Positions 1 through 64,000 of a stretch of 64,000 nucleotides of DNA are shown here, piece by piece. The number at the start of each line of letters is the position of its first letter. The first letter of the stretch is position 1. The notes under the pieces are model-generated. The model ran no database searches. It had not been told where the DNA came from and saw only the letters and a list, made by a program, of their open reading frames with translations. The stretch spans positions 106,740 through 170,739 of the forward strand of contig FJOG01000048.1 in assembly GCA_900073065.1 (NCBI GenBank), written 5' to 3'. Both the position numbers and the translations under genes were made by a program. This DNA comes from Phialocephala subalpina (taxonomy: Eukaryota > Ascomycota > Leotiomycetes > Helotiales > Mollisiaceae).

Positions 1-1263
1 CTCAATCTGCCCATCCCTTTGAAGGAGCTCGCCTACTTGGCTCTAGTCCTAATTGGGTATTAATTTGACCCACTTCAGAGCTTTCCCCGCAAACGGAATC
101 TGGGGAAATGCGCTAGCTGGATGACGAGTTTGGGGGCTGAAAGGATGGGGGGAATTGGATGAGGGATTATAGGGGACAAAGAACAATTGCAGGTGAGAGG
201 ATGGTATTTTAGGGGAGGATTGAGAATGTGGTGTTGGCAGTCGTGAAAGAGCATCCTTTGTGCACTGTCCAGCAACCCTAATTTGTGGTGCTGATTGATA
301 CTGCATGAGGCATGATGCAAGCACACCATTGACCAGCCAAAATACGTATGAAATGCCTCACATTTCTTGCACACATCCTAACTCAATCGTGAAATGCAGA
401 ATATGGACATTTGGAAATGCTCTTGTGGACGTAAGTAAATTATCAATTATCCTTCTTGAGTTGGAAGTATCTCAATACAAGAATATCCTCATATGGTTTA
501 GTAACATTTCTTGTATATTTGCGAGTCAATTGTTAAATACTATGGATGAACATTTTGAAAGAAATATCTTATCAACTCTAATACAAACATGTCCAACTCC
601 TGACTCATATTTGTAGCCTTTGATCTGGCGTTGGTCACGTGCCGACAAGTATTTTCCCTCTGTCCTTCGTTGGCCGGCAAGCAATTCGAGTCTGGAGATG
701 CCTTCCATAGATGTGAGAAAACAAATTTCGTTCCGATCGATTTGATATTTGTTGGTATATACGCCGCATCTATGGGATATATATGTTCCTAGTAGTTTTT
801 TACTATGCTTTCCCAATACTTGAAATCTTAAAGCTATGTTTGTGAAAGACCAGAGAATCGTTGTCAAGATCACTCCAATAGTCGAACGAAAGGTAGAACG
901 AGATCTTGCTAATGTTTTAAGCATGGATACGTAATGTTTTGAGACGGGGCGGGGAGGATATTACTTCTTCGCTAATGTTTAACATTGAGTTTTCTACTAT
1001 CAAGTATCTTCCAAATTGTGGATGCATGTGTAAAACTTCTTCGCTCATGTTTGAGGATGTGATGTTCTGTTATCAAAAGTACCATACCAATCCCAAGAAC
1101 CGGCTCGACTTCGAGTATCTGATGATGCACGAAGGGAGACCACGATGTTCGAAATCTGGTTGAACGCTTTTGGTATTCCTAATTGTCTATTCCTTACAAC
1201 TACCGACCTCGCCCTCAGAATGTCCCACCCCTCCAACTTGTACCTCACCTCACCCAAAGCCAC
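1..1263. other. No supported gene
   Basis: No open frame here has a recognisable domain or a convincing splice pattern. The only structure seen is a short imperfect direct repeat (ACTTCTTCGCT followed by ATGTTT-like bases, near 964-981 and 1036-1053). The right end is the 3' flank of the aldo/keto reductase gene. Confidence 0.6.
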
Positions 1264-2499
1264 CTACTTATGACCAACAATAGCCTTCGGCACATACGGC
1301 TCCTCAAGATACTTCTCTTCCTCCTCCGTCAACGTCTTCCCCTTCGCCTCAAGTGCCTCCTCCATCCTCTCCGCACTACTAAACCCAATAATCGGACTCG
1401 CAACCCTCTTATTCTCCCACGCCAACGCAACCTGCGTCTGCGTCCACCCCTTCTTCTTCGCCAACTCCTCTACCCTCTCTACAATCTTCGTATCCGCCTC
1501 CGTCAACCCCGGAGCAGTCTTACTTCTCTCCGTCGTACCATGAGCATTAGCTGGACGAGCCAACTTCCCACCAGCCAATGGAGCCCAAGGAATAAGCCCA
1601 ACACCAGTATCATTACAGAAACGGTTCATTTCTCGTTCTTCTTCTCGGTATAGCAGGTTATAATGATTCTGCATACTAACAAACTTCGTCCATCCATTCT
1701 TCTCTGCTACAAATTGCATTTGCGCGAATTGTGTAGCCCACATGCTGGACGCTCCGATATAGCGAACTTTTCCGGATTTGACGAGGTCGTGGAGTGCTTC
1801 CATTGTTTCCGCGATAGGGGTGTAGGGGTCGAAGCGGTGGATTTGGAGGAGGTCGATGTATGGAGTGTCGAGGCGCTTGAGGGAGGCGTTGACGGCGTTG
1901 AATAGGGCTTGGCGGGATAGTCCTATTTACCATGTACATTAATACCCATCTACCAGCCTAGCAGTTGACGATTGGGAGAATGGAGAGGAGAGGGGAGGGA
2001 GAAATACCATTCTGATTAACATAATCCTTACTCGCTCGAATCTCGTTCGGAAAGAAAATACTCCTCACATCTGGTGTTTCCCCAACAGCACCATACGCCT
2101 TCGTCAACAGAACTAATTTTTGTCGGGGGATATTGAGCTTCTTGAGCGCACGACCGATGATGGCTTCCGATTCGCCGTTTGAGTAGACGTTTGCTGTGTC
2201 CCAGGTGTTGAGGCCTGCGTCCCAGGCTGCTTTGAGGAGAGGAAGTGCCTGTTGATTGTGGGGTTAGCCTGAGTACTACGAGCCGTACTGGGGTTTGAAG
2301 ACGGTGGAAGAGTGGGAAAATGGGAGGGAGGTACCTTCTCCTCATCAATGACCCAGCTCGCCCAATCTGCTTGTCCGAAACTCATAGCTCCAAGAATTGG
2401 GACGGAAACCCGAAGCCCACTCTTGCCTAGGTTGACATATTCGACTTTCGTGCCTTCGACGGACTTCTTCAAGCTGATTGGGATCTCTGTGGTCGACAT
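1264..2499 (-). CDS. Aldo/keto reductase (354 aa, three exons)
   Basis: NAD(P)H-dependent reductase of the aldo/keto reductase superfamily, probably cytosolic. Exons are 2499-2335, 2248-2008 and 1922-1264. Both introns (86 and 85 nt) have GT-AG ends, and the spliced length is a whole number of codons. The N-terminus carries the family opening [21 protein letters not shown]. The catalytic Asp/Tyr region reads [13 protein letters not shown] (Asp in WDTANV, Tyr in NVYSNG). The Lys region is LTKAYG, and the barrel strand [11 protein letters not shown] has the usual His. The C-terminus ends [12 protein letters not shown], typical of fungal versiconal-hemiacetal-acetate-reductase-like and YakC-like members. 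Length is normal for the family. The substrate cannot be told from sequence. A broken copy of the C-terminal part of a related gene lies near 20.7-21.0 kb. Confidence 0.9.
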
Positions 2500-3830
2500 C
2501 TCGCTGTTTGGCGCTTGATTCCGTGTATAGGCTCTGCAGAGTACTTTTAAATGTTTGGTGAGTGCTGGATGTTAGTTGAAGGGAAGAAATTGTATAGCAA
2601 TTGAGAAGGATCGCAGCGTTTTGTAGCTACCCCTCGGCTTCAAGCGGGGTTACCAATTTATCCCCGCCATTTACATGCACCGGCACATCTGCCAGTACGG
2701 TAGCTCCGATGGCATTCGGTGTGTCGTCAGTGCTGTGACATTCGTTTGAGGAGTTGGCTGGATTTCTTTTCGGAGTTATGATTTGTTAGTGTATTACCAA
2801 TCCTCCTCCCGGAAAATCGGGACAATGCTTCCGATTCCAGAGATCTCCTTCGTTGGCGTTTTGGATAAATACAATTGGAAGAACGGCGAGAGAAACAGCG
2901 GCAGTTGTGGAGTTGTTGATCCAGAGGTGGGAAGAGATAGCTATGATGCAATTCGAGGCTGCGATTGCTCTGATGTTTTGAGACATCGAGAGCACGTGCC
3001 CGTTGCTGAACTATGCTCCGAGAAAGATCAACAGCTTCAAGTCAAAGAAGAATTGCAATTGATGAGATTGTCGATCTCTGGAAGGGTTGAGCATCGATTT
3101 GAGAGAAAGGACGCGTGCCCAGCGGCAACATTCTCGTCTAGTCGGTCCTTCTGGCCGTTGCGTTGCTTTTGGTCGTCGTCAGGTTCTTTAGTCAAAGTTG
3201 GCCAAGAGAGCTGTGATGAGGAAGACCACGCGTTGTCCCAAACAGCAGATCAACTCAGGGGAATACGTTGTTGTTTTTATCCCAATGGCTGTGAAGGGTT
3301 GTCGTTTTTTTTTTCTGTCCGAAGAAGCCGATGAGATGTACAGAGCTTGGGGTGGTTGGGTTTGGGTTATGGCAGCTTGAGGTGCATCAGCCTTCAGAAG
3401 TCCAAACCCGAACTGCAAGTGCAATAGGGCTCAAGAACCTGGGTCTGTTCTTGCCTTTGTGTTGAAAGGTCCGAATAATTACGGTTTGTTCACGACCATG
3501 TCCGCAGATGCCGAGATGAAAAGAAGAAGAAGAAAGAGTTTGATGAGTTTGATACTATCTCAACGAGTGCGATTCGGTTCCTGACGATCACTTCGAGCTT
3601 GATACTTTGGTAAGAAGCACAGATCTGCGCAAGAACGCCTTCCGAAAATTTCGGGTGTCTGCCTTGTGGTTCTGAACGTTCCATTATTGTCTTAAGTCGT
3701 CTCGCATTGGTACCTCGTACTCGGCTTCGGACTCGCACCGAACACTTTACTCTTCTTAGCATGTTTCGTCCCTTCTTCTGTTCGAATCAAACTTCTTCTT
3801 TCATCCAAGATCTCCAATCAAGCATATAAA
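2500..3830. other. No supported gene
   Basis: The left end is the promoter side of the aldo/keto reductase. A 183-codon open frame on the plus strand (2783-3334) has no recognisable motif, no domain-like hydrophobic pattern and no clear start context, so I do not call it a gene. A GA-rich tract (AAGAAGAAGAAAGAG) sits near 3520. Confidence 0.5.
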
Positions 3831-4450
3831 ATGCCTGTTGCAGATCACAACAAATGGCAAGTGCCGGGACACTCCCAGAATCCGGAACGGTCTCCAGCGA
3901 AAGCCAAGAGACCTAACACTAACAGGTGAGGTGCTGTCAATTGCTTGTTGAACTTTAATAGTTCGGACAGCCTCGCGACATGACGCAAGCCTTTTCTCGT
4001 TGTATGGAAATAGTTGTGCTGGGGAACGCGAAGATTGTCGGGCTGGTCTGTTGAGGGGTTGTTATAATGTCTTGATATTCCGGTCTTGGGGAGCAGTATC
4101 AAGACATCAAGACTTCGAAGGCATCGTCCAGATCATCCATCACAACCTCGACTTTGCTCAATCGTTCAATCTCTGCTTCGAGACCATCAATCAGCAGCGG
4201 CAGACCATCGGACGAGATACATCCCGGAGCTCAACTTCTTTTGACAACATCTCCGCCCTCCACCTCCACATCGGACCCTTCCCCGCACACGTCACGACCC
4301 CCAGCTCCGCAGAGGATGGAGTCCTTAACCCTCCTCAATCGCGCCATTCTCGAGGCTCGTGACAAGAAGAGCTTCTGGGAGAAATACAAATGGCTCATTA
4401 TCGGTGGACTGATTGCGGTTCCTATCCAGCTTGTCGCGTTGTGGTTCTAG
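3831..4450 (+). CDS. Possible small tail-anchored membrane protein
   Basis: Tentative two-exon gene. Exon 1 (3831-3925) starts MPVADHNKWQVPGH. A GTGAG donor at 3926 joined to an AG at 4130-4131 gives exon 2 (4132-4450) in frame, about 137 aa in total. The middle is rich in Ser, Thr and Pro. The C-terminus has a charged stretch (ARDKKSFWEKYKW) followed at once by one hydrophobic segment (LIIGGLIAVPIQLVALWF) that ends at the stop codon, which is the layout of a tail-anchored protein of ER or mitochondrial membranes. The 206-nt intron is longer than most here and its acceptor is weak. A shorter protein starting at the ATG at 4316 is an alternative. Family not recognised. Confidence 0.35.
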
Positions 4451-5082
4451 TACGGCTCCCTAGGTCCTGCTTCTGCTTCTCTTGCTGATGAATTCTAGTT
4501 TGAGATATCGAAAGAGGAAGAAGTTGACGCAGCGACGTGATGATGAGCAATACATCAATATGCCTAGGAGGTAAAGAGAAGGATATGGCGCTCGAGATAG
4601 TTGAAAGGGAGAGAGAGGGAGGCTTGAAGGAGTAATCGACACGCCGAGGAAGATGTATGCTCGGTCGTGCACGAGGGGGATGCAGAGCCATTTCCAGCAG
4701 CGCGCACTGCAGGGTACTATTCGAACATGTTGGAGGCTACGTTCCTGGAAGTTGCTTTGTTGGGTATATTTTTTGATATTTTTGATTGCGGTCGTGGTAT
4801 TTTGGGTGTAATGGAATTTGTCCTGTTTTGGTCACGATCTTGTTTCCTTCTCTGTTTGTCGGTTGTTGAATACAGAAGGTGCTGCAGAAGGTGCCTTCCT
4901 CTTCAAATGTGCCTGCGGTCGCTGAATTCAATCACATGGGCAACGTAGGATCTGGCGTGTGCTGAGCGCTCCTTCCTTCGCGAGTCGATACACTTGCAAT
5001 ATTCTACAACGCATTCCCCTCTTTCTCTCTCTCTTCATGTTCTTCATCACAAACATCTCATTGCTTGCATTCAATTACAGAC
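4451..5082. other. Intergenic, promoter side of the next gene
   Basis: No gene seen. The last 100 bases are pyrimidine-rich (runs of CTTTCTCTCTCTC near 5020), as is common upstream of fungal start codons. Confidence 0.5.
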
Positions 5083-6465
5083 ATGGCTACTACAACTGCG
5101 GCGAACGCCAGATTGGAGGAGGTTTACAATACACTGTCATACAATGCGGCGCTGAAGGGCAAAGCACTACCAGGAAGCTTGCAAGCTTTCGTTACCGTTT
5201 TCGAGAACAAAGTCTGCAATCGCCGTATCAACTTCCACCATCGCGCCAACAAGGACGGCGACGACACGAGGAACGTTTTGGAGCACTTGCGTCGAACAAA
5301 TGAAGACCTCACACCCTTGATCAACACTTGGCTTGAGACGAAGGACAACATCAAGTGGGGTGGACCTCTGTGTGGCTTCTTCGACCCAGACGAAACAGTC
5401 TTCGTTATCGAAGTCCACCCAAAAATTCTTGCACTGATTCGGGAGAGACTCTTGGGCCTCGACGATATGCTTCGAAGGAGTGAAGTCAAGACGTGGGGTT
5501 GCCTAAGTTGGAATCCAATCACATGGTGGTTCACAAACGTCTTTTTCCCATTTCACGTCTCTTCTACCAGGCTCCGAGCCACGAAAACAGCATGGTGTCA
5601 CGAGGATTTTCAATTGCATGCCAAGCATATCGAGATTGACATGAGCCGCTCGGAATTGGCGAGTCTAATTCTCTTCCTCGACGCGCTCCTCTCGTATCTT
5701 GGACCACTGCCACATCTCGACAAGCTGGATATCAAGGTTAAAGTTTCTTCACGAGAGTCTTGGCCTCCTGGAGGAGACATTCCCGATAGAGAGGCTCAGA
5801 TACCGAACATCCCCACGGCTCCTCTCTGGGCTGTCATATGGAAGTGGCGTGGAATGTGCGAACCTACAATTCCGCCCGAGTACATCAATGCATTAGATGT
5901 CTCCCCGGCCCCTATTCCACTATGCTGCCCCAGGTCCTGTTACCGGAATCGACCGATGATACGATACTGGAATGTCGCGGATGCGCACCAGAGCGACTGG
6001 ACTGAGTTGGATTTCATCCCCGTGGGTCATGACGCCTACTTTCAACAAAAGTTAATTCGACAAACTTGCACAGAGAGGCAGTACTGGACAGGGCAAATAT
6101 ACGAAGTCAAAAACGGGTCTCGATGCTATGGTGGTCGGCAAGACGGCAGCTCAAGTATGAGCACTGATACGGGTGGAAGGCGTTTGTACACTTATATGAA
6201 CGCGTTTCTGGAAGATATTGGTGCGAAGAAGAAACCTGCCCCTGATGTACAGCATCGAACGAGGCAAAAGCGATCGAGAACAAAGCAAACTGGAGAAAAT
6301 TCCTCGGCGAGAGTTGAAGTACAGGAAAGTGATCATCAGGAGGGTGGTGGTTATCAGGAGGGTGGTGGTTATCAGGAGGGTGGTGGTTATCAGGAGGGTG
6401 GTTATCAGGAGGGTGGTTATGACGACTTTGAAACAACCTTAATAAAGGTACTAGGCAGTCAATAG
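5083..6465 (+). CDS. Hypothetical protein with C-terminal YQEGG repeats
   Basis: Single-exon protein of 460 aa. I start it at the ATG at 5083 (MATTTAANARLEEVY) because the slightly longer frame would need a TTG start. No family is recognised. The first 330 residues look globular, rich in Trp and in Leu/Ile/Phe, with no signal peptide or membrane segment. A basic patch (RTRQKRSRTKQ) near residue 395 could be a nuclear signal. The C-terminus carries five near-perfect repeats, three of six residues (xQEGGG) and two of five (YQEGG), encoded by 18- and 15-bp units. These are followed by a short acidic/hydrophobic tail (DDFETTLIKVLGSQ). No neighbour suggests a role. Confidence 0.7.
   Translation: MATTTAANARLEEVYNTLSYNAALKGKALPGSLQAFVTVFENKVCNRRINFHHRANKDGDDTRNVLEHLRRTNEDLTPLINTWLETKDNIKWGGPLCGFFDPDETVFVIEVHPKILALIRERLLGLDDMLRRSEVKTWGCLSWNPITWWFTNVFFPFHVSSTRLRATKTAWCHEDFQLHAKHIEIDMSRSELASLILFLDALLSYLGPLPHLDKLDIKVKVSSRESWPPGGDIPDREAQIPNIPTAPLWAVIWKWRGMCEPTIPPEYINALDVSPAPIPLCCPRSCYRNRPMIRYWNVADAHQSDWTELDFIPVGHDAYFQQKLIRQTCTERQYWTGQIYEVKNGSRCYGGRQDGSSSMSTDTGGRRLYTYMNAFLEDIGAKKKPAPDVQHRTRQKRSRTKQTGENSSARVEVQESDHQEGGGYQEGGGYQEGGGYQEGGYQEGGYDDFETTLIKVLGSQ
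6334..6417 (+). repeat. Coding minisatellite (18/15-bp units)
   Basis: Five tandem units of TATCAGGAGGGTGGTGGT type: 6334-6351, 6352-6369 and 6370-6387 are 18 bp; 6388-6402 and 6403-6417 are 15 bp, having lost one GGT. All units keep the reading frame of the host gene. Near-identity of the units implies recent expansion. Confidence 0.9.
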
Positions 6466-6567
6466 TGCTATTTTCTGTTGCGGGACAAAAACCAATCAGT
6501 CACCACTTTCTTACCCCCATATCTGTACACTATTCGAGTGGCATCAGAACACGCATAAGCGACTTGG

Positions 6568-8366
6568 CTATTTTCTATCACTCTCAAACTTCCCCATCTC
6601 AATAATACCATCATACCCATACAACCACCTATACCCCTCCGGCCCCTTATCCTTCAAAATCTCCCAGATAACCCACTCCCTAACCCACTGCCCCGCCCCC
6701 CACCGACTCGCCTCCCTCAACTTCGCCGAAAGATTATTAAAATCAACAACAGCCTTCACTCTCTCCTGTCAATGTTTCTCCCACTTCTCCAACACATCTT
6801 TCTCCGTCCCCGACCTCGAAATGGCAACCGCAAGCGTCTCCGCATCTTCAAACGCCATAGCTCCTCCCTGTCCACCAGAAGGATGAATAACATGCGCCGC
6901 ATCCCCTATCAAAATCATGTTCCCGGATTCTGAACGCTATGATGGAAGAGAGGGGACCATATCCACAGGCCAGATTCTGAATTCTTCGCTGGCGGCTTCC
7001 TAGATCATGAGTTGGATTTGCTCAGGACAACTCAATTTTGAACTTCCTTAGCAGAAAGTCTTTTCGAGCATCTCTCGAAGTCCTTCTTCGTTTTCTGATA
7101 TGATGGTCTATGCTTCTTTTNNNNNNNNNNNNNNNNNNNNNNNNNNNNNNNNNNNNNNNNNNNNNNNNNNNNNNNNNNNNNNNNNNNNNNNNNNNNNNNN
7201 NNNNNNNNNNNNNNNNNNNNNNNNNNNNNNNNNNNNNNNNNNNNNNNNNNNNNNNNNNNNNNNNNNNNNNNNNNNNNNNNNNNNNNNNNNNNNNNNNNNN
7301 NNNNNNNNNNNNNNNNNNNNNNNNNNNNNNNNNNNNNNNNNNNNNNNNNNNNNNNNNNNNNNNNNNNNNNNNNNNNNNNNNNNNNNNNNNNNNNNNNNNN
7401 NNNNNNNNNNNNNNNNNNNNNNNNNNNNNNNNNNNNNNNNNNNNNNNNNNNNNNNNNNNNNNNNNNNNNNNNNNNNNNNNNNNNNNNNNNNNNNNNNNNN
7501 NNNNNNNNNNNNNNNNNNNNNNNNNNNNNNNNNNNNNNNNNNNNNNNNNNNNNNNNNNNNNNNNNNNNNNNNNNNNNNNNNNNNNNNNNNNNNNNNNNNN
7601 NNNNNNNNNNNNNNNNNNNNNNNNNNNNNNNNNNNNNNNNNNNNNNNNNNGAGCGGGAGGGGAGGAGAATATTGGCGAAGAAACCGAGTTCGTTGGCGAG
7701 GGGATCGCGGCGCTAGAGGGTGAAGCTGCCTTCGCGGCCGAATGACATTGGGGGTGTTGGGAGATGAGGTGAATTCGGGTTCATCTTCGAGTCTAGGGTT
7801 GAAGAGGGGATGTTGCCGTATATCATCATGGTTCCGTTGTAGGTTGCGGTGCAGTTGGGGTTGATGTACTTTCAGACGTTGGAGCGGAGGCCGTCTGCTC
7901 CGATGACGAGGTCTGCTTCCACCATTGTTCCGTCTTGGAAGAATACTTCAACTTTTCCTTCCTGTTCTTCGAGTCCGATGACCTGCTTCTCGTACTCAAT
8001 CTTTATCCCCTTCTTCTCACAAGCTGCCAACAATGCCTCTCTCACAAATGTCCTTCTCAACTTCAAAGCAGGATACCCGAACATACTCCCCTGCTCCAGA
8101 ACCCCGAGCACCTTTCGACCTTGATTCAATAACGTCATCGTCTCTGAATTGAAGCCCTTCTTTGAAAGTGGCTCATAGATTCCGATGTGGTCCAATGTCC
8201 TACAAGCGTTGGGAGAAAGTGCGATTTCTCTACCGTGGGAGTAAGTTGCTGGACGGAACTCGTAGATTGTGGATGGGATATTGCGTTTCGAGAGGTGGAG
8301 GGCGAGCGATAGACCAGAAAGGCCTGAGCCGATTATTGCGATTGAGGGATTGGTTGGGAGTGCCAT
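6568..8366 (-). pseudogene. FAD-dependent monooxygenase, decayed (salicylate-hydroxylase-like)
   Basis: Flavoprotein aromatic-hydroxylase type gene, with the start at 8366. The N-terminus has the dinucleotide-binding motif IAIIGSGLSGLSLALHLSKR. The second motif, DLVIGADGLRSNV, is intact, as is the later GDAAHVIHPSGGQGGAMAFEDAE that binds the FAD ribityl chain. The first 164 codons are open, but the remaining frame is interrupted by seven in-frame stops: TGA at 7872-7874, TAG at 7713-7715, then beyond the assembly gap TAG at 7108-7110, TAA at 7048-7050, TAG at 7000-7002, TAG at 6937-6939 and TGA at 6769-6771. Every stop can be reached by one C-to-T or G-to-A change from CAG, CAA, CGA or TGG, and the frame holds on both sides of each stop. 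No intron explains them. I call it a pseudogene; the gap (7121-7650) hides part of the middle. Confidence 0.8.
7121..7650. other. Assembly gap (530 N)
   Basis: Run of N inside the monooxygenase pseudogene. The true length may differ. Confidence 1.
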
Positions 8367-8894
8367 TCTGCAAGTTTGCCGTTTGGTGGACGGGCTGCAT
8401 TGGAAGCAGAGGTATGACAGAATGTTTTTCTTCTTCGTCTCTTTTCCTCGCAGAGAAAGTTGAGAGTGATGTCTGGCAACACAAGACGCTTCATTTTATG
8501 GTTTTGAGACTAAAATAAAAGTCATTTAACGTGGTGCCGAAATGTTAACTCCAGTCTCTAACTCCTCGTACTTGGCCATGCAAAGGTGACGATGACTCTT
8601 TCAATCGAACTCCGTAGCCGCAAAACAAGCTTCCAGCTCATTTCATACAAGTCTCTTGAATCTGAAGCATTAGACCATCGCTGCGCAATCAAATAGAGGC
8701 TGCTTTCTTTGGTTAGGGGAAGCTCGCTTAAGATTTGGGAAGCTGATTCAGTAAAGCGGATGTGTGAAGAGGCCGGTGATGACTATATGGCGTTCTCACC
8801 ACTCGGAGATGATTTCAAACCAACAAATGTTCGTAAATAACTCTAAGTCAAGGTATTCAGATTGTCGGTGGGAGGTTGGGAAAGCTTATCTCGT
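8367..8894. other. Intergenic, no gene seen
   Basis: Promoter side of the monooxygenase relic and 3' flank of the HET-domain gene. Nothing recognisable. Confidence 0.5.
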
Positions 8895-10982
8895 CTACAC
8901 AATACTGATTCTGTAAAACGGCAAGCCCGACCCCTCATCAACACCCAATGCGTCCTCATACTCATGAGTCTCAAGACTAGCCTCATGCAATGCTTTGAAA
9001 TATTGCACGTATCCGTCTTGCTCCTTCACGTTGGAAGCACAGAAGTACCCAGTTCGTCGATATTTTCCGGCAGCTTGGCCTGTTGGCTCAAGTGCGATCC
9101 CATTATACAGACCATGAGAATCATCGGATCTGATCGTCAATAAGAAGAGTTCATGTCCATCCACATATGGCTCTCTGTCGGAAAAGAAGTTAGCCAAGCT
9201 ATCTCCAAGCCACCACTTGGTATTGTTGTAGATGCCCATGCAACGGCGGATGTTTGCTTTCAGCAACGGCCCCTCGAGACGAAGGATTCCGCCAGGTAGA
9301 ATTTGTCCGAAAGGGTCTGAATCGAGTAGCGGTATATGTGCTTGCAAGATCCGCACAATAGGTTTCGTCCTGTCAAATTCCGTGCGGACCGAGGTATAAG
9401 TTTTTTTGTTCAACGAAGCCCAAGACCAGGAAGGAATGTAATCGTTCGGAGGCATGAGTTGTTGTTCACCCTTGTCGGCGCACCAGAGCAATTGGTCTGG
9501 TAGGATCTCCCTCCACATGCCAGCGACATACTGATCTCCGTCAATGATCAGCTTGCGCGCAAGACCAGAAATTGCGACGAGCTTGTCGACTTCAGGTTTT
9601 GTAATGGAACACTCCGAGTACCTATTGACCAATTTTTGCCATAGTTGGTGGCGTTGGTACTTTGGATTGTTGGACTTGAGCATTTCGTGCCGCAATGTAT
9701 GGATGTCTAAACTTGTTTTGGTGATCTTGTTATTCGGAAATCCGTCTGGAAATGTTTCACATGCCCTTAGCTCGAGGCATTCCCAAAATAGTTGTTGGCC
9801 GAAGTGAAGAACTCGAGGAGAAAGGACCAACTCTTGGACTACCCAGGCTCGACTGTGAAGTGTACTACGCTCTTCAATGTCAGGAAGTTTGAAACTACTG
9901 CACACATACTCGCGTCTTGGTGCGAATCCAGCTCGTCTGAATTTTGCATGGACGGACGACATTCTTGTGTCGATCCATGAAGCATCCATCTCTTGCATCT
10001 CGTGCTGCTCCCGCACCTATGTTGCACCATGAGTTGTGGTAAACGTCTCCCATGGTAGCCGCCTGCTCCCTCCAGTCTTCTTCGGAGTCTTGAATGATAC
10101 ATAGACTGTCAATCCACAGATACTTGGTGCCAAGCTTGGAGGTAGTGGTGATAGCATCTTGGAAGGTCTTTGGGAGGTCAGTCCATGGAATATGATCTTG
10201 GAAATCCGCGAAAGTGGACATAGTGAGTCTCAGAGGTTGAAAGCCTCCCCAACAATGTGATAGAGTCATGTATTGCGTCTCCGATGGCAATGAATTTGTG
10301 AGAACAAGCTTGGGTTTTCGTTCGGGTCCAGAGCCGACGTCAAGGAGTCGTGTAGGGAGGATCCTATTCCGTGGCAGTGGAGTGGCTCGGTTGCAGTAGG
10401 CATGCGTCTCAACACAAGTTTGTATCCATGAGGCCGCAAGCTCATAGGTCTGTTCATTATTGGTATTCGGTTCGTAACGTCGTTCTCCTCCAGCAAGAGG
10501 ATTCGGAAATTCTTTCAGACTGTCAGTTTGGAAGTACCAAAAAAGAAGATGGACTCACCATCAAGAGGTTTGAACAGAACCGAAACAGTCAAGTATGGTT
10601 TCCCAGTAGCAGGTGGTGTTGGATAGAAATATTCGAAGGCGATGCCATTTCCGATTTTGCTCTTCCAGAACCCATACGTGATCTTCGCGCAACCACGCAG
10701 CGCCTCGCGGTCCTTCGGTGTCAAATCGTCCCACCTGATGTAGCATAGATGGCAGCCTGACTCTGCAGAGGATTGCAGTTGTTCGACAGTTTGCGGGAAA
10801 TTGTGAGTTGCCGTCACACCGAGTGGCTTGTCTTTGTACTGGCTGCGAAATATGCTCGCGCAGGGCTGACAGAGCGTCGACAGATCATCTGTTGGACTCC
10901 GTCCGGATCGTGATGAGAGCAGGGAAGTGAGGTAGTTCAACATGGGGGTTGGAGAAACAGAGTAGGAAGATGTCGATGTCAA
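8895..10982 (-). CDS. HET-domain (heterokaryon incompatibility) protein
   Basis: Member of the fungal HET family, which acts in non-self recognition and programmed cell death after hyphal fusion. Exon 1 is 10982-10559 and exon 2 begins at 10511 after a 47-nt intron. The HET domain core is clear: YMTLSHCWGG, then the tract DAITTTSKLGTKYLWIDSLCIIQD, then DWREQAATMGDVYHN, and later LHSRAWVVQELVLSPRVLHF. The typical C-terminal WSWASL segment is also present. Between the DGCFMDR segment and LHSRAW the frame changes. A 40-nt intron (9870-9909) with a perfect GTATGT donor and an internal CTGAC branch-like site restores frame and gives 666 aa. The alternative is a one-base frameshift, because the frame inside that candidate intron also reads protein-like. 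The family is certain; whether this copy is intact is not. Confidence 0.75.
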
Positions 10983-11409
10983 GCGAAAGATGAAGTCGCA
11001 TCCTCAGCCGCATCTGCCGTGTTCGTCTATCCTTGTTTAGGCATAGTCGCTTGGTGCCGAGGAGAGCCACGTGAACTAAATTGAGAAATGAGACGGGAGG
11101 TGGTTTAAGAAGGTGGATTCGGTGACAGAAATATGGCGTTGAAGAAGCAACGAGACTGAAAATTTGATGTGAAGCAGTTCCGCCGTCAAGTGGTTCCCAG
11201 GAGGCAAATGTTATTTCACATGACTCCACGCCTGTCAGGCTTGACCGAAGGTTAAATTACTGATTGAAAGACACAAGCTACTAGACTACCTTAGTCTTTG
11301 CCACCTAGCCCAGGTGTTTCGATGTGCTCTTGAAACACTCCAAAACCCGCGCAATCCCAACTCATGCTAAAAGTTCACTCCCCCAGATCTATCCACCATA
11401 AATCACTTT
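10983..11409. other. Intergenic, no gene seen
   Basis: Upstream of the HET-domain gene and downstream of the small basic protein. No motif noted. Confidence 0.5.
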
Positions 11410-11676
11410 TCAACCAAACAACTTCTCCATCCTCTTAGGCTTTGGTCTTGGTTTGTCCTTGCTCCCAGTGGTTCCAGAATCCATATGTGCAAGTGCATGC
11501 TCCATATCACTATCCCCAATGATACCAAATGCTAATCTGAAGGCGCGGTTTGGGTGCAAGACCACGTTCTTCAGATGCCAAGGGGCGTATTTCTCCGCTG
11601 CTTTGCGTGCTTTGACTCGTTCCTCGAAGGACGAGAGTTCAGCCTTGAAGTCGGGAACGGAGTCGTTCGAAGCCAT
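11410..11676 (-). CDS. Small basic hypothetical protein (88 aa)
   Basis: Short protein starting MASNDSVPDFKAEL at 11676. An in-frame ATG farther upstream at 11808 would add 44 residues of low-complexity sequence, which I judge to be leader. It has a charged helix-like stretch (SSFEERVKARKAAEKY), then a mixed segment (WHLKNVVLHPNRAFRLAFGIIGD) and a Lys/Pro-rich tail ending KPRPKPKRMEKLFG. There is no signal peptide or membrane span. Family not recognised. The amphipathic and basic composition suggests a real small protein, but there is no functional evidence. Confidence 0.5.
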   Translation of the reverse strand: MASNDSVPDFKAELSSFEERVKARKAAEKYAPWHLKNVVLHPNRAFRLAFGIIGDSDMEHALAHMDSGTTGSKDKPRPKPKRMEKLFG

Positions 11677-12221
11677 GATGTCTTGTGGTAGGTATGGGAG
11701 AGGAAGGTAAGACCAGGCTGTAGAGGAAGATTTGTGCTTGTGTTTGAGGACGAGAGGGGTAGAGAGTGAGGTCGGGAGCAACGCTCTTGATGGGTTGTAA
11801 TGGGTCATTCTCTATACTTGTACCACTGGAGATTGTTGTCATGTGCCGTGCTGGAAGGAAGTAGCGTGGTGCCACGTCTACGTGTCGTGCATGTATACAT
11901 GCGGGTGGGGCTGGATGTGGTTAGCGAGGTTTGGGGGGGAAAGACGGAAGACGGGTCGGGACTCACAGATAAGATAAACAACAATCTCTCGGCAAAAGAA
12001 TAGTCTAGATTGGAAGCTAAGGTATCTCAATTCATGGCGCTTTTGTATCATTGGCAGATACTTGCGCAAAGGTAGTGGCGGTTGTTGTGGCTTGCTTCAG
12101 GGTCTGCGTGCATGACCAGCTCGGATGTCGTGATAATAAGTGACCGCCAATCAGCCGGAAGCATCTTCGACCTCTCTGGCTGAAATTTATACCGATTTTA
12201 AGCTTGCTCCATGGCGAATTC
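11677..12221. other. Intergenic, no gene seen
   Basis: Upstream flank of the small basic protein and 3' flank of the MFS gene. No element recognised. Confidence 0.4.
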
Positions 12222-13694
12222 TCATGCCTCAAGTTCTTCAGAAATTGCTTGCGGGCTATCTCTGTCCTGCACTTTGTGGTGGCTGAAAGCTGCCAGAAGT
12301 CCCAGGTCGTATGCAGCCTTCAACGAACCTGCAACAATGAATGTGACCCAAAAGTTTCCGGACTGGGCCAGCAATCCGGTGATGAATGGTCCGCAGCTCT
12401 GGCTGAAGGTCCTGACTACTGAAATGAACCCCATGACAGCAGTTCTCTCTCCAGGCTGCACGACCATTGAGAGGAAAGCAGCTTTGGGGGCAATGTCCAT
12501 CGAGGCGAGCGAAGATCTGATTATGAGAAAGATGATAGCTCCAGTAAGTGATGATGGGATCGGTATCAGAGCAAGTGCGATGGCGGAGGGTAGATGAGTG
12601 AAGACCATGGTGTTGATAAGACCGATTCTCTTGGATAATGAGGCCGCGACAACAGATGAGATTGCTGAAAGAATGGCCATGATCGAGAAGATCGTGCCAA
12701 GCGAGCCTGTTGGCAGATCGAACTTGTTGTAGAAGAAGTATGTTACCCAGGAACTAGAGTGATCAGTGACATTTCCACTAAAGAGAGGGAGTGCTTACGC
12801 AGGAACAAGACCAGAAGCCAATGAGTCGACAGCAAACAAGCAGCATAGCCTGAAAATGATCCCTCGACTCTCTCTGCTGATCTTCGGCAACAACGACCTC
12901 TTCTTCTCAAGCTCCTGGGTTTGCTCCGTCTCGACTCCCGGCAGTAATGCATCTTCCTCTCCGATCTCACCATCTCGTGCAGGTTTCGTGACCGGTGTCT
13001 GAAGCTCAACGCCTGAACTCAAGAACCAGGCTAGCGTGAAGTTGAGCATTCCAAGTATGGCATACGTGAAGAATACGGCCTGGTAGGACCTGATCGAAGT
13101 CCAGCCCCTCGCATTCTGTAGTTGCTGGACAGCCCAACCAGTGACGAACTTTCCGGCAGCGCTTCCTGCCGACCCAATAACAACGTACCAGGCGAAGATA
13201 TCGCTTCTGATTTCAGGTGCCGTAAGATGAGCGAGGGTCGACTCCTCAATTGAAGTGAAAGGTCCTATCTCTCTCCCACTTCATGTTCATGTCAGCACAA
13301 TCCCTCAATTTTTAATCATAAATACATACTTCGGGCTGATAATACCCACAACACCCGCAAACAATAGAATCCAGAAATTTCCACTCGTAGCAAAAGTAAA
13401 TCCCGAAAATGCCATCATCAACGCCCCAATCGCGAGCACGTGCTTCCTTCCAATTCCGTCAGCCACAAGACTCAGTCCAAAGCTGATGATATCTCCGACG
13501 AAGGTGAGACTCATGAATAATCCGATCTGTGATGCCGGAATATCATGTTCGTGAAGATACAACGCGAGGACGATTGTTGAGCCTCCGAACGCGAAGAATC
13601 TGATGAATCGCTGGAGAATGATGATCTTCGTATCCAAGGCAGAAGCGAAGAGCGAGTGCAGTCCCAGCTCGTGGAAGAGTCGTTGGATTGCCAT
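12222..13694 (-). CDS. MFS transporter (456 aa, three exons)
   Basis: Multi-pass transporter of the major facilitator superfamily, probably a proton-coupled drug or metabolite carrier. Exons are 13694-13330, 13272-12799 and 12753-12222, with introns of 56 and 45 nt and clean GTATGT and GTAAGC donors. The first half has the loop-2/3 signature as LVADGIGRKHVLAIGA (motif A-like, D-x-x-G-R-K). The middle carries a hydrophilic, acidic loop (KPARDGEIGEEDALLPGVETEQTQE region split over the linker), as usual between helices 6 and 7. The second half has hydrophobic segments such as TIFSIMAILSAISSVVAASL and the loop SLSKRIGLIN. The spliced length is a whole number of codons. The substrate cannot be told; a plain MFS family call is as far as the sequence goes. 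Confidence 0.88.
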
Positions 13695-14159
13695 CGTGAT
13701 TAGTTCGTCGTGGTGTTGTCGTTGTCTTCAGCAATGTGAGAGTGATAAGAGGAAGAGAAAGAAGTTGTCGTTGAGAGGAGAGAAGAGTCTCACGGATGAA
13801 CGTCTAATTGAGGGTCGGGGCCTCGACCCTGCATACCGCTTTCCGTTTCAATAGTGCGTGTGGCTTGCCGAACGTGGGGGCCACCAGGGAAAGAGCCAAT
13901 GAACGCGTCCCGAACTGTCTTCGCTTACGGTTGCTCACGCGACCCCTTTCCCCTTTTGCTATGGCCGAGATCCTTGAATATAAATCGGTACAATAGGACT
14001 TGAGCATCACGAAGGTTTCATAGATACCATGGCATTCTCAATTTTGCTGAATATTCTCGTTTTCTTTTATTGAGCTAAGATCTAGTAGCCAACTGCATGA
14101 TGCATTTTCAACTCCAAATCATCCTTCCAAAGGAATCAAGCACCTTCACATGCCCTCAA
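13695..14159. other. Intergenic, no gene seen
   Basis: Promoter side of the MFS gene and 3' flank of the first trefoil-like gene. Nothing recognised. Confidence 0.5.
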
Positions 14160-14678
14160 TCAGCCAACAATTATATCATCCAGTACTAAAATCTCAAAAA
14201 GCTCCAAGCTATCACCCTTGGGTCCATCCTCCCAGCACTGACAATAAATTAGTCCCTTCTCATCTATTCTCAAAAAATGGCCTGGATAATTGAACGAAGC
14301 CTCAATCGCACACGTACCATCCCTTTGGCTCTTCTGACTCATCACCTCAATCCCCGTCTTCATACTGTCCGGTAGGCTTTCTGCCCAATACTGACAATTG
14401 ACCGTGCCAAATCCCAAATTCTTGAAAAAGTGAGACTCGGGACCAATGTCCATTCGAAGACAGATGCTAGGTATGCTCGAAGCACGGACGTAGCAGTCGT
14501 TACTTCCAGCGAACTCAAGGTGGAGGATTGAGTAGGGACCAAGAGCTGTGGCGACGAATACTCTGCCGGCACCGGCGGGGTCGAAATACCCCATCCCATC
14601 CGGGTCGATGTTGAGGTAAAGTCCATGCTTCTTGGATTTGATGCAGACTCTGATGATGCCGGACGAGCCTGCAGGCAT
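14160..14678 (-). CDS. Beta-trefoil-like protein, copy 1 (172 aa)
   Basis: First of three tandem paralogues on the same strand. The protein repeats a pattern of about 40-50 residues in which a strand such as VCIKSKKHGLYLNIDPDG or AIEASFNYPGHFLRIDEKG is followed by a short aromatic strand (GTVNCQYWAE, GLIYCQCWED) and ends LELFEILVLDD. That pattern is what fascin-like and related beta-trefoil domains show (x-L-x-I-D-x-x-G, then C-x-x, then F-x-x-x-x). There is no signal peptide, so it is likely cytosolic or unconventionally secreted. Beta-trefoils commonly bind sugars or proteins, so a lectin-like role is possible but not shown. It aligns over its whole length with the copy at 16.2-16.7 kb. Confidence 0.75.
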   Translation of the reverse strand: MPAGSSGIIRVCIKSKKHGLYLNIDPDGMGYFDPAGAGRVFVATALGPYSILHLEFAGSNDCYVRASSIPSICLRMDIGPESHFFKNLGFGTVNCQYWAESLPDSMKTGIEVMSQKSQRDGTCAIEASFNYPGHFLRIDEKGLIYCQCWEDGPKGDSLELFEILVLDDIIVG

Positions 14679-14910
14679 CGTGATGGCAAGGAGCTTGTTG
14701 TCAGGTTGGTTCTGATATTGTGATACTGACAGATACTGCCTCGGGAGACATAATCTCTGGAAAGTTGAAGAGTATGGATTAAGAACTTGATAGTTGGATA
14801 TTTCAAGATTATAGGCTACATGTTGAATCTAAAATAATATAACGCTAATGGTCTAGTATAGGTGAGCATGTGGAAATGCGCGCAACTCTTTGGTGAAGTT
14901 CTGTAAATAA

Positions 14911-15160
14911 AACTTCGCCCTCTAATGGCCACGAAACATTCAACTATTGCATGACGGGATAAAGCAGTACAATATGTGTACCTTTCTTGATACATTGATT
15001 TCTCTCTTAATCTCTGAATGGCAACACCGTTATTCGGCCATTACTGATCCAACCTAGGAGAACATTTGGCTTCTGCTCTAATCCACATCCCTGATTCCTT
15101 GCCTCTAGATTTGCATGGACTTCATTTCGAGGTTAAAAACCCTGCACGAACGACAGTTCA
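14911..15160 (+). repeat. 250-bp tandem duplication, unit 1
   Basis: Begins AACTTCGCCCTCTAATGGCC and ends CGAACGACAGTTCA. It is identical by eye, base for base, to the unit that follows directly. It holds no gene. Confidence 0.95.
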
Positions 15161-15410
15161 AACTTCGCCCTCTAATGGCCACGAAACATTCAACTATTGC
15201 ATGACGGGATAAAGCAGTACAATATGTGTACCTTTCTTGATACATTGATTTCTCTCTTAATCTCTGAATGGCAACACCGTTATTCGGCCATTACTGATCC
15301 AACCTAGGAGAACATTTGGCTTCTGCTCTAATCCACATCCCTGATTCCTTGCCTCTAGATTTGCATGGACTTCATTTCGAGGTTAAAAACCCTGCACGAA
15401 CGACAGTTCA
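15161..15410 (+). repeat. 250-bp tandem duplication, unit 2
   Basis: Perfect head-to-tail copy of 14911-15160. Its last three bases (TCA at 15408-15410) supply the minus-strand TGA that ends the truncated trefoil-like gene, so the duplication edge and the truncation point coincide. Confidence 0.95.
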
Positions 15411-15737
15411 ACTATGACCTTCCGTCTTAAATCTAAGCGAGGGAGTAGCTTCTATGTGGAGGAAGACGTCTGGTGCGTTATGCGGATGGATACCACATGA
15501 ACCGTCTGAATAGCGATGGATGTAGAGTATCGAGTGAGAACCCATAGTGTCAGTACTGAACGCATGACCGAAGCTGTCATAGGTGCAACCATTTATGCCT
15601 CGAGTGTCGATGTTGAGGTAGTGTTCGTGGACATTTGATCGGATGCACACTTTGATGAATTGATCCACTAGAGCATAAGTTGTTGTCTCTGCAGGTGGAC
15701 TTGCTGCAATGTTCCCTGGATTCTGGCCAAGATCCAT
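15408..15737 (-). pseudogene. Beta-trefoil-like protein, copy 2, truncated (109 aa)
   Basis: N-terminal half of a paralogue of the genes at 14.2-14.7 and 16.2-16.7 kb. From an ATG at 15737 (MDLGQNPGNIAAS) it enters the shared fold at FIKVCIRSNVHEHYLNIDTRG. It keeps the second strand set (DTMGSHSILYIHRYSDGSCG) and the third (DVFLHIEATPSLRFK). It then stops within four codons, just where its paralogues continue with the N-C-Q-Y-W segment. The stop lies exactly on the boundary of the 250-bp tandem repeat. A further in-frame ATG at 15827 would extend the N-terminus. I read it as a gene that lost its 3' half when the repeat arose. A short expressed protein cannot be excluded. Confidence 0.7.
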
Positions 15738-16225
15738 CTTCTCTTGCAAACTTCTGTCTTCTGGGGAGTGGTGAAGATCCGAGGAGTCTGAATAAACTGT
15801 ACATACTCCTGATTGGGAGCACACCAAATCTTATGCTCACGCGAACCAAGAACACTACATGTACTGTACTTTCTGCGAATATCTTTCACCATTCTTCATG
15901 TATCTACAGCAATGAAAAGCTTCCTTTTGACCCTGCTATGTACCCCAAAACATTTATTTTAAACATACAACACGAGATCCATAAAAGAATCTGATGCGTG
16001 ATACATTTCTACCCAAGAGAAATGAATGAATGCACTTCTGGAATTATGCTGACCCGGAAGCACAAACTCCTTGGCAGATTGAACTAGAAACACTGGAATA
16101 GCTGATACTATGCGTGTACACTAAGCTTCAGCACATTTAGCTAGAAACTTAACTTACTTTCGCCCACATTCCAGTCATACAACTATGAAAGCGCAATTGA
16201 ATCATAAATGTCCAACAGCATGATC
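15738..16225. other. Intergenic, no gene seen
   Basis: Upstream flank of the truncated trefoil copy and 3' flank of copy 3. A/T-leaning, nothing recognised. Confidence 0.5.
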
Positions 16226-16714
16226 TCAGCCCATCAGTAGAACTTGAAACCGTTCCCAAGCTCCCTCTGGAATCCTTATTGCTTCCCCATGATACTGACA
16301 ATTCACATTGCCATCCTCATCCATCCTAAGGAAATTACCCGGGAAAGCTACACTCTCGATCGCACCTGTGCCATCACCCAGGCTCCTCAGCCTAAGATTT
16401 TCAAGCCCAGGGTTGACCCCCATATGCTCCAGCCAATATTGACAATTGGCGTGTCCCACACCAGCATCCTGGAAGTCCGGACTCGCATCGATTTTCATGC
16501 GAAGATAGCAGCCTGGCGCATCGGGAGCTCGGATGGAGCAGGTACCATCGGAGTAAAGCTCCGGGTAGAGAACCGAGAGATGGTCTTGTGTGATACTGCC
16601 AGTTACTGAGACGGATCCAGTGCTTGAGTAGGTATTCATCCCCTCGGCATCGATTCTCAGAAAATTACCGAATCGGTCAGACTTGATGGCGACTTTGACG
16701 ACTATGAATGACAT
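16226..16714 (-). CDS. Beta-trefoil-like protein, copy 3 (162 aa)
   Basis: Third tandem paralogue. I start it at the ATG at 16714 (MSFIVVKVAIKSDRFG) because this matches the start of copy 1; an open frame continues upstream to 16912 without homology. Repeat strands are VAIKSDRFGNFLRIDAEG, SDGTCSIRAPDAPGCYLRM, GHANCQYWLEHMG, GDGTGAIESVAFPGNFLRM and GNVNCQYHGEA, with the closing strand WERFQVLLMG. The LRxDxxG plus NCQY pairing recurs at about the third-of-protein spacing expected for a beta-trefoil. No signal peptide or membrane span. Function unknown; sugar or protein binding is the family-level guess. Confidence 0.75.
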   Translation of the reverse strand: MSFIVVKVAIKSDRFGNFLRIDAEGMNTYSSTGSVSVTGSITQDHLSVLYPELYSDGTCSIRAPDAPGCYLRMKIDASPDFQDAGVGHANCQYWLEHMGVNPGLENLRLRSLGDGTGAIESVAFPGNFLRMDEDGNVNCQYHGEAIRIPEGAWERFQVLLMG

Positions 16715-17551
16715 TGAGACTGTGAGGACTTGTCGAGGTCTGCAGGCCAACGGGAGGTGGCTTGAGATCTGCCACGCTCGATGTTTAGAGAATTTGGTGA
16801 GATCGTGATTGAAAGATGATCTTTCTCGGTACTTATATTTAAATTCTTCAAAGTTAGAGTCATGATAGCGTACAGCAAGTTTGCTTGTTGCGCTTTGGTA
16901 TGACTGCAACAAAGGCTGTCGAGAGGCACTGAAGGAGGTCTTCCAATGACAAATGAAAGGGTCTAAATAGTAAACTATTGGTAATATAATAATTGATGGA
17001 TAATCGTCTTTAAAAGCGTCTCTTGAGGGCCATCAAAAACTTCCACCTCCTCTACAACATATTGGGGGTTCTCTGGTTACACAGCAACATTTACACAACA
17101 TACAGCAAGCGATCTTCAATGGCTCGCTTCCTCAGTCCATACAACAGCTCCACCTACAAGTATGAGCTGGCACTGAAAGCATCCTAAGCAGCCTTCTGCA
17201 GGCGGAATCGATTGTTCCACCGTGGCTTGCTTAGCCTCGTTTATAATTAACAAACAACGTGAAATGATTCAAATCCAAATATGGACCAGCCTTGTTATAA
17301 ACAACCTTCATCATTATACAAACTGTGAGCTGCTTCTCTGCGCGACTCGACAAGACACGAGAAGTTGACAAGTCGGCGGTTCCAGAAATTTTGCGATCGC
17401 ATGTCTGATTCCAAGCTTTTGGTGCTGAGATGTCGACCTTAGCTACCTTGGCGATGAGCTCAACAAAGAATGAGCTTATGAAACACCTCAATTTACCATC
17501 GGAGACATATACATTAATGTCGGTCAGTCACTAGAGCTTTCACAACTATGC
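16715..17551. other. Intergenic, no gene seen
   Basis: Upstream of trefoil copy 3 and of the interrupted membrane-protein gene. The reading frame of the latter is open back to about 17555, but I see no start codon before 17724. Confidence 0.4.
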
Positions 17552-17723
17552 TTGATCTCGACTTCCGAACGGAAAAAGACTGATCAATCATTTTAAACAA
17601 CAGAAAGAGACCGATCGAGTTTACCACTGGTTAACATCAGATAAAAGCCACCTGAAAGCCACCTGCAAGAGAAAGCCACTATATGATTGGAGTGACATTC
17701 TGGAGAAATCCAAAGATGAAGCG

Positions 17724-20661
17724 ATGAAAGCGATTTGCAATGGTGGCGACCAATACACTGATTACTACTGGCGTCTCGCTGCTCCGGATTCTGATGGATG
17801 CCCGAATTGGATTGCCAGATGGTTCCTTTACCATAAGTTCCGCTATCGCGACGGGAGGAACCAGACACGTGTGAAATCTGGGGAAGAAAGGAAACACCGT
17901 GGTGATTTAAAGAGCGGCGGGCAACACAAGAGTCATGGACATCAATTGACGGGGTACGAGGTCAGCAGCAATTACTATAAAGTAGCCACGAAACCACAAG
18001 TCTTAACCGAGCAGAGCTCGACTAGTAGTCGTGGAACTAGCTCGCAAGATTCCTCAACAGCCGGAACGTACTACGATCCAGTACGAGATGTCTCTACTCC
18101 CTTAAACTTTATTGTCCCGCCATATCGGAGACAAAGTCAACCTCAAGCTGTGTTTGAAGAGTTTATGCTTGATAGAGGAACGCTGGTGTGTCCCACTGAG
18201 CGAGGGGGGATAATGAGTAACCGGTTTTAGGAATCTTCGACACAAAAGACCTCACTTCCTGGTCGTTTTCAAGCATCAAAACATGATGAAGTTGCTTCCG
18301 CTATTTGGGATTCACCCTTTTTGTCCAGAAAGGAGCAAGTACCAGACCGAAATATAGAGGATAGAGAAGATGACACTGTCAGTGAAATCGTCAATATTTC
18401 GATATCTTCTGTTACCTCTGTCATAAGCAGCGTATTTTCCGGCACTATCGCATTTTTGATATCGTCTATTAGTGGACTTGAAGGCGCTGAAGATCAATTG
18501 GTCCATCTTCTAATCGGCGATGATGCTATCCACTCCTTGTGCATCGAAGCCCTCGATACGATTGGTCAAGAGAGATTCGAAAGGAATCTCCGTCGACTTC
18601 TCGTCAATTTTGCAGTTGAACTGAAGAAAGAAGGAAAGACGCAACAAGAACAATATGCTGCACAATTCGTTCGAATCAGGGCACGGAACACTGCTCATAT
18701 CATATGCAATACGCTCAAGTCCGGCGCCTTGAATCTCAAATATGACAAGGGAAAGTCGATCGCAAAAGAATACTTATCCGATGAAAGTGGTTCAGATGGC
18801 CTCGATAATGATCTAGAAGATTTACAACAGCTGGAAGTTTTTGTAAAGAGCTCGCAGGCGCTCGGGCTACTGCGAGAAAGTTTACGGGCTTTCATATCTC
18901 CCCATTTAGCAACAGATAACGCAAACAACAACACCGGTATAGAGTCTATAAAGGCAACGGAAACAGGAGTACGTCGAGTGCTTGGCCTCGGTAGGATTAT
19001 CGCCCGGAGCTTTTCGACTCTTGACTTCTACTCTATCAAGGTGAGGATGTTGATTAACAGGCAATCGAAACCCGACCTGGAAGGAAAAGTAAGGTTTAAA
19101 TGGCAATGTGTGAGTTATTCTGAACAATATCTGACAGACACAGTGGAGCTAACTGGAGAGCCAGGTATGTGGACAAAGATTCTTTGATAATTTCACAGAA
19201 CTTCAACCTGGCGCTGTGCAGCGGTTTATGCAGTCTTTGAATAACTCAAACGAAGAAAATATGCTCAACAGGAGCCATACTCCTGCGACTATCGGAAGCC
19301 GCCTTCGACGCATTTGGGGGGGGGGGGGGGNNNNNNNNNNNNNNNNNNNNNNNNNNNNNNNNNNNNNNNNNNNNNNNNNNNNNNNNNNNNNNNNNNNNNN
19401 NNNNNNNNNNNNNNNNNNNNNNNNNNNNNNNNNNNNNNNNNNNNNNNNNNNNNNNNNNNNNNNNNNNNNNNNNNNNNNNNNNNNNNNNNNNNNNNNNNNN
19501 NNNNNNNNNNNNNNNNNNNNNNNNNNNNNNNNNNNNNNNNNNNNNNNNNNNNNNNNNNNNNNNNNNNNNNNNNNNNNNNNNNNNNNNNNNNNNNNNNNNN
19601 NNNNNNNNNNNNNNNNNNNNNNNNNNNNNNNNNNNNNNNNNNNNNNNNNNNNNNNNNNNNNNNNNNNNNNNNNNNNNNNNNNNNNNNNNNNNNNNNNNNN
19701 NNNNNNNNNNNNNNNNNNNNNNNNNNNNNNNNNNNNNNNNNNNNNNNNNNNNNNNNNNNNNNNNNNNNNNNNNNNNNNNNNNNNNNNNNNNTAGAAGAGA
19801 TCCGAGGGGTATGGAACAAAGGCGACCCCTTCATGAATGGCAGTCTGGGGGAACTCGACCAGATGCCGGTAACAGACAACCAGGAGTACCCAATGCCTCA
19901 CCTCAAGAAATTGTCTTCCTTCTTCTTTGCTACAGAGCAGATAGGCAAGTAACAATCAGGACCCAAAATAGCCAATAACTAACTCCCCAGTCATCAGGTA
20001 CGCGACTAGGCTTCTGCAGCTAGACCTGGCCAACTCGCTAGTAAAATCAGACAAGCACTTATTCGAAATGTTGCGAAGTAATTACCAGGAAATGCGTGGA
20101 CGCTGTGTAGCATGGTTTTCACTTCGTACCCTCCAAAGCATTAAGTTCGTACAATTCGAACTGTATGGCGAACTAGTCGATGTTCGGAAAGAAGATGCCA
20201 TCCCACCTGCTGAGCGCCGAGACTACAAGTATCAACCTGCACCCCCTGAATTTATCCCACCAGTAAGTGCTCGACATGTAGCCAAATATTAAGAGGGGAG
20301 CATCAAGGCTGATTTAAACTTCCACCAGGTGGGAGACAACCAAATGATGCACCTGTTTCAACACCCCGACCACGCCTTGGATCTCCCAATCTGCTTAGAC
20401 CGCTTCCCTAAGAAACTAAAAGAGAAGCTCAAGTGTGAAAATGGAGTGAAGCTTGGCTGGGGACTTCACTTTGTCGAAGGATGGAACACTAAGAGTATTT
20501 GGATAATTGTGTCCTTAATTTTCGGAATTGGAAGTTTGTTGATGGGTGTGTTGTGGGCGGTGTATGGACACAGTATCCAGAACGCGTTCGCGGTTGCGGC
20601 TTATGTGGTTGCGCTGGCAGGGGTGGGTATTGGGACTCTTCAAGCGGTGTTGGTAATGTAG
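17724..20661 (+). pseudogene. Fungal lineage-specific membrane-protein family member, interrupted
   Basis: Long gene of a family I recognise only as an expanded, uncharacterised fungal one. One frame runs from 17724 to 19187, broken only by a TAG at 18228-18230 that a single C-to-T change from CAG would make. Early signatures are GGDQYTDYYWRLAAPDSDGC and NWIARWFLYHKFRYRDGRN. After 19,160 a 34-nt GTATGT...CACAG stretch must be skipped to stay in frame. After the assembly gap the frame resumes (WNKGDPFMNGSLGELDQMP). It passes a GC-AG intron at 19945-19990, then LLQLDLANSLVKSDKHLFEM, a GT-AG intron at 20263-20328, and a conserved tail (MHLFQHPDHALDLPICLDR, then WGLHFVEGWN). It ends with two transmembrane helices (IWIIVSLIFGIGSLLMGVLW and AFAVAAYVVALAGVGIGTLQ). 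A typical member would be one intact protein, so this copy is probably a pseudogene. Confidence 0.6.
19316..19791. other. Poly-G run and assembly gap (461 N)
   Basis: Fifteen G residues at 19316-19330 lead straight into N at 19331-19791. A poly-G run abutting a gap is typical of a read or assembly artefact and should not be read as coding sequence. Confidence 0.9.
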
Positions 20662-20709
20662 TGAGATGTATAATCTCCATTTTGAGCTGAGAATAATCCT
20701 TTTCCAATT

Positions 20710-20980
20710 CGAATGACCTTTGATGGGCCGCGGCTCATACAATGCTTCCAAAAATCTTCCCTCCTCTTCCGTCAGCACGATCTCATTAGCAGCGAGCGCT
20801 TTATCCATTCTATCCACGCCTCTGAAGCTACCGATAGGGTTCAGTCTTTTGAAATCAAGAACCTGATTGACAGAGCACCCAAAGAAAATGGGATTTCAGG
20901 GGTTCCAAGCCAGGTGGGGATACGACCGATAGCACGGGCGTCTGGACTCAAATCGGAAGACTGGAATTTGCATTGAGCTG
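20710..20980 (-). pseudogene. Aldo/keto reductase C-terminal relic
   Basis: On the minus strand, 20817 down to about 20713 reads DRMDKALAANEIVLTEEEGR then FLEALYEPRPIKGH. This matches, position by position, the last 40 residues of the intact aldo/keto reductase at 1.3-2.5 kb (ERMEEALEA...[21 protein letters not shown]). Upstream pieces in shifted frames (LAWNP, a stop, NPIFFGCS) match the segment before it. There is no N-terminal barrel, no start and no intact frame, so this is a gene fragment, not a gene. Confidence 0.75.
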
Positions 20981-21345
20981 AGCAGACTTATACAGAGACT
21001 CTGGAAAACTTCCCTCAAAGACTGGGTGCATTCTAGCATTGGAGATGGGTCCTAATATCGTGATCCTCCGTAATCAAACAGACACTCCGCAAGAAGAATG
21101 TTGAGGCGATCATGAAATTCAATGATGCTGACAGAGGAAGAGATGTGAAGGGATGCAAATTGAAAAGGGGTAGAGGTAAAAGGCTTGTAAAGAGGTAGAA
21201 CAATCTTGGATATACAATGTCCGAAACGCTCGATCCATCACCCATGCCATGCAAGCAATCTCCATCACTTTCCGATATCTTCAGACTGACAACAGTTTCG
21301 GTACATCACACCACACAACCCCACTAATTCACCCAAACACTACCT
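20981..21345. other. Intergenic, no gene seen
   Basis: Between the aldo/keto reductase relic and the 3' end of the Zn2Cys6 regulator. Nothing recognised. Confidence 0.5.
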
Positions 21346-24300
21346 TCAGAACAAGTCCCTCAACTGCCTATAAAGCTCCTCATCCCCACCAAAAACATTA
21401 CTCCCAATCCCTGCCAACGCATCTCCATCCTGGATCTGGACATATCCTCCTCCACCGCCATTCGTCCCAGATCCTGCACCACCATTCGTCCCATTCATAC
21501 CAACACTCCCCAACGCCGCCTCAAAAAGACTCGTCATCTCACAACTCATCTGAAACCCATTCATCGGACTATTCCCATTCGTAACCCCCGTGCCCGTCCC
21601 CTCAAACCCATTAATCCCCATCCCGGAGATCTCATGGCCCGCAAGGCCCGCCATCGCGAGCGCCGCGTTGGAGTGAGGATCATCTACTCCAAGCTGCGTA
21701 TGTGTGTTGATATCTGGACTCAGTCCTAGCTTTGGTCCTACCTCCTTCAATCCTTTGATCGTCTTCCACAGGCGTTTCGAGACGAAAGATTTCGTAGAGA
21801 AGCCTTTGACGAGATCGAGAGCCATATAGAATTCGTCTCTGCAGAGAGCGGAGAAGTGGACTGGTGCGTGACAGGAGGCGAGGAAGATGACTGCTAGGGC
21901 GGAGATGAGGAAGTAATTGAAGCATACTTGCTGCGCGCGGTAGATATCTGATGTCTGATTGAGATGCGTCAACGCTCGAATCGTGTCTTTCGCCAATTCG
22001 ACGACTGTGGTTGCATAGCTGGGATGCTCTTGAATGGAAGATGCGGAGTGGAGGACTGGACGGTAGATCAGGATGCGCATCTGGTTCGCTCGAAGGTAGA
22101 GGAGTATTTGTAGACGGTGGATCGCACGGGAGGAGGCAGGTGGGGAAGATGCGGTTGGGAGTTGGAGTTCGGATGGGATAGACTTCTGCCATTGGAGGAT
22201 TTGGTAGTCCAGGTAGCCGATGTCTTCGATGTTGAGGGTTGGAGAAGGCGTCGGAGAAAAAGAGCAGACCGATTTCCAAACTTTGGAGCCGATGCGGGAG
22301 TAGGTTATCATGGCGTTGAGGTATGGTATCGGGAGTTCCTGATGGTTTTAGCAGATGTTGATAAGAGAAAGACTGGAACATACGGGTTCTGGGAGGCTGG
22401 GATCAATGTCGGAATCCTGGAGAGCGAATGGCATGCCGGTGCCGAAGCTCCATCTCCGATCCAGGACGTAGATGGACCAGAACAGCTTAATGGCATCTGA
22501 ACGTTCCTCCTCATCGGTGACCACTTTGAAGAGGGAGTCGCGTCTGTGAAGACCAAGTTCGATACACATCCGAGCTACCTGCCCGATGATGCGCCATGCT
22601 AAAGCCTCCTCATCGCAGTGAAAGTGGTAGATAGCCTTTGGGACCTGTTAGCTGGGCGTGGTCGAGAACGTGTGGATCGCAGAGATGGAATGATGCACTG
22701 GGTAAAGAGGAAAAAAGCTAATTGGAATGAATATTGCAGCAAGCTTTGTTGATCTTGAAAGGCGACTTAGTCAGCCAACATAAATGCACCGTTCCCAATG
22801 CAGGCGACTAGCCGATGTCTAGCTTGGGAGCCTTTCCCCCACAATGCCAAAAGTGTAGTGTATATATAGATTTAAATAAGCAGTATTTTAAGCACAGTCA
22901 ATCAAACAAGGGTCTCTTGGTGTAAGGGTAGCACGCTATGATCTCTGCAGCATAGTAGTCTAGGTTCAATTCCTAGAGAGGCTATTCGATTGGGAGAACA
23001 GAGGTGTGGCAACAAACCACTGAACTTCCGATCTTTTTTTGCCCCTGAAATCGTTTACACTTTTCCTCGAAATGTGTGTCTGAAGCAAACTTAAATGGAA
23101 TGCATCATCAATAGAAATCCGTGACATCTCAAAAGCACGACGAAAAAGTCCCGTGGTCTACACTCGGTCCCTACATTTTTAGTGGGGCTGCCGCGCGACA
23201 AAAGGTCGAATAGATTTAAACAAGCAGAATATCTCCAACAAACACAACAAAGATCTCTTGGTGCAATAGTAGCATGTGTTTGTCGCGTCGTTGACTAGTA
23301 AGATCAAGGTGCAAGTCCTTGAGAGATCCCTCGGCCGATTTTCTGGCAGACTCACTGAGTAAGTCAGAAAATTGGCCCAATTTTTTTGGCCACTTTTGGG
23401 GAGCATTTGATTTTTGGTGAGGCGATATCGGAATAATATCTATTTCTCCCGACTTGAAAGCGAAGACGACGTAGTGGCAAATGAAGCGAGCGAGCGGATT
23501 GAGCGGCTCGAGGTGTACGCTTCCTACTACAGCTCTAGCAGATTTAAAGGCTTCCCCACAAACTACTTCGAGGAGACAATAGGACCATCGCATCATTCTC
23601 TGAAAGCACTCAGGATTGAAAGATTTTGGCTGTCTGAATCCTCTTTGTATGTGAGGTTGAGGCTCCATGCATGGGTGGGGTATCAAAATCACACCGTCTA
23701 CCAAACCAGGCGTCTAACCGAAGTCTTGCACCTGAGGAGCAAAGACAAGAGCAACAGAAGAAGAATCAATCAACATGCAGCTTGCTGTCAAGATCAAAGA
23801 ACACCAATGCAAGGTGATTGCCCTTTCACCAACTCAAAGTAATCATCTGACACGATGCACCCCATGCTGCAGGTCTAGCACTCCGCCGATTCACTCCAAT
23901 AACCCAATCGTGCGCAACAAAACCATTCAGGTAAGCATACTTGAAGCGAAACAGAAGAAGAAACAAACACAAAAACACAGCTTGATCAAGAACAATCAGA
24001 CTTACCACAAGGCAGAGGAATGGCAGGCTTTTAACCTCGATCACCTCACTATGCAGTGTTCTATCTGCTGCTTCCCGCACGCTCTCAAAGAGTCTGTACC
24101 CGATCTCACTCTGTCCATTCCCTTCTACAACATTGGCAATGGCAAGTACCATTTTCAGTACCAGAGACTGCTCGTCATTGACCCCTTTTGGTGACGAGGT
24201 GCTGGCAAGGCCGGTCCGCAGAGCTGCTTCAACGAACTCGTATAGATTTGTACCGTGGATGATGAGCTGCTCGATGTTGACCACAGGGTACATGATCCCC

Positions 24301-25203
24301 ATTTCTTCTTCGTACACTCTGCAGAGACGAATAGTTTCTTCTTTGCTTAGGTTCCAGATAGGATCTCTTGCGGGACCTCCAGCCGGGATTATAGTACTTG
24401 GCGGTATGGCGGGTGGAGAGCCCATTGGGGTGGCATCTTGGGTAGTCATGCCCTCATCTACTCCCAGTCCTTGATATCCCATGTTATGTAGAGTATTTTT
24501 GGCCACATCAAGGCTGAAGGCAGAGCTCGTTGGACCGCGGAAGGAAGGATGCTTCGGTGTAGGTCGGAATCTACTCAGTGGTGAGATTGGCGGTGGTTGA
24601 GATACGGACATCGATCGTTCTGAAGCCTGGGGAAAGGACATGCTGTCTCCACTCGCTTTCAATGCATTGAGGTTGGCATACAAGTTATCGACTTGTTCCT
24701 GCAACGAGGCGAGATGTGCATTCATCTGTCGGAATTCCTCGGACTCCTTGAAGCCATTCGTGCAGCAGTTCGGCGCATACTGGCATTCGAGATTGAGATT
24801 CCCACATCTTTGGCAGGGCGTGTTTCCATTGCATTTGATCTTGCGCCGCTTGCATTCGTTGCTGGAAGCAGACGTTAGCAGAGAACGACCTGGTCGTAAT
24901 GCGCGTGACGGTGTTGATTAAGAAGCTTGACATGAAGCTGCACAATGGCACATACCATGCAATGGAGATGTATCTATTCCTCTTCGCCCTCGTATGTGTG
25001 GTTCCGTTTGCATTCATCGTTGACTCGTCGTCGTTCTTCCTCTTCTTTCCGCTCCCAGCTCCTGTTTCCGCAGGGCTTTCCGCACTCGAGGACAGTCGAC
25101 CATTCATACCGGCTTGCAATGGCGCTGGCGTCATGGTAGAAATGGGTGAGTCGGCGAGGTAGGTCAGGTCGGTGACTTGGTCTTCAAGGATGTTCATAGT
25201 CAC
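21346..25203 (-). CDS. Zn2Cys6 transcription factor with fungal-specific domain (785 aa)
   Basis: Nuclear regulator. Exons are 25203-24956, 24861-24006, 22644-22384 and 22338-21346; the total is a whole number of codons. The zinc cluster spans the first splice: Cys at the junction after RAKRNRYISIA, then NECKRRKIKCNGNTPCQRCG and LNLECQYAPNCC, giving six cysteines in C-x2-C-x6-C-x5-C-x2-C-x6-C spacing. A leucine-rich coil follows (NAHLASLQEQVDNLYANLNA). The fungal-specific middle homology region is split by the third junction: IEVKSLPFLCLV joins VPKAIYHFHCDEEALAWRII, continuing ARMCIELGLHRRD. The C-terminus is Gly/Asn-rich. Introns are 94, 1361 and 45 nt. The 1361-nt one is far longer than any other here and holds two tRNA-like units. 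The neighbouring acetyltransferase-like gene could be a target, but that is only proximity. Confidence 0.85.
22867..23040 (+). ncRNA. tRNA-like Pol III-type unit, copy 1
   Basis: Bases 22911-22983 fold like a tRNA. The acceptor stem GGTCTCT pairs with AGAGGCT, the D arm GTG pairs with CAC, and an anticodon-like stem CTATG pairs with CATAG. The T arm CTAGG-TTCAATT-CCTAG is perfect. The A box (TGGTGTAAGGG) and B box (GGTTCAATTCC) match Pol III promoter consensus, and a T7 run at 23034-23040 could terminate. The anticodon loop is 10 nt, not 7, so it is not a standard tRNA gene. The flank TAGATTTAAATAAGCAGTAT recurs at copy 2. It may be a tRNA-derived SINE, a decayed tRNA gene or a structured RNA. 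Confidence 0.55.
23211..23387 (+). ncRNA. tRNA-like Pol III-type unit, copy 2
   Basis: Diverged relative of copy 1. The acceptor stem GATCTCT (23252) pairs perfectly with AGAGATC (ending 23328). The T arm CAAGG-TGCAAGT-CCTTG is intact, with one B-box mismatch (GGTGCAAGTCC). The anticodon arm does not fold. It is followed by a strong hairpin (GGCCGATTTTCTG at 23333-23345 against CAGAAAATTGGCC at 23365-23377, one mismatch) and a T7 run at 23381-23387. Preceded by TAGATTTAAACAAGCAGAAT, nearly the same as the flank of copy 1. Both lie inside the long intron of the Zn2Cys6 gene, on the opposite strand. Confidence 0.5.
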
Positions 25204-25585
25204 ATAAAAGGAGAGTTTGTACTTGTCGAAGCAAACATTGAGTTTAGTGAAGCAATGGAAGCATACAATTAAGGTCTGTTGACTGGGCCTTAGAATTCCG
25301 AGATTGCGGGGTTGAATCTAGTGGGAATCTCCCAGCGGCTAACGACATTCGGCAAGGCGCATAGAGACCCCAGTAAAGAGAAACATCTCGCCTTCACTTT
25401 GTTTACACTCATCATCGTCCAGCAATGTGAAGACGAGAAAGAGCTGCAGCCGTGAACTTCACGAAGACCTCAATTCGACATCTACCTCTATTTCCCAGTA
25501 TCTTCCAATCTGCCGGTATCATCCAGTCTTGTCGAGACCTCTTCCATGCAGTATTTTACGACCCTTTAACCCATTTCAACACCCC
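25204..25585. other. Intergenic, no gene seen
   Basis: Promoter side of the Zn2Cys6 regulator and 3' flank of the acetyltransferase-like gene. Confidence 0.5.
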
Positions 25586-27104
25586 TCAGCAAAGCAACAT
25601 TGCATACTTCGAGAACCCCTTATCCTCTCCTAACAGCTCCAGCTCTCCATCGAACAAGGTCACAGCAAACTCCACACCACCAGACGTCTTCCTTGGAAGC
25701 ACGAACCCAATGCGAGTCCAACAATTGAGTGGCCCCATCAACGGTCTCACTGCCTCTGGCATCCCCTTATTGCCGAATATAAAATCACCGAAGCTCGCAT
25801 CGTAGATGGGAAGCATCAGCAAGGACGATATCAACGTGGTAGATCCATCGATACCTGTGGGACGAAAAACCAAACTCTCATAACCCAGCACGCCTCTTTC
25901 TAATGTATACGCATCCAAGAGCATAGCAGTTGTTATGGAATTGGCAGTCTCGCGGATGATCCGAGCGACGATGGAGATGCTGGTTTCGGGTGCGGTGAGA
26001 CAGGAGAAAGGCATACGAGAATGATGGAGCATGGCGAGGTTGCCTAGATAACTCGGCGGAACGGATTGGCCAAAGTTGGGTCTCGCATCGAAACTCATAC
26101 CCAAGTGAGCAGACTCATCGCTCTTGCTCGCATCACTCTTGCTGGCATCGCTCCCGGCAGACACCCGAGCAGCTCCTGTCCTGGCTTTCGGCATCGACCG
26201 CCATATGAGAGCACATACGAGATCGTTCTCTGATACTCTGGACCTTTCTCGATCACACTCACTGTGCAGAACAGCCAAGTTTGCCGGCGAAATGTAGAAG
26301 ATGGCAGACTTCAAGACTCGATTGGCTGGTATGACCGCTGCTGGCTCTGGATCATGCACCGGATCATTTGTTTCGATGGCTTCATATCAGAAGGATGAAT
26401 ACCAAACACTGTCCATGTTTCGGGATCGATGTTGTCCATCGACTTTTCCTTTACTTCCTTTGCCCATATGCTATCCAATAGACTCCGATCGGGACTTTCT
26501 GGCGCTGGCGGTTCTGGTTGCTGCGAGTTTTCTGACTGCAAAGAATTGCAGTGATCCGCCCAGAGCTTGAGGATTGTGTACAAAGCCGTACCATCAGATG
26601 CTAAATGATGCATAGATGCAGCAAGAATACCACCACCAGGGAGGAAGTTGGCCTGTGCTACGAAGACATCGGGACCATCGTTGGTGTCAGAAAAGAAGGG
26701 AAACCAGGTCAGAAATGCATCATCGAAGGTGTCGATTGGAAAACCGGAGTCTCTGAGCTCATCATAACCAAGGATGAATCCGGCTGATTGAACTTCAGCT
26801 GGTGTGGTCGTGGTCTATCGATGTTGACTGAACTATACCGGATTTCGCGCTGTCCTGGCCGCCAGCCTAGAATATTGGGAGCTTGTGGCCACACCCTACC
26901 ACTCACCCAACGCACCTGAACGAAAATCCTTTGCAGTCCTTCTTGAAGAAACTCAAAGGCCTTGGAAAAGCTCACATCAGGCTTCAGAGGTAAGTAACAA
27001 ACAGTGCAAGTATAATTTCCTGGCAGCGCATGATCCAATGGGCTGAGAGGGATATGACTAGCCGTTGTGTCCATTGTCGTTTCAATCACTGAGATCTTTG
27101 TCAT
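25586..27104 (-). pseudogene. Trichothecene 3-O-acetyltransferase-like gene with two frameshifts
   Basis: BAHD-like transferase family, whose members move acyl groups from CoA to secondary metabolites. The N-terminus is typical (FSKAFEFLQEGLQRIFVQVR, then WRPGQREIRYSSVNIDRPRP). The catalytic motif is intact as MHHLASDGT (HHxxxD type) near 26610. The C-terminal part includes FGNKGMPEAVRPLMGP. The frame slips twice with no usable splice sites: near 26773 (between DSSLV and DELRDSGFP) and near 26375 (between GIHPSDMKPS and DPEPAAVIPANR). Each slip is consistent with one lost or gained base, and neither is in a homopolymer. The low-complexity run DASKSDASKSDES is extra. If the slips are real this copy is dead; if they are assembly errors it is a normal gene of roughly 500 aa. 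Confidence 0.7.
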
Positions 27105-27724
27105 TGCTTTCTTTGGTTCTCTTGCCGGTCCTCTTTTGACTGAATATCCTCTGACCAGAGCCTTTTTCTGCCACGGTCACTCAAACACCAATGCGAAACG
27201 CCAGCAGCAAGCAGTAGATCTATGCTTGTATTGTTAATCCAATGCGGGAATAACAAAGCTCTTCACAAGGTCGAGGGTACCCATCCTGCGAGTTAAACCA
27301 GGTGTCGACGCACGAATCTGCGCTCTTGCGATAGTGCTAACGATAAGAGATATGCCTCTATTCAGTATTATATATTCGGCATCGCAAAATGATGATTCAG
27401 TCTCTATACAAGCAAACCATGATTCGATTGAAATCGGAATTGCTTATATTATATGCGGTTCAATAGTAAAGGAATACAAAAGGATATAATTTTTATATAT
27501 TAGTATTTGATATTATTCCTTCTTATTAGAATTCATAATAAGAAAAAGTTTTCTCCTATTATATAAAATGTAATTAATAAAAGGAAACAATTATTAATTA
27601 TTTCGAATATTTTATAAAGTAATATAATTTTTCTAAAAAAGAAAAATAAAGTAATTATAATAATTAATAATTAATATAAATTTTATAAAAGTTTTCAATT
27701 ATTTTTATTTTGAAATATTTAATA
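27105..27724. other. Transition into A/T-rich block
   Basis: From about 27390 the sequence becomes almost all A and T (runs such as TTATTAATTATTTCG), with no open frame. This looks like an AT-rich, repeat-degraded block flanking the transposon. Confidence 0.7.
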
Positions 27725-29561
27725 AGTCAAACCCCCTAGTAGTCGGCCACCCCCTGAAGTCGGCCGCCTCGCTTAATTCACCACCACTTACTCTCAACCT
27801 CAATAACTTTTTTATTCTTCTATTATTATATGAGATAAAGTAGAGGCAATACTAGCAAAACTGTCGGAATCTAACGGTACATTTTGGCGGTCCCCAGCTT
27901 AAACTTATACTCTGTAAATATCCTCAATAATGGCAAACTTGGAATTTGGACTAGTCACTACCTTCCGCCGCTTTCTAGGCTCAAGTTGCACTACTCTAGC
28001 CTCAAGTTGCTTAATCCGACGCTCGTGCCGGGCAATAACAAAGTCCTTATCATCTAATCCTTTGGCTACCTTCCTAAAAAGTACTCTAATAGTTGCAAGA
28101 TTAGTGTTTAGAAGTCCCGTGATTTGCATAGTCTGCTCTCGAACATCACTACCCTTTTGAGGAGTTTAAAGAACAACCAATAACTAGTCCTAATTCCATT
28201 TGGGTATTACATCTTTTGCTGAAGTTCCTAGAGTTTCCTCGGCCGCTTTATTACTATTTTCAAGCAATAAACGGTTTATAAGAGGCTTAGCCATTCTCAC
28301 CGGCCATAATCCTAAAGCTCCCCACCCTGCTTTACAATTTGTAACTATCAAAGCATCTATTCGAGCCAACTTATAGCATTCCAAGAAGTTTTACTTTCCA
28401 ATAGGCGTTAAATCGTTCAAAAAAGTCAAAGTTCCAAGCCGTTTTCGGTAAGCATACTTCAAGGGGGAGAATATTAATAAATCCAAAGGTTAAAGCACAT
28501 AAGAAGTATATAATGGTAAGAATAATAAGTAGATATTATTCGAAAAGCACTCCCACATAAATTCCAGTATTTCATGACTCCCATGGCCGTCTAGAATAAG
28601 CAAACGAGGCTCCTTAGGGTCACGTGGTGCCGTCTGGAGTATAAAGACTATTTGCAACCACTCGAGAGCAATATCGTCCGAAGTCTACCTATTATCAGTT
28701 ACAGTGAACTTCCAGCCTTTATAGGCCTTTAATCCCATAGGGAACCATTGCTATTAAACTGATTTTCCCTTAAACATAACAAGTGGAAGTAAGGCCCGGC
28801 CCGTTGCCGAGATACACTCAATAAATAAAGTCCAAGCTTTAGATCCTGGCTGTTTCTTTTGAATAAAACGTTTCTAGGCACTTCTAACCACTAGTCCATT
28901 TTCCCCTTGGCCTTCCATAATCCCTGCTTCATCCATATTCCAGCGATTCTCCGCTTTGATAGCTTTAATGGCCGGGACCTCCAATTTTTGGAACTAACCC
29001 TTAATAATATCGGAGGTAGCGCCATTTACGCGTGCAGAATCAATCCTAAATTACTTCTTAGTCTTAAGAATAAGATTCCTGCGAAGAAACCCAGCCATCT
29101 AGCGTTTTCCAAGTGGTACAGCGTCATATCGAGCAGCCAAAATCCTCCCGGCAAAAGCCCGGATCTGCGCATAAGTAGGGTTCTAGCCTAAGCTTTCTTG
29201 GACTAGTACCCAATCTATAAGACGTTATTCTTGGATCAGGGCAAGCCTTTGTTCGTGTGTATAAGCTTCTGCTCGAGAAAGGCGGCCAGATATTCTATCT
29301 TGAAGAATGCCTCTCGGTACACCCCAATCGAGACTAGCTTTGCGCATAGACTTGCCATTAGCTATCTCTTTAAGAGCATACTAGACGTTGTCTTCAGTAT
29401 ATAAGGGCTTTATAATCACTGCTAACTATCTGCAAAGTTTGAAAAGATTTTATTAAAAAATAATTATAAAAATTGAATGTAAAGTAGGTGGGTGGGGAGT
29501 GGCGGTATGCTAAGCGAGGCGGCCGACTTTAGGGGGTGGCCGACTACTAGGGGGTTTGACT
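27725..29561 (-). mobile_element. pogo/Fot1-like DNA transposon, RIP-inactivated
   Basis: Complete 1837-bp element. Inverted ends of about 50 bp start AGTCAAACCCCCTAGTAGTC on the left (27725) and end with the reverse complement at 29561. The left copy reads CCCCTGAAGTCGG where the right arm reads CCCCTAAAGTCGG. Both sides are flanked by TA (27723-27724 and 29562-29563), the target duplication of Tc1/mariner-type elements. It lies in A/T-rich DNA and encodes a transposase on the minus strand. Confidence 0.9.
27905..29430 (-). pseudogene. pogo/Fot1-type DDE transposase with 15 in-frame stops
   Basis: One reading frame runs the length of the element without a frameshift. In order it shows a helix-turn-helix region (LKEIANGKSMRKASLDWGVP), a second DNA-binding region near LIDWVLVQESLG, the DDE core (WNMDEAGIMEGQ with the first Asp, LLILDGHGSHE with the second), FSPLKYAYRKRLG, and a C-terminal coiled tail (HERRIKQLEARVVQLEPRKR). 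It is broken by TAG or TAA at 29381, 29225, 29183, 29099, 29051, 28994, 28874, 28754, 28751, 28685, 28490, 28391, 28190, 28184 and 28166 (lowest plus coordinate of each). None is TGA. All fit CAG, CAA or TGG codons hit by CpA-to-TpA change on one strand or the other, the RIP signature. Confidence 0.88.
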
Positions 29562-30003
29562 TAATTAATATTTTAAATAATAATTTAAAATTACGTATTT
29601 ATTATTATATTATATTATAATAAATATTTAATAATTTTAATATTTTAAATAAAATATATTCAAAAGATTTTATAATTAGAATTTATAAAATATTTTTTTA
29701 TTAATTATTAATATAATAATAAATTAAAATATTTTAAATAATATTTAGAATTTTATTTATAAAATATATAAAATTTTAAAATATTAATACTTATTTATTT
29801 ATTAAATAATAATAAATTATTATTATAATAATTTGAAAATTATTTCTTTAGTTTTTAAAACAAAATATTTTACTTAGAAAAGTTAATAATAAGGACCAAA
29901 AATTAGATGAGATATTTGAAATATTGGATATAGCCATAAATTAGGAATACTTGTAGACTTAAGATCAATTTTTCTTTTGCTGATTCCGTTTTAACCTCCG
30001 GAC
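29562..30003. other. A/T-rich block right of the transposon
   Basis: From 29562 to about 29950 the sequence is nearly pure A/T with no gene. Composition returns to normal near 29980. Confidence 0.75.
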
Positions 30004-30240
30004 CTGAGCAGTTGCCGCTTTTACTTGAGCCGAGGGTAAACAAGCCTGAGCAGAGCCAGAGCAGAGCCAAAGCAAAATCCTAAGTATTCCTTGAGTCAGC
30101 TTGCGCGCTACAGCGCGGGTCTCATTCTGGCCTCTTGTGTGCCTCGGCTACACTTTCCTTACTGGCTCTACCTGAGAATCCGTTTCTGCTCTTTTACAAG
30201 GTTTCTACCAGAGCCGATTTTGGATCCTCAATAGCGCACA
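30004..30240 (+). repeat. Dispersed repeat, copy A
   Basis: Begins CCTGAGCAGTTGCCGCTTTTAC and ends near GCCGATTTTGGATCCTCAA. The reverse complement of 54541-54815 matches it along its length with scattered differences, including CCTGAGCAG, GCTTTTAC, GAGGGT, GGGTCTCATT / GGGTCCCATT and GATTTTGGATCC / AATTTTGGATCC. Element class unknown. Confidence 0.7.
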
Positions 30241-30494
30241 TTGCGACCGTTCTGACCGTCACGAGACTTTCACCTAGCCTAACGCCCGCCGTACGGCCTG
30301 TTAGCGCCACACGTCACTGAAATTCTATCATCTTAGCTGTGGCCAGAAACACCTCCTTCACAATATATTCCCTATAAAGTGAACTTGCAACAAACGCACT
30401 TCCAGCGCCTGAAAATTATTTTTATTTTTTATTGTTTTCATTATCAAAGTTGTACGAGATAAGACAAAGAACCTAAAAGCTAATAGAATATCTC
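30241..30494. other. Intergenic, no gene seen
   Basis: Short 3' flank of the dehydratase gene. Nothing recognised. Confidence 0.5.
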
Positions 30495-32064
30495 CTAGCG
30501 TTTAAGCCCATTCCGAATTTTGAGTCCTTGAGCAGAGTTCCAGAATTCTCCACGTGGATACTCATAGTTCCGAATCGCATCAGGCTTATATTGAACACTA
30601 TAGCCAGCCTCCCATGGTGTTATGAAGTAACCATTTCGTACTTTGACCGGGTGTGTGATGACATCACTGAACGAATTGATATGTTCCAAGAGACCTCTTT
30701 CTCCACCCAACGAGATGTAGTTAATGAGAGCCAGATGTTGCGTGTACTCATTGAGACCGATTCCTCCGCTGTGAGGTACTACGGGCACATTGAATCTATT
30801 CAAATGTTAGCCTTGTTTTGAATATAACCGTAGTACAGAGATATGTCATACTTTTTGGCCATCAACAGCACCGACAAAACCTCACTCACGCCACCCAAAC
30901 GGCAGGCATCTATCTGGCAGACGTCAATGGCACCTGATTGCAGCAATTGTTTAAAGACAACACGGTTCTGGCAGTGCTCTCCAGTGGCAACACCAACCCC
31001 AAATGGTTGCAGCGCGGCACGGATAGCAGCATGGCCAAGTATGTCATCTGGAGATGTTGGCTCTTCGATAAAACTAGAAGGCAACTCCCTGTTAATATAT
31101 CTGAGCTGGTTTCATTGGTATAAATGGCAAACTTACACAGGTCTGAAAGGGACAAGCTTAAGCATGTACTCGATAGCCTCGGGAACACTCCAGACTTGGT
31201 TTGCATCAATCATAAGCATTTTGTCATAGCCGATCACACCCCGAGCGATCGTCAGTCGACGTATATCGTCCTCGAGACTGCCCCCTACCTTGAGCTTGAA
31301 CTTGTCGAAACCTTCTTCCAGCATGCTTCGCATTTTTCTAATCATCTTCTCATCCGAAAATCCCAGCCACCCAGCTTGTGTTGAATAGGCAGGCACAGCA
31401 TGATTGTTCTTTGCATCCCGGATCCTATCGGCCTTTGTGTCGTCCATTTTTTTGAGCATGCTGACAGCCTCCTCTGGCGTAATCGCATCGAGAATGTATC
31501 GAAAGTCGATGCACCTTACAAATTCCTCAGGTGTCATTTCTGCCACCACCTGCCACACAGGCTTTCCCAGATAGCGAGCCCAGAGGTCCCATAATGCGTT
31601 GACACAGGCGCTCAAGCCGAGATGAACGACACCTTTCTCCGGCCCAATCCAACGCAGTTGCGAGTCACTAACTAAATACCGCCATGTCATACCCATATCT
31701 TTGGTCAACTCCGCCAAACTCTTTCCCACCAGCCTCTCAGACGTATAACGTGCGGCAGCACACACGAGATCATTGCCGCGTCCAATAGTGAATGCAAATC
31801 CGTGGCCATCCAACTCTTGCTTAGACGTATGGAGGATAACGTATGACGAGCTGTAGTCCCCCGCAGGATTCATAGCATCCGAACCGGATTGATCCAGACT
31901 CGTGGGAAATCGTAGATCTGCGGATAGACTGACTTTAGCAGTGACTCTTATACAGGAAGCGGGTAATTTGAACCGTAAATATCGAAAGACTTAATCACCA
32001 CATCTTCAATTGAATCATTGACACCGGTGGCATGATTGCCGTTCGTGGCCCCATCAGCAGACAT
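30495..32064 (-). CDS. Enolase-superfamily sugar-acid dehydratase (L-fuconate/L-galactonate type)
   Basis: Cytosolic Mg-dependent enzyme that removes water from a sugar acid to give a 2-keto-3-deoxy acid. Exons 32064-31974, 31917-31137, 31073-30852 and 30795-30495 give 464 aa; introns are 56, 63 and 56 nt, the first with a GTTCAA donor. It opens [20 protein letters not shown] and then has [10 protein letters not shown] and [13 protein letters not shown]. The catalytic lysines are in KFKLKVGG. Metal ligands are Asp in [10 protein letters not shown], Glu in [10 protein letters not shown] and Glu in [10 protein letters not shown]. The general-base His is in VPHSGGIGL. These fit mandelate-racemase-group L-fuconate dehydratases and the closely related fungal L-galactonate dehydratase (lgd1/gaaB). 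The nearby alpha-L-fucosidase favours L-fuconate as substrate, but that is context, not proof. Confidence 0.88.
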
Positions 32065-32416
32065 TGCAAAGGAATGTATCTTCAGAGGCAGTAGACCCAA
32101 AAACAAGAAAAGAAAGTGCAATGGTATGGCAGGTTATTCAAAACTATAAACAGCGTAAGGCAAGGCAGTTTTATATTTGTGAGAAGCTGGAAACACTTTG
32201 GGTCATACAATTCACTATATGGCTCCTTAGAAGATGAATTGTTTTTGTGTTGGGGGGCGGGGCTGCTGGTAAATCCTAAAGGGGGAATTTTCGGCCTTTG
32301 TGCACCTGAGAGGTGGGGCTCCATGGGCTCATCAAGTTTGATCCGTTTACCTCACCTGTTAATTCAACTACTTTCCGAATTCTCCACTGCGTTTCTACTT
32401 CTGACGGTGTGCAATA
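32065..32416. promoter_or_regulatory. Upstream flank of the dehydratase gene
   Basis: No gene seen. Presumed promoter of the dehydratase, with a purine/pyrimidine-mixed stretch containing TGGGGGGCGGGGC near 32253. Confidence 0.35.
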
Positions 32417-32583
32417 CAGTACAACCTCCATATAAGAATCCTCTAGATAAGAATACCCGACTAATAAGAATCGAATGACAGGTCCTGTTTCTTTTAGACA
32501 GAAGAATACCCTTGTATAAGAAGACCTCCCTGAATTCTTACGAAACGTGTTCCCGAGCGTATTCATGTATAGAGGTTGTACTG
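32417..32583. mobile_element. MITE of Tc1/mariner-pogo type (167 bp)
   Basis: Short non-coding element with inverted ends: CAGTACAACCTCCATATAAG at 32417 and a right end whose reverse complement reads CAGTACAACCTCTATACATG. It is flanked on both sides by TA (32415-32416 and 32584-32585). Internal motifs such as TAAGAATAC recur. Its ends differ from those of the 1.84-kb element at 27.7 kb, so it belongs to another family and depends on a transposase not in this window. Confidence 0.85.
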
Positions 32584-32707
32584 TAAGTCCAACTCATATC
32601 GACAACAGATGCAAGGGATAGTGAAGAGGAGGATTCAGCGATGGAATAGGACGAGAACGTAAATTTCTCCCATGACATCAACATTGATTAAGGCTACTAA
32701 GAACAGC

Positions 32708-35197
32708 TCAAATTTGTATCTCTACGGTCCAATTTTCTTTTCCAGGGACAGCCTGTATGTTTGCCAAATCTACCTCCACTAGACACAAACCATTTCCTTT
32801 TGATTTGACAACATAAAGGGTCGAAATGTTGTCAACTGTGACCCTGACCCTCTTCTGAGCATCTTCCACTCTCAACGCGACGAGAAAACCAGCAACGCCA
32901 TTCAAACTAAAGTCTATAGACAGCTTCCCGGCCATAGCTTGACTCCTTTGAATAGCTGCAAGACCGGCATATTTATCAATCAAACCGAGACATGCAACCA
33001 TGGCGTCGCCAAGATGTTTGTAAGGCACAATAGTAAGCGTCTCCATGCCCTGCGGCCCTATCAATGTAGATATAACAGGCGGTGAAGAAGACGCCTCATA
33101 AGATACGTCTTGTCCAAAGTCCCTCAGTCTCACAGACTTAGCTGCGCCAGCAATAGAAAGCCACACCGCAACGTCTAAATTACTATCTCCATGAACAGGC
33201 TTCTCGATGCCTTCCAAAGCGTCAATGAGGTCACTCTCGAAGATAATGTCCACTGCATTATCGAGAGCGTCTTTGCGTGCGTTCCAAAGGACGAGAGACG
33301 CGGATCCTGCGTTAGGAAAATATGAGACGCCTTTGATGGCTGGGCCAACACCCTCATCTAAACATCCCTCCCACACACTCCTTGACAGTGGCCGGATTGT
33401 ATGTGGTGCCTTAACTACTTCGTAGCTGTTCGTCGTTGACCTTCCCACCAATTTATGTAGGACCTGAAGATCGAGCTGCCCTGGCTTATCAGCGAGCAAG
33501 ATAGGGCCCTCGAAAAAAGCGCGCAAGACTGCGTGGTACTCAGGCCACTTGCCACTTGTCATAAACATATCCGGATCAGGAATGAGACATAGTTGGGAGG
33601 TGAGCATCGCGTTATAGATATTATAGTGAATGTGGTTGCGGTGGATATCAGGTCGACTGAGACCAAAGTCATCAGAGTTCCTGATGACGATCTTCCTGCC
33701 TTGCGTCGCAACACCCATTCCAATGTCACCATTGAAGGTGCGCTCGTAGTGGGCCATGCAATGGATGACTTTGTTGTCACCGAAGACTTCATTGGCGGCT
33801 CTGGTCATGCTGTCCCACAGAGCGATGAACTCCTCGCCGCCTGAGACCCCATCTAGAAGTGAACCATAGGCCTGGTCATCGACTTTCACAAAACTGATGC
33901 CAGCATCACAACAGCTTGTGAAGTAGTCTTTCCAAAATGCATACGCCAGATGTGGAGGTGGTAAGCACCAGGTCCTGTTCTCGGGGTTGGATATAGAGCC
34001 AGATTGCTGTCCATCAAAGTCGTTATTGGGCCAGTCGATTCCTTGAATATTGTCCCGGTTCAATTTGAATTTCCGCATCTCGTACTTCTTTGCTAGTGGC
34101 GAAGTTGGGGCAATTGAATTCCAGTACCCGTGTAGAGTCATCCAGACTCCAACATCTTCCACTGTCGGAAGGGTCTTTTTGATCAGACAAACAACATCCG
34201 AAAGAGGACTGCGCATGTGCTCCCATGTATCGAAGCTCCATAGCCCTCGTGTTTTTTCGCTGCCATTGAGCCCGTAACGAATATCTTGCCAGCCATCATC
34301 AATGATGAAAGTGCCAACTGGGACGTTAAACTTGGCCAACTTATGAACCAGGTCATCCATAAGATCGAGTGTTAACGGAACATCTTCGCCAATGCTTGAC
34401 CACGTGCAGAAGCCGAGACGGTCAAAAGGGCTATGGCCAGTCTCGCGAGTAAAAGGAGCTGTTGAGTAGCCGTACTTTTTACGCGCAACATCAATTGCTC
34501 CGCGAATTGCACTGAGCTCTCCATTATGAACGGTGAGTTTGGCACCAACATAGGACACGATCCTGCCACACTTCTTGACTCTTCGGGCACGGATATAAAC
34601 GCCAGGGACCTCTCCAAAACGAGCAGCACTTAGATGGATAAAAGCTCCAGGTGGTGATGCTGGGAATACCGCCAGGACCGATTTAGGGTCTGTTTCCGGG
34701 ATTTTTGGCCGTAGCAGGAGGTTGTGCGTCGGTGTATATGGCGACAGTTTGCTCAATGGCGTAAAAGACGCCTCAATCCATGTCTCCCTTGGTCTATACC
34801 ATGCCCAGCCTTCCCAGTCATTGATATCGAGCCAGTCCAGTTTCTGGCTCTTTTGATCCTCGCCTTCTTCGAGGACAAGCTCTGTTAAAAACTCCTGGTC
34901 CTTGCTGCGGAAATGCCCATGCACAAACGAGATCTTGCCCGTCAACTGGACACCATTTGCGAGAACCGAAATGTGCTCAGGAAAATCTGAGGATGGAAAT
35001 GAGGTCTTGTAGGTATACAAATCTCCAGATGACTCGAGATCGATCTGCTCGAAATCCGAAGTTCCACCTTCGAAATTGGCCACCAGCTTGACTAGTTTTG
35101 GAGAGTTTGCATAGACTGCAATTCTGGAAGCACCAAGGGGAACTATGACAGTCTGCCCGAGGGCAGGCGTAAAGACGATATACTCGGTGGTAGCCAT
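32708..35197 (-). CDS. GH36 raffinose-synthase/alpha-galactosidase-like protein (829 aa)
   Basis: Single-exon, full-length member of the raffinose synthase / seed-imbibition (Sip1-like) branch of glycoside hydrolase family 36, acting on alpha-galactosides. After an N-terminal beta domain, the barrel starts at FDRLGFCTWSSIGEDVPLTL and shows VGTFIIDDGWQDIRYGLNG, GVWMTLHGYWNSIAP and the nucleophile strand ISFVKVDDQAYG (Asp after KV). The acid/base candidate is in VIRNSDDFGLSRPDIHR. There is no signal peptide (MATTEYIVFTPALGQ), so it is likely cytosolic. It is divergent from the GH27 gene with 773 bp between the starts. It may hydrolyse or transfer alpha-galactose on imported oligosaccharides. 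Confidence 0.88.
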   Translation of the reverse strand: MATTEYIVFTPALGQTVIVPLGASRIAVYANSPKLVKLVANFEGGTSDFEQIDLESSGDLYTYKTSFPSSDFPEHISVLANGVQLTGKISFVHGHFRSKDQEFLTELVLEEGEDQKSQKLDWLDINDWEGWAWYRPRETWIEASFTPLSKLSPYTPTHNLLLRPKIPETDPKSVLAVFPASPPGAFIHLSAARFGEVPGVYIRARRVKKCGRIVSYVGAKLTVHNGELSAIRGAIDVARKKYGYSTAPFTRETGHSPFDRLGFCTWSSIGEDVPLTLDLMDDLVHKLAKFNVPVGTFIIDDGWQDIRYGLNGSEKTRGLWSFDTWEHMRSPLSDVVCLIKKTLPTVEDVGVWMTLHGYWNSIAPTSPLAKKYEMRKFKLNRDNIQGIDWPNNDFDGQQSGSISNPENRTWCLPPPHLAYAFWKDYFTSCCDAGISFVKVDDQAYGSLLDGVSGGEEFIALWDSMTRAANEVFGDNKVIHCMAHYERTFNGDIGMGVATQGRKIVIRNSDDFGLSRPDIHRNHIHYNIYNAMLTSQLCLIPDPDMFMTSGKWPEYHAVLRAFFEGPILLADKPGQLDLQVLHKLVGRSTTNSYEVVKAPHTIRPLSRSVWEGCLDEGVGPAIKGVSYFPNAGSASLVLWNARKDALDNAVDIIFESDLIDALEGIEKPVHGDSNLDVAVWLSIAGAAKSVRLRDFGQDVSYEASSSPPVISTLIGPQGMETLTIVPYKHLGDAMVACLGLIDKYAGLAAIQRSQAMAGKLSIDFSLNGVAGFLVALRVEDAQKRVRVTVDNISTLYVVKSKGNGLCLVEVDLANIQAVPGKENWTVEIQI

Positions 35198-35970
35198 AAT
35201 ACTTACGGATAGAGGAAAGAGAGAAACCTTCTGATATAAAGTGGTCTACCCACCATGTGCCTTGGACTTCACAGGTCCGCGAAGATTTGCATTACGGTAC
35301 GTGCAGATGATAGCTAAGGTGGATATATGCGTCCCGTAAAAGACATACGGCGATGCGACGAATGGAATAGCATCATCGAATATCAACGTATCTTCATCCG
35401 CCGCGAGGAGAGACTAATTCTAATTCTGCTCCCATCTACCTTCTCCACCGAAATTTGAAACGCAACGGGGAATGGCAGCGGGCAGATTTTCGGGGGAGAT
35501 GCATGTGTGCAGTGATTAGGAAGCGACATGCGTAGATCAGGTGGCTAACCGAGAATACGAGGCACTAACTTAGCCTGCCGAGAATCCTGCCGCGGCCGAC
35601 GGGACCCCTCTCGGTTGGCGCTTGGGGGGGTCAGGTGTGAAATGTTCGAGAGGTAAGAGACATGCGACAACGAAGATCTCCACAATCTTTCTAATAAGGA
35701 TCATGTCAGACAGGGCCGCAACGTTACAGTACCGTACTTATTCGTCATAACAATGCCTTCCCATACCCTGCTTTCTCCATCGTCAAATTGGCAGGGTGCG
35801 AGCATCTATCATACCAGGAACTCGTTGCCCGAGAATGTTACCGAAAGCATCGTAGAAGCATAGATATTGACATCGGGTTTTATACAAAGTGGCCAAGTTC
35901 GAATTCCGAGATTGACTTATTTGAACACTGAGCTCAATCATTTCAAACTTCTCAGAATATAAAGCAAAGA
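35198..35970. promoter_or_regulatory. Shared divergent promoter of the GH36 and GH27 genes
   Basis: 773 bp between two divergent starts. CGG/CCG triplets of the sort bound by Zn2Cys6 dimers are clustered near 35578-35618 (CCGAG, CCGCGG, CCGACGG, CTCGG). The linked regulator at 43.3-44.8 kb is the obvious candidate to bind here, which is inference. Confidence 0.4.
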
Positions 35971-37776
35971 ATGGCTTTGACCCTTGTTGTCGTTTTGTTG
36001 ATGGCTCTCAACGCCGCCGCCCAATGGCAATGCGGTGGAGCAACCTACCCCCCTGGATCTGTATATTTTACGACTGAATGCATGCAGACAGCTCAAAATT
36101 GCATCAGTCAATTTGCCACAAATACAAGTCAAGAATACTGTCAAGACACAGCCGGAAACCTTTATATGCAACAAGAACCGTTCAATGGCAACAACAACGA
36201 CTACACGAGTGCTTTTCAGGATATTCTTGATTTCTGTCTTCTGGATGGCTGGACCACAGGAACTTGGGAAACAGATGATGGCCAATGGTTCTGGATGGCT
36301 GCGGAGGCGGGCTGCTACTCATCAGCCGGGACTATACCGACAAAAGGACCTGGTTTCTGCGTTCAGGATCGCACCGATACCGTTATCAATGGATGTTATC
36401 CGCAGCCAAGTGCCAATTCAGGACCTTTGCAGATTTTAAAAACCGGACCGACTGCCAACGGCTTCACTGGCCCTGCGAGAGGATGGAATTCTTGGGGTAT
36501 CCAAGCTACTCCTGCCACTACTCCCAGTTGGCAAATATTCAACCAGAGTAATGTTATCAACCAATGCACGGTTCTAGCTCGACCTGAATTTCAACAAATG
36601 GGCTATGATCTCTGCAGTTTGGACGCCGGTTGGAATACAAACGTTGTTGATGAATATGGAAGAATTCAGTACAACGCTGCGTTGTTCGATTTGGTTGAGC
36701 TTGGAGAATACCTCCACGGCATTGACCTCAAGATGGGTGTCTACGTCATCCCGGGTGTTCCATGCAGTGCTGCCAATAAAACAATCAAGGGCACAGACAT
36801 TCGAATTGGCGATGTTCTGATTGGAAATAACGATGGCCTGGCCTATTGTGACTGGGACTTCTCAAAGGATGGCGTTCAACAGTGGCACGACTCCTTGATT
36901 GAATTATGGGCTTCCTGGGGTGTGGACATGATCAAGCTGGACTTTGTTACTCCTGGCAGTCCTTATAACGGAGCAAACCTCGTCTGCAACAACAGCGCGG
37001 CTGTGGAAGCTTTCCATAACGCCATAAAGCAGTCCGGGCGACAGATTCGATTGGATCTCTCTTGGAAACTTTGCCGCAACGAGACTTACCTTCCTCTCTG
37101 GAGTCAATTTGCCGAGTCAATGAGGACCGATCAGGATATCGATAACTATGGACAAGATACTTTTGTTGCTTGGCAAGAAGTTCAACGTGCGATTGACAAC
37201 TACCGGCAATACATCTCGTTGCAAAAACAACGGAACGTAGCAATTACGATTTACCCTGACATGGACAATCTTTTCGTTGGAAACTCAGCGAATGTTACTG
37301 GGGTTAGCAACACTCAAAGAATCACCATCATGAACCACTGGCTTGGAGCTGCCGCCAATCTAATTATCGGCTCTGATCTTACACAGCTCGATGATTTGGG
37401 ATTACACTTGCTGACAAGTTCGCAATCGGCTGCTGTTGCCAAGTTCTCTGCTCAATACCCAATGCAACCTCGAAATCCTAAAAGTGGCAACAATCTAGCT
37501 CAACAGCTGCAAGCTTGGATTGCCGGTCCTAGCGAGGCAAATGAAGCTTATGTCATTTTGGCTAATTATGGGCCTGACGAGGGTGCCGGTGGATTTGGTA
37601 CGTCTTTGACGGGAGTTCAAGCCGTGACGGTCTCGTTGAGTGACTTGGGAATTTCGGATCAGAGTTGGACATTTACCGACATCTGGAATGGGAACTCGAC
37701 TGGGGTGTCAGGGACATTCACGGCTTATCTTGACGAATATGAGTCTCAACTATTGCACTTGGAACGCATAGGATAG
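35971..37776 (+). CDS. Secreted GH27 alpha-galactosidase with Cys-rich N-terminal extension (601 aa)
   Basis: Single exon. It starts with a signal peptide (MALTLVVVLLMALNAAAQ). Residues 20-150 form a cysteine-rich region (WQCGG, TTECMQTAQNC, EYCQD, DFCLL, AGCYSS, GFCVQD, NGCYPQ) not part of the catalytic barrel. The GH27 barrel begins ARGWNSWGIQ and continues YDLCSLDAGWNTNVVDEYGR, KMGVYVIPGVPC and YCDWDFSKDGVQQWHDS. The nucleophile is in VDMIKLDFVTPG and the acid/base Asp in SMRTDQDIDNYG. Typical fungal GH27 enzymes lack an extension this long. Likely role: removal of terminal alpha-galactose outside the cell. It converges with the GH95 gene (75 bp between stops). Confidence 0.9.
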   Translation: MALTLVVVLLMALNAAAQWQCGGATYPPGSVYFTTECMQTAQNCISQFATNTSQEYCQDTAGNLYMQQEPFNGNNNDYTSAFQDILDFCLLDGWTTGTWETDDGQWFWMAAEAGCYSSAGTIPTKGPGFCVQDRTDTVINGCYPQPSANSGPLQILKTGPTANGFTGPARGWNSWGIQATPATTPSWQIFNQSNVINQCTVLARPEFQQMGYDLCSLDAGWNTNVVDEYGRIQYNAALFDLVELGEYLHGIDLKMGVYVIPGVPCSAANKTIKGTDIRIGDVLIGNNDGLAYCDWDFSKDGVQQWHDSLIELWASWGVDMIKLDFVTPGSPYNGANLVCNNSAAVEAFHNAIKQSGRQIRLDLSWKLCRNETYLPLWSQFAESMRTDQDIDNYGQDTFVAWQEVQRAIDNYRQYISLQKQRNVAITIYPDMDNLFVGNSANVTGVSNTQRITIMNHWLGAAANLIIGSDLTQLDDLGLHLLTSSQSAAVAKFSAQYPMQPRNPKSGNNLAQQLQAWIAGPSEANEAYVILANYGPDEGAGGFGTSLTGVQAVTVSLSDLGISDQSWTFTDIWNGNSTGVSGTFTAYLDEYESQLLHLERIG

Positions 37777-37851
37777 TTTCTCAAAGTAGGGGAATTTAGA
37801 TAATTCAGATTTAGGCATACACTCTACCAATGTCAAAGTTCGCTTCTTGAA

Positions 37852-40245
37852 TTATGCTTTTGAGAGTAACTCCAGAGAATTGCTCAACCGAATAACCTCC
37901 AAACTATCAAACGATAAGTCGACCCGATGGTTTTTGTAGTATAACGTCACACGGCCTGGTGAGAAAGCCTTCAACGTCACCACGGTCAAATTTCCATCTT
38001 TCCACTCGATATCAAATTCTACATTGCCTCTCGCACGAAGCCCTTGAACAAAACCAGAATGCCACTTCGAGGGTAGAGCAGGAAGCAGATCTACCTCGCT
38101 GTTGCTGCTTCTCAGGAGCATCTCACCGACCACCGCCGCGCCCCCAAAGTTACCATCGATGACAAAGATGCTGTTCTCAGCCCCGGCAACTCCAGCTTTA
38201 GAGTACGAAAGCAAATTCTCGAAGCAAAGCTCCCCAATCAAATGGCCAACATGCTTGAGGGCACTCTCGCCATCATTGAGACGTGCGAAATTGAGTCCGA
38301 ACAACGCAGCGGTGAACTCAATGTCTTCCAGATCTGCGCGAGCTTGCCGGTTCGCAAGGGTTACTCTAACTGACTCTGCGAGCGCGGGAGTATGACGAGG
38401 CGTGATCTGGTCGCTTCTGCACAAAGCAATTGTATGAGAAAGATGGCGGTGGTCGGGCTGGGACTCCTCGTAGTCTTCGAGCCACTCTTGCAGCTGTCCC
38501 TTCTTCCCGATCTTGAGGGGAGGAAGTTTTGGGAGAGCATCCTTCAGCCGAGAGCAAAATTCAGCGTCCGTATTGAGCTGACTTCCAGCGTTGATCAGGA
38601 AGTGGAAAAGATCACGGATGAGAATTGTATCCACTGTGGGAGCAAGGCAGAGCTGCTGCTCGCCATCTTTAACATCTCCTGTGAAGAAGCTGTTCTCGGG
38701 CGACACGGATGGCCCTGTAACGAGGTGGCCGCTGATCGGCTCAATAGTCATGTAGTCCAAGTAGAACTCCGCTGACTTTTTTAGGATCGGGAAAGCTTTT
38801 TCAGCCAAGAACGTTTTATCTTGCGTATACTCGAAATGTTCGATCAGGTGCGAGGCAATCCATAAACCTCCAGTAACATTCAGACCCCAGCTAACCTCCC
38901 ATCCAGGGTCTGTGAATCCCCATACATTTGAGAACACGTGCGCAACCCATCCAGGACTGCCGTAAAACTGTTCTGCTGTTGTCTCCCCATCTCGGGCTAG
39001 AGTCTCAATATAATTAATGAGAGGTGCGTGACACTCAGTAAGACTCGTCATCTCTGTGGGGAAGTAGTTCATCTGGGTGTTGATATCCAGGTGATAGTCG
39101 CAGCTCCAGTTCATCTTACTTGCCTCGCCGTCATTCCACAGTCCTTGCAAGTGAAGAGGCAAAGGGGAGTCGGCACGCGTGCCTGAGATCGTAAGATACC
39201 GTCCGTATTGGAAATACAAAGCGAAAAGGCTTGGGTCATCAAACCCAGATTCATTGAACCTAGATTGCCTCTCATTCGTAGGCAATGCTGCGCTTTCATT
39301 ACCTCCAAGATTGATGCTGACTCTACGGTACAGACTCTGGTGGTCTTTCATGTGATCTGTTTTGAGCTGTTCGTAGGTACGTGACTGTGCATCTTTGAGC
39401 TGTGCCGAAGCCAGTGACATCCAGTCGTTGTTTGTCTGTCTGAAATCGGTGTTGAACGCCAAGAAAACGAGGGCAAATTTGGCGTTCTTCACGACCAACC
39501 TTCCATTGTTGACCTGGATTGACCCCCCAGGCGCGCTGATTTTGACAATCCCTCGACCTCGTACCCCGCATTTTCCATCGCTGTGAGCACTTTCAAGTGC
39601 ATGAGCCTGAAATCCAAGAGCATCTCCCATGATCGTCACGATGAAATCAGGATTCTCACTCGAAATCGAGAGGGTCAGTGATAGACCTTGGGTTGAGTCG
39701 GTGCTGATTTGGGACACAAGGATCTGTTGTCGATGGGAAATAAATGTCTCTCGACGGTAGTTATGGCCGCCAAGAACATATTGAGCACTTGCAACAGCTT
39801 TGTCCAGATTCAGTTCTCGTCTGAAGTTACTGGGTGCGGCTGATGGCTGATCGAATTCCAGATGTATTTTGGCAACGGTCAGATTTGTGCCGTAATTCTT
39901 CTTTGAGGGTTGCAGATACTGCTCCGCCAGCAGCTTCCCACCCACGAAGTCATTGCCAAGATATCGGGCTTGGATTTCCTTGATTGCAGCTTTGCCACCA
40001 TAAACCTTGGGTGATAGCTCAGACTGGCCCGACCAAAAAGTTATCTCGTTGAAGCTCCAAGTTTCCTTGCTGATTTCCGACAGCACAACCGCGCCAATTC
40101 TGCCATTCCCGATTGGGAGCCCCGTACCCCATGCCTTGGCCGGCGTATTGTACCACAGTGCTTCGGTCATGACTATCCAAGTTATGAAAACTCTATGCCG
40201 CAGCGAAGGGGCAGTTCTCCTTAACGTGCGAAGGGACGTCTGCAC
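37852..40245 (-). CDS. GH95 alpha-1,2-L-fucosidase (about 772-797 aa)
   Basis: Inverting alpha-L-fucosidase that removes fucose linked 1,2 to galactose, as in fucosylated xyloglucan side chains. Signatures: ALWYNTPAKAWGTGLPIGNG at the start of the N-terminal beta domain, LQGLWNDGEASKMNWSCDYH then DINTQMNYFPTEM (the Asn residues that position the water), GPSVSPENSFF (Glu general acid by family), LSHTIALCRSDQI, and IDGNFGGAAVVGEM (conserved Asp). The ATG at 40170 starts directly at the family's N-terminus; the upstream ATG at 40245 adds 25 residues (MQTSLRTLRRTAPSL...) that do not look like a good secretion signal. So the enzyme is probably intracellular, unusual for a plant-polymer hydrolase and fitting a model of imported oligosaccharides. 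Confidence 0.92.
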   Translation of the reverse strand: MQTSLRTLRRTAPSLRHRVFITWIVMTEALWYNTPAKAWGTGLPIGNGRIGAVVLSEISKETWSFNEITFWSGQSELSPKVYGGKAAIKEIQARYLGNDFVGGKLLAEQYLQPSKKNYGTNLTVAKIHLEFDQPSAAPSNFRRELNLDKAVASAQYVLGGHNYRRETFISHRQQILVSQISTDSTQGLSLTLSISSENPDFIVTIMGDALGFQAHALESAHSDGKCGVRGRGIVKISAPGGSIQVNNGRLVVKNAKFALVFLAFNTDFRQTNNDWMSLASAQLKDAQSRTYEQLKTDHMKDHQSLYRRVSINLGGNESAALPTNERQSRFNESGFDDPSLFALYFQYGRYLTISGTRADSPLPLHLQGLWNDGEASKMNWSCDYHLDINTQMNYFPTEMTSLTECHAPLINYIETLARDGETTAEQFYGSPGWVAHVFSNVWGFTDPGWEVSWGLNVTGGLWIASHLIEHFEYTQDKTFLAEKAFPILKKSAEFYLDYMTIEPISGHLVTGPSVSPENSFFTGDVKDGEQQLCLAPTVDTILIRDLFHFLINAGSQLNTDAEFCSRLKDALPKLPPLKIGKKGQLQEWLEDYEESQPDHRHLSHTIALCRSDQITPRHTPALAESVRVTLANRQARADLEDIEFTAALFGLNFARLNDGESALKHVGHLIGELCFENLLSYSKAGVAGAENSIFVIDGNFGGAAVVGEMLLRSSNSEVDLLPALPSKWHSGFVQGLRARGNVEFDIEWKDGNLTVVTLKAFSPGRVTLYYKNHRVDLSFDSLEVIRLSNSLELLSKA

Positions 40246-40961
40246 GTGACTATCACGGAAGGAACTCCCAGGGCTTGTTTGTATATCTGAGCACCTTGTC
40301 AGCCTTCCAAATCCTGCGTGGCGTGATATTCGCGCATTTCCGAGGCTACATGTTCATGAACGTACGTGGGGGTTCTCCGACTGGGGATTTTCGTGGCGCC
40401 CAAAACAAGATTCAACGCGGGGCGTCCTTCCTGGGTACATAAGTTTTCCCTTTGCGATCACATTTGCCTAGCGGGCAAAATCCTGTCTCGACAAAAGGGT
40501 TGCCGAAGCTTGCTTCGTGACCCAAATGGCGGAATATCTATTCACGGTCACGTCGGCTCTGAACACGGGTCGGTGAGATTCTCGGGCAGGCGTGGCCAGG
40601 GGTTCAAGATCAGCGCAATTAAGGTTACCCGAGCAGCGCAAAAGCTGGGGAAGAAGGGGATAGCTACGCAACAGACCACTTCGTATTGGTCGCTCCACAG
40701 ACATGAGATTCCCACTCTTTCAAGATTCTCGTCCAGAATCCTCGCGCTGGCCATGCGCGCGCAAATTCTCGGCAGAGGTCAACGTATTCGAAGACACACC
40801 GCGATTCTTGCCGGGCCATAGTAACATTACTGTGGGACGGTTCCCACCCTAGACAATCCAGATGCTGGCAACCTACAGTTATATATCTCCCAGTTCTAAG
40901 TTGATCGCAGCACATCAGCGCATCAGCACATCCAACTTGTTACATCGCAAAGTTATCGAAG
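40246..40961. promoter_or_regulatory. Shared divergent promoter of the GH95 and transporter genes
   Basis: About 716 bp between divergent starts (792 bp if the fucosidase starts at 40170). No gene is supported inside. The sequence is G/C-leaning with several CGG/CCG triplets. Confidence 0.4.
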
Positions 40962-43047
40962 ATGGAGAAAGCCACAGAAACCGCCATGATCGAGAATGTC
41001 GCCTCCAATGTGGACGTGGAGGAAGAGCTTCGCGAAGCAGCGGCCAAAGGGAAGCTCGATGAGCTAAACAGAGACATGGCCAAGAGAGGCACTGCGACCG
41101 AGCATAAGATGAGAACTTGGGAAGCCGTGAAGCTCTACCGAAGAGGTGCCTTCTGGTCCATGTTCATCTCTCTCTCTATAATCATGCGCGCCTACGATAT
41201 CGAGATCATGGGCAACTTTTACGCCCTTCCGGCTTTTCAAGATCATTTTGGTATTTTCTATGAGGGTCACGGCTATCAGATTCCCGCCGCTTGGGTAACA
41301 TTTCTATTTCTTTGAGCAAAGGACCAACGCTGACATTTTTAAAGCAAGTAGCAATGTCCATGGGCTCCCTGGTCGGACAGATTTTTGGAGCATTCTTTGT
41401 CTCATACCCAATGGAGATTTACGGCCGAAAGAAGACTTTCGCCGTCTGTCTTATTCTCACTGCCATCCTCACCTTCATGCAATTCTTCGCCTCCACGATT
41501 GGTGTCCTCACAGCATCTCAATATCTCTCAGGAGTCGTCTGGGGTGGTTACTGCGTTATTGCGACTACCTATGCCTCAGAGGTCCTCCCACTCGGTCTGC
41601 GAGGCTTCCTGACGGGTTATAGTATGTATATCTCATAGATATCCATTTCTTGGTTCTACTCGCTACGAAGGACTCCGTGTGAGAAACCTCGCTTAGAACC
41701 CCCCTTTCTAGTTTTATTGAGCAATGCTGACTCGGAAATTTACAGTTAACCTATGCTACGTTATGGGCCAATTTATTCAGACGGGCGTTACACGAGCTTT
41801 TATTAATCGCCTCGAGTTCGTACTTCCCGGAGTCATTCCTTCCTATTCTGAGCGGATTCACGAGCTCTACTCCGAGATCTACTCTGAATACTTCCTTTGG
41901 CAATGTAATTTCGCAGTAGAGCTCATGCAACCTCGCTTAACACTCCTCCATTTCTGCTTTCATTGAGCAATGCTGACTCTGAAACTTCACAGTCAATGGG
42001 CCTATAGGATTCCGTTCGCCCTTCAGTGGATTTGGCCCGCCATCCTTCTCTGCGGCCTTCCTTTCGCTCCTGAAAGTCCATGGTGGTTGATTCGACAGAA
42101 TAGGATGGAAGCCGCGGAACAGGCACTCGAGAGACTTTCGGAGCCTGATGAACGCATCAACACACGAGAGACTCTGGCGATGATGGTACAAACCGACATG
42201 CTGGAGCACGAGATTGAAGTCGGTACCACATATGCGGACTGCTGGAAAGGCGACAACCGCCGCCGTATGGAAATCTGCATCCTGCTCTTCGTGATTCAGA
42301 ACTTCTCGGGCAACCCGGTAGGATTCGCAACATATCTCTTTGAGCAGGTCGGCCTCAGCGGTGAGCATGCGTTTGATATGGGCGTTGGTCTCAACGGGAT
42401 GGGATTTGTGGGGACGTTGTGCTCTGCCATTCCATTGATTTATTTCGGTCGTCGGTCTTGCTACATCTTCGGACTTTCAACCGTTGTGACGATACTCTTC
42501 ATTGTCGCCTTTATGTGTCTTGCAAAAGACTATTCCGCAAATCAGAACTATGCGTGGGCCCAGGCTACGCTGCTCATCGCGCTGCAGTTCGTTTGGCAGA
42601 TGACTCTTGGTCCACTTAGTTACGGTTCGTCTTCTCAGTTCTTTTCTTATTCCATACTGCTTCGGGAGTTGCGAGAATTCATTCACCTTAGAAGAAATCA
42701 TTCTGACTATGAGATCCTGAATAGTCGTGGTCTGCGAAACACCATCGACCAAACTTCGATCCAAGACCATTGCTCTTGCAACCATGATTGACGCCATTAC
42801 TGGTCTCGCCACTTCTGTTGTTGGGCCTTATTTGCTGAACCCCGGTGCAGCCAATGCAGGTGCTAAGATCGAGTTCTTGTACGGAGGGATCTCTGTGTTT
42901 TCTCTGATTTGGTGCTTCTTCCGCCTTCCAGAGACTAAGGGACGGACCTATGAGGAGCTGGACATTTTATTTGAGCGCAAGGTGCCGGCGAGAAAGTTTA
43001 AGAATTATGTCATTGAGGATACTGATGATGTCGTCCCTGTAGTTTAA
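40962..43047 (+). CDS. MFS sugar/oligosaccharide transporter (544 aa, five exons)
   Basis: Proton-coupled sugar porter closest in style to fungal alpha-glucoside/maltose permeases (RTWEAVKLYRRGAFWSMFIS, YDIEIMGNFYALPAFQDHFG). Exons are 40962-41294, 41345-41621, 41746-41815, 41993-42624 and 42725-43047, a whole number of codons. Sugar-porter marks: the Y-G-R-K-K loop after helix 2 (PMEIYGRKKTF), the TTYASEVLPLGLRG signature, WAYRIPFALQWIWP followed by PESPWWLI, YFGRRSCYIFG, and PETKGRTYEELDILFE near the end. Introns 2 and 3 (41622-41745 and 41816-41992) share their last 60-70 bases. Introns 3 and 4 use GTTCGT donors. Divergent from the GH95 gene; likely imports the oligosaccharides or sugars that the cluster's enzymes process. 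Confidence 0.88.
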
Positions 43048-43264
43048 GGTTTTCTGGATTGGCTGCTCGTGGGTCGTCGGAACGGATATATTCTTGTTGA
43101 TCTTTTCCCCGCGGTTCTGCGCTGAATCTCCACAGTAACGAAATAAATCTATGCATTTCATTACTCCAACTCACACTCCGAAGAATGAAGTTGACATCGA
43201 AGAGATAACTTCGTAGTGCCTCATAATCCTACATATCTATATACGACAATCCGTGTGTGGATAG
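43048..43264. other. Convergent 3' flanks
   Basis: 217 bp between the stop codons of the transporter and the Zn2Cys6 regulator. No gene. Confidence 0.5.
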
Positions 43265-44764
43265 TCATGGAATTATTGGAAACTCGTCGAGCACTGGCAA
43301 AAACGAGCTCGGTGAGAATCCATTCATATCGTATTCGGATTCGTTGACCTCCTCAGCCACATCGATACCACGCGGGAGCATAGATCCCCCAAGAATCACA
43401 TCAAGTTTCGCTGACAGCTTATGCCTCAAGTCTGGGTTGCTGACTTGAAAGGAGAACAATATCCCAGCCAGAGATTGAAGCGTTTCCCTAGGTCCAACCA
43501 ACAGGGACGACTGTTCTTCTGGCTTGCACTGAATAGAATCGGCTAGAACATTGGCAATTTCATACATCTTTACCTCCATTCCCGGCCCATGTACCTCAAA
43601 AGCTTCAGGTGAAAATTTGAACACCTCACCAAGCACATCTTGGGCGATTTCCAAAGGGTACGTGATGTTCATTTCTCTTTTGCTGTTCAGCATCACATAG
43701 CCCAACTGTATTGACAGCTTCCAAGCCAACGCCCTCATCCAGTGTTGAGAAACGACGATATCAACTTTTTGTATGTCGTTGGAACAATCGGGGTTCTCCA
43801 AAGGTCGCTGTAAGGCATACTGTATCAACAACAGGCGTTCCCTGTTGATTGAAACGTTTGAGCTGTGCGGGGTCCATTTGCTAAAGAAATCCGTTCCAGG
43901 AGTGCTAAATAGCGTGACGAGACTGAGAAATCCTGAGACCGCCTCGGGAATTTCTTCGTCCTCGGTAATGGGCAGGCTGATGGACTCAAGAACAGTGGGA
44001 AGGCCATCGTTGATGCAGAGGTATCGCTCAGTCATGAAAAGTAAGAAGTATAGTTTTCGCATAACTTGTTGGTCTTTGATGAGGTACCGTGAATAAGTGT
44101 CCTCAATATGCATACCGAATAGCTGTGCAAATGTGATCGCTTCTCGAATGTAGAAAATGGCTGTTCGCGTACGCGATGGCTGCCGGCCGTAGAAAATGTG
44201 CAGGAAGTATGATGTGAGAGTTGTGTTGAGTGTGATCGACTCCATATAGTCAAATGTTGAGCGGACCCTTTTGGACTCCGTGATAAATGACTCCGCTACC
44301 AGAGGTTCCAAGAGCGATTCGTGAACTATAACTTCATTTAGATTCGATAAGGTGGCTCCAGCAAGTGCAGTGGCAAGCGCGTAGATCTCGGGGTTGTTCG
44401 GGTCATCCTCGAGTTGATGGATAAGATTCTCGGCATTGAGCAGTGGCCATATGCCATATAGTTTCTCTCCATACGTTCGCAAAGCAATGCTTAGAAGAGT
44501 GAGTGGAATTCGATGGAGGACCGGAACCGGTCCAGGCATAGAGGGTTCAATGGAGTGTGGATCCTCCATGGCGAGACGTGCTGATTCGGTTTGCTCCATC
44601 CATATCCTGAGCATTGACCCTGGTCGAATATTGCGAGGTCCGCTCTTCCGTCGCCGTCTCAGGAAGGTACATGTGAGGCCGTTGTCGACGCAGCGAGCAC
44701 ACGGATAGTCGCCATGGCATTTGACCTTTCTGATATTGCAGCAGTCACATGCAGGCTTCGGCAT
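43265..44764 (-). CDS. Zn2Cys6 transcription factor of the glycan cluster (499 aa)
   Basis: Single exon. I start it at the ATG at 44764 (MPKPACDCC), which puts the zinc cluster at the extreme N-terminus; an upstream ATG at 44839 would add 25 residues. The cluster is CDCCNIRKVKCHGDYPCARC followed by VDNGLTC, six cysteines, then a basic linker (FLRRRRKSGPRNIRPG). A fungal-specific middle homology region follows (YGEKLYGIWPLLNAENLIHQ, FLHIFYGRQPSRTRTAIFYI, REAITFAQLFGMHIEDTYSR, LFMTERYLCINDGLPTVLES). The zinc cluster resembles that of sugar-utilisation activators of the AmyR/RhaR/XlnR kind in general style. Its position between the transporter and esterase makes it the likely pathway-specific regulator, which is inference. 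Confidence 0.88.
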   Translation of the reverse strand: MPKPACDCCNIRKVKCHGDYPCARCVDNGLTCTFLRRRRKSGPRNIRPGSMLRIWMEQTESARLAMEDPHSIEPSMPGPVPVLHRIPLTLLSIALRTYGEKLYGIWPLLNAENLIHQLEDDPNNPEIYALATALAGATLSNLNEVIVHESLLEPLVAESFITESKRVRSTFDYMESITLNTTLTSYFLHIFYGRQPSRTRTAIFYIREAITFAQLFGMHIEDTYSRYLIKDQQVMRKLYFLLFMTERYLCINDGLPTVLESISLPITEDEEIPEAVSGFLSLVTLFSTPGTDFFSKWTPHSSNVSINRERLLLIQYALQRPLENPDCSNDIQKVDIVVSQHWMRALAWKLSIQLGYVMLNSKREMNITYPLEIAQDVLGEVFKFSPEAFEVHGPGMEVKMYEIANVLADSIQCKPEEQSSLLVGPRETLQSLAGILFSFQVSNPDLRHKLSAKLDVILGGSMLPRGIDVAEEVNESEYDMNGFSPSSFLPVLDEFPIIP

Positions 44765-45274
44765 TATGAGAAGAGCTTTGGAGCAAGACACAGTCAAGCT
44801 CGGTAAGGTTGGCGCTGGAGCAATAGAAAGCCAGGACACGATGCAGGTGCAGCAGAGGCTGGTCGATCAACAGAGATACGATTCTGATATGAGGAGGAAA
44901 CATCAAAGGTGGGCTTGGGCTTCACAGAGTGAGCAACGCAGGAAAAGAGTGGAACTCGTGATAAAAGGAGAGAAAATAGGGTGCCGCAGCGCTGTTCCCC
45001 CGTACCCCGCCTTTTAACGAGAAACGACAGGGGGGAGTTCGGCGATCCTTCGATCAAGCGGAAATGGATGAGTAAGCTGGCGAACCTCGTAACTGTACTC
45101 AGTATCCCCACCCCGCCTTTCTGTTGCATGTGTTGTTCACTGGGGCAGTGTTGTCTTCCGTGCAAATCTCATGAGGGGGATATTGGACGACTGAGCTTGA
45201 GAGATCAGAAAGAATGTAATATCTATAATCTAGCCCTGCTCAATCATAATCCAGAGCTGCATATGAGAACTACT
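44765..45274. other. Intergenic, promoter of the Zn2Cys6 regulator
   Basis: No gene supported. A short in-frame leader upstream of 44764 may be part of the regulator's 5' UTR. Confidence 0.4.
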
Positions 45275-46078
45275 TCATGGCTCTGATTTGATCTCTGTGC
45301 TCACTTCAAGCTTTTCCGCCTTCACATCCTGCCACAGACTGCCAGGCAAGTCCGAATTATTGACATCAAAGATGTGTGGGAGAGTGGTCGGCAAATTCTC
45401 AGTCCTCAACTCCGGATATCTATCTCTGATAGTCTGAAGCAAAAGATCGTACCAAAGCTTGTACCCTTTGCCAGTAAAATGCACACCGTCGCTAAGTAAA
45501 TCGTCCAAGGTCTCCCCACTCTTGTCTCGCCTTTTGCCAGGAATAGGACCCTCCTCTACCCAGCCCTTGGACTCTAGAAACGCATGCCAAAGATCGATGA
45601 AAGGCACTCCCAGCTCACTTGCAACCTTGGAGGCTGCGTTGGAGTACTCCAGATTTCTCATCGTAAACTTGTCCGGGACGTCCGCATACTCATTGATTGG
45701 CGCCGGGCCCACGATGATGAGAGGAATTTGGCGCCCAACCGCCATTTTGGCAATGAAGGTAAGATTCATAATAAAGCGCTCCAGCGCCACCGCACCAACA
45801 CTGGCATCGTTCGTACCAAAGAAGATAGTCATAAGCCTGATTATGCTTCCGCCAGCTTCCTCTGCATCCAGGGTCGGCCCAACGATGTAGCGCCCGTGTT
45901 CGGTAGTATAGCCACCATAGCCACGAGCCACGACTTGGAGTTTGCGAAAGTACTCGTGTTGGAGTGCCGGTGCAAGATTGAAGCCAAATTCTTGGTTATA
46001 GCTCATTTCGGTGATCGAGTCACCGAAAAGCAGTATTTTGTCGACGGTGACTTTAGCTATCTCCGATGGGGTCGACAT
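45275..46078 (-). CDS. SGNH/GDSL esterase (267 aa)
   Basis: Hydrolase of the SGNH superfamily, close to the isoamyl-acetate-hydrolysing esterase (Iah1-like) group. The four blocks are plain: ILLFGDSITE (Ser nucleophile), VARGYGGYTTEHG (Gly), MTIFFGTNDAS (Asn), and LSDGVHFTGKGYKLW (Asp and His of the triad). No signal peptide, so likely cytosolic. Length is normal. In the context of the linked fucosidase and galactosidases, a role in removing O-acetyl groups from galactose-bearing side chains or imported oligosaccharides is plausible, since xyloglucan galactose is often acetylated; sequence alone does not set the substrate. It is the last recognisable gene of the cluster. Confidence 0.9.
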   Translation of the reverse strand: MSTPSEIAKVTVDKILLFGDSITEMSYNQEFGFNLAPALQHEYFRKLQVVARGYGGYTTEHGRYIVGPTLDAEEAGGSIIRLMTIFFGTNDASVGAVALERFIMNLTFIAKMAVGRQIPLIIVGPAPINEYADVPDKFTMRNLEYSNAASKVASELGVPFIDLWHAFLESKGWVEEGPIPGKRRDKSGETLDDLLSDGVHFTGKGYKLWYDLLLQTIRDRYPELRTENLPTTLPHIFDVNNSDLPGSLWQDVKAEKLEVSTEIKSEP

Positions 46079-48378
46079 TTTAGATTGAATGATATTTTGT
46101 GAGAGCTTTAGGGAGCTTTTGGTATTCTCGTGATTGGAAGGAGGTGATAATGGACCATAAGAAATGTATAAAAAGTTTTAGAGGGTGTGCAACCGGGGAG
46201 CTTGGATACCGATCCGTGACCACAAGCGAGATATTTAGCGCTGGGATGACCGGGGGCTGCTGCACGAAGGCAGGTCCAAAAGTTGCGAGACAACTTGCGT
46301 TATTTTATCATTGGTGGAATGCGTTGGCTCTTCTAGTTTTCCAAAAAAATTCTCTCGGAATTCCATCGCCTTGAGAGGCTTATCTTTATAGATAAATACT
46401 CGCATGACGTATTCTTGGTAGTGTTCTTAATATTATATGCAGTGACTGGTATACGCCCCGCTCTGTAATACGTATAGCTGGTGCGGTACGGCTCTTCTAT
46501 ACGTAGTATGGTCTTTTAATATCACTAGAAGTATGTATTGCATGCCGTAATACTAGATATCACTAGCAGTATACTAAAAATACGACACATGACCCGCCCC
46601 TGTGACAGGTTGGGACCGTAAAGAGACTTGGTGCCTTACAACCCAAGGCACCTGCATTGCTCTGCCAACGACACGGTATAGACCATATATAGCTTTGCAG
46701 AAGCTTAGACTTTGCTTCTTCTCTTTAAATAATTCTGGATTTGGTTACCCATGATGGCAGCAGCAGACAACGTGGGGTCCAAGAGCGTAAATTTCCTCAG
46801 GGCGATGTGGATATGTGGATAGGATTAATTCTTCGCCGATTTCCGGGCGCTGGTGGGAAATACCAATGAATTGGTATAGCGACTAGATTTGTCCAAGACT
46901 TTGATAGTTATGGAATGACAGCGGGTGAACTGCTTTTAATATAACCAAGTACGCAAGCGGCGACTGGCCACGAATGGCGACTTGCCGAATTGAATCATCC
47001 TGTATAATACCTTGCCTATGAGAAGCACCGAAATTACCCTTGTTAGTACAATTTTGCTGCTAAGAAAACATTAGCTCATAGAATATGTAGAGTGAGCTCT
47101 AGATCCTAAGATTCGTAGCACAGGTTCTTGTGCCTTCTTTGGCAGCCATACCGAAACATTCATACTGTGTGACAAATAACAGCTAGTTGTTTAACCTGAA
47201 TCCTCACTTGAATGAAATCTGGGTTTGTTCGGAAAGGTGAGCTAAGGTGAGTAAGGGTGGGGCGAAGGTGGGAAGCAGGTGAGCAATGGTGAGCAATAGT
47301 GGACGGCAGAGTCAGCCTAAACATGCATTAAGAGGCCATTTTAGCGCCCAAACGGGCTCGTTTTCGCTCCCTTGAGGCCCGGTTACACTTTCCTTGTCTC
47401 GAAGCGCAGATTACCTTCCGGCTCCCTGATGACCAGATTTCCCAGGAACTAATTTTGTATCTATATTCGCTTGTATATCGTTCTTTCTCGATACCTTGTG
47501 GCCGTGTTCCTATCAACGATTAGTTAGTACGCAACTGTGTCTAAATAGCTCACCTTGGCCTTTTGGCGCCGAGGGTTGCCGTCTAACCATTTAGATGTTT
47601 GGCTTTACTTGACGCGGGGCCATATTGACTGGGAGGAGGGGTGAGAAGCGGGTTTATATTGCCGCTGGGGTTGGTAGATGGAGTGGATTAAAGAGTCGAA
47701 GATACAGTTATAGCAGCGGCAATAAGCGTCGCCCCCCAACTCTCCCGCGAATTATTTGAGACTAGCAGGTCTAACGAGGGATCAAATTCAGTGCTAGGAA
47801 TGCGGGCAACAAAAGTTGGGGATTGCAATACGAGGCTAGAGCCTGGGACGTTATCATTTGGCGCTATACCGAATAATGATTAGCTAGCACGTGCGGATTA
47901 TCCACCATTTTTGGAAAATACGGCTCCGTAGCAGGACCTTTACCGCTCGCTTGATTCAAGGGATTCATTTTCAATCTTAAGACCCGACTCTATTTGATAT
48001 GCTCAGCCGTTCAAACCAGAGCTCAAAGGAAGATCTAAGTTTGAAATAAGATGATTATTAATCGTCTTATGAGTTTTGTTTGCAGAGCGAACAGAGGACC
48101 AGAAAACCAGAAAGAGCAATAATCACGTGATCAAGTATTCAAGCCTCTCGTTCTAATTCCGGCCTTCGGCATTATATTTCTAGGTGTCAAAGTAAGCCAA
48201 TCCTCTCTTTTATACCTCAAAAACTCTCCTCGTGAACAATATACCGTACTAAAGACCAGTGTAGGACCGTCCATTCGGGCTTAGTTCGGCAGATTAATAA
48301 GCGGCTCAGCTTCCGCGGCCAAGATTTCAACGTCCGTCAGCTTGGAGAGCCCAGCCTTGTGCAAGACACTCAGAGATT
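46079..48378. other. Gene-poor region, about 2.3 kb
   Basis: No gene supported. Seen: two similar motifs ATATCACTAG plus (A/C)AGTAT near 46517 and 46558; a perfect 8-bp stem hairpin at 46630-46652; a G/A-rich patch with repeated GGTGAG near 47235-47300. The right end is the promoter of the NACHT-ankyrin gene. The region may hold old repeats. Confidence 0.5.
46630..46652. repeat. Short perfect hairpin
   Basis: GGTGCCTT (46630-46637) and AAGGCACC (46645-46652) form an 8-bp stem with a 7-nt loop. Function unknown; no gene end lies close by. Confidence 0.5.
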
Positions 48379-51300
48379 ATGGACTCCCAGAAGTATCGGA
48401 AGAGGTCTAAATGGCTGTCGAAGGTCTTTGGGAAGGAAGAGACTTCGCAACCAGGTCAGGCCTCGAAGCTAGCAGCAGTGGGGCCCAGTTCCAGCCAAGC
48501 TTTCCCGCACGGGACGACCCGCCAGGTGAAGGAAGCAACTGCGACGCCCGAGCCTCCTCCTCCGCCTTACACCAAATCTCATGAGAATACTACTCAGAGC
48601 GCGACGATAGTCCAGACAACTAAGACGGCAGATCTATCCCAGAGCTTAAAGCTCAAAGATGGGGCCCACTCAGGCCTGCCTGAGGGGAAGGCTGAGGATC
48701 CACAGGCTGAGGATGTGAAGGATGCTTCCCTCTCTGATATCAAGGACTCTGAGCAACCCAAACCTGGACGGATGACTGGTCTCCAAGCGCCTGCCAAGAA
48801 AAGGGAAGACGTAAAAGCGCCAACTGTTGCAATTCTGTCAGCGCCAGCGGTCGACACTCGCAAGACAGCGAAAGGGTCCTCTCGTACTCAAAAGGCAGAA
48901 TTCAAAGATGAAGAAGACGTGCCCCGAATTCTTGACCCTAAGGTATCAATGTACAGTGCTGGGCTTTGGGAGAAGACGTATACTCAAATGTCTAACAATG
49001 AGAAGCACAAGGAGCTTTTCATTAAGTACGAAGCTATCTTAGACGAAAACTCTCCCAGCAACGCAAAGAATGAAAGCTTTCCTCAGAAAATGGAAGCAAA
49101 TGTACAGAAACAGATCAGTATCATGAAGCAAAAGCAATGGACCCTGCAGTGGGATAAGAAAAGCATTGTCGTCCGAGAACAAGCAGAGAGAATTGTGAAG
49201 TTCGTGCAAACTTTCTCGGCTTTGGGAGACGCAATTGCGCAGATTGATCCTATTCAGTAAGTATATTATCCCAATCCAAGAGCCGAGCTCTTGCAACATC
49301 TCTTAAGAGCTCGGCTCCTTGGCCTTTGAATCATCAGTCGAGAATATATACTAATAAGCGAACAGCGTTGGGATCCCTTGGGCGGGAGTTTGTGCGATTC
49401 TTACGCTCATTCTGAATGACTCGACACAACATCAGGATGTCCTTAATGGGATCGAGGATGTCTCTACTATTGTTGGGAAGTACATTGCTATTGAAGATGT
49501 TTATGTGCAGAGCTGTGAAGTAAGTCCCGGCTCGGAGAGTAATGTCGCCTTTGAGAAGCGCATTACCAATGTATATTCGAGTGTGCTACTCTTCCAGGTC
49601 AAAGCTGCTCTCCATTTTCACAGGCCAACGATGGCGAGAACGGTATCGAACATTGTCAAATCCGTCGATTGGACGGAGCTACTCTCGAAGATACAGAAAT
49701 GTGACGCGGAATGTCTAGCCATGGCGTCAATGGCAGGAACGTCGATTATGACAAGCGGAATCAGCTCCATCAACGAGAATATCTTGGACATCCAGCAGAA
49801 ATGGAAAGAGATCGAGGACATTGGTGCGATCATCAAGAAGCTTGAAGCTAGCTGGGAGAAGAAACAGAAAGACATCAAAGCCATGATCGAATGGATATCA
49901 GAGGTTCAAGTTGGGATAGAGCATGAGCGAGCACGAGCCAGTCTAGGAGAAAGATATTGGAATTCAGGCCAGTGGTTCTTGCATGGCTCGGAATTTAAGA
50001 GCTGGACAGCCTCGGTTCATGGGAGTTTCTGGTTGCAAGGCTCTGTTGGAACTGGCAAAACGAGTCTTACTTCTATGGTCATCAATGAGTTGATTAAGTC
50101 GGGTGAGAATCCAAGCGTTGGGTTCTTCTATTGCCGTGCGACGGGAGAAGTGCCGAATAATCCAACAGCCATCTTCCGAAGTCTTGTGGCTCAATTGGCT
50201 TCCACTATCGATGGCGATGATGTGTATCCCGACATCAGAAACTGGTATCAGAGAGAAGCCAAGCACTACGTCACTGGCAGTCGGCTCACTATCAGCCAGT
50301 GTGAGGATTTATTGGTCAAATTAATGACACTACGAGGGAAGACCCTCATTGTGATTGACGGAATTGACGAATGCAGCGCCCCTATGGAGCTGCTGAGATC
50401 TCTCCATGACGTTTGGAAGAATTTTCCCAAACTCAAAGTCTTCTTGACAAGTCGACTAGACGTTGAAGTATCAAGTGTCTTCCATAGGATACCAACAGTG
50501 CAAAGCGAGGTCTCCAAGACATCAGATGATATCAGGGAGTACATCACCCAAGAGCTAAATCGAAAGGACAGACGGAACAAGAAAGTCATCACAGACGAGC
50601 TAGCTGAGCGTATGACCAACATCTTGGCCAAGAGAGCTCAGGGAATGTTCCGTTGGGTCGAACTCCAACTCGACCTCCTCATCAACTCAGAATGGCGCAT
50701 CAAATACCGCAAAGACTTCGAAGACCGCCTCAATCAACTCGAGCATGGCTCCGGCCAAGAAGTCCTCGACTCCCTCCGAGAAACCTACGATCTCATCTAC
50801 GCCCGCAACACGCAAGGACCACACAGTCGCCGCGTCGCAGAAAAAGCGCTCAAGTGGGTCCTATGTGCTGCTCGACCTCTTAAGATCTGGGAACTGGGTG
50901 CTGCGGTGTGTGTTGATGGAGAGGATAAAGTCAAAACGGATTTGATTGTCGGTATTTGTAGTAATTTCTTCACCGTTGATCCGAGAGGCTTTGTGCAGCT
51001 TGCGCATTTGTCGGTGAGGGAGTATTTAGAGGTTAAGGAGGTGGATGGGAAGTTGATTTACTCACCGGAGGAGACGAATGCTGCTGCTGCCTATACTTGC
51101 TTGCTGTATTTCAAGAACGTGGCGAGGCTTGTGGCAGAGCAGAGAGACTATGAGGTTGATGTTGAGGAAATAGAGGCGAGTGATGAGGATGAGGACGAAG
51201 AGTCCGATGTCGACGATGACGCCGGAAAAGAAGAAGCAAGTGAAATTGATCCAACAGCGAGAAATAATAGGAGAGAAAAGGATACAGGAGAAAGAGATTT

Positions 51301-52497
51301 GCTTCATGAAGAAGCAGATCGCGCATACCGCGAAACCGTGGCCGCCTCTTCCCCATTCAGAAAAGAAGGGGAGGATGCAAATGCTACGAAAAGTCCGTAC
51401 GACGGCCCCAACGCCGATTACTTCGGCCTCGCAGACGGATACCTGATGGCCGACTTAGCACCCAAACTAGAGCCTAGAGAAGCCATCAAGCGGTTCCAAC
51501 GCTACGCCTCCATATATTGGGCGACACACTGCAAAGCCGCGAAAAAATTCCGCACTGATGAGTCTAGCACCCTCAATGAGCTGTTCTGGGAGTTTTTAGA
51601 AGATGATGGGGAGAACCCTGCTTTTCAGCAGTGGACGACCGCGCTGTTTAACGAGTCAAAATTGTCGAGCTTGCCGACCATTGATCCTGCCCCTATGATT
51701 TTCATACCGACGACTGCCCATCATCAGCATATCCTTGACGCGGAGCCTATGTATAATCGTTGGGCGGAGATCATTACGCATGTTGGGGGGTTGCAGCAGC
51801 CCTTGAAACCGAGCGTTTCACTGATAGCTTGCTCCTATGGCTTCATCGATGTCCTGCAGGAGATCTCGGAAGATGGCTCAGCGCTGGTAACTTGCAATCA
51901 CCAAGGTATACCAGGAATCGTGCTCGCTACACGGAATGGATTTAATGAGGTCCTTGATCTCCCAATTCCCCTGGATCTTGATCTTGATGTTCTAGGCAAA
52001 GACGGCCGTACTCCGCTCCACCACGCAGCTTTCAATGGCTCACTGGAGCTAGCGCGGATGCTGCTCGGCTACCCTCGTAAGGCTAGCCGTCGACAAAGCA
52101 AGAAGGCGCGCCAGCTGCGAGTGGACGTGAATGCGAAAGATTTATGCCAGCGTACACCTCTGCACATAGCGGCAGAGTATGGCCAGCTCGAGGTGCTAAA
52201 ATTGCTGCTAGAAGAAGAAAAGGTCGATGTCCATGTAAGAAACGACTACGGCTATACAGCTTTGGGGATGTGCGCCACTAAGCCAGAACTGGCAGGCCTC
52301 TTGAGAGCGGATACGAGATATAAGGTCGAGGATGAGTTTGACACCGACGGGGTAGGGGATGGCTACTCTAAGAATATCAGGGCGTGGTACAGAATGGATA
52401 AAAAACCATTGGAGTCGGATGAGAAACCCAAGGAAGCCGAAGGACCACCGGAAGCAATTAAAGGGTCGCCTCATAAAGAGAACAGGGAGGATGGGGA
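48379..52497 (+). CDS. NACHT-ankyrin NLR-like protein (3' end in gap)
   Basis: Fungal STAND-type receptor. Exon 1 is 48379-49256 and exon 2 starts at 49366 after a 109-nt intron; it stays open until the assembly gap. The first 190 residues are disordered (Pro, Lys, Glu, Ser). Residues about 215-480 form the N-terminal domain typical of this NACHT class (ILDPKVSMYSAGLWEKTYTQ; GIPWAGVCAILTLILND). The NACHT NTPase follows: Walker A FWLQGSVGTGKTSLTSM (about residue 518), Walker B TLIVIDGIDECS (about 620), then VFLTSRLD and the winged-helix region with FVQLAHLSVREYLEV. An acidic stretch (ASDEDEDEESDVDDDAG) precedes ankyrin repeats near residue 1170 (GRTPLHHAAFNGSLELARML, RTPLHIAAEYGQLEVLKLLL). Such proteins act in fungal non-self recognition and cell death. 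An end at 53330 beyond the gap is possible. Confidence 0.85.
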
Positions 52498-53254
52498 NNN
52501 NNNNNNNNNNNNNNNNNNNNNNNNNNNNNNNNNNNNNNNNNNNNNNNNNNNNNNNNNNNNNNNNNNNNNNNNNNNNNNNNNNNNNNNNNNNNNNNNNNNN
52601 NNNNNNNNNNNNNNNNNNNNNNNNNNNNNNNNNNNNNNNNNNNNNNNNNNNNNNNNNNNNNNNNNNNNNNNNNNNNNNNNNNNNNNNNNNNNNNNNNNNN
52701 NNNNNNNNNNNNNNNNNNNNNNNNNNNNNNNNNNNNNNNNNNNNNNNNNNNNNNNNNNNNNNNNNNNNNNNNNNNNNNNNNNNNNNNNNNNNNNNNNNNN
52801 NNNNNNNNNNNNNNNNNNNNNNNNNNNNNNNNNNNNNNNNNNNNNNNNNNNNNNNNNNNNNNNNNNNNNNNNNNNNNNNNNNNNNNNNNNNNNNNNNNNN
52901 NNNNNNNNNNNNNNNNNNNNNNNNNNNNNNNNNNNNNNNNNNNNNNNNNNNNNNNNNNNNNNNNNNNNNNNNNNNNNNNNNNNNNNNNNNNNNNNNNNNN
53001 NNNNNNNNNNNNNNNNNNNNNNNNNNNNNNNNNNNNNNNNNNNNNNNNNNNNNNNNNNNNNNNNNNNNNNNNNNNNNNNNNNNNNNNNNNNNNNNNNNNN
53101 NNNNNNNNNNNNNNNNNNNNNNNNNNNNNNNNNNNNNNNNNNNNNNNNNNNNNNNNNNNNNNNNNNNNNNNNNNNNNNNNNNNNNNNNNNNNNNNNNNNN
53201 NNNNNNNNNNNNNNNNNNNNNNNNNNNNNNNNNNNNNNNNNNNNNNNNNNNNNN
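52498..53254. other. Assembly gap (757 N)
   Basis: Hides the 3' part of the NACHT-ankyrin gene. After it, 53255-53327 can be read as a Glu/Asn-rich tail (NQGEGNENRDARGVMEGDQ) ending in TAA near 53330. Confidence 1.
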
Positions 53255-53330
53255 GAATAACCAGGGTGAGGGCAATGAAAATCGCGATGCTAGAGGTGTT
53301 ATGGAAGGAGACCAAGCTTTGTGGGGATAA

Positions 53331-54540
53331 GATAGTGAGTCCTATGATCAGGGTGGCATATCATGTGTAACGGGTTGATTTATCAGGGATTGGGCGACGA
53401 GGAATGAGAGTCAAGTGATTTGGAAGAGTGGGAACTGTGAATGTGGTGTCTATTAATAGCGTGAGGGCTGAAGGGGGATCAAAAAGTAGGATTTCTTTCA
53501 GGACAAGAGAATCATTAATATTATCGTCATTATTATTAAATCTAGTTTCTCGAGTTCTCTTCGCCTTCTCCCATGGTATCTTCTTGACCATTTTACGTGT
53601 CTTCTTTGAACCTGTAAATAAGAGGTCCTAGGGCTGTGAAAATATAGGAGAAAGAACAGGTAAGGAAGCTCGGCAAGGATAGCACAAGCCAGGCAACTGC
53701 ACGTAACGCTAACCTGTAGAGAAGCGATAGAAATTGTGACGCTGAAGAAAGAGGATGGGCCTTAAGAGGAAGATAAACGGGGAAAAGACGTTGAGAAAGG
53801 GGGTTTAAGAGATGAAGGATCGTAACAGCCGAATAAAGCATGCATTGAAAGACCAAATTTCAGTCTCAGTTAACTATAGGGGAGGTGGGCGTTGAACTAT
53901 TCTAGTAACAGGGAGCCCATTCTGATAGCTAGGGACCCGTTCTAGCTCCCTCTGATCCTGCTCGCTAGAAGTTGACATTCTCAACAGTACTACTAGGATA
54001 GGACCAATCTCAAAGACACACAGAGGGTGACTATGAGTTTCAAGCTACTAGGGGGTGGTGTGCAGAGGTGAGGTCGTGGAGACTGCACGTGAATGGTGTG
54101 TGAGGCAAGGGTGGGGAGGGTGAAGAGGGTGAAGAGGGTGAGGAGGAGTGAGTACGAGGTAAGGCGAGGGTAAGTGTTGTGGTCTGAGGCCTCTACGCCA
54201 CTAGTGGCGTGGAAGGCCCTAGAACCACAGGTTAACGTAAGCTGTGGAAGGCCCTGGAAGGGCCTTGAAGGGCCTGTTGCCACAGGCCCTACAGGGCCCT
54301 AAAGCCTATAAATTCAGCGTACTTGTCCACTGTAGAGTTAGAATAGTCAGTCTTTATAGCGCACTTCAATTTATCACGTGCACGCTAGTCTTTATCCGCA
54401 ACAGTAAGCAAAGTGGCGAGGGGTCACGTGAGCCGTGGCTTGGCGAGCACGTAGAACCAGGTGATTATTTTGGTTAAATAATAACAATAATATTGAATTT
54501 ATAACTTTCAGTAAATGTTTGACGCATAATTACTAGTGAT
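53331..54540. other. Intergenic with G/C-rich palindromes
   Basis: No gene supported. Contains a G/A-rich patch of repeated GAGGGTGA near 54113-54147 and the palindromic block at 54195-54305. Confidence 0.5.
54195..54305. repeat. Palindrome-rich GGCCC block
   Basis: A perfect 16-bp palindrome ACGCCACTAGTGGCGT (54195-54210) is followed by repeated AAGGCCCT / AGGGCC motifs, including GGAAGGCCCTGGAAGGGCC and a near-palindrome GGGCCTGTTGCCACAGGCCC. The strand would fold into nested hairpins. Confidence 0.7.
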
Positions 54541-54815
54541 ATGCTCTTTGACGTGAGGGATCCAAAATTGGCTTCTGCAGGCACCTTTTTGCAATGGAGA
54601 GTAGAATGGGTTCTCTTTCAAACTTGGCTAGGGAACTGCAGCTTGGGCACAACAGGGACCAAAATGGGACCCATATTATAGTACACAGGCTAACTGAAGG
54701 AGGCTTAGGATATTCAGGCTCTGCTCAGGACTGCTCATCCTTGGCTCAGGCATGCTTAGGCTCTGCTTGGGTTTTCTCACCCTCAATTCAGGTAAAAGCT
54801 TCAGCTGCTCAGGAG
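54541..54815 (-). repeat. Dispersed repeat, copy B
   Basis: Reverse-complement match to 30004-30240. Anchors on the minus strand are CCTGAGCAGCTGAAGCTTTTAC, GGGTCCCATTTTGGTCC and GCCAATTTTGGATCCCTCA. No coding capacity seen. Confidence 0.7.
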
Positions 54816-55042
54816 AGTTGACTGAGCCGAAGGTGAGCCGGGGTGATTAGCGCCTGAGATAGAGCGGCAAGCTTACTAACCGTACGCGAAGCACCAGAAA
54901 GAAAAAAGGGATTCCTAATACCCGATGATCTTGATCGAGACCCCACCCTCCTACCACACAGCCAAGTTTTGACTTGGAAATAGAACATGACCCAAGCATC
55001 AATCTCCATCCCACAACCAATCTCAAACCAGTTTTCATGCCA
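54816..55042. other. 3' flank of the P450 gene
   Basis: No gene seen. Confidence 0.5.
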
Positions 55043-56693
55043 TCAGATATCAACAGTCCTCTCCTCACTCTCCCTCATCCACTCCTGCAACCTCCCCAAA
55101 TCCCGCGCTCGGAACCCACACTTGAACGGCTTCGGATCCGTCGTCAAACTAGTCGGTATAGCATTACACTCCAACGCATCCAAAATCGGTCTATCCTTCT
55201 CATCTTTCGACGGATCAATATGAAACGCCGTAAAGATCCTAATAAAAGCCGTATACAGTTCTCGATTCGCCAAATGAGAACCAGCACACATGCGAGACCC
55301 AGCTCCGTAAGCATAATGGGGCGTTCCACCCGTGCCTTCGAGATTGTCGAGATACCGTTCGATAGAGAAGGTAGAGGGGTCTTTGAAGTGCACGGGGTCG
55401 AAGTCTGCTGCCCATGCGTTCATGTAGAAGGTTGTTCCTGCGGGGATGGTGGCTTCTTCGTATTTGATGTCTTTGATACTTGTTCGTGGTAGGCAGATTG
55501 GGATCACGGTGAAGAATCGGAGGACTTCGCGGACGAAGGCGGTTACGTAGGGAACTTTCTCTTCTACGAGACAACGTTCCCAGGCGTCGCCGTTGGGGTA
55601 TACTTTCATGATCTCTTCGTATGCCTGTTTTTGGATTTCTTGGCCGTGTTGGGATGAGAGGTAGGCGAGACCCATGATGAGGTTTCCCGGGACAGTGTCA
55701 AGGCCGGCTGAGACCATGGTTAGGCAGATGGATTTTATTTCATCTGTGACCTGTCAGCCACGTCCACAGTTGTCACTTGGAGAACTTACTCTCGTTCAGT
55801 TTAGCCTCAGGGTCTTTCAAGATGTTGCCCGTGATGCAAGGCTTGTCTGTTCCTTCCGCGATCTGCTTCTTTAACCTATCCAGCAGGAAGGTCATATATT
55901 TGTCTCTCCGTTCTCTCCATTCTGCTGCGTCGTCGCTTGCTTTGGCAATCGGAAGCATTCTCATCAACGGGATGTAGTCTTGCCAGTTATTGCTCGTGGA
56001 TCTGAAATTGCTGATCGCTCTCTCCACATCGCAGATCTCCTTCAACAATTCATTGTCAATTCTGCCATCGATTCGATGTCCATAGTTGAGAGTGAGAGAT
56101 GTGTTGAGAGCGAATCGCTGGAAGTATGCAATTGGGTCGATGTCCTTCTTGCCATTTCCGCTGTCTTCGAGAAGCTCTTTGATCGAGACATTTGATTCGA
56201 GGTCGATAATTGGCATGTATGTCTGCACGGCAGGTCTGTTCAGTGCCGTCGCTGCCGCCTTCCTTCTCTGCTTACAAGATTCGTCCCATGGTGAAGTGCC
56301 GATTGTGAATCCTTGCGAGCTGGAAACGACGGTATGGAATGTATGCAATGTCGGCCGCGAGATCAGGGCAGATTGATTGGTGATCCACAGATGTCTGACT
56401 GAATCGAAGGTGTTTGCGAAAACAATACGCTAAACTTGTCAGCTGAGAAGAGCAAAGGTAGAGACGATACTCACTCTGTTCCCCAATCGAACTTGGAACA
56501 CAGGACCATACTTTTTCGCCAGCTCTCCTGCCACTCTCGCATGACTGGCACCAAACTGCAGCAGACTGCCAAACAATGGATAGCCGGGTATTTCAGGAAG
56601 GTTTTTGATCTTCGGCGTGTCTGTTCTGTTCAGGTATCTGATCAGGAAGTATATAAGCGCGATTACCGCGATGCCGGTAGTTTGGATTGACAT
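55043..56693 (-). CDS. Cytochrome P450, CYP504-like phenylacetate hydroxylase (519 aa)
   Basis: Membrane-anchored ER monooxygenase. Exons are 56693-56475, 56429-55790 and 55743-55043; introns are 45 and 46 nt. An N-terminal hydrophobic anchor (TTGIAVIALIYFLIRYL) is followed by a Pro hinge (NLPEIPGYPLFGSLLQFG). The I-helix is TMVSAGLDTVPGN (A-G-x-D-T), the K-helix is FVREVLRFF (E-x-x-R), and the heme loop is YAYGAGSRMCAGSHLANREL with the Cys ligand near residue 434. The SRMCAGSHLANRELYTAF context is the style of fungal CYP504, which hydroxylates phenylacetate (phacA) or 3-hydroxy/3,4-dihydroxyphenylacetate (phacB) on the way to homogentisate. The divergent neighbour is fumarylacetoacetase, the last step of the same route, which supports the call. 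CYP504A and CYP504B cannot be separated by eye. Confidence 0.85.
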
Positions 56694-57495
56694 GCTGGAG
56701 GTAAATGATGGGTATCAACGGATGCTGGACTAAAGAAAAAGGAAAGGAAAGGAAAGCTTGATATATTATTCAGAAGTACGGTAGCTGCCAAAGCGGACTA
56801 AGCTGACTTCAAAGTCGTTGTCACAACTTCGCCGTCTGCCCCTCTTCGGTGAAGTTGAAGCTACCCTCATCGTCGAATGCATTGGAATAATAGCAAACCC
56901 CTGATTGGCGGAATGACACCAGCTCGGGCAGTAGGGCGGAGGGCATTCCGCGCAACTAACCATTCCCCACGGGGTAGTTGATGAACTTGGCATTTGGTGA
57001 TCATGCAGAGCGGAGGCGCATGGAGGTGCATGGAGGTTCATGGAGGTGCATGCATGTTGAAAGGGGGAGGTTGACCGGGAAAAGACCGGCAAGAAGAGCC
57101 GTGACAGGGGCGCGTGGAGGTGCGGAATTCTCCCGCATGCCCCCGCAACGGCTTCTGTCCCACGTCGACTCGAGGTCAGAACTCGGGATAGCTTCAACGA
57201 CAACAACTTCTGTACATAGATGCTATTGTCTGGGCCAAACTTACGACGGATATCTCTATCATTGAGCATCCAAAGCTGTACTCAGCAGTCTTTCAAGGGT
57301 GCAACAACCAAAAGCTCCATTCGACAATTCTACAATCCTCTTTCGACCAGCCCTTCGAACACCCTCCGTACAATACCGCAGCTTTCCGCTTCCGGCTCTG
57401 GACATTCTATCGCTCCAAGTCCACCATCAAGAGATACATATCATCGAGCGAGACGTCTGCCAGCTGCAGCACGATATCTTCATTCTTCGATCACA
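56694..57495. promoter_or_regulatory. Shared divergent promoter of the P450 and fumarylacetoacetase genes
   Basis: 802 bp between divergent starts. Contains three head-to-tail copies of CATGGAGGTG plus a partial fourth at 57019-57056. A pyrimidine-rich stretch precedes the plus-strand ATG. A region upstream of the ATG at 57496 is open in frame back to about 57220 but looks like leader. Confidence 0.5.
57019..57056 (+). repeat. Tandem 10-bp repeat in the divergent promoter
   Basis: CATGGAGGTG, CATGGAGGTT, CATGGAGGTG, then CATGCATG. Could be a cluster of regulator sites; no known motif assigned. Confidence 0.6.
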
Positions 57496-58852
57496 ATGGC
57501 CTCCCCAAAGTCCTGGGTCCCAATCCCTCCGAAGAGCGACTTCTCCATTGCCAACATACCCTTTGGCATCATCACCTCCAGGAACTCGCAGACTCAGAAG
57601 CGTCCTGCCGTGGCAATTGGCGACCATGCACTTGATCTTCTTGCATTCTCGAAAGGAAATGGCTTCTCGAAGCTCCCGTCCGTCGATGTCTCTGTCTTCG
57701 AACAACCAACACTCAATGACTTCGCAGCGCTCGGACGACCCGTACACAGAGAAGTGCGAAAGTACCTCCAAGATATCCTATCCGAGTCAACATCATACCC
57801 TGAGATATTGAAGGACAATGCAGAGCTTCAGAAGGCAGCACTCTTACCCAAAGGAGAATTCAAGAATCATCTGCCAATGAAGATTGGAGACTATACCGAC
57901 TTCTTTGCTGGCAGAAACCATGCTGTCAACCTTGGGTAAGGCTTCGCTCTCACATTGCGAATTACGAACTAACATCCCTCCTCCCAACAGCTCCATGTTC
58001 CGCGACCCAAAGAACGCACTCCAACCCAACTACAACCACCTCGCAGTCGCCTACCACGGCCGCGCCTCCAGCGTCGTAGTATCCGGGACCCACATCCGCC
58101 GTCCCAACGGCCAAATCCTTCTCGACCCCACCAAACCCACCGAACCAACCTTCGCCCCCTGCCGTTTCCTAGACATCGAACTCGAGCTCGCAGCCTTCAT
58201 CTGCAAGCCCAACGATCTCGGCGAACCGATCAAGATCAAGAATGCAGCGGATCATATTTTCGGATATGTGTTAATGAATGATTGGTCTGCGAGGGATATA
58301 CAGAAATTTGAATATGTGCCGTTGGGTCCGTTTACGGCGAAGAATTTTGGGACGACGGTTAGTGCGTGGGTTGTGCTTGCTGATGCGTTGGAGCCATTTA
58401 GGGCGGACAAGTTGAAGAGTGAGATTCCGCCTCCTAAATACCTGACAGAAGAGAGGGATGATACTGTTTATGATATTAAGCTGGAAGTTGATTTGACGAC
58501 GCCGGATGGTGGGACGACGACCATTTCGAGGGTTAGTGGGAAGAATCTTCTTTGGTCGTTCCCGCAGATGGTGGCGCATCACACGGTTGGAGGGTGTAAT
58601 TTGGGTGTTGGAGATCTGTTTGGCAGCGGTACCATATCTGGAACGAGAGAGGAGCGAGATGATCTTGGAAGTATGATCGAGATGAACCAGCAAGGGAAGC
58701 GGGAGATTCAACTTGCTGGTATGGATGTCAGAAAGTTCTTGAAGGATGGAGATACTATCACGATTCGTGGGACATGCGGAGGAGAGGACGGAGCTTTGGT
58801 CGGCTTTGGAGAATGTACTGGCACCATTGAGAGTGCGGTAGTATATGACTAG
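57496..58852 (+). CDS. fahA: Fumarylacetoacetase (433 aa)
   Basis: Last enzyme of tyrosine/phenylalanine/phenylacetate breakdown: fumarylacetoacetate to fumarate and acetoacetate. Exons are 57496-57935 and 57991-58852, with a 55-nt intron (GTAAGG, branch CTAAC, CAACAG). Start MASPKSWVPIPPKSDF; the N-terminal SH3-like part includes FSIANIPFGIITSRN. Catalytic and metal residues by family: His in YTDFFAGRNHAVNLG, Asp of the same strand, ELELAAFICKPNDLGEPI (two Glu ligands), LMNDWSARDIQKFEYVPLGP (Asp and Arg/Gln), NFGTTVSAWVV, and the closing GTCGGEDGALVGFGECTG. Length is normal. Divergent with the CYP504-like P450, so the pair likely shares regulation by phenylacetate or homogentisate. Confidence 0.95.
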
Positions 58853-59170
58853 GAACAGCAGGAATGAAAATTTGAACTGCGACGTTGGATGAGTGTAGGC
58901 ATCGTAAACCCTGAGTCATATCGCAACTGCCCTAAATTGAACTAACGACCGGTTTGACGACCGGATTTTGGTGAATCTTGGGTCGCCGTTTCCTAATTAG
59001 GAAATTTTTCAGACTACAAGCCCCGCATTTCGGTTTGGACTGGTTAGTCGAACGCTTGTACGCAGGCACAAATATATCCCTCTTCCTCTTACTTTTTCTT
59101 CTTCTCTACATCTTTTTCCACGCACCGTACTTTCTCCCATTTCATCACCACAAGAACAACAATCATCAAT
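58853..59170. other. Intergenic, no gene seen
   Basis: 3' flank of fumarylacetoacetase and promoter of the protease-like gene. Pyrimidine-rich (CTCTTCCTCTTACTTTTTC) before the ATG. Confidence 0.5.
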
Positions 59171-61210
59171 ATGGCGTCCATCAGCGGGCACACGCACCAG
59201 CTATCACTTTCCGAAGGTTCAGACTACCAGCCTGCAACGAAGCGCCGTCGCCTGCAAGTATCTGATCCAGCATCGTATGATGGCCCAATCGACCAATTGA
59301 CTCCAATCGCGCATACGTACGAAGTCGATCGCGTCGGAGCTCCACCACTAATGCTTCTTCCGTTACATACGTCCCGAATGAACCCAAGCGAAGAGATGTA
59401 TAAGAGATACATAAAGCTAGGGATGCAAGAAGATATCGAGAAGATATTGAAGTAAGTCTTCGTCAGAAATACTTCACAAGATCATACACGCTTTACAAGC
59501 ACTTCACACACCCTTCATAAGAATTTCATATACACTTCACAAGTACTTCAAAGCTTCACTTGTACTAACAATCTTATAGTAACTATGGCATCGACGCTGA
59601 GGAAGCTGATCTCAAGTACCGCCATATCGAACCCGAGCGTACATCAACCGCGGTGCCCACGCTTTACATTCGGACTTACCGAGGCACTGAGGCTCCTCCA
59701 GCTGCTCAAAGAAACTGTGTTGCCGAAATTTATCGTGTTTTAACAGGAAACAAGATATTTGCTACGGTTGAACTCATTGGTCATCGTCTTTGGGCACCTA
59801 GGAAACTTTCCCACGTCAATGTTGACCATCCATTCATTGCCGCCTGGAAGAGTGGTCTTCGGCAACGTTTCATGAACATCCTTGGTGTATCCGAAAATTT
59901 GTCAAGCAAAGTTTGGTCTGTTGATGTGATCAGACTTGGCTTCGAAGAAAATGCGTCAGAAAATCCAGTGGTCGTCTCAGTCACTGTCGACTGGTCGGCA
60001 GATCCACCTGACTGGGAGTTTTACTTTGGTGCACTGGTCGCCGAAATTCGAGAAGATGGCTTCGATGATGTCGAGGTGGAGTTCGAGCGGGGAGAAATCT
60101 TTTGTGCCGGTGAAGTCGAGCCTGCGCACTTGCAGAAGATGTTCTCGCCAGCGCATGCAGAGAAACAAGCCAATCTTCCATTCATTCGACCCGGCAGCAA
60201 TATCGGAAATGGCACTGCAACAGACCCTCAAGAACCTCTAAATGCCGTTGGAGCCGTGGGAGTCGTTGTGGAGATTGTAGAGATCCAGACGGGGGCATTG
60301 GTGGCCACCCTGGCCTTGACAAATCACCATGTCATCCGCTGTGGACTCAAAGGATTTATACATCCCACACCCGCTGACCCCACGGCCAAGACGAAGCAAG
60401 ATCTAATTCCTCATGTGTATCGCTCTCCGAGCTTTTGTGCAATTTCTCAATCATCGAAGAACGCCAAAAAGCTACTTGAGAGCAAGAAGACGATCAATCC
60501 CGCTTGGCCTGAAGATGTTAAGCGGCTACATCAAGAAGAGATCGACAGCTTAAAGCGCTTAATAGAGAAGTTAGACGGCCCCAACTACCCGGTTCAGGAA
60601 ATGGGATGTGTCTTCTACTCCGGGGGTCTCAATGAGAGACACATGGGACATGGGCGACTCGATCTTGCTGGCATTCGACTTGAAGGTGCAGTCCTGGACA
60701 ATGCCTCGAACGATGTGAGTATCCCAATCATTTCTTATCTAAATCATTACTAACGAGAGTAAGATCAGTCATCGTGCGGATGAATGGGCTGCAGATCACA
60801 AGCCACTAGCTCGCAAGATATGTGGGTTCGATAAAAATTTCGGGAAAGATGCGAGAGATGCATACACTGAGGAAGTCTATAAGATCGGGGCTATGACCGG
60901 ATGCACTCACGGCACCATCAGTACCGAGAAGATATTCACAGTCCGACTCCCATGGCACGAAAAGAAAGATTTTTCTTCTGAGATTGCAGTGGTAGGAGAA
61001 TCCGGTCTTGCCGCAGAGCCTTTCAGTTGGCCAGGTGACTCTGGCGCGGCAATATTTGATGCTGGTGGGTTACTACTTGGCTTGATGTTCGCAGGTCAAC
61101 CGAAACTCAATTGCGAGCAGCCGCTTACTTACATGATCCCAATATGGGCGATCTTGGAGGATATCAAGAAGCAGTCAAACAATAAGTATGAGGTGAGACT
61201 GAAAGCTTGA
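59171..61210 (+). CDS. Trypsin-fold serine protease-like protein (620 aa)
   Basis: Exons 59171-59451, 59580-60714 and 60764-61210 give a whole number of codons; introns are 128 and 49 nt. An N-terminal region contains a basic patch (ATKRRRLQVSD) that could be nuclear-targeting. A middle alpha/beta region follows (VAEIYRVLTGNKIFATVELI; VVVSVTVDWSADPPDWEFYF). The C-terminal half has chymotrypsin-like marks: TLALTNHHVIRCG (candidate His, about residue 342) and SWPGDSGAAIFDAGGLLLGL (GDSG with the Ser, about residue 562). Strands between them could carry the Asp (GRLDLAGIRLE). A long charged helical insertion (LESKKTINPAWPEDVKRLHQ and on) lies between the His and Ser blocks. No signal peptide. Likely an intracellular protease or protease-like regulator; the substrate is unknown. 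Confidence 0.7.
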
Positions 61211-61535
61211 TTTTTGTATCGGGATAGGAACGAGTCAGCGAGAGGTTACCTTTTCCCACTGGGTTTTTACTGGTGCCTCGAGGAAAATCATTTAAAATAG
61301 AAGCCTCTTAAAGGTCTTTAAATACATCGCAAGGAGTCTACTAGAGCTGAAAATATTCTTGACTCATGAAACAACCTTGACTGCCACGATGCTCCAGCCT
61401 GTTCTGTGTTGGTTTTCTAATTCAGCAAAAGCAAGAGATCCAAGATGTGCTCCAGAAAGGTAAAATGGCTACAAGCAAGTTGAACGTACTCTATCCATAA
61501 GCCATGTCCTGTAACGTTACGAACTCTGTCAGCAG
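61211..61535. other. Convergent 3' flanks
   Basis: Between the protease-like gene and the D-amino-acid oxidase. No gene seen. Confidence 0.5.
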
Positions 61536-62885
61536 TCATAAAGTTGATTTTACCATTGCAGCAGCACGTGGAAGCTTTTTCACAACCCATCCCTCCTCAG
61601 TAAACGTGTCCTCGACCAATGCCTCCTCAACCAAGCCAACTACATCTTCCGCACAACCAAATGCAAGGGTCCATCCTGCTCCACCGTGTCCGTAAGAGTG
61701 TATGATGCGGCTGGCATTGGATGGCAGTCCATCGTTTCCTCTATGCTTCTTCAGCTCACGCTCGACTCGTACGTTCTCTGTTCGGAATGGGCGGAGACCT
61801 TGGGCGAGAGGATACTCAGGATCGAGACGTGCGTTTTTGAGACTTGGAAGGAAGGATTCGCAACGTTGTCGCATTCGTTGAATGACTGGAGACTCTAGCG
61901 TCAGATCCAGATTCGCTTCGTTGGGCTGAGCGATGCCGCCAAGGATCAAGATGTTGTCGTTTCGAGGAACAATGAAGACCATCTCGCTCTTTCCGTGAAC
62001 GGAGTCGCCTGCAGGTACAACCAATGCTGTTGAGATCTTATTGAAAGTCTCGCCGTCGTTAATCACTCGGATCAAGGCACCTCTGACCGGGAAGCAGCTA
62101 CCGTCTCCAACTAGCTCACCACTTGCGAGACCTGTGGCATTGACGATTGCATCGGCATCGAATCGAGTGCGGAGGTCACATTCTTGGGAAAAGAGGTCAC
62201 CGCGAAGTGTCTCGGTGACAAAATTCGCCCCTTTTCCTGAGACGAGTCGCATTATCCACTTCATTGCCGTATCGGTATCGATAATTGGAGCCAAGTGCTC
62301 ATAGGCATCCACTGCCCCAAATGTTGCGCCTACATCGTGCTCTTCGATCAATTTCGTATTGCGTTGGAAGCCGTTCACTCCACACCTTTCCAATTCGCGC
62401 ATCTTCAACAGAGCTGCTCGGTCTTCCTCAATTCTTGAAGTGAAGAAGAAGGCAGATCTTTGCATCTTGACTCCGGACAGGGCAGCCAGCTCAGGGTCAG
62501 CAGCAATAGACTCCCAGATCTTGTAGCCGACCATGCACAATCTCTTTGAGTTACCCAAGGAGATAGCATCTGTATGTTGACCACAAGCAGCTGGCGGGTA
62601 CTCCCACAAAGCTCCAGCGATCTGAGATGTGAGTCTTTGTTGATTTGAATACGTCGACCACTCTTTTGCCAGGATGGTGACCTTGTAGCCGCAGTCGAGT
62701 AGAGCCCAGGCAGTAGTAAGCCCAGTGACCCCTCCACCGAGTACCAGAATGCGCGATGATGAGTTTGTGGGATGGATTTTTGGAGTGGGCAATGGGCTGA
62801 AGTTAGACCCGTCGATGATATTCTGATTGAATTCTACGGGCATGGTGAAGGGTCGACTGGACGTCTGGTATAAGGACGAACCCAA
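61536..62885 (-). CDS. D-amino-acid oxidase (449 aa)
   Basis: FAD enzyme that oxidises D-amino acids to keto acids, ammonia and hydrogen peroxide. The dinucleotide motif is SSRILVLGGGVTGLTTAWAL, followed by GYKVTILAKEW and the DAAO segment QIAGALWEYPPAACG. VNATGLASGELVGDG, CFPVRGALIRV and FIVPRNDNILILGGIAQP line the flavin and substrate site. The family signature near the C-terminus is IIHSYGHGGAGWTLAFGCAEDVV. An in-frame ATG at 62843 (MPVEFNQN) may be the better start because it trims 14 residues. The C-terminus ends KSTL, which is not a clean peroxisomal signal, although the family is usually peroxisomal. A single exon of normal length plus a short N-terminal extension. Confidence 0.92.
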   Translation of the reverse strand: MGSSLYQTSSRPFTMPVEFNQNIIDGSNFSPLPTPKIHPTNSSSRILVLGGGVTGLTTAWALLDCGYKVTILAKEWSTYSNQQRLTSQIAGALWEYPPAACGQHTDAISLGNSKRLCMVGYKIWESIAADPELAALSGVKMQRSAFFFTSRIEEDRAALLKMRELERCGVNGFQRNTKLIEEHDVGATFGAVDAYEHLAPIIDTDTAMKWIMRLVSGKGANFVTETLRGDLFSQECDLRTRFDADAIVNATGLASGELVGDGSCFPVRGALIRVINDGETFNKISTALVVPAGDSVHGKSEMVFIVPRNDNILILGGIAQPNEANLDLTLESPVIQRMRQRCESFLPSLKNARLDPEYPLAQGLRPFRTENVRVERELKKHRGNDGLPSNASRIIHSYGHGGAGWTLAFGCAEDVVGLVEEALVEDTFTEEGWVVKKLPRAAAMVKSTL

Positions 62886-64000
62886 GAAATAGAAACGCAG
62901 CTAGTTGAAAGTCTTTCCGACGCTCGAAATGTTTGAAGGGAAATCTTTTAAAGGTATCATTTGCGGCGTAAGGAACCAACATTCCGGAAGCAGAATCCGG
63001 ACCCGCTTGCCAAATATTCGGATTCGGCGGTCGCGATAGCAAATACCAGCTGTCAGGAGGGTTGTTACTGAGATCGAATACTTTCGGTACCCACTGATAT
63101 ATTACTTTGGGACAAGTCCTTAAACCGATATAACCCCCCTTTCTGTTAACACCAGAGGTTTTGGGGGTTGCTCTCAGACCCTTTCAGGGGTAGAGCTAGC
63201 CTATTGTAGACTAGTGCGGCAGAGCTTTCATAGCAAGAGATCTCTCACTTAAGAGATCTCTCCTACTCCCCACGCAATTCGATCCTTATGCTTCCCAATA
63301 CTATGACCAGAGAGCCTAATCTTTAATACTTTCAGATTGTGTAACTGGATAGGTTAGAAGGTACCGTGGCTTTGGGATTATCCCTGGCTGTGTTCTATTA
63401 TCACTGGATATCGCAGGGTTATTTCACCGAGTATACTTCCAGTCTCGTCCACATGAGTGACTCAGTTATTACTAAACACTCTGCTAGCTAGCTTCCCCTA
63501 TTTCTCGGCTATTCTCGCTTGAGTCTCTTGATACCCTGCCCCACGCAACCCAACCCCTTGGGGTCACTTTTATTGCGATCTCAGAGTCCTGAGCCGCATT
63601 TTACCTCGTACTCCTCATTAAACGCAAAGACAGAACTCAAACATTCTGAAAGCGAAAATTGTCCGACGAGCCGCGTCCGAATGCTCTTCGATCTTGCATG
63701 ATGAAATCAAACAACGACGCCATCCTTGTTACTTATTTCAATCTTTACTCTGATATGTTCATTAATCTATATATCCCTACTTGCCCGAAACCTTATACAA
63801 GGGTCACGACGAAAACAGGAAAGTACCCGAAACCTTATGAAGGGGCCACAACGAAAATTATATACCAGGTACGTATTATAATATTGCATCGTAAAATCAG
63901 ATGATCGCTTTAGTTAGGTAGCGATATAGCTAGCTAGCGCTCCGGGCCAAAGTAGAACCAGTAGACAGAGAGAGGCAAAGAGAGAAAGAGTTATGGAGTG
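62886..64000. other. No supported gene, repeats near the end
   Basis: No gene seen. Contains two copies of AAGAGATCTCT (63235-63245 and 63251-63261) and a 42-bp-spaced direct repeat starting CCCGAAACCTTAT at 63784 and 63826. Confidence 0.5.
63784..63859 (+). repeat. Direct repeat, 34-bp units
   Basis: CCCGAAACCTTATACAAGGG (63784) and CCCGAAACCTTATGAAGGGG (63826) each continue with TCAC or CCAC and then GACGAAAA or AACGAAAA, 42 bp apart. The differences are mostly transitions. Confidence 0.75.

Follow-up and report, generated by a model that had tools for sequence, protein, structure and literature searches.

What do seven adjoining genes, encoding a sugar-acid dehydratase, three glycosidases, a sugar transporter, a regulator and an esterase, do together in the genome of Phialocephala subalpina, and where did they come from? 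Fungi are thought mainly to remove fucose extracellularly. The window, by which we mean the whole 64,000-nucleotide stretch of contig FJOG01000048.1 that was analysed, carries these genes at positions 30495-46078, and a domain scan combined with the open frames bore out an earlier note on this DNA in that all seven are present, consecutive, intact and in the order it gave. We propose that they form an import-first, MAL-like catabolic cluster for alpha-1,2-L-fucosylated galactosides, with substrates and activities that we infer from sequence, and put the probability of this reading at roughly 0.55. The features of the locus are:

27709-29577, no strand: left boundary, a decayed element with 130-bp inverted ends (arms 75% complementary) and a DDE-type motif in a reading frame broken by 31 stops, which we take to mark a transposon
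30495-32064, minus: FucD/LGD-family sugar-acid dehydratase, 469 aa; exons 32064-31974, 31917-31137, 31088-30852, 30795-30495
32708-35197, minus: GH36 of the raffinose synthase/Sip1 type, 829 aa, without a signal-peptide-like leader
35198-35970, no strand: promoter shared head-to-head by GH36 and GH27; CGG-N9-CGG occurs four times, at 35479, 35578, 35600 and 35829
35971-37776, plus: GH27, 601 aa, with a hydrophobic, signal-peptide-like N terminus and Ala at the key specificity position
37852-40170, minus: GH95 of a bacterial-type subfamily, 772 aa, intronless, without a signal-peptide-like leader
40171-40961, no strand: head-to-head promoter of GH95 and the transporter, with three CGG-N9-CGG sites at 40554, 40571 and 40799
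40962-43047, plus: MFS sugar transporter (PF00083), 544 aa; exons 40962-41294, 41345-41621, 41746-41815, 41993-42624, 42725-43047
43265-44764, minus: Zn2Cys6 transcription factor with a Fungal_trans domain, 499 aa, in a single open frame
45275-46078, minus: SGNH/GDSL esterase, IAH1-like, 267 aa, without a signal-peptide-like leader

The splice sites of the dehydratase (four exons) and the transporter (five) were chosen from frame and family similarity, and both are predicted models. The transporter introns have the donors GTAAC, GTATG, GTTCG and GTTCG and all end in AG; introns 2 and 3 are odd, and the idea of a pseudogene was ruled out by the intact 544-aa model. Rfam gave no match at the gathering threshold.

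The GH95 protein has the full catalytic, N- and C-terminal set of domains (PF22124, E 2.2e-141; PF14498; PF21307) and shares no more than about 25-33% identity with the other GH95s of the same genome. Its general acid and catalytic residues, the equivalents of E566, N423 and D766, are kept, and the catalytic residues are conserved in every one of the 70 subfamily rows; the N421 equivalent is Asp, likewise in the bacterial kin. Almost all of the best GH95 entries (43 of 45, the window's own included) begin right at the fold, and the enzyme, itself leaderless, looks cytosolic. At the polymorphic Thr/His position all 70 rows have His, as in the AfcA fucosidase; we dropped this rule as proof of fucosidase specificity because the available text of PMC8245568 contradicts it, stating that the position does not fix specificity in GH95. 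The same caveat weakens what the shared His says against a reading in which L-galactose takes the place of L-fucose, with GH95 as an alpha-L-galactosidase and the dehydratase acting on L-galactonate. An alpha-L-galactosidase does belong to GH95, according to the accessible part of PMC4491172; nevertheless, we consider this reading scarcely probable.

In a tree made from a quick search, a 99% branch separates 11 named fungi, including the window, from 15 named Bacilli, which have a fork of their own (93%); the outgroups are bacterial. The fungal clade is sister to the Bacilli, Paenibacillus enzymes among them, and not nested within this group, in a tree that omitted the fragment P0027 and most rows past P0045. 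Eight named fungal genera appear among the best 120 of 4349 matches. The GH95 founder most likely passed horizontally from Paenibacillus-like bacteria into the fungi, a direction that we infer. We also note that the paralogue on C117 sits on a very long branch.

The two alpha-galactosidase types named in the earlier note are both present as families, although for GH27 the label is good, on sequence, at the family level only. The protein is divergent (Melibiase_2, E 3.6e-14), and at the position contacting the C6 hydroxyl it has Ala instead of the Asp of alpha-galactosidases, which also sets it apart from the Glu, Ile or Tyr found there in beta-L-arabinopyranosidases. Across 120 homologues this position is S in 74, A in 32, G in 6 and F in 2, and the motif was not found in 6. 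The best solved relative of the esterase is the isoamyl acetate-hydrolysing esterase 3mil.

Which glycan would such enzymes serve? A Xanthomonas xyloglucan locus holds a GH95 alpha-1,2-fucosidase and an acetylesterase, as described in the available text of PMC8245568, and the earlier note had proposed that the cluster acts on xyloglucan side chains. None of the seven genes, however, encodes an endoxyloglucanase, an alpha-xylosidase or a beta-galactosidase, and no xyloglucanase, alpha-xylosidase or beta-galactosidase domain turned up when nine ORFs in and around the cluster were scanned; the galactosidase families present are alpha rather than beta, and GH95 is leaderless and looks cytosolic. 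We therefore find a xyloglucan substrate very unlikely. Basidiomycete fucogalactan is another candidate, with GH95 and the alpha-galactosidases dismantling an alpha-1,6-galactan that bears alpha-1,2-fucose as part of a fungicolous diet: the enzyme set fits the structure that we take this polymer to have, and carriers of related genes include Hyphodiscus hymeniophilus, Xylogone, Cladobotryum mycophilum, Zarea fungicola and Trichoderma, which are presumably fungicolous or near such fungi. Against this, Talaromyces, Rasamsonia and Penicillium are carriers too. The literature search gave no supporting paper (PMC10650066 merely cites a fucogalactan in its references), and we hold fucogalactan use, as an account of the locus, to be unlikely.

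The solved relatives of the dehydratase include ENOSF1 (4a35, E 2.4e-135) and an L-fuconate dehydratase (1yey, E 1.4e-132). The match is to the FucD/LGD group of the enolase superfamily, and the family's motifs, which we take to hold the catalytic and metal residues, are in place. In a tree of the family the cluster copy falls in a second clade (100/100), and another copy in the genome, C56, falls in a separate one that we assume, from its breadth, its length and general knowledge, to be the LGD1/GaaB clade. The cluster dehydratase is apparently a second paralogue and not the pectin-pathway LGD1/GaaB type; the tree, as far as it goes, leads us to reject the pectin LGD1 orthologue and removes the earlier worry that this is merely a pectin-pathway enzyme. 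Among the steps previously listed as missing, the aldolase has a family member on C117, 1.6 kb from another dehydratase paralogue, and no L-fucose dehydrogenase could be assigned: of 280 candidates in the genome 17 were scored, with none over the cut-off and none on the window's contig. No SDR was found among the 27 window ORFs scanned, a scan that small or split genes could escape.

Linkage in other fungi was judged by equal contig sizes and locus tags, not by gene order, among the best 45 of 120 GH95 entries (the window's own included), 74 of 120 GH27 entries and 40 of 120 dehydratase entries. GH95 and GH27 relatives lie on equal-sized contigs in eight cases, four named fungi and four metagenome contigs, one of the latter just 5,138 bp long. 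Linkage in relatives, which the earlier note had put forward as a check, was found in part: of seven named species in both lists, four have GH95 and GH27 on contigs of equal size, whereas in Scytalidium lignicola, Rasamsonia byssochlamydoides and Bifiguratus the two contigs differ in size. In Pseudogymnoascus, GH95 (VE00_10552) and a dehydratase of the same clade as the cluster copy (VE00_10556) are four locus tags apart on a 68,660-bp contig, the one case of such linkage besides the window among the matches listed; GH27 and the dehydratase shared no equal-sized contigs among these matches. The Xylogone contig carrying GH95 and GH27, at 8 Mb, makes a weak case of linkage; in Talaromyces the GH27s stand further off (59-60%).

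The two head-to-head promoters provide the second line of evidence. They contain seven CGG-N9-CGG sites, compared with 0-2 at each of 15 other spacings, and seven sites were reached in 1 of 5000 shuffles; an initial motif scan that counted promoters instead of sites gave 0.25 for the N9 spacing. Five of the six copies of ATTCTCGG in the window fall in these promoters. The window total is ordinary, being reached by 6 of 100 shuffles, and an equally concentrated 8-mer occurred in 5 of 2000 random region pairs. The pattern with four bases before ATTCTCGG, which places N9 between the CGGs, has 48 matches in the genome against 7 for a reversed control, a count that is not independent since the pattern was derived from these very sites; three of the 48 lie within the two promoters. 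Sites with one mismatch show no clear enrichment there (8.9 and 10.3 per kb, against 7.2 for the window and 11.2 upstream of the esterase). The Zn cluster of the regulator starts CDCC, which we take as a resemblance to MAL-type regulators. On the strength of equal-sized contigs elsewhere and of the promoter sites, we reject a chance neighbourhood.

No exact site was found in the promoters of the dehydratase, the regulator and the esterase, and their co-regulation with the head-to-head genes is therefore putative. This confinement favours a smaller unit, in which GH36, GH27, GH95, the transporter and the regulator form a real MAL-like core for fucosyl-galactosides, the dehydratase and the esterase lie beside it without belonging to it, and fucose may be discarded or handled by other loci. 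The dehydratase clade also occurs in more named genera than GH95 among the matches listed, and C117 carries an aldolase/dehydratase pair of its own. Yet the same clade is linked to GH95 in Pseudogymnoascus, 13 of the 80 bacterial GH95 loci include a dehydratase, and the accessible text of PMC12370193 credits GaaB, a member of this family, with activity on L-fuconate. We consider the smaller unit somewhat unlikely.

The evidence supports that part of the earlier proposal which sees here a catabolic cluster with a fucosidase, a sugar transporter, a regulator and a FucD-family dehydratase. In the seven-gene reading that we prefer, secreted GH27 would trim an alpha-linked terminal residue outside the cell and the MFS transporter would take up the oligosaccharide, to be dismantled by cytosolic GH36 alpha-galactosidase and cytosolic GH95 alpha-1,2-fucosidase, with the IAH1-like esterase perhaps deacetylating it. 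L-fucose dehydrogenase and aldolase steps would come from genes elsewhere, with the clustered dehydratase converting L-fuconate to 2-keto-3-deoxy-L-fuconate, and the Zn2Cys6 factor would drive both head-to-head promoters through the CGG-N9-CGG sites. If a bacterial-type GH95 without a leader is indeed served by a transporter, regulator sites and a dehydratase of its own, fungi would have a second strategy. The cluster supplies a concrete candidate for the transporter, another for a dedicated fuconate dehydratase, and a regulatory code open to experiment.

Like bacterial polysaccharide utilisation loci, the cluster unites enzymes, uptake and regulation; unlike them it would rely on an MFS carrier for uptake and sits in a eukaryote, and SusC/D-type genes would not be expected in it. 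The 80 loci of bacterial GH95 relatives include, besides those with an MR_MLE (sugar-acid-type) dehydratase, 12 with GH27 and 8 with an FAH-type hydrolase. Two Paenibacillus GH95 loci, L038 and L040, were annotated in detail. Paenibacillus loci share with the cluster the GH95 subfamily, an enolase-superfamily dehydratase, GH27, transport genes and a regulator, and differ in ABC-type transport, AraC regulators, extra SDRs and the FAH hydrolase. Their dehydratase has a low identity to that of the fungus, about 27-29%, and none of the NCBIfam models specific for sugar acids reaches its cut-off on it. We tentatively suggest, at a little below even odds, that a captured bacillar cytosolic GH95 came under MAL-type CGG-N9-CGG control and was combined with the fungal enzymes GH27 and GH36 and with a dedicated L-fuconate dehydratase into an import-first eukaryotic fucoside locus. 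The Paenibacillus gene content would thereby have been re-created largely out of unrelated components, perhaps for feeding on the fucogalactans of other fungi. Fungal gene sets, on this showing, can converge on bacterial ones.

The plan also recalls the yeast MAL loci, with fucosidase and galactosidase enzymes replacing the alpha-glucosidase and with a regulator whose family we assign from general knowledge. MAL loci (MALR, MALT, MALS) combine a sugar transporter, leaderless glycosidases and a Zn2Cys6 factor, as the cluster does (accessible text of PMC4172970 and PMC5997316). They also have CGG-N9-CGG sites, several per promoter; sites of the MalR family read CGG(9N)CGG or CGC(9N)CGN, and Malx3 requires several (PMC4172970, available portion).

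Our literature search, with subscription papers mostly outside its reach, gave no match to this version of the cluster. That the type as such was undescribed, as the earlier note believed, no longer holds: fungal FUR1 clusters of fucosidase, permease and regulator genes were reported in 2025 from Trichoderma reesei, Fusarium oxysporum and Metarhizium robertsii (PMC12370193, in the text available). According to the same text, L-fucose is tied to fucosidases and alpha-galactosidases in Trichoderma, and the FUR1 regulon shares with our cluster a Zn2Cys6 regulator, fucosidases and a sugar permease (for L-fucose in FUR1), with co-induced alpha-galactosidases and a dehydratase and aldolase proposed from the LGD1/LGA1 route. 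FUR1 itself is described there as an 876-aa XYR1 homologue accompanied by secreted GH95s and a nearby SDR. The P. subalpina cluster has instead a regulator of 499 aa (compared by length only), a leaderless bacterial-type GH95, a dehydratase paralogue inside the cluster and, as far as the window ORFs were scanned, no SDR.

The cluster (window 30495-46078) is real; the window corresponds to C25:106740-170739. An earlier note had proposed seven genes acting on fucosylated or galactosylated glycans, and this core idea survives. Every one of the seven is present and intact, either as an open frame or as a rebuilt exon model. Single open frames encode GH36, GH27, GH95, the regulator and the esterase, and the dehydratase (469 aa, four exons) and transporter (544 aa, five exons) were modelled from reading frame and family similarity with predicted splicing. 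Among the matches listed, the named sequences closest to the window proteins belong to Hyaloscypha: GH95 matches that of H. variabilis at 90%, and the dehydratase that of H. bicolor at 88%.

Boundaries of the cluster
Left: decayed transposon with 130-bp inverted ends
Right: a stretch of about 2.1 kb in which no ORF reaches 100 aa, then more genes, including a NACHT/ankyrin gene

The gene on the right, NLR-like with NACHT/NPHP3 and ankyrin-repeat similarity (window 49358-52450), extends into a run of N. Further features of the window are a tRNA-like gene whose anticodon is unassigned (22911-22984; ARAGORN) and Fumarylacetoacetase-like frames (57220-58852) with FAA_hydrolase_N and FAA_hydrolase domains, a layout by which we judge them to be something other than a fucose-pathway hydrolase. 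Transporter introns 2 and 3 (41621-41992) have a common 43-bp tail, 84% identical and 246 bp apart, and a genome search returned only these two copies.

The window GH95 is unusual for a fungus. It is one of four GH95 loci in the genome (68.1 Mb, 119 contigs) and shares about 25-33% identity with the other three in long alignments, with up to 45% on one short piece; one of these others (C44:264545-265789) has in its neighbourhood a GH1, a sugar transporter and a sequence matching the window SGNH esterase. Within the best 120 of 4349 relatives, the named fungi are Hyaloscypha, Pseudogymnoascus, Hyphodiscus, Scytalidium, Xylogone, Bifiguratus, Rasamsonia and Talaromyces, followed by Paenibacillus and other Bacilli at 51-53%. 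In a quick-search tree of 94 rows, 11 named fungi and unnamed metagenome rows fall on the same side of a 99% branch, and 15 named Bacilli lie outside it with their own fork (93%); the outgroups are bacterial. The fungal clade is sister to the Bacilli rather than nested within them, and the simplest reading of the tree would be a single transfer from Bacilli to fungi, followed by spread or loss. Bifiguratus (Mucoromycota) sits within ascomycete sequences, which could reflect fungus-to-fungus transfer or contamination. The catalytic residues are conserved in all 70 subfamily rows checked.

When identical lengths of each entry's longest contig were taken to mean the same contig, GH95 and GH27 (45 and 74 entries) coincided in eight pairs, four named (Hyphodiscus hymeniophilus, Xylogone, Talaromyces proteolyticus and T. 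stipitatus) and four on metagenome contigs of 5,138, 16,943, 55,252 and 83,388 bp. GH95 and the dehydratase coincided once among the entries compared, in Pseudogymnoascus WSF 3629 (68,660 bp; locus tags VE00_10552 and VE00_10556). Against this, GH95 and GH27 lie on differently sized contigs in three named species among the matches listed (Scytalidium lignicola, Rasamsonia byssochlamydoides and Bifiguratus), and no GH27-dehydratase pair was found among the entries compared.

We also compared 80 bacterial loci around GH95 relatives, some of which end early at contig ends. Close copies of an enolase-superfamily dehydratase occur in 13 and a close GH27 in 12, and eight carry an FAH-type hydrolase; a search with the fungal GH27 matched 25 of the 80 loci. 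In the two Paenibacillus loci with detailed annotation (L038 and L040), SDR genes, AraC regulators and ABC-type transport genes are found close to these genes. No sugar-acid-specific NCBIfam model reached its cut-off against their proteins: talarate/galactarate dehydratase scored 266 bits (cut-off 500), 2,4-didehydro-3-deoxy-L-rhamnonate hydrolase scored 241 (cut-off 500), and L-fucose dehydrogenase, which was not the SDR's best model, scored 179 (cut-off 300). Of the models listed, the SDRs pass just that of a generic glucose 1-dehydrogenase subfamily, and "L-fucose operon" is therefore a label we infer for these loci. Because the fungal and bacterial-locus dehydratases are only about 27-29% identical, the likeness in gene content would reflect convergence, with a shared GH95 at its centre, and not the transfer of an operon.

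The window dehydratase belongs to the ENOSF1/FucD/LGD family, and the genome holds further copies on contig C56 (pieces 48-64% identical to it) and, more distant, on C117 and C46. A tree of 54 rows places the C56 copy in a clade that many genera share, in which we presume LGD1 to lie from the clade's breadth and protein length. The window copy falls in a second clade (33 rows, support 100/100), whose other members include H. bicolor, Pseudogymnoascus VE00_10556, Trichoderma and Sporothrix; for Pseudogymnoascus, Sporothrix and Purpureocillium, both clades contain a copy. PMC12370193, citing Motter 2014, gives GaaB an activity on L-fuconate ten times that on L-galactonate. An aldolase-family gene 1.6 kb from the C117 dehydratase provides candidate downstream enzymes in the genome, and a genome search yielded no assignable L-fucose dehydrogenase. 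At this C117 locus (C117:876654-880644; L027, L028), the aldolase-family (DHDPS) gene and dehydratase paralogue are followed by regulator-like, sugar-transporter and NAD epimerase-like frames, possibly a second sugar-acid cluster. The C46 and C117 copies (C46:1495234-1495828; C117:879037-880644) match the window copy at equal identities, and closely similar ORFs lie nearby at both places, which suggests a duplication.

The GH27 N terminus is strongly hydrophobic (peak hydropathy 3.0) and typical of a signal peptide, whereas those of GH36, GH95, the dehydratase and the esterase (0.7-1.8) have no such leader; from these profiles, GH27 would be the signal-peptide-bearing enzyme and the other four leaderless. 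The fold begins directly at the N terminus in 43 of the 45 best GH95 entries, the window protein included, the two with extensions being P0013 and P0037; another of the 45, P0045, groups among Bacilli in the tree. By family profile, the solved structures nearest to GH27 are beta-L-arabinopyranosidases. According to PMC4598101 and PMC5853685, the key position is occupied by Asp in alpha-galactosidases, by Glu, Ile or Tyr in beta-L-arabinopyranosidases, and by Cys in dual enzymes; the window protein has Ala, and most relatives Ser or Ala. No close GH27 paralogue was found elsewhere in the genome. The xyloglucan reading suggested earlier does not hold up, and neither does the earlier claim that such a cluster is without precedent; a fucogalactan fits the enzyme set and is our guess, for which a literature search found nothing supporting.

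GH36/GH27 and GH95/transporter are head-to-head pairs, and their two promoters (1,567 bp scanned) contain seven CGG-N9-CGG direct repeats, compared with zero to two for each of 15 other CGG spacings. Seven were reached in 1 of 5,000 shuffles of both promoters together; with promoters shuffled singly, four sites arose in 5 and three in 36 of 2,000. Against this, an earlier count by promoter had given 0.25 for this spacing, and one-mismatch sites showed no clear enrichment. Three of the repeats have CGG-N4-ATTCTCGG in common, and five of the six copies of ATTCTCGG in the 64-kb window fall in these promoters, a concentration equalled by an 8-mer in 5 of 2,000 random region pairs. Genome-wide, CGG-N4-ATTCTCGG has 48 matches versus 7 for the reversed control; at one of them (C46:1958799-1958813), a distant MR_MLE dehydratase match is about 0.6 kb away. 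MalR-family regulators bind CGG(9N)CGG, in which the spacer is AT-rich, or CGC(9N)CGN, and Malx3 requires several sites, as stated in passages of PMC4172970.

What is new is the proposed import-first design, in which a leaderless, bacterial-type GH95 is combined with a MAL-like promoter code. The cluster resembles MAL-type systems in its promoter sites and in the CDCC-type Zn cluster of its regulator, which is like that of MAL activators. Against such a code, the dehydratase, regulator and esterase promoters have no exact CGG-N9-CGG site.
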